Source: Leptodactylus fallax (taxonomy: Eukaryota > Chordata > Amphibia > Anura > Leptodactylidae). From it: 64,000 bases of DNA. The translations under genes and the position numbers were made by a program. Below, one piece after another: positions 1-64,000 of the stretch (the first letter of the stretch is position 1; each line of letters opens with the position of its first letter). The stretch is taken from NCBI GenBank assembly GCA_947044405.1, contig CAMRHE010000646.1:583001-647000 (forward strand), read 5' to 3'. The notes below the pieces were generated by a model that saw only the letters and a list, made by a program, of their open reading frames with translations, was not told the DNA's origin and made no database searches.

Positions 1-2150
1 TATACAGGAGATACCCAGGTTATACCAGCTGTACATATATATTTATATACAGGAGATACCCAGGTTATACCGGCTGTACATATATAATTATATACAGGAG
101 ATACCCAGGTTATACCGGCTGTACATATATAATTATATACAGCAGATACCCAGGTTATACCAGCTGTACATATATAATTATATACAGCAGATACCCAGGT
201 TATACCAGCTGTACATATATAATTATATACAGGAGATACCCAGGTTATACCAGCTGTACATATATAATTATATACAGCAGATACCCAGGTTATACCAGCT
301 GTACATATAGAATTATATACAGGAGATCCCCAGGTTATACCAACTGTACATATATAATTATATACTAGATGATACCCAGGTTATACCGGCTGTACATATA
401 GAATTATATACAGCAGATACCCAGGTTATACCGGCTGTACATATAGAATTATATACAGCAGATACCCAGGTTATACCGGCTGTACATATAGAATTATATA
501 CAGCAGATACCCAGGTTATACCAGCTGTACATATATAATTATACACAGAAGATCCCCAGGTTATACCGGCTGTATATATATAATTATATACAGGAGATAC
601 CCAGGTTATACCAGCTGTACATATATAATTATATACAGGAGATACCCAGGTTATACCAGCTGTACATATATAATTATATACAGGACATACCCAGGTTATA
701 CCGGCTGTACATATATAATTATATACAGGAGATACCCAGGTTATACCGGCTGTACATATATAATTATATACAGGAGATACCCAGGTTATACCGGCTGTAC
801 ATATATAATTATATACAGGAGATACCCAGGTTATACCAGCATGGTACATATATAATTATATACAGGAGATACCCAGGTTATACCGGCTGTACATATAGAA
901 TTATATACAGCAGATACCCAGGTTATACCGGCTGTACATATAGAATTATATACAGGAGATACCCAGGTTATACCAGCTGTACATATAGAATTATATACAC
1001 GAGATACCCAGGTTATACCGGCTGTACATATAGAAATTATATACAGGAGATACCCAGGTTATACCAGCAAAATACAGGGGACCCCCAGTTTACCCGCCTG
1101 TACATATATATAATTATATACAGGACCACTGTTTATACCCAGGTTATACCAGCTGTACATATATAATTATATACAGGAGATCCCCAGGTTATACCGGCTG
1201 TACATATATAATTATATACAGGAGATACCCAGGTTATACCGGCTGTACATATATAATTATATATAGGAGATACCCAGGTTATACCAGCTGTACATATAGA
1301 ATTATATACAGAGGATACCCAGGTTATACCAGCTGTACAATATATATTATATACAGGAGATACCCAGGTTATACCGGCTGTACATATATAATTATATACA
1401 GGAGATCCCCAGGTTATACCAGCTGTACATATATAATTATATACAGGAGATACCCAGGTTATACCGGCTGTACATATATAATTATATACAGGAGATACAC
1501 AGGTTATACCGGCTGTACATATATAATTATATACAGGAGATACCCAGGTTATACCAGCTGTACATATATAATTATATACAGGAGATACCCAGGTTATACC
1601 AGCTGTACATATATAATTATATACAGGAGATACCCAGGTTATACCAGCGACAATATAAATATATACAGGAGATACCCAGGTTATACCGGCTGTACATATA
1701 TAATTATATACAGGAGATACCCAGGTTATACCGGCTGTACATATAGAATTATATACAGGAGATACCCAGGTTATACCAGCTGTACATATAGAATTATATA
1801 CAGAGGATACCCAGGTTATACCAGCTGTACATATATATTATATACAGGAGATACCCAGGTTATACCGGCTGTACATATATAATTATATACAGGAGATCCC
1901 CAGGTTATACCAGCTCTACATATATAATTATATACAGGAGATACCCAGGTTATACCAGCTGTACATATATAATTATATACAGGAGATACCCAGGTTATAC
2001 CAGCTGTACATATATAATTATATACAGGAGATACCCAGGTTATACCAGCTGTACATATATAATTATATATAGGAGATACCCAGGTTATACCAGCTGTACA
2101 TATAGAATTATATACAGGAGATACCCAGGTTATACCAGCATGGTACATAC
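1..2150. repeat. 45-bp minisatellite array
   Basis: About 47 head-to-tail copies of a 45-bp unit containing ATACCCAGGTTATACC and an AT-rich TACATATATAATTATA segment. The array runs from the window edge, so its true start is outside. Variants (CAGC for CGGC, TATAGAAT for TATATAAT, GGAGAT for GCAGAT) recur in blocks. A damaged stretch lies near 1066-1135 and a short copy near 1648. Because 45 is a multiple of three, frames stay open on the minus strand (358-849 and 1816-2148), but these are repeat artefacts. It lies in the OBSCN intron upstream of the obscurin-A terminal exon. Confidence 0.97.
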
Positions 2151-2721
2151 TGTATATTAGGTCATGAATATTAGAATAGAATTATGAAAAATACATATAT
2201 ATACATATAGTGAAATCTACTCCCCTGATGTTTCACTCTCTTATCTTACATTTCTCCACTATTTAGTAGACAGATAAGTAATTCTGATTCGATCGTCCAT
2301 CCTCAGATTCCTCTTGCCGCCGTCCTCCATGCATCCATATTAATTTCTCCCTCCCACATTCTAATAGAGTTTCTTAGATGGTTCCCGATCACCAGGAGGA
2401 TTGAAAATGATCAAATCTGTTCATGGTCAGTTGGTAACCAATCCTTATTGTATTACATGCAGTATTGAGGCGTGTGGTATGATGTGCCTCCAGCAATAGT
2501 CTGTAAGTTTTGACCCCTCCCCTACTCTAATAAGAGCTCTACTGAAAGTCCTGCCCTTTACCTCCACAGAACTTTCCGTCACTTTTTGGTTTCCCTTGTA
2601 TTTTATTAACGTGTGTGATGAAGCATGAGACACGGGATGACCAGAACTAACTCCGCATGGTGCTAGTGTTGCCCTGGTGAGCACCATCACCAAATACTAA
2701 TTGACAAATTTACATCACTAG
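2151..2721. other. intronic unique sequence with splice acceptor
   Basis: Single-copy intron sequence between the 45-bp array and the obscurin-A terminal exon. I see no convincing exon. Near its end a branch-point-like TACTAAT (2694-2700) is followed by the first downstream AG at 2720-2721, a plausible 3' splice site for the next exon. The minus-strand frame 2445-2693 has no recognisable content. Confidence 0.6.
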
Positions 2722-4090
2722 AGAGGAGACGATAACAACAGTGGTGAAGAGTCCTAGGATGAGAAGAAGAATGTCCCCAGGCAGATCTCCATCACGTCCA
2801 ACCTCAGGACACTCTCCAGCAAGAACCCCCAGATCTGAACTGTCCACACCAGAGCCTCACTTTGTATCACGAGGCAGACAGTCCGTCTTTAGATCTGAAC
2901 AAGAAACTCGAAGAACTGTGGTGCCCACACTCTTCATCACAGAGCCAGAAGATGAACGAGGAGCCTCTGCCCGGCCTGATGAGCAAAAGTCTCGATGGGT
3001 TGAGGTGGAAGAAATTATTGAATTCAAAGTGAAGAAATCTCCAAAACCACAAAGGAAAAGAGGAATGTCTCCAGCTAAACCAGAGAAAGATGACCGATCT
3101 GGAAAGAAGTTCACCCAGTACAGCTCAAGATCAAGAGGATTCCCTGGAGATGACCCGAACACAAACAACTCCAACAATAAACTGGTGGAGGAGTCAAAGT
3201 CCACACTAACATCTTGTAGCTTATCAGAAGTGGACATCCCATCAATGGAGTATCAACTCATAGAACAAGACTCCGAGGCTGAGGATGAACTTGGTCCCCA
3301 AGGTGCATCAGAGCAAACAGATGATGTAGAAGAAGGTCGTGGTATCATCACTGAACCTGAATCCCCAGTAGCTGCTCGTGAGATATTTCATATTCCAGAG
3401 GATGAAAGGTCTTCTCCACCAGTAGAGACAGATACCAGTGAAAATAACTCAAAACTTCCAGTTGACCAAACCATGTCTTTAGAAGTAGAAGATGTCATTG
3501 TGGAAGAACCAGCAGATGACGATACTGAAGACTTAAGAAACAGAGATAAAAAAATTCTTACTCGTGATGGGAAAGTTCTGACTTTAGAAGATCTTGAGGA
3601 TTATGTTCCCGGTCAAGGAGAGACTTATGGATGTGATGAAGATGTTGCAAACATCTCAGAAAGTGCTCCATGTCAGATCTCTGTACTACAGGCAGAAATA
3701 AATGAGCCAACCATTGGCAAACCTGTGCTGCTAAATGTGGGGAGGCCTGTAGTACCGAAACAGAGGCAGAGTTTCTTCAGCCACTTAAAAGATGGCATTG
3801 GAAGCATGTTCACAGCAGGCTCAAGAATGACGAGGATGAATATGATGGGATCCGCAAATGTTTCTTTCCGCATGAAGGAAACCACTGTGGCAGCAGCTAC
3901 TGTCAGTGCTTCATCAACCAGTCAACCATCCTTTAACATTAAGCCCTCTTTCTGCACTGAGGTCCAACGTTCAGTAGACAACGGGCAACCCAGCTTCAAG
4001 ACTGAAGTTTCTACAAGAACCTTAAATTATGGAACCCTGGGAGAAACTGTTACTTTACACATAAGTAAAAAGGACCCTTCACAAAGTTAA
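2722..4090 (+). CDS. OBSCN: obscurin-A alternative terminal exon (non-modular C-terminus)
   Basis: Terminal coding exon of the kinase-less obscurin-A isoform, about 455 residues ending in TAA at 4088-4090. From the GTG at 2741 as residue 1 one sees: an SP/TP-rich basic segment (1-35); WVEVEEIIEFKVKK (86-99); a DPNTNNSNNKL block (138-148); an acidic Glu/Asp-rich middle; LTLEDLEDYVPG (280-291); SVLQAEINEPTIGKPVLL (314-331); and GETVTLHI near the end. These blocks match, in order, the unique C-terminus of mammalian obscurin-A as I recall it. In mammals that region binds small ankyrin-1 of the sarcoplasmic reticulum and ankyrin-B; assigning the two hydrophobic/acidic blocks as the ankyrin sites is inference. 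The start is set by the acceptor AG at 2720-2721, with AG at 2740-2741 (exon from 2742) as the alternative. The exon lacks any Ig, FnIII or kinase domain. Confidence 0.9.
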
Positions 4091-5115
4091 AGTTTATGAT
4101 GTAGTCTGAGAAGACAAGGAGGAGATGAGTAACATAAGACGTAAGATCTAGAAGACGCCAAAGATGTTCTATGAGAACTTTCCAGTCTTAATGGGAACAC
4201 TTAATCTTAGATAAAAATGATATCAGTAAAAGCTAAAGTGGCATTCCGTGAAAAACCAAAATGGTGGTGACAAGAAGAGGAATTGGACAAGAATCACCAT
4301 GAAAGATTTGCCTCTCCTCCTTGTAGACGTCTTTGATGTTCTTGGTTGGTTCGTCCAGCCTTTCTTACTATACTTCACCATCTGGACATGTTTTATTCAA
4401 AGGATCCGTCGGAAATGAATCTGAATGTTTACATTGAAACATCGAACGGTGACAACGGCAGATGTGACAAGAGCCGGCGCTGCCAAATCCTAGCTTCATG
4501 TCAATTAAAATACATAACTGGAATAAAATATGCGCTCTTTTTGGCTTGTGGCCTGGAGACGACATGGACTAATTACACTTTCCCGAAATCTGCCAAGAAT
4601 AACGCAGAATACATGACTAACCAGCGCACTGCGTGATATGGCCAGTCCTCGGCTGCGGAGGACACAGATCTGTCGACCACACAAGATCTTCATTGTCACA
4701 GACGATGTATCTTGGTGGGCGCCATCTGTAGTCAGGTCATAGAGTTTGACCGCTGCGTGTGCACCAAGGTTCTCCACCTCTCTGTCCTCGCAGAGTCCAC
4801 GCAGTGGGCAGGTTTTTATTTATAAGCCGCTCTGAGGTTTGTTTTTGTATCGTTTCTGCAAATTCTCCTCTCAGCGTGATGTTTAGATTGTGATCTAGTT
4901 GTTGTTATTTAACCCCATAATCCCTGGAGTGACCCCCGCACCGTCTGTGATACGACGGCCTCCAAGCAGACGATACTCAGTCATCGCTGCTTACCTCTTA
5001 GATTTCTGCAGATATTTTGTGTTTTTTTTTTTTTTTTTTTTTTTCCCCAGTAGATGAAATGATGTTCCAGTGACAAGTGCTGCTGAGTGTAATAAACCTG
5101 TGCCGGGATCTCACC
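4091..5115 (+). other. OBSCN: 3'UTR of obscurin-A transcript
   Basis: Non-coding sequence from the TAA at 4088-4090 to shortly after the AATAAA at 5091. It contains a T-tract at about 5023-5044. Small open frames here (4346-4636 on plus; 4368-4565 and 4505-4777 on minus) show no recognisable domain and are taken as chance. The 3' end is inferred from the polyadenylation signal and is not seen directly. Confidence 0.65.
5091..5096 (+). promoter_or_regulatory. OBSCN: polyadenylation signal AATAAA (obscurin-A)
   Basis: A canonical AATAAA about 1 kb after the stop codon at 4090 and before the next minisatellite. Cleavage would be expected about 10-30 bases downstream. It supports 2722-4090 being a true alternative last exon. 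Confidence 0.7.
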
Positions 5116-5512
5116 TCCTCTGACTCCTCCATTTATTATACAACGTGATACAGTCCAGACAGAAATAGTGGCCTGCTCTTATGTAACCGTCAGGTCTATT
5201 GCGCAGAGAAAAACAATGAGATTTACTAAAGATTACAGCAAAGTTACTTTGTAAAGAGGGTCGGGGGTCCCCACATGTGCCCCAGACAAACACTGAGCTC
5301 GCTTTCGAGAAGCAATCAGGTGAACACGTGAGGTCAAGGGGTATTATGATATAGAGCAGATTTCTTTTTGTTGTGTCGCTCACTAGTACTGCCTGTGCGG
5401 GTCTCTCCCCTGACAATTTTGTCCAGTATTGTATGAGCTGTCCACAGCCATTTCTCGACCACACTCCTGAGACTGGGCAGCAATTCCTAAGGTGGGTGGA
5501 CATGCTAGACTA
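5116..5512. other. intergenic-like intron sequence, nothing recognised
   Basis: Unique sequence between the obscurin-A poly(A) site and the 39-bp array. For the longer isoform this is intron. The minus-strand frame 5111-5503 has no recognisable domain. Confidence 0.5.
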
Positions 5513-7960
5513 GGGACAGAAGAGCTCAGAGAGTACAGAGTAGTCTGGAGAGGGGCAGAAGAGCTCAGAGAGTACAGAGGAGTCTGGAGAGGGACAGAAG
5601 AGCTCAGAGAGTACAGAGGAGTCTGGAGAAGGACAGAAGAGCTCAGAGAGTACAGAGGAGTCTGGAAAGGGACAGAAGAGCTCCCAGAGAGTACAGAGGA
5701 GTCTGGAGAGGGACAGAAGAGCTCAGAGAGTACAGAGTAGTCTGGAGAAGGACAGAAGAGCTCAGAGAGTACAGAGGAGTCTGGAGAAGGACAGAAGAGC
5801 TCAGAGAGTACAGAGTAGTCTGGAGAAGGACAGAAGAGCTCAGAGAATACAGAGGAGTCTGGAGAGGGACAGCAAAGCTCAGAGAGTACAGAGGAGTCTG
5901 GAGAGGGACAGAAGAGCTCAGAGAGTACAGAGGAGTCTGGAGAAGGTCAGAAGAGCTCAGAGAGTACAGAGGAGTCTGGAAAGGGACAGAAGAGCTCAGA
6001 GTACAGAGGAGTCTGGAGAGGGACAGAAGAGCTCAGAGAGTACAGAGGAGTCTGGAGAAGGACAGAAGAGCTCAGAGAGTACAGAGGAGTCTGGAGAGGG
6101 ACAGAAGAGCTCAGAGAGTACAGAGGAGTCTGGAGAAGGACAGAAGAGCTCAGAGAGTACAGAGGTGTCTGGAGAGGGACAGAAAAGCTCAGAGAGTACA
6201 GAGGAGTCTGGAGAAGGACAGAAGAGCTCAGAGAGTGCAGAGGAGTCTGGAGAGGGACAGAAGAGCTCAGAGAGTACAGAGGAGTCTGGAGAAGGACAGA
6301 AGAGCTCATGAGAGTACAGAGTAGTCTGGAGAAGGACAGAAGAGCTCAGAGAATACAGAGGAGTCTGGAGAGGGACAGAAAAGCTCAGAGAGTACAGAGG
6401 AGTCTGGAGAGGGAAAGAAGAGCTCAGAGAGTACAGAGGAGCCTGGAGAAGGACAGAAGAGCTCAGAGAGTACAGAGGAGTCTGGAAAGGGACAGAAGAG
6501 CTCAGAGTACAGAGGAGTCTGGAGAGGGACAGAAGAGCTCAGAGAGTACAGAGGAGTCTGGAGAAGGACAGAAGAGCTCAGAGAGTACAGAGGAGTCTGG
6601 AGAAGGACAGAAGAGCTCAGAGAGTACAGAGGTGTCTGGAGAGGGACAGAAAAGCTCAGAGAGTACAGAGGAGTCTGGAGAAGGACAGAAGAGCTCAGAG
6701 AGTGCAGAGGAGTCTGGAGAGGGACAGAAGAGCTCAGAGAGTACAGAGGAGTCTGGAGAAGGACAGAAGAGCTCAGAGAGTACAGAGTAGTCTGGAGAAG
6801 GACAGAAGAGCTCAGAGAGTACAGAGGAGCCTGGAGAAGGACAGAAGAGCTCAGAGAGTGCAGAGGAGTCTGGAGAGGGACAGAAGAGCTCAGAGAGTGC
6901 AGAGGAGTCTGGAGAGGGACAGAAGAGCTCAGAGAGTACAGAGGAGTCTGGAGAAGGACAGAAGAGCTCAGAGAGTACAGAGGAGTCTGGAGAGGGACAG
7001 AAAAGCTCAGAGAGTACAGAGGAGTCTGGAGAAGGACAGAAGAGCTCAGAGAGTGCAGAGGAGTCTGGAGAGGGACAGAAGAGCTCAGAGAGTACAGAGG
7101 AGTCTGGAGAGGGACAGAAGAGCTCAGAGAGTACAGAGGAGTCTGGAGAAGGACAGAAGAACTCAGAGAGTACAGAGAAGTCTGGAGAGGGACAGAAGAG
7201 CTCAGAGAGTGCAGAGGAGTCTGGAGAGGGACAGAAGAGCTCAGAGAGTACAGAGGAGTCTGGAGAGGGACAGAAGAACTCAGAGAGTACAGAGGAGTCT
7301 GGAGAGGGACAGAAGAGCTCAGAGAGTACAGAGGAGTCTGGAGAAGGACAGAAGAGCTCAGAGAGTACAGAGGAGTCTGGAGAGGGACAGAAAAGCTCAG
7401 AGAGTACAGAGGAGTCTGGAGAAGGACAGAAGAGCTCAGAGAGTGCAGAGGAGTCTGGAGAGGGACAGAAGAGCTCAGAGAGTACAGAGGAGTCTGGAGG
7501 GGCAGAACCGGGAGAGGAGTCTGGAGAAGGACAGAAGAGCTCAGAGAGTACAGAGAAGTCTGGAGAGGGACAGAAGAGCTCAGAGAGTGCAGAGGAGTCT
7601 GGAGAGGGACAGAAGAGCTCAGAGAGTACAGAGGAGTCTGGAGAGGGACAGAAGAACTCAGAGAGTACAGAGAAGTCTGGAGAGGGACAGAAGAGCTCAG
7701 AGAGTACAGAGTAGTCTGGAGAAGGACAGAGGAGTTTGTTCCCTTTCAGATACCTCTATCCCTTTCAAAGGAACCTGAAGGGGAACATAGGAACCCAGAG
7801 AATACAGAGGTGTCTGGAGGGAACAGAAGTGTCAAGAGGGGAACAGCGTAACCCAGAGAGTAAAGTGGTTTGTGGAGAGGGATATAGAAGTCTGAAGAGA
7901 GTACAGAGGAGTCTGAAGGGGATAGTTTGGTCGGGGGGACAGAGGAGTTTAATTGGTACA
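5513..7960. repeat. 39-bp minisatellite array
   Basis: About 57 regular copies (5513-7730) of a 39-bp purine-rich unit containing ACAGAAGAGCTCAGAGAG and GAGGAGTCTGGAGA, followed by a decayed tail to about 7960 with diverged copies. The unit is 13 codons long, so frames stay open and read as a Glu/Ser-rich repeat (EESGEGQKSSEST) or, in another frame, an Arg-rich one. Frames break at recurrent TAGs (for example in variant copies ending GAGTAGTCTGG) and at 4-base deletions (5998, 6507). There is no splice-site or conservation evidence that it is coding; it lies in the OBSCN intron. Confidence 0.95.
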
Positions 7961-10111
7961 AAAGAGACTGGCAGAGGCCCACTGAGAACACAAGCACATA
8001 TCTGTGGGGACATCAGGATGAATAGAAATCACACATACTAATATAATGGGAGAGATTTATTGACAGTATCTTATTTTGCATGAATTTAGGTATTTTTGGA
8101 GATCACCATTGAAAAGGGTAATGAGCTGGGACCCCCACTCCACTTCCCCCTACAGTAGCTGCAGGGTCCTGTTCTATAGTATGTGCCCCTTAGTCTCAGG
8201 TATTTGTCTTTCTGCCAGTATGAATTTTGCTCTAAGAATCCTTCCCTTCCTTCAGGCTCTAGGACTAATGTGGATGTGACCTCGGACTATGGCGGTGTAA
8301 CTGCACAAAGCGCCCTGCTCTATAGTAAATGGTCGGCAGCATTGGGGGACTTATGTGGTTTCTCATAGACTGTTCAGATTGTGATGGGTGTCACATACGG
8401 ACTGTCCTAGCATGTTGACGTGGCTGAGGCTGTCAGGGATTAATTAACTCCACTCACTCAATCTTACACTCACCCTTCACTCAGGCTTCAAATTGGGTGT
8501 AAATGGCACCCCAAATACACGTGGCCTCCACCACTGACGGTGGGCTCAGTAGAAACCCCGCTCCTAAATGCACAAGTCTCTCTAACAGTCAGATGCAAAC
8601 ACACTTTGTAATGTACCACAAATACCAATACATATAGTGATTTCATAGCCAAGGGGTCCAGTGCTCTGAAATGAAAAAGACAAGACAAACAAAACAGTTT
8701 TAAAAGAAAAGGGAGAAAAAGACAGAAATCCCGGTAACTTAAGAGTCCTTTAGTTTCCGTGGAGTTTGGAGGGTCTCTCGGATGGGATGGCCAACACTCA
8801 GCTCATTGCTGCTCCACAATGGTGAATTCCTGGCTTGTGAAGCCACACACCCTGCCAGGGTGTCACCCGCCTCCCTCTTTCCTCATCTCTGGAAAGTTGG
8901 GAAATTAATTGTTCCATCTGTGCCTTGGAAAGATGAGTACCCTACAGATGTCTGAGGTCACTTTCTGGTTACTACCCCCAGATATTACATATATACATGC
9001 ACCAACAATATAATACCTGGATGATACACACATAAGCAATACAAAGCACTGATGATACAGACATAAACAATATATTTCCATATGATATAGACATGAGCAG
9101 GACCTTTCATCACAATGGGAAATAATATGGTCACTATAGGGGGCTGGACAGATGAGAGTACCGCACACCAGTGATGCGTCAGGGACTTTGTGACGTCTGC
9201 ATGGCACCTAGTGGTCAGACATGGACGCCTGCCTGGTGGGGTCACCTTCTTCATATCTTCTGTTCTGTCTTTGTTGGGTAGAAATAACTTGAGGAAACTC
9301 TGGGTTATGGCGACCTCCAGGCCGCAGAGGATCTCAAAGAAAAATCATATCTGGTCTATGATGAGGAAAATCCCTCAAACTGGGGAGGAGAGGGTTAAAG
9401 AAGTGGCCAGTATTCCAGACTCTGGTGAAGGACGTGGCCATCAGGGGTCAGCCGCCATAGAGTGAAGCTCCGCCTCTGATTAACGCCCGCACCGCGTACC
9501 ATCGGGCTCCGTTCTATAGTCTACAACTCCCTTGTGTTTTAGGTTTTTTTCTTTCTGTTTTCACTTATTTTCAGTTTCTATTACTGTTTTCAGTATTTCC
9601 ACATGGAAACTATAAGCAAGCAGGTTACTGTTAACGGATCGATCCTTCACATGTATATGTTTGAGCACTGCAGACTTATAAACCCTTATTACTCCCATCT
9701 TGTTCAGCAAATAGTCATACAATAATCAGGTTTGGATGACATCACTAAGTTCCTGTTGACAGATCTGATGACATCATTTAAGTTGCTGTTGATGGATCTG
9801 ATAATATCAGTAAGTTGTTGTTGAGGGATCTCATGACATCGGTAAGTTGCTCTTGACGGTTCTGTATCCCTTCTCTCTAGCTACTACATGGAGTCTATAA
9901 TGGAGTCTTCTTGGGATGGGGTTTTGGTTCTGATCTAATTTTGGGGGTATCACATTTCTGCTCCTGGTCTAAAATTACCCAAATTTACCAAGATATTTTT
10001 AAATGTTGGAAACTGCAAAATTTCTACATGTTGTTGCGAGTTCTTAGAGCTGCTCCTTTAACTCATTTGTCCATAAGGTGATTTACACTACAAGAAATGT
10101 GTAAAGGAGGG
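7961..10111. other. intronic sequence without recognised genes
   Basis: About 2.1 kb of mostly unique intron sequence. It includes small repeated motifs near 9010-9090 (GATGATACACACATAA-like) and a short four-copy degenerate repeat of about 33 bp at 9736-9862 (units ending AAGTTGCTGTTGA). None of the short frames has a recognisable domain. A worn-out transposable element in 8380-9200 is possible, but I cannot name a family. Confidence 0.5.
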
Positions 10112-10363
10112 GACAGGTGACCAGATCTCCCAGAAGTTTCTGAACCCTTTAGAATTTTCTAGATTTCAAAAATCTTAAACCTGGTAATTTATTTATAGAA
10201 GAAAATGAGCCAATATGACATATCAGTGAGTGGTAAGTATGTGACCCTTTGCTTTCAGCATCTGGTGTGACCCCTTGTGCAGCAATAACTGGTTGGTTAG
10301 TCCTGTTCATCGGTTTGGAGGAGGTTCAGCCCATTCATCCATACAAACCAGCTTCACCTCTGT

Positions 10364-10915
10364 TATGTCGATGATTTTCTCCCATGAACTGTTCGCTTCT
10401 ACTCTGCTATGTCGGTGATTTCCTCCCATGAACTGTTCGCTTCTACTCTGTTATGTCGATGATTTTCTCCCATGAACTGTTCGCTTCTACTCTGCTATGT
10501 CGGTGATTTCCTCCCATGAACTGTTCGCTTCTACTCTGTTATGTCGGTGATTTCCTCCCATGAACTGTTCGCTTCTACTCTGCTATGTCGGTGATTTCCT
10601 CCCATGAACTGTTCGCTTCTACTCTGCTATGTCGGTGATTTCCTCCCATGATCTGTTCGCTTCTACTCTGCTATGTCGGTGATTTCCTCCCATGAACTGT
10701 TTGCTTCTACTCTGTTATGTCGGTGATTTCCTCCCATGAACTGTTCGCTTCTACTCTGCTATGTCGGTGATTTCCTCCCATGAACTGTTCGCTTCTACTC
10801 TGCTATGTCAGTGATTTCCTCCCATGAACTGTTCGCTTCTACTCTGTTGTGTCAGTGATTTCCTCCCATGAACTGTTCGCTTCTACTCTGTTGTTTCGGT
10901 GATTTCCTCCCATGA
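10364..10915. repeat. 44-bp minisatellite inside Tc1 relic
   Basis: About 12 copies of a 44-bp unit containing GATTTCCTCCCATGAACTG and TTCGCTTCTACTCTG. The unit sequence corresponds to part of the surrounding Tc1-like transposase region, so the array grew by tandem duplication of a piece of the transposon. Confidence 0.93.
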
Positions 10916-10921
10916 TCTGCT

Positions 10922-11020
10922 CTCCTCAGCTCCTTCCATAACATTTCTCTTGGATTAAGGTCAGGTCTGTGACTTGGCCATTCCAAAACTTCCACTTTCT
11001 TCTTCTTTACCCCTTCTTTG
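10922..11020 (-). pseudogene. Tc1-like transposase C-terminal fragment
   Basis: On the minus strand, about 30 codons resemble the DDE/D C-terminal core of Tc1-like transposases ([11 protein letters not shown], then EMLWKELR). It is interrupted on its 3' side by the 44-bp array and on its 5' side by GGGACACA-type repeats, so no functional protein is possible. Confidence 0.75.
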
Positions 11021-11759
11021 GTAGAACAACTTTGGTAGAATAAAGGTGACACATAAAATACAAGGGACACAAAGACTACAGGGGGACACATAGAATACAA
11101 GGGACATATAGCATAAAGGGGGACACATAGAATACAGGGGGGGACAGCATACAGGGGCTCACATTGTATACAGGGGACACATAGAATACAGGGGGGGACA
11201 CATAGAATACAGGAGAAATGTCATTTTGGCTACACAGTGAAAACCGTACAAACAAAGCCTATAAGAAAGTCGCACAAATGCACTTTTTTCTCTATTTCCA
11301 ACCATTCTGAACTTTTTCCAGCTTCCCAGTACATTGTACAGAATAATAAATAGCGCCATTATAAACTACACTTCGTCCTGTAAATATTAACTCCTCATAT
11401 GGCTCTGTGAACAGAAAAATAACAAAGTTATGGGGTTTGGAAGGCGGGGAGTCAAAAACGAAAATTGAAAAATGCAGGAATGGGTTAATAAAACATGTCG
11501 TCCGCTCACACCTGCTTTCCATAGATTGAAATCACCAAATTATCTGCTAATCCTCAAGGGTCACATACTTACCACGCACAGATACGTCACATTGGATGAG
11601 GTCTGACATTTGGGACTCATTTCTTGGACTCTTCGTTCTCCTTCTGTACTCTTAGGGGTTGTGTAATGATGTAGTTTTAGGTCAAATTTATGTAGAAATC
11701 TAGAAATTCTGAAGGGTTGACAATCTTTCAAGCACCCCTATACACAGTGACCACAGTTA

Positions 11760-12097
11760 GGCCCGGTTCACATCTGCGTTCCGCATTCCATTTGGGGAGT
11801 CCGCTTGGGGACCCCCCGAACGAAAACCTATACGCATTGCAAGCGGTTTACCTGGGAAACCACACGGACCCCATAGACTATAATGGGGTCCGTGTGGTTT
11901 CCGCACGAAGCAAGCGGAGAGAAAAGTTCTGCAAGCAGCACTGAGCATTGAGTGGAAACCACACAGACCCCATTATAATCTATGAGGTCCGCAGGTTTCC
12001 TTAGCTAAACCGCTTTTCTATGCGTATAGGTTTCCGCTCGGGGGGTTCCTAAGCGGACTCCCCAAGCAGAATGCCGAACGAAGATGTGAACCGGCCC
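11760..12097. mobile_element. Harbinger-type MITE (338 bp, long inverted repeats)
   Basis: The element begins GGCCCGGTTCACATC and ends GATGTGAACCGGCCC, with near-perfect long inverted repeats covering most of its length. It is flanked by TTA on both sides (11757-11759 and 12098-12100), a target duplication of the TWA type used by PIF/Harbinger elements. A second internal hairpin (about 11849-11904) pairs GGAAACCACACGGACCCC with its inverse. There is no coding capacity, so it is non-autonomous. Family naming rests on the TTA duplication and end sequence and is an inference. Confidence 0.8.
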
Positions 12098-12100
12098 TTA

Positions 12101-12730
12101 TTGGGTACTTAGGTTAAGATTTTGCTTGGCTTGTCCCATGAGCTGACACACTTCTGTATATGAGGACCCAATTCATCTTTCCGTGTGTGCCTCTGATGGT
12201 GTCCTCCATGAACTGTATAGATCTAGAGAAGACATGTGAGCCCTGAATGTGACAACCTCCTAATATCCTCGATAACCCCAGCGACTGCTGCAATCGGAGG
12301 GACACATTAGATGCTCTGTCCATGGGACTTGTCCTGCATTCTCTATGTCATGTCCCATTCATAGTGCATCTCATATAATCGCAAGTGACATCCCCTCCTT
12401 AGACCAGGGGTATTAGCCCAAAAGTGTAAATCCTAAAAATATACCACAGCGCCGAGCAACAAGTGTGAAGTCCAAACAACTACAACCCCCAACGAAGAGG
12501 AGAATGTTTTCAAATATCACTGGTTACAACAAGCTTCTCAAGGAAGTGGAAACCACCAGCTAAACATGTGGAATCCCCTACAACTACCACCCATTTGCAC
12601 CTACCCCTGCATCATAGAATTATCCTTATATGCCCCTACATCAACAACAATCGTCACCAACCGTGACACCCGCCAGTAATTCTCATCTACTCCTGAATCA
12701 TCTGCATATCCTCACCTAACTCCACAACTA
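12101..12730. other. intronic unique sequence, nothing recognised
   Basis: Unique sequence between the MITE and the 35-bp array. The minus-strand frame 12114-12323 has no domain I recognise. No convincing exon is visible. Confidence 0.5.
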
Positions 12731-15700
12731 TTATAATACTGCCCCCTATGTACAAGAATATAACTACTATAATACTATCTCCTATGTACAAGAATATAAC
12801 TACTATAATACTGCTCCTATGTACAAGGATATAACTACTATAATACTACTCCTATGTACAAGAATATAACTACTATAATACTACTCCTATGTACAAGAAT
12901 ATAACTACTATAATACTGCTCCTATGTACAAGAATATAACTACTATAATACTGCTCCTATGTACAAGAATATAACTACTATAATACTGCCCCCTATGTAC
13001 AAGAATATAACTACTATAATACTGCCCTATGTACAAGAATATAACTACTATAATACTACCTATGTACAAGAATATATCTACTATAATACTACTCCTATGT
13101 ACAAGAATATAACTACTATAATACTACCTATGTACAAGAATATAACTACTATAATACTACCTCCTATGTACAAGAATATAACTACTATAATACTACCTAT
13201 GTACAAGAATATAACTACTATAATACTACCTCCTATGTACAAGAATATAACTACTATAATACTGCTCCTATGTACAAGAATATAACTACTATAATACTGC
13301 TCCTATGTACAAGAATATAACTACTATAATACTACCTCCTATGTACAAGAATATAACTACTATAATACTGCTCCTATGTACAAGAATATAACTACTATAA
13401 TACTGCTCCTATGTACAAGAATATAACTACTATAATACTGCACCTATGTACAAGAATATAACTACTATAATACTGCTCCTATGTACAAGAATATAACTAC
13501 TATAATACTGCTCCTATGTACAAGAATATAACTACTATAATACTAGCTCCTATGTACAAGAATATAACTACTATAATACTGCTCCTATGTACAAGAATAT
13601 AACTACTATAATACTGCCCCCTATGTACAAGAATATATCTACTATAATACTACCTCCTATGTACAAGAATATAACTACTATAATACTACTCCTATGTACA
13701 AGAATATAACTACTATAATACTATCTCCTATGTACAAGAATATAACTACTATAATACTTCTCCTATGTACAAGAATATAACTACTATAATACTGCCCCCT
13801 ATGTACAAGAATATATCTACTATAATACTACTCCTATGTACAAGAATATAACTACTATAATATTACTCCTATGTACAAGAATATAACTACTATAATACTG
13901 CCCCTATGTACAAGAATATAACTACTATAATACTACCTCCTATGTACAAGAATATAACTACTATAATACTGCTCCTATGTACAAGAATATAACTACTATA
14001 ATACTACCTCCTATGTACAAGAATATAACTACTATAATACTACTCCTATGTACAAGAATATAACTACTATAATACTACTCCTATGTACAAGAATATAACT
14101 ACTATAATACTACTCCTATGTACAAGAATATAACTACTATAATACTACTCCTATGTACAAGAATATAACTACTATAAACTACCCAACATACTACTATAAT
14201 ACTGCTCCTATGTACAAGAATATAACTACTATAATACTGCCCCTATGTACAAGAATATAACTACTATAATACTACCTCCTATGTACAAGAATATAACTGC
14301 TATAATACTACTCCTATGTACAAGAATATAACTACTATAATACTACCTCCTATGTACAAGAATATAATTACTATAATACTGCTCCTATGTACAAGAATAC
14401 TACTATAATACTGCCCCTATGTACAAGAATATAACTACTATAATACTGCCCCTATGTACAAGAATATAACTACTATAATACTGCCCCTATGTACAAGAAT
14501 ATAACTACTATAATACTGCCCCCTACGTACAAGAATATAACTACTTTAATACTGCTCCTATGTACAAGAATATAACTACTATAATACTACTCCTATGTAC
14601 AAGAATATAACTACTATAATACTGCTATGTACAAGAATATAACTACTATAATACTGCTCCTATGTACAAGAATATAACTACTATAATACTGCTCCTATGT
14701 ACAAGAATATAACTACTATAATACTGCTATGTACAAGAATATAACTACTATAATACTACCTCCTATGTACAAGAATATAACTACTATAATACTACCTCCT
14801 ATGTACAAGAATATAACTACTATAATACTGCTTCTATGTACAAGAATATAACTACTATAATACTACTCCTATGTACAAGAATATAACTACTATAATACTG
14901 CTCCTATGTACAAGAATATAACTACTATAATACTGCTATGTACAAGAATATAACTACTATAATACTGCTTCTATGTACAAGAATATAACTACTATAATAC
15001 TACTCCTATGTACAAGAATATAACTACTATAATACTGCCCCCTATGTACAAGAATATAACTACTATAATACTGCTCCTATGTACAAGAATATAACTACTA
15101 TAATACTGCTATGTACAAGAATATAACTACTATAATACTGCTTCTATGTACAAGAATATAACTACTATAATACTGCTCCTATGTACAAGAATATAACTAC
15201 TATAATACTGCTCCTATGTACAAGAATATAACTACTATAATACTGCTCCTATGTACAAGAATATAACTACTATAATACTGCTCCTATGTACAAGAATATA
15301 ACTACTATAATACTGCTCCTATGTACAAGAATATAACTACTATTATACTACCTCCTATGTACAAGAATATAACTACTATAATACTGCTCCTATGTACAAG
15401 AATATAACTACTATAATACTGCTCCTATGTACAAGAATATAACTACTATAATACTGCTCCTATGTACAAGAATATAACTACTATAATACTACCTATGTAC
15501 AAGAATATAACTACTATAATACTGCCCCCTATGTACAAGAATATAACTACTATAATACTACTCCTATGTATAAGAATATAACTACTATAATACTGCTCCT
15601 ATGTACAAGAATATAACTACTATAATACTACTCCTATGTACAAGAATATAACTACTATAATACTGCTCCTATGTACAAGAATATAACTACTATAATACTG

Positions 15701-17880
15701 ATCCTATGTACAAGAATATAACTACTATAATACTGCTCCTATGTACAAGAATATAACTACTATAATACTACTCCTATGTACAAGAATATAACTACTATAA
15801 TACTACTCCTATGTATAAGAATATAACTACTATAATACTACTCCTATGTACAAGAATATAACTACTATAATACTGCCCCCTATGTACAAGAATATAACTA
15901 CTATAATACTGCTGCTATGTACAAGAATATAACTACTATAATACTGCTTCTATGTACAAGAATATAACTACTATAATACTACCTCCTTTGTACAAGAATA
16001 TAACTACTATAATACTGCTCCTATGTACAAGAATATAACTACTATAATACTACTCCTATGTATAAGAATATAACTACTATAATACTGCTCCTATGTACAA
16101 GAATATAACTACTATAATACTACTCCTATGTACAAGAATATAACTACTATAATACTGCCCCCTATGTACAAGAATATAACTACTATAATACTGCTGCTAT
16201 GTACAAGAATATAACTACTATAATACTGCTCCTATGTACAAGAATATAACTACTATAATACTACTCCTATGTACAAGAATATAACTACTATAATACTACC
16301 TCCTATGTACAAGAATATAACTACTATAATACTACTCCTATGTACAAGAATATAACTACTATAATACTACCTCCTATGTACAAGAATATAACTACTATAA
16401 TACTGCTCCTATGTACAAGAATATAACTACTATAATACTACTCCTATGTACAAGAATATAACTACTATAATACTACCTCCTATGTACAAGAATATAACTA
16501 CTATAATACTACCTCCTATGTACAAGAATATAACTACTATAATACTGCTCCTATGTACAAGAATATAACTACTATAATACTGCTCCTATGTACAAGAATA
16601 TAACTACTATAATACTGCTCCTATGTACAAGAATATAACTACTATAATACTACTATGTACAAGAATATAACTACTATAATACTGCCCCCTATGTACAAGA
16701 ATATAACTACTATAATACTACTCCTATGTACAAGAATATAACTACTATAATACTGCTCCTATGTACAAGAATATAACTACTATAATACTGATCCTATGTA
16801 CAAGAATATAACTACTATAATACTGCTCCTATGTACAAGAATATAACTACTATAATACTACTCCTATGTACAAGAATATAACTACTATAATACTGATCCT
16901 ATGTACAAGAATATAACTACTATAATACTGCTCCTATGTACAAGAATATAACTACTATAATACTGCTCCTATGTACAAGAATATAACTACTATAATACTA
17001 CTCCTATGTACAAGAATATAACTACTATAATACTACTCCTATGTACAAGAATATAACTACTATAATACTGCTCCTATGTACAAGAATATAACTACTATAA
17101 TACTGCTCCTATGTACAAGAATATAACTACTATAATACTGCTCCTATGTACAAGAATATAACTACTATAATACTGCCCCCTATGTACAAGAATATAACTA
17201 CTATAATACTGCTGCTATGTACAAGAATATAACTACTATAATACTGCTTCTATGTACAAGAATATAACTACTATAATACTACCTCCTATGTACAAGAATA
17301 TAACTACTATAATACTGCTCCTATGTACAAGAATATAACTACTATAATACTGCTCCTATGTACAAGAATATAACTACTATAATACTGCTTCTATGTACAA
17401 GAATATAACTACTATAATACTGCTCCTATGTACAAGAATATAACTACTATAATACTACTCCTATGTACAAGAATATAACTACTATAATACTGCTCCTATG
17501 TACAAGAATATAACTACTATAATACTACTCCTATGTACAAGAATATAACTACTATAATACTGCCCCCTATGTACAAGAATATAACTACTATAATACTGCT
17601 GCTATGTACAAGAATATAACTACTATAATACTGCTCCTATGTACAAGAATATAACTACTATAATACTGCTCCTATGTACAAGAATATAACTACTATAATA
17701 CTACTCCTATGTATAAGAATATAACTACTATAATACTGCTTCTATGTACAAGAATATAACTACTATAATACTACTGCTCCTATGTACAAGAATATAACTA
17801 CTATAATACTGCTCCTATGTACAAGAATATAACTACTATAATACTGCTCCTATGTACAAGAATATAACTACTATAATACT
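12731..17880. repeat. 5.1-kb array of a 35-bp AT-rich unit
   Basis: About 147 copies of a 35-bp unit built from CTATGTACAAGAATATAACT and ACTATAATACTG. The linker between copies varies (GCTCC, ACTCC, ACCTCC, GCCCCC, or a shortened form), giving units of about 30-37 bp, while the 25-base TATGTACAAG..TATAATACT core is nearly invariant. Odd copies (14178, 14400) carry small rearrangements. It lies in the OBSCN intron upstream of exon 18312. Confidence 0.97.
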
Positions 17881-18311
17881 GTTTTCCTATCGGAGTTTCT
17901 TAGGTAATTTCTTATATCATATACATTTTTCAGATTCTATTTACACTAAATGTTTAACAGAAGAGGTAATAATAAAATGTCTGCCTGTTCCTGGCCTATA
18001 CAGTAGACGTTACCATAAACCTGTGACATCACTTCCTTCTCTTCTGGTATTGGCTGTCACCTCTCTCACATACTTCCTTCTGCCTGCCCCTTGCCTGTCC
18101 ATGTTGTATAATCCTCTACTGCAGCATCTTCTTGTATTAGGAGGACAGGGAGATGACTGCTTAGTGTTACACCGACATGCAGGGGGTGGAGACAGGAAGT
18201 CTTTAAGTGAAGTATTAACCAATAGCTGCAGAGCAGGAAGTGATGTCAGAGACGTGGGGCAACTTGTCCTGGACATCTTGTCTTTTGGTTCACATTTGTC
18301 TGTGTTTACAG
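17881..18311. other. intron 3' end with strong acceptor
   Basis: Unique intron sequence leading into exon 18312. The last 25 bases are pyrimidine-rich (TTTGTCTGTGTTTACAG) and give a convincing 3' splice site. The reading frame is open upstream through the intron, but there is no sign that the open stretch is coding. Confidence 0.6.
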
Positions 18312-18551
18312 GGGGCGGAGCTTTATTGGATGATTCTATCCGGGCGTCTCTACAACGTGCAGACCAGGAGATCCAACATGTCCTTAAGAGGCTGAGCTCT
18401 CCTTCATCTGGGGTCTCTACAACTCATGAACCTGCTCCAGGAAGTATAGACCTGGGGAAAAGTACAGACCACCAGATCCTAGAAGAAAGCCCGCAATCTG
18501 TGGACATATTCAGAGACGCCAACACCCAGACGCCGGAAGACGCCTTTCGTG
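18312..18551 (+). CDS. OBSCN: obscurin (kinase isoform) linker exon
   Basis: An 80-residue internal exon of the long obscurin isoform. The acceptor is TTTACAG at 18305-18311 and the donor is GTACGTGT from 18552. It starts after phase 1 and ends in phase 1, and its last G joins the next exon's AT to make an Asp codon. The product starts with GALLDDSIRASLQRADQEIQ, an amphipathic, probably helical segment, then becomes Ser/Pro/Glu-rich with no globular domain. I do not recognise a specific function. It is assigned to OBSCN because it splices in frame to the exons leading to the Ig and kinase domains. The upstream partner exon is outside or unrecognised. Confidence 0.75.
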
Positions 18552-18674
18552 GTACGTGTGGACAAATTCCAGCTGCTCCCTGTGTCCAGCAGCACAGAGT
18601 ATTTCAGGAGTAGAGTGGATTTCTTTATGATAAGGGGTAATTACTTACAACTTGACACCTGACCTTTGTTGTAG

Positions 18675-18786
18675 ATGAAGCCCAGAAGGTCCCAGTTGTC
18701 AATGAGGCCACAGAAGCTCATCCTGAGGTCAGTTCTTCAGAGACCCAGACAGAGGCGGCCACTCCAGAGACAATCATCCCTATCAG
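18675..18786 (+). CDS. OBSCN: obscurin linker exon (Glu/Thr-rich)
   Basis: A 112-bp exon after a 123-bp intron. The acceptor is TTTGTTGTAG (ends 18674) and the donor is GTATCG from 18787. In frame it reads DEAQKVPVVNEATEAHPEVS and then a Ser/Thr/Glu-rich tail ending in PETIIPI, a disordered linker with no known domain. It enters in phase 1 and leaves in phase 2, both matching the neighbouring exons. The ATG at 18675 opens a different frame, which is not the coding one. Confidence 0.78.
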
Positions 18787-19340
18787 GTATCGTTCACTAC
18801 TGCACCTTACCACTGAGCATGGGCCTTCTGCCACACCTGTCCAGTAGGGGGCACCGGTGTCCATTGTGACCAGTGCACCTGGCTGTAGACATCTGCTGAC
18901 TGGGGGGAGCTCACATGTATATCAGGCGGCTACAATTGTACTGTAATGACATAGAAGTATGACATCATGTGTATATGTACCGCATCATGTGATCCCATAG
19001 AAATACATAACCTATCATATTACAGAGCATGTGTTATGGTATAAATCTAGTGAGGCCGCAGGTTATCAGGAGTCCACTGGAGTAAGAGCACACACCTCGG
19101 ATAAATATCACACCCGTGACTGCTGTGAAATGCAGTAAATCAGTCTGCTGCATCTAAGCCACGCCCACATTATGTAAAGGTGCCGTTTGAAAAATATGTG
19201 CAACCTTTTGATACGAGAAAACTGCAGGTGTAACCCCACCAGTTATATGTGCAGGTTCTCTGCTATACTGTGTATCTGAGTGCACTCTCTGTTATCAGCC
19301 ATTGTCAGGAAGGGGCTGATGTAGGACTCATTGTGCTGAC
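18787..19340. other. intron, nothing recognised
   Basis: Unique intron sequence following exon 18675-18786 and before the degenerate 25-bp array. No exon or named repeat was recognised. Confidence 0.5.
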
Positions 19341-20720
19341 TTGAAGAACTGAGGGCTGCCCTGTGCATGATGACATCCAGACCTCCCAGACATGAAGACA
19401 TCCTGACCTCTTGGACTTGAAAACGGCCAGACCTCCTGGACATGAAGGTGTCCTGACTTCCTAGACTTGAAGATGTCTTGACCTCCTGAACTTGCAGACA
19501 TCCCGTCATCCTGGACATAAAGACATCTCAACCTTCTGGACCTGAGTGAGAATGTCCTGACCTCCTGGACCTGATAGCCTCCTGACCTCCTGGACACGAA
19601 GACATTCCATCCTCTTGGACCTGAACAAGTCCTAACCTACTGGATAATAAAATGTTCCAACCTCCTGGATGTGAAGATGTCCCAACTTCTTTTTTTGAAC
19701 TAAAAGACATTGCAACCTATTGGATGTATGTTAAAATGTCCTGACCTCATGAACAGGAGGTGGTCCCGACCTCCTGCACAAGAAGATGACTCAACATCCT
19801 AAACATGACAGCATCTAGACTTCCTGGATGTGAAGATTTTTCAAGCTTCTGAACGTGAGTGATAGCGTGCCAACCTTCTGGACAAGATGTCCAAACCTCC
19901 TGGTCATGATGATTTTCCTGATCTCCTGGATGTGACAATATCCTGACCTCATGAATGTGATAGCATCCTGACCTCCCGGACATGCAATCATCTCAACTGC
20001 TGGATGTGTTGGCATCCTGACATCCTGGACGTTATAATGTCCCACTTCCTGAACATGATAGCATCCTGACCTCCTGGACATGAAGACATCCACACCTCCT
20101 GGACATGAAGATGTTCTGACCACCTGATTTGATACCATCTTGACCTCCTGGACATAAAACTTTCTCAACCTACTGGACATGAGTGATAGCGTCCCAACAT
20201 CCTGGAAACGAAGACATTCTGGACATGAAGAAGTCCCAACCTCCTGGACAAGAAGATATCCCAACTGAGTGTGAACAAAAGACATCTTGACTTCTAGGAT
20301 GTGATGAGGTCCCAGTCTCCTGGTTTCGAAGTCGTACTGACCTCGTGGACATGAAGAGGTCCCAATCTCCTTAACAAGAATATGTCCCAACCTCCTGGAC
20401 AGTATCCCGACCTCCATGAGGTGAAGATGTCTCACTTCCTGAATATGATAGCATCCTGACCTCCTGGACATGAAGATGTCTAGACCTCCTGGACATGAAG
20501 AGGTCCATAGCTACTGGATGTGAAGAAAAGACGACCCAACCTCAAGGACATGAAGAAGTCTTAACTTCCTGGACATGAAGATGTTCTGATCTCTGGATGT
20601 GCTAGCATCCTGACCTTCTGGACATGAAGACATCTCACCTCCTGGACATGACGACGTCTCAACCTTTTGGACATGATAGCATCCAAACCTCCTGGATATG
20701 AAGACATCCTGACCTGCGTG
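19341..20720. repeat. degenerate ~25-bp tandem array
   Basis: About 50 poorly conserved copies of a roughly 25-bp unit around CCTGACCTCCTGGACATGAA, spacing about 24-30 bp. Divergence is much higher than in the other arrays, suggesting an old array without recent homogenisation. Minus-strand frames (for example 19815-20471) are repeat artefacts. Confidence 0.9.
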
Positions 20721-21014
20721 CTGTGGTATCACTGGCCCTTTAAGCCTTAGTCTGGATAGAATAGGTTTCTGGAGGGGTTGGTCACCTCTGCTGGCGACTC
20801 CCCCTTTCCCTGGAGGGTTCATACAGTCATACAATGGAGTATCTTGCACCGGCTGCATTAACGCTTCTGGGTGAGGGGGAGCATTAACCCCTGAGCTGCC
20901 GGATGATGGGAGCTGTACTGTGGTAGGACGTCGTCGCTGTGTGAACAGATTGCTGCCTTAGTCACATTGGGTTATAAATAGCTGCTGAGCCTCTGTCTTC
21001 TCCGTCTTCCTCAG
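20721..21014. other. intron 3' end with pyrimidine tract
   Basis: Unique sequence leading to exon 21015. It ends in a strong pyrimidine tract and acceptor (TCTTCTCCGTCTTCCTCAG). Confidence 0.65.
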
Positions 21015-21136
21015 GCTTCAGATGGATGCAGCGGAGCGGAGGAGACCGGCGCCTCACATCTGGGATGTCCACAGCCAAATCTACATCCAGACCACCGAGC
21101 GGACCAGCCTGCACGTGAGCCCGGAGCAGGGGGCCA
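21015..21136 (+). CDS. OBSCN: obscurin linker exon preceding the Ig domain
   Basis: A 122-bp exon with a strong acceptor (CTTCCTCAG, ends 21014) and consensus donor GTAAGTAG (21137 on). It enters in phase 2 and leaves in phase 1. The product includes RLQMDAAERRRPAPHIWDV and then YIQTTERTSLHVSPEQGA, a short basic stretch followed by a beta-like segment. No complete domain is visible. It joins directly to the Ig exon at 34367 across a 13.2-kb intron made mainly of tandem repeats. Confidence 0.82.
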
Positions 21137-21249
21137 GTAAGTAGAGGAGGATGGGGGACCGTGATCGGGGGGGGGCGTCCGGCCACCATCACCAGAACAA
21201 CAAGTGACAGCTGCATCCAAGAACGCTCCATAGAGCAAGCCGAAGAATG

Positions 21250-22335
21250 AGGAGGGGGGGCATTGTGTAGAGGGGACAGTGACGCTGGGGGGTCATTTAT
21301 ACAGAGCAAAGTGACGCTGGGGTGCTGGGGGGTCATTTATAGAGAGGACAGGGGTGCTGGGGGGTCATTTATAGAGAGGACAGTGATGCTGGGGGTCATT
21401 TATAGAGAGGACAGTGACGCTGGGGTGCAGGGGGGCCATTTATAGAGAGGACAGTGATGCTGGGGTACTGGGGGGTCATTTATAGAGAGGACAGTGATGC
21501 TGGGGTGCAGGGGGCATTGTGTAGAGAGGACAGTGATGCTGGGGTGCTGGGGGGTCATTTATAGAGAGGACAGTGATGCTGGGGGGTCATTTATAGAGAG
21601 GACAGTGACGCTGGGGGGTCATTTATAGAGAGGACAGGGGTGCTGGGGGGTCATTTATAGAGAGGACAGTGATGCTGGGGGTCATTTATAGAGAGGACAG
21701 TGATGCTGGGGTGCAGGGGGGCATTGTGTAGAGAGGACAGTGATGCTGGGGTGCAGGGGGGCATTGTGTAGAGAGGACAGTGATGCTGGGGGGTCATTTA
21801 TAGAGAGGACAGTGATGCTGGGGGGTCATTTATAGAGAGGACAGTGATGCTGGGGTGCTGGGGGGTCATTTATAGAGAGGACAGTAATGCTGGGGTGCAG
21901 GGGGTCATTTATAGAGAGGACAGTGATGCTGGGGGGCAGGGGGGTCATTTATAGAGAGGACAGTGATGCTGGGGGGCAGGGGGGTCATTTATAGAGAGGA
22001 CAGTGATGCTGGGGGGGGTCATTTATAGAGAGGACAGTGATGCTGGGGGGCAGGGGGGTCATTTATAGAGAGGACAGTGATGCTGGGGGGTCATTTATAG
22101 AGAGGACAGTGATGCTGGGGTGCAGGGGGGTCATTTATAGAGAGGACAGTGATGCTGGGGGGTCATTTATAGAGAGGTCAGTGATGCTGGGGGGCAGGGG
22201 GGTCATTTATAGAGAGGACAGTGATGCTGGGGTGCAGGGGGGTCATTTATAGAGAGGTCAGTGATGCTGGGGGGCAGGGGGGTCATTTATAGAGAGGACA
22301 GTGATTCTGGGGTGCAGGGGGGCATTTATAGAGAG
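21250..22335. repeat. 31-44-bp G-rich array (first block)
   Basis: About 30 copies of GGACAGTGATGCTGGGG plus GGTCATTTATAGAGA, with variants that add a TGCAGGGG or GGCAGGGG linker or read GCATTGTGTAGAGA. The unit therefore varies between about 31 and 45 bp. The array merges at about 22335 into the 44-bp array, to which it is clearly related. Confidence 0.95.
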
Positions 22336-25300
22336 GGCAGTGATGCTGTATACACCACAGGGGGTCATAGTGTAGAGAGGGCAGTGATGCTGTATACACC
22401 ACAGGAGGTCATAGTGTAGAGGGGGCAGTGATGCTGTATACACCACAGGGAGTCATAGTGTAGAGGGGGCAGTGATGCTGTATACACCACAGGGGGGTCA
22501 TAGTGTAGAGAGGGCAGTGATGCTGTATACACCACAGGAGGTCATAGTGTAGAGGGGGCAGTGATGCTGTATACACCACAGGGAGGGTCATAGTGTAGAG
22601 GGGGCAGTGATGCTGTATACACCACAGGAGGTCATAGTGTAGAGAGGGCAGTGATGCTGTATACACCACAGGAGGTCATAGTGTAGAGGGGGCAGTGATG
22701 CTGTATACACCACAGGGGGTCATAGTGTAGAGAGGGCAGTGATGCTGTATACACCACAGGAGGTCATAGTGTAGAGGGGGCAGTGATGCTGTATACACCA
22801 CAGGAGGACATAGTGTAGAGGGGGCAGTGATGCTGTATACACCACAGGGGGTCATAGTGTAGAGGGGGCAGTGATGCTGTATACACCACAGGGAGGTCAT
22901 AGTGTAGAGGGGGCAGTGATGCTGTATACACCACAGGGGGTCATAGTGTAGAGAGGGCAGTGATGCTGTATACACCACAGGAGGTCATAGTGTAGAGAGG
23001 GCAGTGATGCTGTATACACCACAGGAGGTCATAGTGTAGTGGGGGCAGTGATGCTGTATACACCACAGGAGGTCATAGTGTAGAGGGGGCAGTGATGCTG
23101 TATACACCACAGGGGGTCATAGTGTAGAGAGGGCAGTGATGCTGTATACACCACAGGAGTTCATAGTGTAGAGAGGGCAGTGATGCTGTATACACCACAG
23201 GGGGTCATAGTGTAGAGAGGGCAGTGATGCTGTATACACCACAGGGGGTCATAGTGTAGAGGGGGCAGTGATGCTGTATACACCACAGGGGGTCATAGTG
23301 TAGAGAGGGCAGTGATGCTGTATACACCACAGGAGGTCATAGTGTAGAGAGGGCAGTGATGCTGTATACACCACAGGAGGTCATAGTGTAGAGGGGGCAG
23401 TGATGCTGTATACACCACAGGGGGTCATAGTGTAGAGGGGCAGTGATGCTGTATACACCACAGGAGGTCATAGTGTAGAGAGGGCAGTGATGCTGTATAC
23501 ACCACAGGGGGTCATAGTGTAGAGGGGGCAGTGATGCTGTATACACCACAGGGGGTCATAGTGTAGAGAGGGCAGTGATGCTGTATACACCACAGGGGGT
23601 CATAGTGTAGAGGGGGCAGTGATGCTGTATACACCACAGGGGGTCATAGTGTAGAGAGGGCAGTGATGCTGTATACACCACAGGAGGTCATAGTGTAGAG
23701 AGGGCAGTGATGCTGTATACACCACAGGAGGTCATAGTGTAGAGGGGGCAGTGATGCTGTATACACCACAGGGGGTCATAGTGTAGAGGGGCAGTGATGC
23801 TGTATACACCACAGGGGGTCATAGTGTAGAGAGGGCAGTGATGCTGTATACACCACAGGAGGTCATAGTGTAGAGAGGGCAGTGATGCTGTATACACCAC
23901 AGGGGGACATAGTGTAGAGGGGGCAGTGATGCTGTATACACCACAGGGGGTCATAGTGTAGAGAGGGCAGTGATGCTGTATACACCACAGGGGGTCATAG
24001 TGTAGAGGGGGCAGTGATGCTGTATACACCACAGGGGGTCATAGTGTAGAGAGGGCAGTGATGCTGTATACACCACAGGGGGTCATAGTGTAGATGGGGC
24101 AGTGATGCTGTATACACCACAGGGGGTCATAGTGTAGAGGGGGCAGTGATGCTGTATACACCACAGGGGGTCATAGTGTAGAGAGGGCAGTGATGCTGTA
24201 TACACCACAGGGAGGTCATAGTGTAGAGGGGGCAGTGATGCTGTATACGCCACAGGGAGGTCATAGTGTAGAGGGGGCAGTGATGCTGTATACACCACAG
24301 GGGGTCATAGTGTAGAGAGGGCAGTGATGCTGTATACACCACAGGAGGACATAGTGTAGAGAGGGCAGTGATGCTGTATACACCACAGGAGGACATAGTG
24401 TAGAGAGGGCAGTGATGCTGTATACACCACAGGGGGTCATAGTGTAGAGGGGGCAGTGATGCTGTATACACCACAGGAGGACATAGTGTAGAGGGGGCAG
24501 TGATGCTGTATACACCACAGGGGGTCATAGTGTAGAGGGGGCAGTGATTCTGTATACACCACAGGGGGTCATAGTGTAGAGGGGGCAGTGATGCTGTATA
24601 CACCACAGGGGGTCATAGTGTAGAGGGGCAGTGATGCTGTATACACCATAGGGGGTCATAGTGTAGAGGGGGCAGTGATGCTGTATACACCACAGGGGGT
24701 CATAGTGTAGAGGGGGCAGTGATGCTGTATACACCACAGGGGGTCATAGTGTAGAGGGGGCAGTGATGCTGTATACACCACAGGGGGTCATAGTGTAGAG
24801 GGGCAGTGATGCTGTATACACCATAGGGGGTCATAGTGTAGAGAGGGCAGTGATGCTGTATACACCACAGGGGGACATAGTGTAGAGGGGGCAGTGATGC
24901 TGTATACACCACAGGGGGTCATAGTGTAGAGGGGGCAGTGATGCTGTATACACCACAGGGGGTCATAGTGTAGAGGGGGCAGTGATGCTGTATACACCAC
25001 AGGAGGACATAGTGTAGAGAGGGCAGTGATGCTGTATACACCACAGGGGGTCATAGTGTAGAGGGGGCAGTAATGCTGTATACACCACAGGGAGGTCATA
25101 GTGTAGAGAGGGCAGTGATGCTGTATACACCACAGGGGGGTCATAGTGTAGAGGGGGCAGTAATGCTGTATACACCACAGGGGGTCATAGTGTAGAGAGG
25201 GCAGTGATGCTGTATACACCACAGGGGGTCATAGTGTAGAGGGGGCAGTGATGCTGTATACACCACAGGGAGGTCATAGTGTAGAGGGGGCAGTGATGCT

Positions 25301-28300
25301 GTATACACCACAGGGGGTCATAGTGTAGAGAGGGCAGTGATGCTGTATACACCACAGGAGGTCATAGTGTAGAGGGGGCAGTGATGCTGTATACACCACA
25401 GGGAGGTCATAGTGTAGAGAGGGCAGTGATGCTGTATACACCACAGGGGGGTCATAGTGTAGAGGGGGCAGTGATGCTGTATACACCACAGGGAGGTCAT
25501 AGTGTAGAGAGGGCAGTGATGCTGTATACACCACAGGGGGGTCATAGTGTAGAGGGGGCAGTAATGCTGTATACACCACAGGGGGTCATAGTGTAGAGAG
25601 GGCAGTGATGCTGTATACACCACAGGAGGTCATAGTGTAGAGGGGGCAGTGATGCTGTATACACCACAGGAGGTCATAGTGTAGAGGGGGCAGTGATGCT
25701 GTATACACCACAGGGGGTCATAGTGTAGAGAGGGCAGTGATGCTGTATACACCACAGGAGGTCATAGTGTAGAGAGGGCAGTGATGCTGTATACACCACA
25801 GGGGGTCATAGTGTAGAGGGGGCAGTGATGCTGTATACACCACAGGAGGACATAGTGTAGAGAGGGCAGTGATGCTGTATACACCACAGGGGGTCATAGT
25901 GTAGAGAGGGCAGTGATGCTGTATACACCACAGGGGGTCATAGTGTAGAGAGGGCAGTGATGCTGTATACACCACAGGGAGGTCATAGTGTAGAGGGGGC
26001 AGTGATGCTGTATACACCACAGGGGGTCATAGTGTAGATGGGGCAGTGATGCTGTATACACCACAGGGGGTCATAGTGTAGAGGGGGCAGTGATGCTGTA
26101 TACACCACAGGAGGTCATAGTGTAGAGGGGGCAGTGATGCTGTATACACCACAGGGAGGTCATAGTGTAGAGGGGGCAGTGATGCTGTATACACCACAGG
26201 GAGGTCATAGTGTAGAGGGGGCAGTGATGCTGTATACACCACAGGAGGTCATAGTGTAGAGGGGGCAGTGATGCTGTATACACCACAGGAGGTCATAGTG
26301 TAGAGGGGGCAGTGATGCTGTATACACCACAGGGAGGTCATAGTGTAGAGGGGGCAGTGATGCTGTATACACCACAGGGGGTCATAGTGTAGAGGGGGCA
26401 GTAATGCTGTATACACCACAGGAGGTCATAGTGTAGAGGGGGCAGTGATGCTGTATACACCACAGGGGGTCATAGTGTAGAGAGGGCAGTGATGCTGTAT
26501 ACACCACAGGGAGGTCATAGTGTAGAGGGGGCAGTGATGCTGTATACACCACATGGGGTCATAGTGTAGAGGGGGCAGTGATGCTGTATACACCACAGGA
26601 GGTCATAGTGTAGAGAGGGCAGTGATGCTGTATACACCACAGGAGGTCATAGTGTAGAGGGGGCAGTGATGCTGTATACACCACAGGAGGTCATAGTGTA
26701 GAGGGGGCAGTGATGCTGTATACACCATAGGGGGTCATAGTGTAGAGAGGGCAGTGATGCTGTATACACCACAGGAGGTCATAGTGTAGAGAGGGCAGTG
26801 ATGCTGTATACACCACAGGGGGTCATAGTGTAGAGGGGGCAGTGATGCTGTATACACCACAGGGGGTCATAGTGTAGAGGGGGCAGTGATGCTGTATACA
26901 CCACAGGAGGTCATAGTGTAGAGGGGGCAGTGATGCTGTATACACCATAGGGGGTCATAGTGTAGAGAGGGCAGTGATGCTGTATACACCACAGGAGGTC
27001 ATAGTGTAGAGGGGGCAGTGATGCTGTATACACCACAGGGGGTCATAGTGTAGAGGGGGCAGTGATGCTGTATACACCACAGGAGGACATAGTGTAGAGA
27101 GGGCAGTGATGCTGTATACACCACAGGGGGTCATAGTGTAGAGGGGGCAGTGATGCTGTATACACCACAGGAGGTCATAGTGTAGAGGGGGCAGTGATGC
27201 TGTATACACCACAGGGGGTCATAGTGTAGAGAGGGCAGTGATGCTGTATACACCACAGGGGGTCATAGTGTAGAGGGGGCAGTGATGCTGTATACACCAC
27301 AGGGGGTCATAGTGTAGAGGGGGCAGTAATGCTGTATACACCACAGGAGGTCATAGTGTAGAGGGGGCAGTGATGCTGTATACACCACAGGGGGTCATAG
27401 TGGGGGGGGGGCAGTGATGCTGTATACACCACAGGGGGTCATAGTGTAGAGGGGGCAGTGATGCTGTATACACCACAGGGGGTCATAGTGTAGAGGGGGC
27501 AGTGATGCTGTATACACCACAGGGGGTCATAGTGTAGAGGGGGCAGTGATGCTGTATACACCACAGGGGGTCATAGTGTAGAGGGGGCAGTGATGCTGTA
27601 TACACCACAGGGGGTCATAGTGTAGAGGGGGCAGTGATGCTGTATACACCACAGGGGGTCATAGTGTAGAGGGGGCAGTGATGCTGTATACACCACAGGG
27701 GGTCATAGTGTAGAGGGGGCAGTGATGCTGTATACACCACAGGGGGTCATAGTGTAGAGAGGGCAGTGATGCTGTATACACCACAGGGGGTCATAGTGTA
27801 GAGGGGGCAGTGATGCTGTATACACCACAGGGAGGTCATAGTGTAGAGGGGGCAGTGATGCTGTATACACCACAGGGGGTCATAGTGTAGAGAGGGCAGT
27901 GATGCTGTATACACCACAGGGGGTCATAGTGTAGAGGGGGCAGTGATGCTGTATACACCACAGGGAGGTCATAGTGTAGAGGGGGCAGTGATGCTGTATA
28001 CACCACAGGGAGGTCATAGTGTAGAGGGGGCAGTGATGCTGTATACACCACAGGGGGTCATAGTGTAGAGGGGGCAGTGATGCTGTATACACCACAGGGG
28101 GTCATAGTGTAGAGAGGGCAGTGATGCTGTATACACCACAGGGGGTCATAGTGTAGAGGGGGCAGTGATGCTGTATACACCACAGGGGGTCATAGGTAGA
28201 GGGGGCAGTGATGCTGTATACACCACAGGGGGGCATAGTGTAGAGGGGGCAGTGATGCTGTATACACCACAGGGGGTCATAGTGTAGAGAGGGCAGTGAT

Positions 28301-29845
28301 GCTGTATACACCACAGGGAGGTCATAGTGTAGAGGGGGCAGTGATGCTGTATACACCACAGGGGGTCATAGTGTAGAGGGGGCAGTGATGCTGTATACAC
28401 CACAGGGAGGTCATAGTGTAGAGGGGGCAGTGATGCTGTATACACCACAGGGGGTCATAGTGTAGAGGGGGCAGTGATGCTGTATACACCACAGGAGGTC
28501 ATAGTGTAGAGGGGGCAGTGATGCTGTATACACCACAGGGAGGTCATAGTGTAGAGGGGGCAGTGATGCTGTATACACCACAGGGGGGTCATAGTGTAGA
28601 GGGGGCAGTGATGCTGTATACACCACAGGGAGGTCATAGTGTAGAGGGGGCAGTGATGCTGTATACACCACAGGGAGGTCATAGTGTAGAGGGGGCAGTG
28701 ATGCTGTATACACCACAGGGGGTCATAGTGTAGAGGGGGCAGTGATGCTGTATACACCACAGGGGGTCATAGTGTAGAGAGGGCAGTGATGCTGTATACA
28801 CCACAGGGGGTCATAGTGTAGAGGGGGCAGTGATGCTGTATACACCACAGGGGGTCATAGTGTAGAGGGGGCAGTGATGCTGTATACACCACAGGGGGTC
28901 ATAGTGTAGAGGGGGCAGTGATGCTGTATACACCACAGGGGGTCATAGTGTAGAGGGGGCAGTGATGCTGTATACACCACAGGGGGTCATAGTGTAGGGA
29001 GGGGGCGGGTTCACCACGGGGGAGGGGGCAGTGATGCTGTATACACCACAGGGGGTCATAGTGTAGAGGGGGCAGTGATGCTGTATACACCACAGGGGGT
29101 CATAGTGTAGAGGGGGCAGTGATGCTGTATACACCACAGGGGGTCATAGTGTAGAGAGGGCAGTGATGCTGTATACACCACAGGGAGGTCATAGTGTAGA
29201 GAGGGCAGTGATGCTGTATACACCACAGGGGGTCATAGTGTAGAGGGGGCAGTGATGCTGTATACACCACAGGGGGTCATAGTGTAGAGGGGGCAGTGAT
29301 GCTGTATACACCACAGGGAGGTCATAGTGTAGAGGGGGCAGTGATGCTGTATACACCACAGGGAGGTCATAGTGTAGAGGGGGCAGTGATGCTGTATACA
29401 CCACAGGGGGTCATAGTGTAGAGGGGGCAGTGATGCTGTATACACCACAGGGGGTCATAGTGTAGAGGGGGCAGTGATGCTGTATACACCACAGGGGGTC
29501 ATAGTGTAGAGGGGGCAGTGATGCTGTATACACCACAGGGAGGTCATAGTGTAGAGGGGGCAGTGATGCTGTATACACCACAGGGGGTCATAGTGTAGAG
29601 GGGGCAGTGATGCTGTATACACCACAGGGGGTCATAGTGTAGAGGGGGCAGTGATGCTGTATACACCACAGGGAGGTCATAGTGTAGAGGGGGCAGTGAT
29701 GCTGTATACACCACAGGGGGTCATAGTGTAGAGGGGGCAGTGATGCTGTATACACCACAGGGAGGTCATAGTGTAGAGGGGGGCAGTGATGCTGTATACA
29801 CCACAGGGGGTCATAGTGTAGAGGGGGCAGTGGCACTGTATAGAC
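22336..29845. repeat. 7.5-kb array of a 44-bp G-rich unit
   Basis: About 170 copies of a 44-bp unit containing GGCAGTGATGCTGTATACAC, CACAGGGGGTCATAGTG and TAGAGGGG. Runs of four to six G occur twice per unit on the plus (transcribed-sense) strand. Variants at GGGGG/GGAGG and GAGAGG/GGGGG recur in blocks, indicating repeated unequal exchange. Single odd copies sit at 27400 (G-run), 28192 and 29000. All minus-strand frames beginning MVYTASLP are array artefacts. Confidence 0.97.
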
Positions 29846-30317
29846 CCTGAAGTGCAGGGGGCATTATATATACTGGAACTGACATCATAAATACCCCAGA
29901 CTCTGGAACACCGTATACACCTGTAAGTTTAGACTGGGGCAGGGTGGAGGTATGGACCCCAGGTTACAGTTCAGGGGCGCAGTCTATAGGGGTGTCAGAC
30001 GCTGAGTGGAGGAGTTATAGATGATGTCTTGGAAAGATTCCCGGGGTAGATTTGGGGGGATTTATTATACGCAGGCTGGTCAGGGACTATATAAACTCCT
30101 GTACACTTTGGGGGTTCCTCTATTTAAAGACATTACCTATAGCAGTACCAATACCTCAAACAATAGGCCTCTACCTCCCGGCATATGTCAGGGCTCCCCG
30201 AATCCATTAGCAGAATGTTCTGTAATCTGTGACTGAATCATAATCCGCTGATTATTACATCGTGATTCAGGAGAGAAGGCCCAGAATACAGGAGAGCAGC
30301 CGCAACACTGCAAGGTA
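29846..30317. other. intronic unique sequence
   Basis: Unique sequence between the 44-bp array and the GATA microsatellite. The short frame 30021-30236 has no recognised domain. Confidence 0.5.
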
Positions 30318-30368
30318 TACATAGATATGAGATAGATATAGATAGATAGATAGATAGATAGATATGAG

Positions 30369-30423
<55 letters not shown>

Positions 30424-30440
30424 AAGATAGATAGATAGAC
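30318..30440. repeat. (GATA)n microsatellite
   Basis: A GATA tetranucleotide run of about 120 bp with small interruptions, immediately next to the left end of a Tc1-like element. Confidence 0.97.
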
Positions 30441-31803
30441 AGTGCCTTGCGAAAGTATTCAGCCCCCTTGAACTTTTCAACCTTTTGCCACATTTCAGGC
30501 TTCAAACATAAAGATATAAAATTTAAAATTTTTGGTGAAGAATCCAACAAGTGGGACACAATTGTGAAGTGGAACGAAATGTATTGGTTATTTTAAACTT
30601 TTGTAAATAATAAAAACTGAAAAGTGGGGCGTGCAATATTATTCGGCCCCTTTACTTTCCGTGCAGCAAACTCAGTCCAGAAGTTCAGTGAGGATCTCTG
30701 AATGATCCAATGTTGTCCTAAATGTCTGATGATGATAAATATAATCCACCTGTGTGTACAAGTCTCTGTATAAATGCACCTGCTCTGTGATAGTCTCAGG
30801 GTTCTGTTTAAAGCGCAGAGAGCATCATGAAGACCAAGGAACACACCAGGCAGGTTCGTGATACTGTTGTTGAGAAGTTTAAAGCCGGATTTGGATACAA
30901 AAAGATTTCCCAAACTTTAAACATCCCAAGGAGCACTGTGCAAGCGATCATATTGTAATGGAAGGAGTATCAGACCACTGCAAATCTACCAAGACCCGGC
31001 CGTCCATCTAAACTTTCATCTCAAACAAGGAGAAGACTGATCAGAGATGCAGCCAAGAGGCCCATGATCACTCTGGATGAACTGCAGAGATCTACAGCTG
31101 AGGTGGGAGAGTCTGTCCATAGGACAACAATCAGTCGTACACTGCACAAATCTGGCCTTTATGGAAGAGTGGCAAGAAGAAAGCCATTTCTCAAAGATAT
31201 CCATAAAAAGCCACCTGGGAGACACCAAACATGTGGAAGAAGGTGCTCTGCTCAGAGGGAACCAAAATCCAACTTATTGGCCACAATGCAAAACGATATG
31301 TTTGGCGTAAAAGCAACACAGCTCATCCCCCTGAACACACCATCCCCACTGTCACACATGGTGGGGGCAGCATCATGGTTTGGGCCTGCTTTTCTTCAGC
31401 AGGGACAGGGAAGATGGTTAAAATTGATGGGAAGATGGATGGAGCCAAATACAGGACCATTCTGGAAGAAAACCTGTTGGAGTCTGCAAAAGACCTGAGA
31501 CTGGGACGGAGATTTATCTTCCAACAAGACAATGATCCCAAACATAAAGCCAAATCTACAATGGAATGGTTCCCAAATAAACGTATCCAGGTGTTAGAAT
31601 GGCCAAGTCAAAGTCCAGACCTGAATCCAATCGAGAATCTGTGGAAAGAGCTGAAAACTGCTGTTCACAAACGCTCTCCATCCAACCTCACTGAGCTCCA
31701 GCTGTTTTCCAAGGAAGAATGGGCAAGAACTGATAGAGACAAACCCCAAGCGACTTGTAGCTGTAATCGCAGTGAAAGGGGGCGCTACAAAGTATTAACT
31801 TAA
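30441..31803 (+). mobile_element. Tc1-like DNA transposon, 3' truncated
   Basis: The left terminal sequence CAGTGCCTTGCGAAAG (30441) is typical of a Tc1-like family widespread in fish and frogs. A leader and a transposase-derived region follow. Similarity stops at the end of the transposase (about 31803); the inverted right terminal repeat is missing, so the copy cannot be mobilised. Confidence 0.88.
30827..31803 (+). pseudogene. Tc1-like transposase pseudogene
   Basis: It starts at ATG 30827 with MKTKEHTRQVRDTVVEKF, the helix-turn-helix DNA-binding region, followed by an in-frame stop near 30955. The remainder is scattered over at least two frames: 31064-31230 carries the second DNA-binding part (ITLDELQRSTAEVGESVH) and 31231-31803 the catalytic part. 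A deletion at about 31210 removes roughly twenty bases. The first catalytic Asp region (normally WSDE) reads CSEG, so that Asp is lost, whereas QQDNDPKHK and SPDLNPIENLWKE remain. Stop codon, frameshifts and active-site loss make it dead. Confidence 0.9.
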
Positions 31804-32572
31804 TCTCACAGAGGGTTCTACACCATTCCCTATTACTTCATATCTCACAGAAAATAAATGGTTTCAAACGATAAAACTTAACTTTTAATATTTTAAAATA
31901 AAAATTGCACAAAGGACGTCCACTAATCTACTAAAAGACAGATCAATGTGGTCTGTGCCTGCCTATTCAAAGTTTATTCAGGATTTAAATGTTAGACAGT
32001 ATTCACACTCTCCAACTTTCCACTGGACCTAGGGTGTAATAAGATACTTTCACCACCCTTAGACTAAGGTTATAGTATCACGGCTGCATCATACAACAGG
32101 TCAGTATTTTGTCAGTTGCTCTTAGTGCTAGGAAAACCCAAACACCTGAGTTTTCTGCATTATGTAGAAGTTCCTCCTGACGTCAGCAGGTGTCTGTGTC
32201 CGCCGTGTCCGTCTCCCTCCTCTCTTTGTTACGAGCTGTTATTGTGGAGAGGTCAGTGATGGAATTATCTGTCTTTCTGATATTACTGACTGTGATTGTA
32301 CAACCACCTGCAGACGCCAGCTCAGGATTCTTAAAGTAGCCTCAAGGTTGACTTCAACAGCTTAAGTTTTTGAGCTGAATGTCTAAGAAATCCTCATCAA
32401 TAAACCTCTGTCAGAAGGACCGTTACCTAAACAAGGCCATAAACACCAAAACTAAGCCCCCAAGGATAGCAACCCCAACCCCATGCCATGTGAGAGAGGT
32501 GTCAGAGCTGTCAGTGTGTGGCCTCTGCTGCTGTATCCAGACTGGGAATGAGGCATCTCCCCCTGGGTGCTG
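31804..32572. other. intronic sequence, nothing recognised
   Basis: AT-rich then mixed sequence after the Tc1 copy. The open frame starting 32379 runs into the next array and has no recognised domain. No exon is supported. Confidence 0.5.
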
Positions 32573-33415
32573 GGATGGTCAGTGGGTATATGGGTGGTGG
32601 ATATATGGATGGTCAGTGGGCTTATGGGTGGTGGGTGTATGGATGGTCAATGGGCTTATGGGTGGTGGGTGTATGGATGGTCAGTGGGTTTATGGGTAGT
32701 GGGTATATGGATAGTCAGTGGGCTTATGGGTGGTGGGTGTATGAACGGTCAGTGGGTTTATGGGTGGTGGGTGTATGGATGGTCAGTGGGTTTATGGGTG
32801 GTGGGTGCATGGATGGTCAGTGGGTTTATGGGTGGTGGGTGTATGGATGGTCAATGGGTTTATGGGTGGTGGGTGTATGGATGGTCAGTTGGTTTATGGG
32901 TGGTGGATGTATGGATGGTCAGTGGGTTTATGGGTGGTGGGTGTATGGATCGTCAGTGGGTTTATGGGTGGTGGGTGTATGGATGGTCAGTGGGTTTATG
33001 GGTGGTGGGCGTATGGATGGTCAGTGGGTTTATGGGTGGTGGGTGTATGGATGGTCAGTGGGTTTATGGGTGGTGGGTGTATGGATGGTCAATGGGTTTA
33101 TGGGTGGTGGGTGTATGGATGGTCAATGGGTTTATGGGTCGTGGGTGTATGGATGGTAAATGGGTTTATGGGTGGTGGGTGTATGGATGGTCAGTGGGTT
33201 TATAGGTGGTGGGTGTATGGATGGTCAGTGGGTTTATAGGTGGTGGGTGTATGGATGTCAGTGAGCTCATGGGTGGTGGGTGTATGGATGGTCAGTGGGT
33301 TTATGGGTGGTGGGTGTATGGATGTCAGTGAGCTCATGGGTGGTGGGTGTATGGATGGTCAGTGGGTTTATGGATGGTCAGTGGGTTTATGAGTGGTGGG
33401 TGTATGGATGGTCAA
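32573..33415. repeat. 34-bp GT-rich minisatellite
   Basis: About 25 copies of a 34-bp unit, GGATGGTCAGTGGGTTTATG followed by GGTGGTGGGTGTAT, with a minor form using GGGCTTATG. Degenerate copies with the same ATGGATGGT core continue in patches to about 33990, interrupted by unrelated sequence. All three plus frames stay open across it and are artefacts. Confidence 0.95.
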
Positions 33416-33540
33416 TGGTTTTATGGATGCGGGTTTATCGATAGTTGATGGGTGGGTGGATGTAAAATTTATAGAAGGTGGGTGTTGGGTGGGTTTTTGG
33501 ATGGTCAATAGTATATGGACGGTCAGTGGTCAGCTGGAAG

Positions 33541-34200
33541 GCAAGTTTATGGCTGGCCATACACCTCAGATTTTGGATGGTCGAAGTACAGTCCGTCTGC
33601 TGATTGATGATCAGCCAAAAGTCATCAATTGTGCCAATCTCTGGTATTTTCGGCCAACAATGTCCAGGATGTCCTTTCTAAGGTCTGCCTCCGGCCAGCC
33701 ACAAACAACTGCAGCATCTACATGTCCGATATTCGGCTGTTGGTTGATTCGGCCATTTTCGCAAACGACAGTCTAGTGTATAACACAGGCTTATGGATGG
33801 TTGGTGATTGGTTGCTTAGAGGGTTTATGGATGATGGGTGGTGGGTTCATGGATGGTTGTAGATGATAGCCTTATGATTGGTCAGTAGGTGAGTTCATGG
33901 ATGGTTGTAGATGACAGGCTTATGATTAGTGGGTGAAAATTGCAGATGGTCGGTGGATGGTGCGTTCATGGATGGTCTGTTTGGTTGAATAGTGGGTTTA
34001 TAGTGATAATGGCTGAGACGTCCATTTCGGCCAACAAACAGCTTAAAATTTGACACATACAGTAGATGCTGCAAACATTTTTTCGCAACTGGCTGAGAAC
34101 AGACTGCAGGAATACTTTGCCCCAAAATGGCAGTATTTGGTATGATCATAAGCTAAGAACTGAACTGCCCCACTCCTCCCCCGATCAGGCAGTTTAGTTG
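33541..34200. repeat. possible MITE fragments within decayed 34-bp array
   Basis: Segments near 33548 (GGCCATACACCTCAGATTTT) and 33640-33780 rich in CGGCCAA and CGGCCATT, and a partly inverted related stretch near 34000-34100, resemble the ends of a DNA transposon family. Between them lie remnant GGATGGT repeats. Ends and target duplications are not clear, so the call is tentative. Confidence 0.35.
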
Positions 34201-34366
34201 GTAATGGTGGGCTTGTTTGATCCCATCTTAAATTGTATGGCTGACTTAAGGATGAATGGTCAGTGGGGGGGCACCTGGATCGTAACATTACTCGTATGAC
34301 TAGAAGACACATAATGAGGTCACCACTGACCACTCAGGTTGAAGTCCTTGTGTTTATTATTTACAG

Positions 34367-34479
34367 GACCCCCCTATATGCAGGTGACCATAGAAGATGT
34401 CCACACCCACTGCGGAGAAACAGCCCAGTTTGATGCTGTGATTGATGGAAGCTCCCCACTGACCATAACCTGGTATAAG
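34367..34479 (+). CDS. OBSCN: obscurin Ig domain, N-terminal half
   Basis: A 113-bp exon with acceptor TTATTTACAG (ends 34366) and donor AAG|GTAAGA (34480). It reads PPYMQVTIEDVHTHCGETAQ and then FDAVIDG, SPLTITWYK: strands A to C of an I-set immunoglobulin domain. The core Trp is present (TWYK). The B-strand position that usually holds Cys is Phe (AQF), so no canonical disulfide can form. The MQVTIEDV start and the Phe in place of Cys match the Ig domain just before the first kinase of mammalian obscurin as I recall it. The last 26 bases of this exon are the source of the tandem array that fills the next intron. Confidence 0.92.
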
Positions 34480-36340
34480 GTAAGACCCCACTGACCATAA
34501 CCTGGTATAAGGTAAGACCCCACTGACCATAACCTGGTATAAGGTAAGACCCCACTGACCATAACCTGGTATAAGGTAAGACCCCACTGACCATAACCTG
34601 GTATAAGGTAAGACCCCACTGACCATAACCTGGTATAAGGTAAGACCCCACTGACCATAACCTGGTATAAGGTAAGACCCCACTGACCATAACCTGGTAT
34701 AAGGTAAGACCCCACTGACCATAGCCTGGTATAAGGTAAGACCCCACTGACCATAGCCTGGTATAAGGTAAGACCCCACTGACCATAACCTGGTATAAGG
34801 TAAGACCCCACTGACCATAACCTGGTATAAGGTAAGACCCCACTGACCATAACCTGGTATAAGGTAAGACCCCACTGACCATAACCTGGTATAAGGTAAG
34901 ACCCTACTGACCATAGCCTGGTATAAGGTAAGACCCCACTGACCATAACCTGGTATAAGGTAAGACCCCACTGACCATAACCTGGTATAAGGTAAGACCC
35001 CACTGACCATAACCTGGTATAAGGTAAGACCCCACTGACCATAACCTGGTATAAGGTAAGACCCCACTGACCATAACCTGGTATAAGGTAAGACCCCACT
35101 GACCATAACCTGGTATAAGGTAAGACCCCACTGACCAAACCGGATAAGGAAGACCCCACTGACCATAACCTGGTATAAGGTAAGACCCCACTGACCATAA
35201 CCTGGTATAAGGTAAGACCCCACTGACCATAACCTGGTATAAGGTAAGACCCCACTGACCATAACCTGGTATAAGGTAAGACCCCACTGACCATAACCTG
35301 GTATAAGGTAAGACCCCACTGACCATAACCTGGTATAAGGTAAGACCCCACTGACCATAACCTGGTATAAGGTAAGACCCCACTGACCATAAGCCCCCCT
35401 GGTATAAGGTAAGACCCCACTGACCATAACCTGGTATAAGGTAAGACCCCACTGACCATAACCTGGTATAAGGTAAGACCCACTGACCATAGCCTGGTAT
35501 AAGGTAAGACCCCACTGACCATAACCTGGTATAAGGTAAGACCCCACTGACCATAACCTGGTATAAGGTAAGACCCCACTGACCATAACCTGGTATAAGG
35601 TAAGACCCCACTGACCATAACCTGGTATAAGGTAAGACCCCACTGACCATAGCCTGGTATAAGGTAAGACCCCACTGACCATAGCCTGGTATAAGGTAAG
35701 ACCCCACTGACCATAACCTGGTATAAGGTAAGACCCCACTGACCATAGCCTGGTATAAGGTAAGACCCCACTGACCATAACCTGGTAGCCCCTAAGGTAA
35801 GACCCCACTGACCATAACCTGGTATAAGGTAAGACCCCACTGACCATAACCTGGTATAAGGTAAGACCCCACTGACCATAACCTGGTATAAGGTAAGACC
35901 CCACTGACCATAACCTGGTATAAGGTAAGACCCACTGACCATAGCCTGGTATAAGGTAAGACCCCACTGACCATAACCTGGTATAAGGTAAGACCCCACT
36001 GACCATAACCTGGTATAAGGTAAGACCCCACTGACCATAACCTGGTATAAGGTAAGACCCCACTGACCATAACCTGGTATAAGGTAAGACCCCACTGACC
36101 ATAACCTGGTATAAGGTAAGACCCCACTGACCATAGCCTGGTATAAGGTAAGACCCCACTGACCATAACCTGGTATAAGGTAAGACCCCACTGACCATAA
36201 CCTGGTATAAGGTAAGACCCCACTGACCATAACCTGGTATAAGGTAAGACCCCACTGACCATAACCTGGTATAAGGTAAGACCCCACTGACCATAACCTG
36301 GTATAAGGTAAGACCCCACTGACCATAGCCTGGCATACAG
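34454..36340 (+). repeat. 32-bp array duplicating the exon/intron boundary
   Basis: About 58 head-to-tail copies of a 32-bp unit. The first copy is the last 26 bases of exon 34367-34479 plus the first 6 intron bases (GTAAGA). Nearly every copy repeats CCTGGTATAAGGTAAGACC and so contains a 5' splice site identical to the real one. Copies vary mainly at CCATAACC/CCATAGCC. Indel copies lie near 35135, 35394, 35480, 35786 and 35930. The last copy (36313-36340) has lost the donor (GGCATACAGG). After it only about 53 bases remain before the acceptor at 36393. The long minus-strand frames of up to 721 codons (34357-36539) are artefacts. Confidence 0.97.
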
Positions 36341-36393
36341 GAGGACGCCTTCTGTGCATGCACTTTATAAAAACTTGTCTTTTGCTTTCACAG

Positions 36394-36562
36394 GACAATG
36401 GCCTGTTGAAGGAGAATGATAGAATGAAGACGTTGCGAGAAGGAGGGAAATATTCCCTGATCATCCAGAACACGGAGTCTGGAGATGGCGGGGTGTACAC
36501 ATGTGTGGCCCACAACTCTGCTGGAGAAGTGTCCTGCAAGGCCGAGCTCCTTATGGTTTCTG
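36394..36562 (+). CDS. OBSCN: obscurin Ig domain, C-terminal half
   Basis: A 169-bp exon following acceptor TTTGCTTTCACAG (ends 36393); donor G|GTAATT at 36563. It joins in phase 0 to WYK and reads DNGLLKENDRMK, GGKYSLIIQNTESGDGGVY, TCVAHNSAGEVSCKAELL: strands C' to G of the I-set domain. The F-strand motif DGGVYTC supplies the conserved Tyr and Cys. The match to mammalian obscurin (VYTC, then CKAELL) is strong. An ATG at 36358 in the intron is not a start. Confidence 0.93.
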
Positions 36563-36842
36563 GTAATTATATCTCCATGTAATACTACATACTGTATACA
36601 CACATGTCCATATAATACTACATATACACACATCTCCATATAACACTACATACGCATACATCTCCATATAACACTACATACGTATACATCTCCATATAAT
36701 ATTACATATACACCTCCATATAACAACACTATATAAACACACATCTGGAACCATACAGCAGTGCACCTTGGGAGCCAAGATGGTGGCTATACAGTCAGAA
36801 TGCAGCAGTGAGGCTCCATCAGAGACAGAAGTGCAAAGAAAT
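36563..36842. other. intron start with short ATA-rich repeats
   Basis: The beginning of the 9.9-kb intron between the Ig and kinase exons. It carries six or so loose copies of a roughly 27-30-bp motif containing ATCTCCATATAACACTACAT (36600-36730), then unique sequence. Confidence 0.7.
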
Positions 36843-38467
36843 GCAGTGTTACATTGTATCCCCCCATTCCTGCAGTGTTACATTGTATCCCCCCATTCCT
36901 GCAGTGTTACATTGTATCCCCCCATTCCTGCAGTGTTACATTGTATCCCCCCATTCCTGCAGTGTTACATTGTATCCCCCCACTCCTGCAGTGTTACATT
37001 GTATCCCCCCATTCCTGCAGTGTTACATTGTATCCCTCCCACTCCTGCAGTGTTACATTGTATCCCCCCCACTCCTGCAGTGTTACATTGTATCCCTCCC
37101 ACTCCTGCAGTGTTACATTGTATCCCTCCCACTCCTGCAGTGTTACATTGTATCCCCCCCATTCCTGTAGTGTTACATTGTATCCCCCCACTCCTGCAGT
37201 GTTACATTGTATCCCCCCCATTCCTGCAGTGTTACATTGTATCCCCCCATTCCTGCAGTGTTACATTGTATCCCCCCCACTCCTGCAGTGTTACATTGTA
37301 TCCCTCCCACTCCTGCAGTGTTACATTGTATCCCCCCCATTCCTGCAGTGTTACATTGTATCCCCCCCATTCCTGCAGTGTTACATTGTATCCCCCCCAT
37401 TCCTGCAGTGTTACATTGTATCCCCCCCACTCCTGCAGTGTTACATTGTATCCCCCCCACTCCTGCAGTGTTACATTGTATCCCCACCATTCCTGCAGTG
37501 TTACATTTGTATCCCCCCCCATTCCTGCAGTGTTACATTTTGTATCCCCCCCATTCCTGCAGTGTTACATTGTATCCCCCCATTCCTGCAGTGTTACATT
37601 GTATCCCCCCATTCCTGCAGTGTTACATTGTATCCCCCCACTCCTGCAGTGTTACATTGTATCCCCCCACTCCTGCAGTGTTACATTTTGTATCCCCCCA
37701 TTCCTGCAGTGTTACATTTTGTATCCCCCCATTCCTGCAGTGTTACATTGTATCCCCCCATTCCTGCAGTGTTACATTGTATCCCCCCATTCCTGCAGTG
37801 TTACATTGTATCCCCCCATTCCTGCAGTGTTACATTGTATCCCCCCATTCCTGCAGTGTTACATTGTATCCCCCCCACTCCTGCAGTGTTACATTTGTAT
37901 CCCCCCATTCCTGCAGTGTTACATTTTGTATCCCCCCCATTCCTGCAGTGTTACATTGTATCCCCCCCATTCCTGCAGTGTTACATTGTATCCCCCCATT
38001 CCTGCAGTGTTACATTGTATCCCCCCATTCCTGCAGTGTTACATTGTATCCCCCCATTCCTTCAGTGTTACATTATATCCCCCCCATTCCTTCAGTGTTA
38101 CATTGTATCCCCCCCACTCCTGCAGTGTTACATTGTATCCCCCCCATTCCTTCAGTGTTACATTGTATCCCCCCCATTCCTTCAGTGTTACATTGTATCC
38201 CCCCCACTCTTGCAGTGTTACATTGTATCCCCCCATTCCTGCAGTGTTACATTGTATCCCCCCACTCCTGCAGTGTTACATTGTATCCCCCACTCCTGCA
38301 GTGTTACATTGTATCCCCCCACTCCTGCAGTGTTACATTGTATCCCCCCCACTCCTGCAGTGTTACATTGTATCCCCCCACTCCTGCAGTGTTACATTGT
38401 ATCCCCCCCATTCCTGCAGTGTTACATTGTATCCCCTCATTCCTGCAGTGTTACATTGTATCCCCCC
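36843..38467. repeat. C-rich ~30-bp array, first block
   Basis: About 55 copies of a 28-31-bp unit, ATTCCTGCAGTGTTACATTG plus TATCCCCCC, whose length varies mainly with the C-run (five to eight). Alternative forms are ACTCCTGCAG and ATTCCTTCAG. Its continuation after the LTR element starts at 42540 with the same unit, so it was one array before insertion. All large plus-strand frames (for example 36768-38819) are array artefacts. Confidence 0.97.
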
Positions 38468-38823
38468 TGTGATGATTCTGCTTAAATATGGCTATAACTC
38501 AAAGCTGTATTTTGGTCTCTGGGTAGCGTATCGCTTTACTCATAAGGTGTGCAGCCATAATCATAGGTATATTGCCAATAGTGGCCGGACTGGAACAATA
38601 GGGCTTTGTATCCATCCCAGCAGGGCTCCATTGTATTCCTACACAGCCCTGAGTGATCAAAGAAACATGCATTGTCCAGTCTGCACTGGTAGATCAGATA
38701 TGGCTGATAACATTGTATCCTTTCACTTGGTCTCAGCTCAATACAAAGAATCTGGACTTGAGTGCGTTAGTCAATCAGACTTGCTGTCGCCGGTGACCTC
38801 ATTCTGGGAAGTGGCATAAAGGG

Positions 38824-38830
38824 TATATAA
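38824..38830 (+). promoter_or_regulatory. LTR TATA box
   Basis: TATATAA within the 5' LTR, followed about 360 bases later by AATAAA. The same motif occurs in the 3' LTR near 42020. The related solo LTR at 44566 and the LTR pieces from 43080 have TATGAAA at this place. Confidence 0.6.
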
Positions 38831-39183
38831 GATGAGGTAAGAGGTCAGTGGGGGGAGATTGTGCTGGGACTACAAGAGAACACTATGAAGAGTTTTTACA
38901 GACAGACCACTGTGAAGAGCATGCAGGCTGGATTATTGTATTGATGCCACATGCTAGGAGTTAATGCTGCTGCCTCCACTGGTGATCTCCACATGCCATG
39001 TGTGAGTGTTGGACTATAGAGCCACATCCAGGAGATGTGTGGTAAAGTAACTATTTCACTTTTATGCCCTTTTTATTTAATTGCACTGTATCTTGTAACT
39101 AGTAACTGTTAATGCTTGCATATATCTGCATATCTGTTCTGAACTGTATGTGTTAGATGTTAATACCGACCCATTTAGGGGTT

Positions 39184-39189
39184 AATAAA
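39184..39189 (+). terminator. LTR polyadenylation signal
   Basis: AATAAA in the 5' LTR; the equivalent is at about 42401 in the 3' LTR. It can in principle end OBSCN transcripts prematurely because the element lies in sense orientation within the intron. Confidence 0.6.
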
Positions 39190-39588
39190 TATATAAAATT
39201 TAGAAAGCTTGTCTTGTATTTATCTTGTGGACCCAACACTCACTGGAGGTGAGTGTGGTTTTATATGAAAGAAGACTCAGGTGTGAGCCAAAGCGGTGTT
39301 GGCACACTGAGGATCTTTCACATTGGTGGAAGCGGTGGGATCTTAGGATAAACGGCGTGTGTTGGGGACCTTTATCCCTCAAACGCTGGGGATTGTAGTA
39401 ATCCTATGAGACAAGCTCGGTATTAAAGCAAGCATTAAGATACAGTGAAAGTTTGATACAGTGCTGTTCCCCTCCCTTACTCTTTGTATTCTATCCTATC
39501 TTTTATTTGGCAAATACCAGTGGATGGCTAGTGGACTCAGAAGCAGAGCCCAGAACTGCAGAACCAGGCTTTTGGAGATCCTGAGCAT

Positions 39589-41295
39589 ATGGCTGAAATG
39601 GAGGCAGCCACAGCCATGCAGAGAATCGAGCAGAGTCCTGATTTTGGGGCTAGGCCAGGAAGTGCGGCAAGCAGCCCGGTCCCAAGGATTACTTCACCAG
39701 GAGGGACCAGTAACCCCAGCCTTGCTATGGGAATGGCTTCATACTGGCAAACGGCCCTGCAGCAAGTAGGCACCAGTGACCCTAACACATACCTGTAGGT
39801 GTTGTGCCGCTTTCAGGAAGCTGCAGAACGAGAACGGCAGGCCGCAAAACGGCAGGCTGATCGTGAAGCTGCAGAACGAGTACGGCAGTATCAGCTTGAG
39901 CTCAAAAGACTGGAGCTCTCCCAGCGAGCACAAACCGCCCATGCGCAAACTCCAACAACCCTGCAGAGACCCTCAAGTTGGAAGGAGAAGCCAGGCCGGA
40001 GTTCACCACAGCCATCTGTCGTCAGGTCGGGTGAGACAAACTATGCCCCGGGTGGTCCCTCCCCTGTCCCAAGAACTCTGGGCACCCTAGTGACCTTCCC
40101 CAAACCCCAAGGGGAGGTGCGGCGGGGCCATGCCTGTAACCAGACAGGACATTTCAAGGAGGAGTGCCCCAACCGCCCTGAGAACTTCCCTGTTTCCCAA
40201 GCCACAGCAGGTGGCCCATCTGTGTATCTGGATGGGGGTGCAGGAAAAGGAATGCGGACTGTGGGACTATTCACTGATTTGCCTGCTAAGGTACTGTTGG
40301 AAACTGATTTAGGACCTATGATGTCCCAATATGGGGTGGGGAGCACCCCAATTTACTGTGATAGACTGTCTATGATTAATGCTGATAATGTGTCTGTCAT
40401 ATCTGCAAAGAGGGCCCGTAACCCCCTCTCTGAGATACTTCCCATGGCAGTCAATGTAAATGCTAATGACTTGCCTTCAGCTGAGAGCAGGGAAGATGCA
40501 AATGAGTTTCCTGCAACCCAGCTCAGCAAAAATGTTATTGATGCTTGGTTCACCCCCGTGCTAGGAGCCAATGAGACTTTGTCTGTAGACACACCCACAT
40601 CTGCGGGGGCGTCGCCCTCCCAGCTTGTTAATATGTCTACCACAGATCTCATTGAGGTCCGGTGTGAATTAACAATTGCTAATGAATGTACTGTCAATGT
40701 AATTGCCAATGCTTGTTGTGAAAGTGTACAGGGTAGCTCTTCTGAGTCACTGGAAGCAACTTCTACTATTTCGCCCAGTGCATTCGATAAGCACCCAACT
40801 GCTGACCATGTACCAGGTGGTCAGATAGGCTATGTGGCTCTCATGGCCGATCCAGGTGAGGGACGGACTGCTGGTAGTGCGGTGTTAGCCCGCAGCCAGA
40901 GTGCTACAAGGGTGGAGGGCGTTCTGACCCTTGAACCGTTGCCTACACCACCTGGAGTCGGTGCTGAGACCGCCATGACTAGCCTCACTACCTTGAAGCC
41001 AGAGGAGTCCGGCCGGTATGAGACATACACGTCTCTTCTGTCCAGTTCTATTCCAGGAGTGCCCATGGCCCAAGTGCAGATGGCATGGGGTACTGGAGGT
41101 GTGATCCAAGAAGGGGGTATGTCAACTGTATTACCTGTCAATGAATTGTGGGGGGATGGTTTGGGAAAGCATGATCTCAAGTCATTTGCCCAAGGTATCA
41201 CCATCACCCACCCAAATACAGGAGGGACAGGATGTAGGTTTGGAAGCAAAGGGGGAGGTGCAGAACCCCCTAGAACTCTCCCAACTAGCGGCTAG
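39589..41295 (+). pseudogene. gag-like frame of the LTR element, interrupted by one TAG
   Basis: A frame starting MAEMEAATAMQRIEQ at 39589 runs to an in-frame TAG at 39796-39798, then stays open in the same frame for a further 498 codons to 41295. It contains an Arg/Glu/Gln-rich probable coiled coil (EAAERERQAAKRQADREAAE) and a zinc-knuckle-like segment ACNQTGHFKEECPN near 40138-40180. In the knuckle the first Cys of the C-x2-C-x4-H-x4-C pattern is absent. The rest is Ser/Thr/Pro-rich without a recognised domain. No protease, reverse transcriptase or integrase motif was seen here or in the overlapping frame 41141-41563. Whether the TAG was a programmed readthrough site or a mutation cannot be told. 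Confidence 0.75.
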
Positions 41296-41663
41296 TGTGG
41301 GGAAGACCCTGAGAGAGCAGGCCAAGGGTAGCCAAATGTACGTGGCTCAGGCCCTGAGCCTTAGAAGTGTCCCTAGTCAGACTAGAGAGCCAGAAGGGTC
41401 CGGCAGCTATGTAACATGCACCTCTCTTTTGTCTCACTCCAGCCAAGAGTTCAGAGATGCTGTCCAAGCTGACCCTAGTCTGGACATATTGAAGGCGTGT
41501 GCCGCTCAACCACCCTCGGAGTCTGACAAGGCCCGAGTCTGCTGGGACCCCGGGGGGAGGTGAGGAAGCCTTGGGGCCAGAGCCTGAGAAGCTGGAGGCG
41601 GAGATGCTTTCAGAAGAGGGGCACAGGCCCCTACTTCCTGCAAGCCCCATCTAAAGGGGGAGG

Positions 41664-42539
41664 TGTGATGATTCTGCTTAAATATGGCTATAACTCAAAG
41701 CTGTATTTTGGTCTCTGGGTAGCGTATCTCTTTACTCATAAGGTGCGCAGCCATAATCATAGATATATTGCCAATAGTGGCCGGACTGGAACAATAGGGC
41801 TTTGTATCCATCCCAGCAGGGCTCCATTGTATTCCTACACAGCCCTGAGTGATCAAAGAAACATGCATTGATCAGTCTGCATTGGTAGATCAGATATGGC
41901 TGATAACATTGTATCCTTTCACTTGGTCTCAGCTCAATACAAAGAATCTGGACTTGAGTGCGTTAGTCAATCAGACTTGCTGTCGCCGGTGACCTCATTC
42001 TGGGAGGTGGCATAAAGGGTATATAAGATGAGGTAAGAGGTCAGTGGGGGGAGATTGTGCTGGGACTACCAGAGAACACTATGAAGAGTTTTTACAGACA
42101 GACTACAGGATATTACAGACAGACCACTGTGAAGAGCATGCAGGCTGGATTATTGTATTGATGCCACATGCTAGGAGTTAATGTCGCTGCCTCCACTGAT
42201 TATCCCCACATGCCATGTGTGAGTGTTGGACTATAGAGCCACATCAAGGAGATGCGTGGTAAAGTAATTATTTCACTTTTATTCCCTTTTTATTTAATTG
42301 CACTGTATCTTGTAACTAGTAAGTGTAAATGCTTGTATATATCTACATATCTGTTCTGAACTGTATGTGCTAGATGTTAATACCGACCCATTTAGGGGTT
42401 AATAAATATATAAAATTTAGAAAGCTTGTCTTGTATTTATCTTGTGGACCCAACACTCACTGGCGGTGAGTGTGGTTTTATATGAAAGAAGACTCAGGTG
42501 TGAGCCAAAGCGGTGTTGGCGCACTGAGGATCTTTCACA
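41664..42539 (+). repeat. 3' LTR
   Basis: An 876-bp LTR, a close direct repeat of 38468-39322. It is preceded by the polypurine tract and followed by the resumed 30-bp array. The main difference from the 5' copy is a duplicated GACTACAGGATATTACAGAC segment near 42101-42120. Confidence 0.9.
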
Positions 42540-43079
42540 CCCCCATTCCTGCAGTGTTACATTGTATCCCCCCCATTCCTGCAGTGTTACATTATATCCC
42601 CCCCACTCCTGCAGTGTTACATTGTATCCCCCCATTCCTGCAGTGTTACATTGTGTCCCCCCCATTCCTGCAGTGTTACGTTGTATCCCCCCATTCCTGC
42701 AGTGTTACATTATATCCCCCCACTCCTGCAGTGTTACATTGTATCCCCCCATTCCTGCAGTGTTACATTGTATCCCCCCCATTCCTGCAGTGTTACATTG
42801 TATCCCCCATTCCTGCAGTGTTACATTGTATCCCCCCATTCCTGCAGTGTTACATTGTATCCACCCCACTCCTGCAGTGTTACATTGTATCCCCCCACTC
42901 CTGCAGTGTTACGTTGTATCCCCCCCACTCCTGCAGTGTTACATTGTATCCCCCCCACTCCTGCAGTGTTACATTGTATCCCCCCCACTCCTGCAGTGTT
43001 ACATTGTATCCCCCCCACTCCTGCAGTGTTACATTGTATCCCCCCCCCCCCACTCCTGCAGTGTTACATTGTATCCCCC
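42540..43079. repeat. C-rich ~30-bp array, second block
   Basis: About 18 further copies of the same unit as at 36843-38467, split from it by the LTR element. It contains a C-run of 12 near 43040. Confidence 0.96.
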
Positions 43080-43640
43080 TGTGATGATTCTGCCTAAATA
43101 TGGCCATAACTCAGCTGTATTTTGGTCTCTGGGTATAGTGTCTCCCTTCTTTGCTTGCACTCGTTCATAAGGGGCACAGCCTACTCATAGGTATATTGGT
43201 AGTAGTGGCCAGGCTGGAACAATAGGGCTCCATTGAATTCATACACAGTCCTGGCTGATCAAACAAACATGCATTGTCCAGCTGCACTGGTTGACCAGAT
43301 ATGGATGATAACATTGTATCAGGTCATTTGGTCTCATCTACATACAAAAGATCTGGACTTGAGGGGATTATTCTATGAGACCAGCTGCCGCCGGTGACCT
43401 CATTCTGGGAGGTGGCATAAAGGGTATGAAAGATGAGGTAAGAGTCAGTGGGAGGAGGATGCTAAGGAGTTGATGCTATGGAGATAATGCTAAGGAGATT
43501 GGGCTGAGACCATTACAGACTAGAGAGTTGTTACAGACAGACCATGAGGAGATTTTTGTAATGAGACTATTGGACTAATGCTGAGAGACCACTGTAAAGA
43601 GCATGCAGGCTGGATTACTATATTGTGATGCCACATGCTA
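43080..43640 (+). mobile_element. partial LTR (5' part, related subfamily)
   Basis: It starts TGTGATGATTCTGCC and follows the LTR consensus for about 560 bp, then breaks near GCCACATGCTA (about 43640). The poly(A) signal region and U5 are missing in this orientation. The TATA position reads TATGAAA. It is an almost exact inverse of part of the next piece. Confidence 0.88.
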
Positions 43641-44529
43641 TATATAAAAACCACACTCACCGCCAGTGAGTTCCGTGGGTTCACCAGATAAATACAAGAC
43701 AAGCCTTCTAAATTTTATATATTTATTAACCCCTAAATGGGTCGGTATTAAAATCTAACATATACAGATCAGAACAGATATGCAGATATATGCAAGCATT
43801 AACAGTTACTAGTTACAAGATACAGTACAAATAAAATAAAAGGGATAAAGGTGAAATGATTACTTTACCACACATGTCCTTGATGTGGTTCTGATAGTCC
43901 AACACTCACACATGCTCTGGCATGTGTGAGTCACCAGTGGAGGCTTCTTGGCATGCGGCATTAACTCCTAGCATGTGGCATCACAATATAGTAATCCAGC
44001 CTGCATGCTCTTTACAGTGGTCTCTCAGCATTAGTCCAATAGTCTCATTACAAAAATCTCCTCATGGTCTGTCTGTAACAACTCTCTAGTCTGTAATGGT
44101 CTCAGCCCAATCTCCTTAGCATTATCTCCATAGCATCAACTCCTTAGCATCCTCCTCCCACTGACTCTTACCACATCTTTCATACCCTTTATGCCACCTC
44201 CCAGAATGAGGTCACCGGCGGCAGCTGGTCTCATAGAATAATCCCCTCAAGTCCAGATCTTTTGTATGTAGATGAGACCAAATGACCTGATACAATGTTA
44301 TCATCCATATCTGGTCAACCAGTGCAGCTGGACAATGCATGTTTGTTTGATCAGCCAGGACTGTGTATGAATTCAATGGAGCCCTATTGTTCCAGCCCGG
44401 CCACTACTACCAATATACCTATGAGTAGGCTGTGCCCCTTATGAACGAGTGCAAGCAAAGAAGGGAGACACTATACCCAGAGACCAAAATACAGCTGAGT
44501 TATGGCCATATTTAGGCAGAATCATCACA
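43641..44529 (-). mobile_element. inverted partial LTR forming a palindrome with the preceding piece
   Basis: A minus-strand LTR of the same subfamily. It reads inward from AAAACCACACTCACCGCC (the LTR 3' region) to ATCATCACA at 44529 (inverse of the TGTGATGAT start). About 90 bases of the LTR 3' end are missing at the junction. Its distal part, about 43970-44529, is a near-perfect inverse of 43080-43640, giving arms of about 560 bp around a loop of about 330 bp. Confidence 0.88.
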
Positions 44530-44565
44530 CACCCCCACTCCTGCAGTGTTACATTGTATCCCCCC

Positions 44566-45462
44566 TGTGATGATTCTGCTTGAATATGGCTATGATTCAG
44601 AGCGGTATCTTGGTCTCTGGGTAGCGTATTTCTCTCTAGTTCCATTTATTCATACTGTGCGCAGCTATAAGCCTAGGTGCATATTGGCAGTAGTGGCCAG
44701 GCTGGAACAATAGGGCTTTGTATCAATCACAGCAGGGCTCCATTGTATTCTACACAGCCCTGAGTGATCAAACAAAAACATGCATTGTGCAGGGAGATAA
44801 GATATGCCTGATAATATTGTATCATGTCATTTGGTCTCATCTACATACAAAGGGTCTGGACTTGAGTGGATTATTCTATGAGACCTGCTGCCGCCGGTGA
44901 CCTCATTCTGGGAGGTGGCATAAAGGGTATGAAAGATGAGGTAAGAGTCAGTGGGAGGAGATAATGCTACAGAGTTGTTACAGACAGACCATGAGGAGAT
45001 TTTTGTGATTGACTATTGGACTAATGCTGAGAGACTGTGAAGAGCATGCAGGCGGGATTATTGTACTGTGATGCCACATGCTAGGAGTTAATGCCGCATG
45101 CCAAGAAGCCTCCACTGGTGACTCACACATACCAGGCATGTGTGAGTGTTGGACTATAGAACCACAGCAAGGACATGTGTGGTAAAGTAATTATTTCACC
45201 TTTTATCCATTTTATTTTATTTGTACTGTATCTTGTAACTAGTAACTGTTAATGCTTGCATATATCTGCATATCTGTTCTGAACTGTATATGTTAGATTT
45301 TAATACCGACCCATTTAGGGGTTAATAAATATATAAAATTTAGAAGGCTTGTCTTGTATTTATCTTGTGAACCCGACACTCACTGGCGGTGAGTTTGGTT
45401 TTTATATGAAAGAGGACTCAGGTGGGGCCACAGCGGTGTTGGCGCACGGAGGATCTTTCACA
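44566..45462 (+). mobile_element. solo LTR
   Basis: A complete 897-bp LTR from TGTGATGATTCTGC to CTTTCACA. It is flanked on both sides by units of the 30-bp array, with no internal region. It has TATGAAA in place of the TATA box and AATAAA near 45326. It is the product expected from recombination between two LTRs of one element. Confidence 0.9.
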
Positions 45463-46187
45463 CCCACCCCCCCACTCCTGCAGTGTTACATTGTATCCCC
45501 CCCACTCCTGCAGTGTTACATTGTATCCCCCCCACTCCTGCAGTGTTACATTGTATCCCCCCCCACTCCTGCAGTGTTACATTGTATCCCCCCCACTCCT
45601 GCAGTGTTACATTGTATCCCCCCCCACTCCTGCAGTGTTACATTGTATCCCCCCCCACTCCTGCAGTGTTACATTGTATCCCCCATTCCTGCAGTGTTAC
45701 ATTGTATCCCCCATTCCTGCAGTGTTACATTGTATCCCCCATTCCTGCAGTGTTACATTGTATCCCCCCCCCCACTCCTGCAGTGTTACATTGTATCCCC
45801 CCCATTCCTGCAGTGTTATGTTGTATCCCCCCATTCCTGCAGTGTTACGTTGTATCCCCCCCATTCCTGCAGTGTTACGTTGTATCCCCCCCATTCCTGC
45901 AGTGTTACATTGTATCCCCCCCCACTCCTGCAGTGTTACATTGTATCCCCCCCATTCCTGCAGTGTTACGTTGTATCCCCCCCACTCCTGCAGTGTTACA
46001 TTGTATCCCCCCCACTCCTGCAGTGTTACATTGTATCCCCCCCATTCCTGCAGTGTTACATTGTATCCCCCCATTCCTGCAGTGTTACATTGTATCCCCC
46101 CACTCCTGCAGTGTTACATTGTATCCCCCCCCACTCCTGCAGTGTTACATTGTATCCCCCCCATTCCTGCAGTGTTACATTGTATCT
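45463..46187. repeat. C-rich ~30-bp array, third block
   Basis: About 24 more copies of the TTCCTGCAGTGTTACATTGT unit with longer C-runs (six to nine). A single copy (44530-44565) lies between the inverted LTR and the solo LTR. Confidence 0.96.
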
Positions 46188-46442
46188 TTGTATCACAAGG
46201 CATTATGGGAAAGGAGCTGGGGAGCTCATACGCCCTCTGTTGGATGTAACAGATCCTCAATTTGCTTTTGACTCACCGAGTCTTGAGACAGCATTTTATC
46301 TTCATTGTATCTTTGTGACAGTCTTGCAGTCAGGATTCCGGGGGAGTCTCCTCTCCAGCTCCTGCGGGGGGCGCTGATGATGGGGGAGGGGCAGTGACAT
46401 TTCTATTGTCTGACAGGTGACAGGAGTTTTTCTTCTTTCTAG
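46188..46442. other. intron 3' end before kinase exon
   Basis: Unique sequence. It ends in TTTTTCTTCTTTCTAG (46427-46442), a strong pyrimidine tract and acceptor for the next exon. Confidence 0.65.
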
Positions 46443-46524
46443 ATGAGAGAGAACAAGAGACAAAGCGGCAGCTCCGGAGGCGGAAACTGAAGTCTTTCTT
46501 CGAGGTTAAGGAAGAGATTGGGAG
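46443..46524 (+). CDS. OBSCN: obscurin exon entering first kinase domain
   Basis: An 82-bp exon with acceptor TTTCTAG (ends 46442) and donor GTAGGA (46525). It joins in phase 1 to the Ig exon and reads DEREQEQETKRQLRRRKLK, SFFEVKEEIGR. It is a highly charged linker followed by the first beta strand of the kinase fold; EVKEEIGRG begins the glycine-rich loop. The linker-to-kinase transition with RRKL.SF.EVKEEIGRG is the pattern I recall for mammalian obscurin. Confidence 0.93.
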
Positions 46525-46735
46525 GTAGGAGGAGTATTACATGTTACATGTGACATATGACATATTACATGGCTGTCACCTGTTACTCAGGATCTGCTTC
46601 AGTTATATCAACAGTTTATATTACTGCAAGCTGATGCTAGGGGACTACTCTCCTCATCATTCCACCTACTATCAGCACTCCCAGCAATCTCTCAATTAAT
46701 GCAATGCTGAGTACATAGTCCTTTCTCTATGACCC
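46525..46735. other. intron start, unique sequence
   Basis: Short unique stretch with ACATGTTACATGTGACATAT-type loose repeats just after the donor. Confidence 0.5.
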
Positions 46736-47640
46736 TCCCCACCACACTCCTGGTGCTCTTCCTCGCTGTCCCTCCCCACCACACTCCTGGTGCTCTTCCT
46801 CACTGACCCTCCCCACCACACTCCTGGTGCTCTTCCTCACTGACCCTCCCCACCACACTCCTGGTGCTCTTCCTCACTGACCCTCCCCACCACACTCCTG
46901 GTGCTCTTCCTCACTGACCCTCCCCACCACACTCCTGGTGCTCTTCCTCGCTGTCCCTCCCCACCACACTCCTGGTGCTCTTCCTCGCTGTCCCTCCCCA
47001 CCACACTCCTGGTGCTCTTCCTCACTGACCCTCCCCACCACACTCCTGGTGCTCTTCCTCACTAACCCTCCCCACCACACTCCTGGTGCTCTTCCTCACT
47101 AACCCTCCCCACCACACTCCTGGTGCTCTTCCTCACACCTCCCCACCACACCCCCTCCCCTGACCCTCCCCACCACACTCCTGGTGCCCTTCCTCACTGA
47201 CCCTCCACACCACACTCCTGGTGCTCTTCCTCAGTGACCCTCCACACCACACTCCTGGTGCCCTTCCTCACTGACCCTCCACACCACACCCTTGGTGCTC
47301 TTCCTCACTGACTCTCTCCACCGCTCCTGGTGCTCTTCCTCACTTACCCTCCACACCACACTCCTGGTGCTCTTCCTCTCTGACCCTCTCCACCTCACTC
47401 CTGGTGCTCTTCCTCTCTGACCCTCTCCACCTCACTCCTGGAGCTCTTCCTCACTGACCCTCCCCACCACACTTGTGCTCTTTCACAATGACCCTCTCTA
47501 CCTCACTCCTGGAGCTCTTAATCAATGACCCTCCTCACCTTATTCCTTGAGCTCTTGCTCACTGACCCTTTTAACCTCACCCCTGAAGTTCTTGCTCACT
47601 AATCCTATCCACCTCACTCCTGAAGCTCTTACACACATCC
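46736..47640. repeat. 37-bp pyrimidine-rich array next to splice acceptor
   Basis: About 24 copies of a 37-bp unit containing CACTCCTGGTGCTCTTCCTC and ACTGACCCTCCCCACCA on the sense strand, increasingly diverged toward the 3' side. It runs almost into the acceptor of the kinase exon at 47665. Each unit has a branch-point-like CTGAC followed by pyrimidines. Confidence 0.95.
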
Positions 47641-47664
47641 TCTCCACCTCTTTCTTGTCTTCAG

Positions 47665-47865
47665 GGGATCCTTTGGCTTTGTAAAGCGAGTCGTACACAA
47701 AGGAAACGGAGCCACATGTGCGGCCAAATTCATTCCGCTGAGGAGCAAGACCCGGCAGCAGGCGTACCGAGAGCGGGATATCTTATCAGAGGTGTCACAT
47801 GACAGGATCACCCTGCTACTGGATGCCTTTGAAACCAAAAAGACATTAATTCTCATTATGGAGAT
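47665..47865 (+). CDS. OBSCN: obscurin first kinase domain, N-lobe exon
   Basis: A 201-bp exon with acceptor TTTCTTGTCTTCAG (ends 47664) and donor GTATCC (47866). With the previous exon it completes the glycine-rich loop IGRGSFGFVKRV. The ATP-anchoring Lys is in CAAKFIP, and the helix-C Glu is probably in QAYRERDIL. It continues HDRITLLLDAFETKKTLIL. The segments FGFVKRV, AAKFIPLRS and QAYRERDIL match the first of the two obscurin kinases and differ from the SPEG kinases. The N-lobe residues needed for ATP binding are all present. The catalytic loop lies downstream of the window. Confidence 0.96.
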
Positions 47866-49306
<1,441 letters not shown>

Positions 49307-49308
49307 TA

Positions 49309-49560
49309 TGTGAGTATCTGTGTGCCTGGATTCCACAGGTGTGTGTAGGGATCATAGGTCTGTATGTAGGGATTGTACACATGTGTTTAGGGATCATAGA
49401 TTTGTGTGTAGGGAGTGTACACGTGTGTAGGGATCATATATCTGTGTGTAGGGATTGTACACGTGTGTAGGGATCATAGATTTGTGTGTAGGGATCATAG
49501 ATTTGTGTGTAGGGATCATAGATGTGTGTAGGGATCATCCATCCATGTGTATCCCTCCTT
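49309..49560. repeat. ~24-bp array, second part
   Basis: About 9 copies of GTGTGTAGGGATCATAGATT-like units, the continuation of 47866-48232 interrupted by the Tc1 element. Confidence 0.85.
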
Positions 49561-49577
49561 ACTGTACTTAACGTCAG

Positions 49578-49638
49578 ATGTTGCGGAGAAGAACTGTTGG
49601 ATCGGCTCTTTCGGAAACACACGATCACTGAGAAAGAG
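49578..49638 (+). CDS. OBSCN: obscurin first kinase domain, hinge and helix D exon
   Basis: A 61-bp exon with acceptor CTTAACGTCAG (ends 49577) and donor GTGAGA (49639). It completes the codon begun at 47865 and reads CCGEELLDRLFRKHTITEKE. This is the kinase hinge and helix D. EELLDRL and the following RK..(T/V)TE pattern match obscurin closely. It ends in phase 0. The following exons (helix E, catalytic loop, DFG) are beyond the window, so the intron after it exceeds 14 kb. Confidence 0.94.
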
Positions 49639-50184
49639 GTGAGACAATATTCCCCGTGTCCTCCCCCTGTCGGCCATATTAGCTGTTATGTCACCCGCTC
49701 ACTCCTGACTGCTCCTCCCCCTGCCAACTAGTCAAATTAATATAAGCTCCACCCCTCTGTGTCCTACATACTATAGTATACTCTATACAGACAGGTCTGG
49801 CCATAGACTTGCATGAATGATGGGAGTTGTAGTTAGACAGCAGCTGGGGAGTCACGGGCTGCAGATCACTGATGAAATGTAAAAGTCATCCCTAGTATAA
49901 TACGTGTGACTATACTCATTGTATATAGACAGTATATGGGATCTTGGCATACTGGGTAATATACAGTAGTGATGACATCATGGGAGGGGCCACTGCATGC
50001 AGGAGACTTAGACTCCACCTCTTAAAGTAGTCAGCGCAGTGTGCAGTTCGGTACATTACAGTCTGACAACAGGGAAACCAGGAGTTTATAAACCACAGAA
50101 ACATTGTCAATACCCGGAGGACACCGACCCGGCAGGGACACATCCTGATCACCGAAATCACAGGCCAAGGCGAGATCGCTGGAG
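49639..50184. other. intron, nothing recognised
   Basis: Unique intron sequence after the kinase exon donor. No exon with kinase homology is visible. Confidence 0.55.
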
Positions 50185-50700
50185 CAGATAGATTGCAGCG
50201 TCACCCCCTCCTCCCCTCTCACAGCACACTACAGGGAGAGAAGCTGCAGATGTAACTCCATCCTCCCCTCTCACAGCACACAGATAGTGAGGGAGAGAAG
50301 CTGCAGATGCAACTCCCTCCTCCCCTCTCACAGCAAAAAGACTACAGGGAGAGAAGCTGCAGATGCAACTCCCTCCTCCCCTCTCACAGCAAAAAGACTA
50401 CAGGGAGAGAAGCTGCAGATGCAACTCCCTCCTCCCCTCTCACAGCAAAAAGACTACAGGGAGAGAAGCTGCAGATGCAACTCCCTCCTCCCCTCTCACA
50501 GCAAAAAGACTACAGGGAGAGAAGCTGCAGATGTAACTCCATCCACCCTTCTCACAGCTCACAGATAATGAGGGAGAGAAGCTGAAGATATAATTCCCTC
50601 CTCCCCTCTCACAGCACACAGATACTGAGGGAGAGAAGCTGCAGATGTATACCCCCTCCTCCCCTCTCAAAGCACACAGACACTGAGGACGAGAAGCTGC
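50185..50700. repeat. 56-bp minisatellite
   Basis: About nine copies of a 56-bp unit containing GGGAGAGAAGCTGCAGATG and CTCCTCCCCTCTCACAGC. The four middle copies (about 50290-50515) are nearly identical; the flanking ones are diverged. Confidence 0.93.
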
Positions 50701-50929
50701 CAATAAATAGGAGTTATTATATTACTCTAGAGAAATCTGGGGGGACTGGGTGGTGGGGGTGTGGTTCTGGGGTAAAATCTGAATTCACAGACTCCTGATT
50801 TATACAGGAGAGAAGATCGATGATATTTTGGCCTCAAGACAAGAAAATATTTTCACAATTGCAGCAGCAGCCGACATTATAATGTGAACAGCGCCCAGAA
50901 CCAGAAATTCAGCTCTAAACTACTACAGG
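50701..50929. other. intron, unique sequence
   Basis: Short unique stretch between the 56-bp and 30-bp arrays. No feature was recognised. Confidence 0.5.
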
Positions 50930-53900
50930 GTGTTGTGGGCTGTGCTGGGGTGTTGTAGGGAACTGCAGAGTGTTTCAGGGTGAAGTTGGGTGTTTCAGAA
51001 TGTTCTAGGGCCATGAAGGTTGTTGTAGGAAGCTGCAGGGTGTTGCATAGTGGTGTAGAGTGTTGCAGGGAACTGCAGGATGCTCTATGATATTGTAGGG
51101 AATTTTGGGGTGTTACATGGAGTTATAGGGTGTTGTAGAACGTTCTGTGGTATTGTGGGGTGTTGCAGGGTGTTCTCTGGTATTGTAGGGTGCTGCAGGA
51201 TGCTCTGTGGTATTGTAGGGTGTTGCAGTTTTCTAGGGTGTTGCAGGATGTTCTGTGTTATTGTAGGGTGCTGCAGGATGTTCTGTAGTGTTGCAGGGTG
51301 TTCTTTGGTATTGTGGGGTGCTGCAGGATGTTCTGTGGTATTGTAGGGTGTTGCAGCATGTTCTGTGGTATTGTAGGGTGCTGCAGGATGTTCTGTGGTA
51401 TTGTAGGGTGCTGCAGGATGTTCTGTGGTATTGTGGGGTGCTGCAGGATGTTCTGTGGTATTGTAGGGTGTTGCAGCATGTTCTGTGGTATTGTAGGGTG
51501 TTGCAGGATGGTCTGTGGTATTGTAGGGTGCTACAGGATGCTCTGTGGTATTGTAGGGTGCTGCAGGATGTTCTGTGGTATTGTAGGGTGTTGCAGGATG
51601 TTCTGTGGTATTGTGGGGTGCTGCAGGGTGTTCTATGGTATTGTAGGGTGTTGCAGGATGTTCTGTGGTATTGTGGGGTGCTGCAGGATGTTCTGTGGCA
51701 TTGTGGGGTGTTGCAGGATGTTCTGTGGTATTGTAGGGTGCTGCAGGATGTTCTATGGTATTGTGGGGTGTTGCAGGATGTTCTGTGGTATTGTAGAGTG
51801 CTGCAGGATGTTCTGTGTTATTGTAGGGTGCTGCAGGGTGTTCTGTGGTATTGTGGGGTGCTGCAGGATGTTCTGTGGTATTGTAGGGTGCTGCAGGATG
51901 TTGTGGGGTGTTGGAGGATGTTCTGTGGTATTGTAGGGTGTTGCAGGGTGTTCTGTGATATTGTAGGGTGTTGCAGGATGTTCTGTGCTATTGTAGGGTG
52001 TTGCAGGATGGTCTGTGGTATTGTAGGGTGCTGCAGGATGTTCTGTGGTATTGTAGGGTGTTGCAGGATGGTCTGTGGTATTGTAGGGTGTTGCAGGATG
52101 GTCTGTGGTATTGTAGGGTGCTGCAGGATGTTCTGTGGTATTGTAGGGTGTTGCAGGATGGTCTGTGGTATTGTAGGGTGCTGCAGGATGTTCTGTGGTA
52201 TTGTAGGGTGTTGCAGGATGGTCTGTGGTATTGTAGGGTGCTGCAGGATGTTCTGTGGTATTGTAGGGTGTTGCAGGATGTTCTGTAGTGTTGCAGGGTG
52301 TTCTGTGGTATTGTGGGGTGCTGCAGGATGTTCTGTGGTATTGTAGGGTGCTGCAGGATGCTCTGTGGTATTGTAGGGTGTTGCAGTTTTGTAGGGTGTT
52401 GCAGGATGTTTTGTGTTATTGTAGGGTGCTGCAGCATATTCTGTGGTATTGTAGGGTGTTGCAGGATGCTCTGTGGTATCGTAGGGTGCTGCAGGATGTT
52501 TTGTGGTATTGTAGGGTGTTGCAGGGTGTTCTGTGGTATTGTGGGGTGCTGCAGGATGTTCTGTGGTATTGTAGGGTGCTGCAGGATGTTCTGTGGTATT
52601 GTGGGGTGTTGGAGGATGTTCTGTGGTATTGTAGGGTGTTGCAGGGTGTTCTGTGATATTGTAGGGTGTTGCAGGGTGTTCTGTGGTATTGTAGGGTGTT
52701 GCAGGATGTTCTGTGGTATTGTAGGGTGCTGCAGGATGTTCTGTGGTATTGTGGGGTGTTGCAGGGTGTTCTGTGGTATTGTGGGGTGTTGCAGGGTGTT
52801 CTGTGGTATTGTAGGGTGTTGCAGGATGTTCTGTGGTATTGTGGGGTGGTGCAGGATGTTCTGTGGTATTGTGGGGTGTTGCAGGATGTTCTGTGCTATT
52901 GTAGGGTGTTGCAGGATGTTCTGTGGTATTGTAGGGTGCTGCAGGATGTTCTGTGGTATTGTAGGGTGCTGCAGGATGTTCTGTGGTATTGTAGGGTGTT
53001 GCAGGATGTTCTGTGGTATTGTAGGGTGCTGCAGGATGTTCTGTGGTATTGTAGGGTGTTGCAGGATGTTCTGTGCTATTGTAGGGTGTTGCAGGATGTT
53101 CTGTGGTATTGTAGGGTGCTGCAGGATGTTCTGTGGTATTGTAGGGTGCTGCAGGATGTTCTGTGGTATTGTGGGGTCTTGCAGGATGTTCTGTGTTATT
53201 GTAGGGTGCTGCAGGGTGTTCTGTGGTATTGTGGGGTGTTGAAGGGTGATCTGTGGTATTGTAGGGTGCTTCAGGATGCTCTGTGCTATTGTAGGGTGTT
53301 GCAGGATGCTTTGTGGTATTGTAGGGTGTTGCAGGGTGTTCTGTGGTATTGTGGGGTGTTGCAGGGTGTTCTGTGGTATTGTAGGGTGCTGCAGGATGTT
53401 ATGTGGTATAGTAGGGTGCTGCAGGATGTTCTGTGGTATTGCAGGTTCTTGCAGGATGTTCTGTGGTATTGTGGGGTGTTGGAGGATGCTCTGTGCTATT
53501 GTAGGGTGTTGCAGGATGTTCTGTGGTATTGTAGGGTGCTGCAGGAAGCTCTGTGCTATTGTAGGGTGTTGCAGGATGTTCTGTGGTATTGTGGGGTGTT
53601 GCAGGATGTTCTGTGGTATTGTAGGGTTCTGCAGGATGTTCTGTGGTATTGTAGGGTGCTGCAGGATGTTCTGTGGTATTGTAGGGTGTTGCAGGATGTT
53701 CTGTGGTATTGTAGGGTGCTGCAGGATGTTCTGTGGTATTGTAGGGTGCTGCAGGATGTTCTGTGGTATTGTAGGGTGCTGCAGGATGTTCTGTGCTATT
53801 GTAGGGTGCTGCAGGATGTTCTGTGGTATTGTAGGGTGTTGCAGGGTGTTCTGTGGTATTGTAGGGTGCTGCAGGATGTTCTGTGGTATTGTAGGGTGTT

Positions 53901-56900
53901 GCAGGGTGTTCTGTGCTATTGTAGGGTATTGCAGGATGTTCTGTGGTATTGTAGGGTGTTGCAGGATGTTCTGTGGTATTGTGGGGTGTTGCAGGATGCT
54001 CTGTGGTATTGTAGGGTGTTGCAGGATGCTCTGTGGTATTGTAGGGTGCTGCAGGATGTTCTGTGGTATTGTGGGGTGCTGCAGGATGTTCTGTGGTATT
54101 GTAGGGTGTTGCAGGGTGTTCTGTGGTATTGTGGGGTGCTGCAGGATGTTCTGTGGTATTGTAGGGTGTTGCAGGATGTTCTGTGGTATTGTGGCGTGTT
54201 GCAGGATGTTCTGTGGTATTGTAGGGTGCTGCAGGATGTTCTGTGGTATTGTAGGGTGTTGCAGGATGTTCTGTGGTATTGTAGGGTGCTGCAGGATGTT
54301 CTGTGGTATTGTAGGGTGTTGCAGGGTGTTCTGTGGTATTGTGGGGTGTTGTAGGATGCTCTTTGGTATTGTAGGGTGTTGCAGGATGTTCTGTGCTATT
54401 GTAGGGTGCTGCAGGGTGCTCTGTGGTATTGTAAGGTGTTGCAGGGTGTTCTGTGGTATTGTAGAGTGTTACAGGATGTTCTGTGGTATTGGGGGATGAT
54501 GCGGGTGTCGTGGTATTGTAGGGTGTTCTGTGGTATTGTGGGGTGTCGCAGGGTGTTCTGTGGTATTGTGGGGTGTTGCAGGGTGTTCTGTGGTATTGTA
54601 GGGTGTTTCAGGGTGTTCCCTGGTATTGTAGGGTGTTGCAGGATGTTCTGTGGTATTGTAGGGTGTTTCAGGGTGTTCTCTGGTATTGTGGGGTGTTGCA
54701 GGATGTTCTGTGGTATTGTGGGGTGTTACAGGGTGTTCTGTGGTATTGTAGGGTGTTTCAGGGTGTTCTCTGGTATTGTAGGGTGTTGCAGGATGTTCTG
54801 TGTTATTGTAGGGTGTTTCAGGGTGTTCTCTGGTATTGTGGGGTGTTGCAGGGTGTTCTGTGGTATTGTGGGGTGTAGCAGGGTGTTCTGTGGTATTGTG
54901 AGGTGTTTCAGGGTGTTCTGTGGTATTGTAGGATGTTGCAGGGTGTTATGTGGTATTGTAGGGTGTTGCAGGGTGTTCTATGGTATATTGGGGTGTTGCA
55001 GGATGTTCTGTGGTATTGTAGGGTGTTGCAGGGTGTTCTGTGGTATTGTGGGGTGTTGCAGGGTGTTCTGTGGTATTGTAGGGTGTTGCAGGATGTTCTG
55101 TGGTATTGTGGGGTGTTGCAGGATGTTCTGTGGTATTGTAGGGTGTTGCAGGGTGTTATGTGGTATTGTAGGGTGTTGGAGGGTGTTATGTGGTATTGTG
55201 AGGTGTTGCAGGGTGTTCTGTGGTATTGTAGGGTGCTGCAGGATGTTCTGTGGTATTGTAGGGTGTTGCAGGGTGTTCTGTGGTATTGTAGGGTGTTGCA
55301 GGGTGTTCTGTGGTATTGTAGGGTGTTCTGTGGTATTGTGGGGTGTTGCAGGATGCTCTGTGGTATTGTAGGGTGTTGCAGGGTGTTCTGTGGTATTGTA
55401 GGGTGCTGCAGGATTATCTGTAGAATTGTAGGGTGTTGCAGGATGCTCTGTGGTATTGTGAGGTGTTGCAGGGTGTTCTTTGGTATTGTAGGGTGTTCTG
55501 TGGTATTGTGAGGTGTTTCAGGGTGTTCTGTGGAATTGTGGGGTGTTGCAGGGTGTTCTGTGGTATTGTAGGGTGTTTCAGGGTGTTCTCTGGTATTGTG
55601 GGGTGTTGCAGGATGTTCTGTGGTATTGTGGGGTGTTGCAGGATGTTCTGTGGTATTGTGGGGTGTTGCAGGGTGTTCTGTGGTATTGTGGGGTGCTGCA
55701 GGATGTTCTGTGGTATTGTAGGGTGCTGCAGGATGTTCTGTGGTATTGTGGGGTGTTGGAGGATGTTCTGTGGTATTGTAGGGTGTTGCAGGGTGTTCTG
55801 TGATATTGTAGGGTGTTGCAGGGTGTTCTGTGGTATTGTAGGGTGTTGCAGGATGTTCTGTGGTGTTGTAGGGTGCTGCAGGATGTTCTGTGGTATTGTG
55901 GGGTGTTGCAGGATGTTCTGTGGTATTGTGGGGTGTTGCAGGGTGTTCTGTGGTATTGTAGGGTGTTGCAGGATGTTCTGTGGTATTGTGGGGTGGTGCA
56001 GGATGTTCTGTGGTATTGTGGGGTGTTGCAGGATGTTCTGTGCTATTGTAGGGTGTTGCAGGATGTTCTGTGGTATTGTAGGGTGCTGCAGGATGTTCTG
56101 TGGTATTGTAGGGTGCTGCAGGATGTTCTGTGGTATTGTAGGGTGTTGCAGGATGTTCTGTGGTATTGTAGGGTGCTGCAGGATGTTCTGTGGTATTGTA
56201 GGGTGTTGCAGGATGTTCTGTGCTATTGTAGGGTGTTGCAGGATGTTCTGTGGTATTGTAGGGTGCTGCAGGATGTTCTGTGGTATTGTAGGGTGCTGCA
56301 GGATGTTCTGTGGTATTGTGGGGTCTTGCAGGATGTTCTGTGTTATTGTAGGGTGCTGCAGGGTGTTCTGTGGTATTGTGGGGTGTTGAAGGGTGATCTG
56401 TGGTATTGTGGGGTGTTGCAGGGTGTTCTGTGGTATTGTAGGGTGCTGCAGGATGTTATGTGGTATAGTAGGGTGCTGCAGGATGTTCTGTGGTATTGCA
56501 GGTGCTTCAGGATGCTCTGTGCTATTGTAGGGTGTTGCAGGATGCTCTGTGGTATTGTAGGGTGTTGCAGGGTGTTCTGTGGTATTGTAGGGTGTTGCAG
56601 GGTGTTATGTGGTATTGTAGGGTGTTGCAGGGTGTTATGTGGTATTGTGAGGTGTTGCAGGGTGTTCTGTGGTATTGTAGGGTGCTGCAGGATGTTCTGT
56701 GGTATTGTAGGGTGTTGCAGGGTGTTCTGTGGTATTGTAGGGTGTTGCAGGGTGTTCTGTGGTATTGTAGGGTGTTCTGTGGTATTGTGGGGTGTTGCAG
56801 GATGCTCTGTGGTATTGTAGGGTGTTGCAGGGTGTTCTGTAGTATTGTAGGGTGCTGCAGGATTATCTGTAGAATTGTAGGGTGTTGCAGGATGCTCTGT

Positions 56901-59900
56901 GGTATTGTGAGGTGTTGCAGGGTGTTCTTTGGTATTGTAGGGTGTTCTGTGATATTGTGAGGTGTTTCAGGATGTTCTGTGGTATTGTGAGGTGTTGCAG
57001 GGTGTTCTGTGGAATTGTGGGGTGTTGCAGGGTGTGCTGTGGTATTGTGGGGTGTTGCTGGGTGTTCTGTGGTATTGTAGGGTGTTTCAGGGTGTTCTCT
57101 GGTATTGTGGGGTGTTGCAGGATGTTCTGTGGTATTGTGGGGTGTTGCAGGATGTTCTGTGGTATTGTGGGGTGTTGCAGGGTGTTCTGTGGTATTGTAG
57201 GGTGTTTCAGGGTGTTCTCTGGTATTGTGGGGAGTTGCAGGATGTTCTGTGGTATTGTGGGGTGTTGCAGGGTGTTCTGTGGTATTGTAGGGTGTTTCAG
57301 GGTGTTCTCTGGTATTGTGGGGTGTTGCAGGGTGTTCTGTGGTATTGTAGGGTGTTGCAGGGTGTTATGTGGTATTGTAGGGTGTTGCAGGGTGTTATGT
57401 GGTATTGTGGGGTGTTGCAGGGTGTTCTGTGGTATTGTAGGGTGCTGCAGGATGTTCTGTGGTATTGTAGGGTGTTGCAGGGTGTTCTGTGGTATTGTAG
57501 GGTGTTGCAGGGTGTTCTGTGGTATTGTAGGGTGTTGCAGGGTGTTCTGTGGTATTGTAGGGTGTTTTGTGGTATTGTGGGGTGTTGCAGGGTGTTCTGT
57601 GGTATTGTAGGGTGTTCTGTGGTATTGTGGGGTGTTGCAGGGTGTTCTGTGGTATTGTAGGGTGTTGCAGGGTGTTCTGTGGTATTGTGGGGTGTTGCAG
57701 GATGTTCTGTGGTATTGTAGGGTGTTGCAGGGTGTTATGTGGTATTGTAGGGTGTTGCAGGGTGTTATGTGGTATTGTGAGGTGTTCTGTGGTATTGTAG
57801 GGTGTTGCAGGGTGTTCTGTGGTATTGTGGGGTGTTGCAGGATGTTCTGTGGTATTGTAGGGTGTTGCAGGGTGTTATGTGGTATTGTAGGGTGTTGCAG
57901 GGTGTTCTGTGGTATTGTAGGGTGTTCTGTGGTATTGTGGGGTGTTGCAGGGTGTTCTGTGGTATTGTAGGGTGTTGCAGGGTGTTCTGTGGTATTGTGG
58001 GGTATTGCAGGGTGTTCTGTGGTATTGTAGGGTGCTGCAGGATGTTATGTGGTATAGTAGGGTGCTGCAGGATGTTCTGTGGTATTGCAGGTTCTTGCAG
58101 GATGTTCTGTGGTATTGTGGGGTGTTGGAGGATGTCTCTGTGCTATTGTAGGGTGTTGCAGGATGTTCTGTGGTATTGTAGGGTGCTGCAGGATGTTCTG
58201 TGGTATTGTAGGGTGCTGCAGGATGTTCTGTGCTATTGTAGGGTGCTGCAGGATGTTCTGTGCTATTGTAGGGTGTTGCAGGGTGTTCTGTGGTATTGTA
58301 GGGTGCTGCAGGATGTTCTGTGGTATTGTAGGGTGTTGCAGGATGTTCTGTGGTATTGTGGGGTGTTGCAGGATGCTCTGTGGTATTGTAGGGTGTTGCA
58401 GGATGCTCTGTGGTATTGTAGGGTGCTGCAGGATGTTCTGTGGTATTGTGGGGTGCTGCAGGATGTTCTGTGGTATTGTAGGGTGTTGCAGGGTGTTCTG
58501 TGGTATTGTGGGGTGCTGCAGGATGTTCTGTGGTATTGTAGGGTGTTGCAGGGTGTTCTGTGGTATTGTAGGGTGTTGCAGGATGTTCTGTGGTATTGTG
58601 GGGTGTTGCAGGATGTTCTGTGGTATTGTAGGGTGCTGCAGGATGTTCTGTGGTATTGTAGGGTGTTGCAGGATGTTCTGTGGTATTGTAGGGTGCTGCA
58701 GGATGTTCTGTGGTATTGTAGGGTGTTGCAGGGTGTTCTGTGGTATTGTGGGGTGTTGTAGGATGCTCTGTGGTATTGTAGGGTGTTGCAGGATGTTCTG
58801 TGCTATTGTAGGGTGCTGCAGGGTGCTCTGTGGTATTGTAAGGTGTTGCAGGGTGTTCTGTGGTATTGTAGGGTGTTACAGGATGTTCTGTGGTATTGGG
58901 GGATGTTGCAGGGTGTTCTGTGGTATTGTAGGGTGTTCTGTGGTATTGTGGGGTATCGCAGGGTGTTCTGTGGTATTGTGGGGTGTTGCAGGGTGTTCTG
59001 TGGTATTGTAGGGTGTTTCAGGGTGTTCCCTGGTATTGTAGGGTGTTGCAGGATGTTCTGTGGTATTGTAGGGTGTTTCAGGGTGTTCTCTGGTATTGTG
59101 GGGTGTTGCAGGATGTTCTGTGGTATTGTGGGGTGTTACAGGGTGTTCTGTGGTATTGTAGGGTGTTTTCAGGGTGTTCTCTGGTATTGTAGGGTGTTGC
59201 AGGATGTTCTGTGGTATTGTAGGGTGTTTCAGGGTGTTCTCTGGTATTGTGGGGTGTTGCAGGGTGTTCTGTGGTATTGTGAGGTGTTTCAGGGTGTTCT
59301 GTGGTATTGTAGGATGTTGCAGGGTGTTATGTGGTATTGTAGGGTGTTGCAGGGTGTTCTATGGTATATTGGGTTGTTGCAGGATGTTCTGTGGTATTGT
59401 AGGGTGTTGCAGGGTGTTCTGTGGTATTGTGGGGTGTTGCAGGGTGTTCTGTGGTATTGTAGGGTGTTGCAGGATGTTCTGTGGTATTGTGGGGTGTTGC
59501 AGGATGTTCTGTGGTATTGTAGGGTGTTGCAGGGTGTTATGTGGTATTGTAGGGTGTTGCAGGGTGTTATGTGGTATTGTGAGGTGTTGCAGGGTGTTCT
59601 GTGGTATTGTAGGGTGCTGCAGGATGTTCTGTGGTATTGTAGGGTGTTGCAGGGTGTTCTGTGGTATTGTAGGGTGTTGCAGGGTGTTCTGTGGTATTGT
59701 AGGGTGTTCTGTGGTATTGTGGGGTGTTGCAGGATGCTCTGTGGTATTGTAGGGTGTTGCAGGGTGTTCTGTGGTATTGTAGGGTGCTGCAGGATTATCT
59801 GTAGAATTGTAGGGTGTTGCAGGATGCTCTGTGGTATTGTGAGGTGTTGCAGGGTGTTCTTTGGTATTGTAGGGTGTTCTGTGGTATTGTGAGGTGTTTC

Positions 59901-62900
59901 AGGGTGTTCTGTGGAATTGTGGGGTGTTGCAGGGTGTTCTGTGGTATTGTAGGGTGTTCTGTGGTATTGTGAGGTGTTGCAGGGTGTTCTGTGGAATTGT
60001 GGGGTGTTGCAGGGTGTGCTGTGGTATTGTGGGGTGTTGCAGGGTGTTCTGTGGTATTGTAGGGTGTTTCAGGGTGTTCTCTGGTATTGTGGGGTGTTGC
60101 AGGATGTTCTGTGGTATTGTGGGGTGTTGCAGGATGTTCTGTGGTATTGTGGGGTGTTGCAGGGTGTTCTGTGGTATTGTGGGGTGCTGCAGGATGTTCT
60201 GTGGTATTGTAGGGTGCTGCAGGATGTTCTGTGGTATTGTGGGGTGTTGGAGGATGTTCTGTGGTATTGTAGGGTGTTGCAGGGTGTTCTGTGATATTGT
60301 AGGGTGTTGCAGGGTGTTCTGTGGTATTGTAGGGTGTTGCAGGATGTTCTGTGGTGTTGTAGGGTGCTGCAGGATGTTCTGTGGTATTGTGGGGTGTTGC
60401 AGGGTGTTCTGTGGTATTGTGGGGTGTTGCAGGGTGTTCTGTGGTATTGTAGGGTGTTGCAGGATGTTCTGTGGTATTGTGGGGTGGTGCAGGATGTTCT
60501 GTGGTATTGTGGGGTGTTGCAGGATGTTCTGTGCTATTGTAGGGTGTTGCAGGATGTTCTGTGGTATTGTAGGGTGCTGCAGGATGTTCTGTGGTATTGT
60601 AGGGTGCTGCAGGATGTTCTGTGGTATTGTAGGGTGTTGCAGGATGTTCTGTGGTATTGTAGGGTGCTGCAGGATGTTCTGTGGTATTGTAGGGTGTTGC
60701 AGGATGTTCTGTGCTATTGTAGGGTGTTGCAGGATGTTCTGTGGTATTGTAGGGTGCTGCAGGATGTTCTGTGGTATTGTAGGGTGCTGCAGGATGTTCT
60801 GTGGTATTGTGGGGTCTTGCAGGATGTTCTGTGTTATTGTAGGGTGCTGCAGGGTGTTCTGTGGTATTGTGGGGTGTTGAAGGGTGATCTGTGGTATTGT
60901 AGGGTGCTTCAGGATGCTCTGTGCTATTGTAGGGTGTTGCAGGATGCTCTGTGGTATTGTAGGGTGTTGCAGGGTGTTCTGTGGTATTGTGGGGTGTTGC
61001 AGAGTGTTCTGTGGTATTGTAGGGTGCTGCAGGATGTTATGTGGTATAGTAGGGTGCTGCAGGATGTTCTGTGGTATTGCAGGTTCTTGCAGGATGTTCT
61101 GTGGTATTGTGGGGTGTTGGAGGATGCTCTGTGCTATTGTAGGGTGTTGCAGGATGTTCTGTGGTATTGTAGGGTGCTGCAGGAAGCTCTGTGCTATTGT
61201 AGGGTGTTGCAGGATGTTCTGTGGTATTGTGGGGTGTTGCAGGATGTTCTGTGGTATTGTAGGGTTCTGCAGGATGTTCTGTGGTATTGTAGGGTGCTGC
61301 AGGATGTTCTGTGGTATTGTAGGGTGTTGCAGGATGTTCTGTGGTATTGTAGGGTGCTGCAGGATGTTCTGTGGTATTGTAGGGTGTTGCAGGATGTTCT
61401 GTGGTATTGTAGGGTGCTGCAGGATGTTCTGTGCTATTGTAGGGTGCTGCAGGATGTTCTGTGGTATTTTAGGGTGTTGCAGGGTGTTCTGTGGTATTGT
61501 AGGGTGCTGCAGGATGTTCTGTGGTATTGTAGGGTGTTGCAGGATGTTCTGTGGTATTGTGGCGTGTTGCAGGATGTTCTGTGGTATTGTAGGGTGTTGC
61601 AGGGTGTTATGTGGTATTGTAGGGTGTTGCAGGGTGTTATGTGGTATTGTGAGGTGTTGCAGGGTGTTCTGTGGTATTGTAGGGTGCTGCAGGATGTTCT
61701 GTGGTATTGTAGGGTGTTGCAGGGTGTTCTGTGGTATTGTAGGGTGTTGCAGGGTGTTCTGTGGTATTGTAGGGTGTTCTGTGGTATTGTGGGGTGTTGC
61801 AGGATGCTCTGTGGTATTGTAGGGTGCTGCAGGATGTTCTGTGGTATTGTGGGGTGTTGGAGGATGTTCTGTGGTATTGTAGGGTGTTGCAGGGTGTTCT
61901 GTGATATTGTAGGGTGTTGCAGGGTGTTCTGTGGTATTGTAGGGTGTTGCAGGATGTTCTGTGGTGTTGTAGGGTGCTGCAGGATGTTCTGTGGTATTGT
62001 GGGGTGTTGCAGGGTGTTCTGTGGTATTGTGGGGTGTTGCAGGGTGTTCTGTGGTATTGTAGGGTGTTGCAGGATGTTCTGTGGTATTGTGGGGTGGTGC
62101 AGGATGTTCTGTGGTATTGTGGGGTGTTGCAGGTGTTCTGTGCTATGTAGGGTGTTGCAGGATGTTCTGTGGATTGTAGGGTGCTGCAGGATGTTCTGTG
62201 GTATTGTAGGGTGCTGCAGGATGTTCTGTGGTATTGTAGGGTGTTGCAGGATGTTCTGTGGTATTGTAGGGTGCTGCAGGATGTTCTGTGGTATTGTGGG
62301 GTGTTGCAGGATGTTCTGTGCTATTGTAGGGTGTTGCAGGATGTTCTGTGGTATTGTAGGGTGCTGCAGGATGTTCTGTGGTATTGTAGGGTGCTGCAGG
62401 ATGTTCTGTGGTATTGTGGGGTCTTGCAGGATGTTCTGTGTTATTGTAGGGTGCTGCAGGGTGTTCTGTGGTATTGTGGGGTGTTGAAGGGTGATCTGTG
62501 GTATTGTAGGGTGCTTCAGGATGCTCTGTGCTATTGTAGGGTGTTGCAGGATGCTCTGTGGTATTGTGGGGTGTTGCAGGGTGTTCTGTGGTATTGTGGG
62601 GTGTTGCAGGGTGTTCTGTGGTATTGTAGGGGCTGCAGGATGTTATGTGGATAGTAGGGGCGCAGGATGCTGTGGATTGCAGGTCTTGCAGGATGTTCTG
62701 TGGTATTGTGGGGTGTTGGAGGATGCTCTGTGCTATTGTAGGGTGTTGCAGGATGTTCTGTGGTATTGTAGGGTGCTGCAGGAAGCTCTGTGGTATTGTA
62801 GGGTGTTGCAGGATGTTCTGTGGTATTGTGGGGTGTTGCAGGATGTTCTGTGGTATTGTAGGGTTCTGCAGGATGTTCTGTGGTATTGTAGGGTGCTGCA

Positions 62901-64000
62901 GGATGTTCTGTGGTATTGTAGGGTGTTGCAGGATGTTCTGTGGTATTGTAGGGTGCTGCAGGATGTTCTGTGGTATTGTAGGGTGTTGCAGGATGTTCTG
63001 TGGTATTGTAGGGTGCTGCAGGATGTTCTGTGCTATTGTAGGGTGCTGCAGGATGTTCTGTGGTATTGTAGGGTGTTGCAGGGTGTTCTGTGGTATTGTG
63101 GGGTGCTGCAGGATGTTCTGTGGTATTGTAGGGTGTTGCAGGATGTTCTGTGGTATTGTGGCGTGTTGCAGGATGTTCTGTGGTATTGTAGGGTGCTGCA
63201 GGATGTTCTGTGGTATTGTAGGGTGTTGCAGGATGTTCTGTGGTATTGTAGGGTGCTGCAGGATGTTCTGTGGTATTGTAGGGTGTTGCAGGGTGTTCTG
63301 TGGTATTGTGGGGTGTTGTAGGATGCTCTGTGGATTGTAGGGTGTTGCAGGATGTTCTGTGGTATTGTAGGGTGCTGCAGGGTGCTCTGTGGTATTGTAA
63401 GGTGTTGCAGGGTGTTCTGTGGTATTGTAGAGTGTTCAGGATGTTCTGTGGTATTGGGGGGTGTTGCAGGGTGTTCTGTGGTATTGTAGGGTGTTCTGTG
63501 GTATTGTGGGGTGTTGCAGGGTGTTCTGTGGTATTGTGGGGTGTTGCAGGGTGTTCTGTGGTATTGTAGGGTGTTTCAGGGTGTTCCCTGGTATTGTAGG
63601 GTGTTGCAGGATGTTCTGTGGTATTGTAGGGTGTTTCAGGGTGTTCTCTGGTATTGTGGGGTGTTGCAGGATGTTCTGTGGTATTGTGGGGTGTTACAGG
63701 GTGTTCTGTGGTATTGTAGGGTGTTTCAGGGTGTTCTCTGGTATTGTAGGGTGTTGCAGGATGTTCTGTGGTATTGTAGGGTGTTTCAGGGTGTTCTCTG
63801 GTATTGTGGGGTGTTGCAGGGTGTTCTGTGGTATTGTGGGGTGTTGCAGGGTGTTCTGTGGTATTGTGAGGTGTTTCAGGGTGTTCTGTGGTATTGTAGG
63901 ATGTTGCAGGGTGTTATGTGGTATTGTAGGGTGTTGCAGGGTGTTCTATGGTATATTGGGGTGTTGCAGGATGTTCTGTGGTATTGTAGGGTGTTGCAGG
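50930..64000. repeat. 13-kb array of a 30-bp GT-rich unit with higher-order structure
   Basis: About 430 copies of a 30-bp unit, GTTCTGTGGTATTGTAGGGT plus GTTGCAGGAT, reaching the window end. The first 400 bp are diverged copies that show the array's origin from GTGTTGCAGGG-like sequence. Single-base variants form kilobase-scale repeated blocks: the rare GTTGAAGGGTGATCTG variant occurs near 53240, 56388, 60878 and 62483; GGATTATCTGTAGAATTG near 55420, 56870 and 59800; and TGGTATATTGGG near 54982, 59363 and 63950. Because 30 is a multiple of three, frames stay open for up to 727 codons; these are artefacts. Confidence 0.97.

Follow-up and report, generated by a model that had tools for sequence, protein, structure and literature searches.

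A donor-bearing minisatellite crosses an exon border and fills an intron of a predicted obscurin gene in the frog Leptodactylus fallax

Gene identity and exon structure

The window, by which is meant the whole 64,000-nucleotide stretch of Leptodactylus fallax DNA that was analysed, carries exons of a gene that, judged by its homologues, is obscurin, which is a giant gene of muscle. The coding features that bear on this assignment are as follows (a slash marks a splice junction).

2705..4090, + strand: stop-to-stop ORF of the terminal exon, an obscurin-A-type C-terminal tail found by protein search, with a probable exon start near 2722; it identifies the gene
34367..34479, + strand: exon for the first half of an obscurin Ig (I-set) domain, ending ...TITWYK, from translation, Pfam, the borders AG/GACC and AAG/GTAAGA, and homologues; 3' end in phase 0
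36394..36562, + strand: exon for the second half of the Ig domain (DNGLLKEND...LLMVS), from translation, Pfam and borders; 3' end in phase 1
46443..46524, + strand: linker exon, ...RRRKLKSFFEVKEEIGR, before the kinase, from translation and borders
47665..47865, + strand: kinase exon GSFGFVKRVVHKG..., from a Pkinase match (1.8e-11) on the surrounding ORF, homologues and borders
49578..49638, + strand: next kinase exon CCGEELLDRLFRKHTITEKE, from homologues and borders

A protein search with the 2705-4090 ORF (stop codon included) gave at least 211 matches among 8000 candidates scored, and among the matches listed (the best 120 of 211) are proteins of Ranitomeya imitator and Hyla sarda that are 79% identical and a UniRef 'Obscurin' of the frog Leptobrachium that is 56% identical. 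When the Ig and kinase pieces were used as the query, 59 matches were obtained among 97 candidates, with the best nine being relevant and the weaker ones mostly Ig-domain proteins. These nine comprise obscurin or obscurin-like models from a gecko, two snakes, a rodent and a woodpecker, unnamed or hypothetical models from a third snake, a primate and one 'lgn' contig, and a model from the frog Rhinoderma darwinii that is 78% identical over the Ig domain and linker and is named myosin light chain kinase-like at its source. The available part of PMC3916441 describes obscurin-A as ending in a non-modular C-terminal tail, and obscurin-B as lacking that tail and carrying two kinase domains, with an Ig domain before the first of them. 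The 2705-4090 ORF fits the non-modular tail of obscurin-A. The matches to the Ig and kinase query, taken together with this layout, assign the intron between the two Ig exons to obscurin-B-type sequence; by homology it lies inside an Ig domain upstream of the kinase exons.

Translation across the two joined exons (34367-34479 and 36394-36562) yields an I-set Ig domain (Pfam I-set, 5e-23) whose best PDB matches are titin Ig domains. Among the nine homologues aligned, which are mostly gene models rather than sequenced mRNAs, the residues W36 and K38 near the end of the first exon are nearly invariant, and eight of the nine are gap-free across the WYK/D junction, including Rhinoderma with WYK/DN. 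The ninth, a Saguinus gene model (P0130), has its start three residues upstream of where the second Ig exon begins, a weak hint that this exon border may be old and common to relatives.

Transposase fragments are also present in the window. The intron between the kinase exons (47866-49577) looks like one of the minor (U12) type by the consensus, since it starts with GTATCCTTT and the motifs CCTTAC and CTTAAC immediately precede its acceptor. Within it is a fragment of a Tc1-like transposase (48223-48762, HTH_Tnp_Tc3_2), flanked on both sides by TGTGTAGGGATCATAG arrays. Other transposase fragments are found at 30959-31803, with DDE_3 on 31207-31803, and are presumably Tc1/mariner-like.

A 32-bp array that begins in an exon

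The intron inside the Ig domain consists for the most part of a single tandem array, the features of which are listed below.

34454..36337, + strand: 32-bp tandem array, 58.8 copies by TRF, that begins inside the exon and occupies most of the intron
34480..34485, + strand: first donor, GTAAGA, the sole one of 57 with an open junction to 36394
34492..34494, + strand: TGA in frame with the upstream Ig exon, reached by the products of all 56 downstream donors
35126..35153, + strand: aberrant 28-bp unit, from the sequence and a donor spacing of 60 nt, with four T's missing and the donor lost
36308..36313, + strand: last intact donor, GTAAGA, 86 nt before the exon at 36394
36314..36345, + strand: terminal decayed unit that differs at 6 of 32 positions, with GGAGGA where the donor stood
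36346..36393, + strand: unique intron tail with a pyrimidine-rich tract and the acceptor CAG, from the sequence

TRF reports the array with a period of 32 and 97% matches, in agreement with the original prediction of about 58 tandem copies. The unit consists of CCCCACTGACCATAACCTGGTATAAG, the last 26 bases of the exon, followed by GTAAGA, the first 6 bases of the intron, and the first unit has exactly the composition that had been proposed. By direct count there are 57 intact AAG/GTAAGA donors, from the GT at 34480 to the GT at 36308, and the spacing from donor to donor is 32 in 51 of 56 cases; the claim of some 58 near-identical donors at 32-base steps thus stands as to near identity, with the number and the regularity of the steps corrected. 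The 86-base intron foreseen for the last intact donor was obtained on computation. The figure of about 53 non-repeat bases before the acceptor becomes 48 nt when counted after the decayed unit, or 56 nt when counted from the end given by TRF. This acceptor and its pyrimidine-rich tract are canonical, lie outside the repeat, and are unrelated to the unit.

The array is homogeneous, with the exact 32-bp consensus present in 45 of the 57 segments that end in GTAAGA. The variants among the donor-bearing units include an A to G change at unit position 15 in nine, two of which are 31 bp long and one of which also has a C to T change. In addition, an identical 5-base insertion, GCCCC, occurs in two units at different places (35393 and 35788). 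Both insertions, as well as the loss of four T's in the 28-bp unit, may be consensus or base-calling errors, and the copy number is therefore provisional. Outside the array, the + strand of the window contains none of the unit's 12-mers, which excludes chance as the source of the array.

Antisense ORFs of 676 and 730 amino acids run through the array. A protein search with the longer of these (reverse strand of 34374-36566) gave no match with an E-value of 0.001 or lower among the 7993 candidates scored, and on this result both were set aside as by-products of the repeat.

Tandem arrays elsewhere in the window

Tandem repetition is not confined to this intron, as hand merging of 63 TRF rows gave 25 arrays that make up 41,291 of the 64,000 bases (64.5%). 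An array is present within 60 nt at 6 of 11 exon borders, as compared to a null mean of 0.76, and none of 5000 random placements had as many. In this test, which was post hoc, six exons were placed at random outside arrays between 2200 and 51000, with the 3' border of the stop-codon exon omitted and the short array-filled intron counted at both of its ends. Minisatellites in the obscurin gene thus come close to exons, and the one at 34454-36337 crosses a border.

In the case of a 28-bp array just inside the next intron (36571-36746, with 36595-36746 as the part tested), the unit matches intron bases +9 to +29 at 19 of 21 positions, and none of 2000 shuffles was as good. No resemblance to the adjoining splice region was found for the arrays at 46730-47630, 47902-48232 and 49340-49551 (p of 0.33, 0.73 and 0.14 against shuffles), with the borders of the later exons being one or two bases off in this comparison. 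These three arrays also hug exon borders, and derivation from splice borders is therefore not the rule in the window.

The array at 46730-47630 has a pyrimidine-rich 37-bp unit whose consensus is without AG, and it ends 34 bases before the kinase exon at 47665; its match to these last 34 nt is the one that was no better than shuffles (p 0.33). The unit carries CTGAC/CTCAC, and could supply many copies of a branch point and pyrimidine tract. A 29-30-bp unit, CTGCAGTGTTACATTGTATCCCCCC, is common to three separate arrays (36842-38467, 42540-43079 and 45467-46186), and similar ORF text lies near the first two (38536-38766 and 41732-41962), which suggests duplication or mobility of a stretch that includes the array. 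An array of 30-bp units that is 12.9 kb in length (51102-64000) reaches the end of the window, and the next kinase exons are not yet present there.

Predicted consequences of donor choice

When each of the 57 donors was joined in silico to the acceptor exon at 36394, the first donor alone gave an open frame. Translation from any of the remaining 56 stops at the TGA at 34492, which is the fifth codon beyond the exon; although the 57 donors are divided evenly among the three frame classes (19, 19 and 19), the stop comes first for every donor downstream of the first. Transcripts with an early stop and later introns downstream of it are targets of nonsense-mediated decay, and all 56 downstream-donor products, being followed by later introns, are candidates for this fate.

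The array donor agrees with CAGGTAAGT at 7 of 9 positions, and the corresponding values for the three other major-type donors in the window are 7, 6 and 6. In predicted RNA pairing the first 11 donors are about equally accessible, with a mean unpaired probability of 0.44-0.47, and the folding of these 11 gave no reason to prefer any one of them. The exon-proximal first donor is probably the one that is used, and since it alone leaves the frame open, the downstream 56 are likely to be passive decoys.

Origin of the array and competing explanations

The explanation that we consider probable is that the array is a minisatellite generated by repeated tandem duplication across the Ig exon-intron border, with the intron spliced mainly from the first donor. 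An initial duplication, by slippage or unequal exchange, would have placed a copy of the exon end and its donor into the intron, and further exchange would have enlarged the array and homogenised its units, with selection on the protein assumed to have kept the exon's own copy unchanged. The copied exon tail belongs to the conserved core of the Ig domain, for which reason the direction of copying is taken to be from exon to array, and the intron is taken to be older than the array because its acceptor, a canonical one, bears no relation to the unit. That the intron was filled by duplication of its own 5' border, as the original prediction had it, is apparently correct, given that the unit is the border, the donors are intact and the acceptor is outside the repeat. 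With the array taken out, 54 nt of intron would remain (GTAAGA plus 48), which is short for a vertebrate intron, and the ancestral state may thus have differed from this remnant; the 'once tiny' ancestral intron that had been suggested is possible.

As for splicing of the present intron, the acceptor at 34365-34366 would act through exon definition to favour the nearest donor, giving a 113-nt exon, and nonsense-mediated decay would clear the products of later donors, with their early TGA. On this view the additional donors would be tolerated as decoys, in a region expected to be needed only by the kinase-bearing isoform. A point against this explanation is that the last three intact donors leave introns of 86, 118 and 150 nt, and intron definition could favour these sites over the first.

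A rival explanation is that the array is a regulatory poison device, whose downstream donors would be used often and with the same stop in every case, such that copy number or U1 occupancy would set the amount of kinase-bearing obscurin-B. The stop reached from all 56 downstream donors suits such a device, as does the location of the array in the obscurin-B-specific part of the gene, whereby obscurin-A would be spared, and human OBSCN is said in the accessible text of PMC11871629 to show extensive alternative splicing. However, 25 arrays lie in the window, this one included, and most are without an evident tie to a splice site, and the protein search with the antisense ORF, a weak test of conservation, gave no matches among the candidates scored; we regard a poison device as rather unlikely. 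A related proposal is that of a self-renewing ladder of donors with a shared stop, where each hop would regenerate the same donor and any lower rung, if spliced into the real acceptor, would meet the stop, such that the copy number of a fast-mutating minisatellite would set the level of kinase-bearing obscurin in frog muscle. We hold this to be decidedly unlikely. Recursive splicing by silent hops, with each AAG/GTAAGA serving as a weak 3' site and a donor and the units removed one after another, appears very improbable. Here, AG is juxtaposed to GTAAG in all 57 intact units, with CTGAC, which we take to be a branch-point-like motif, upstream; yet pyrimidines make up 55% of the 20 nt before the AAG of the unit, as opposed to 70% at the true acceptor, and the unit has AAG in place of CAG. 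Annotated recursive-splicing exons are reported to be prevalent in deuterostomes (PMC6224609, as excerpted), and it is in the placing of AG directly before GTAAG that the unit resembles such sites, whereas it differs from them in lacking a good polypyrimidine tract.

The remaining explanations concern whether the array, or the intron, is what it seems. It is unlikely that assembly or consensus errors account for most of the array, with one or few copies at the true locus, even though very homogeneous arrays are difficult to assemble and the two GCCCC insertions and the unit without four T's resemble consensus errors. The scattered variants (the change at position 15, the 31-bp units, the C to T change and the decayed last unit) are those expected of a real array, and the same window has many other arrays with different units. 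In the Rogers model, the intron would have been born when an exon segment with AGGT was duplicated in tandem; in its favour, the unit contains AAGGTAAGA and is an exact copy of the exon end. That model, however, derives both splice sites from the duplicated segment, and the repeat includes neither the acceptor nor the pyrimidine-rich tract, both of which are unrelated to the unit; the start of the Saguinus model, although weak in this respect, also hints that the exon border may be common to relatives. Intron birth by AGGT duplication is hardly credible in this case, and was rejected on the grounds that the acceptor is not repeat-derived.

Relation to known systems

Minisatellites that carry splice donors have a precedent in human IFI6, where the unit is reportedly 12 bp, present in about 26 copies, and gives rise to in-frame isoforms. 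The obscurin array differs in that its 32-bp unit spans the border (26 exon and 6 intron bases), the array is about 1.9 kb with 57 donors, and, in place of in-frame isoforms, every one of its 56 downstream donors meets the stop at 34492, a difference that need not place it outside the IFI6 type. The IFI6 minisatellite supplies multiple splice donors (Turri et al. 1995, listed in PMC4526556 and PMC2572611), and two downstream units are reported to be used as such (PMC4526556). In line with this type, the obscurin array is a tandem repeat whose unit exceeds some 10 bp (32 bp in 58.8 copies) and carries the donor consensus, with the first donor at the exon end.

Variable internal tandem repeats in human genes are characterised in PMC2812944 as minisatellites, with units of 30 bp and 4 units on average, that alter gene structure; some lie at exon-intron boundaries, where it is proposed that they may cause novel introns. 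The obscurin array is likewise a minisatellite at an exon-intron boundary with a unit of about 30 bp; unlike the repeats inferred there to make novel introns, it filled an existing intron that has its own acceptor. In the potato RdRp gene, an intron gain is attributed, in the excerpt of PMC4974935, to tandem duplication across an intron-exon border. Here too the duplication crosses the boundary and splice signals are copied, but the potato case as excerpted involves one duplication only, at the acceptor end, from which a new intron resulted, whereas the obscurin array has many donor-side copies and no new intron.

The original prediction knew of no described family of this kind, a claim that must be withdrawn given that the IFI6 donor minisatellite and the boundary repeats of PMC2812944, as far as the excerpts describe them, are already in print. 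The kind is already known; what is new is the size of the array, the unit that spans the border, and the built-in stop. Among the open-licence PMC titles and abstract openings listed by full-text searches, none describes a donor array this large, or one with a stop for each downstream donor.

The array illustrates how a minisatellite can extend across the border of an exon and take up an intron without closing the exon's reading frame. With 57 identical donors, nearly all at 32-nt steps, sharing one downstream and one upstream acceptor, the locus represents a natural experiment. Counts of the junctions formed from the 57 donors would measure exon definition, which favours the first donor, against short-intron definition, which favours the last, with the strength of the site held constant.
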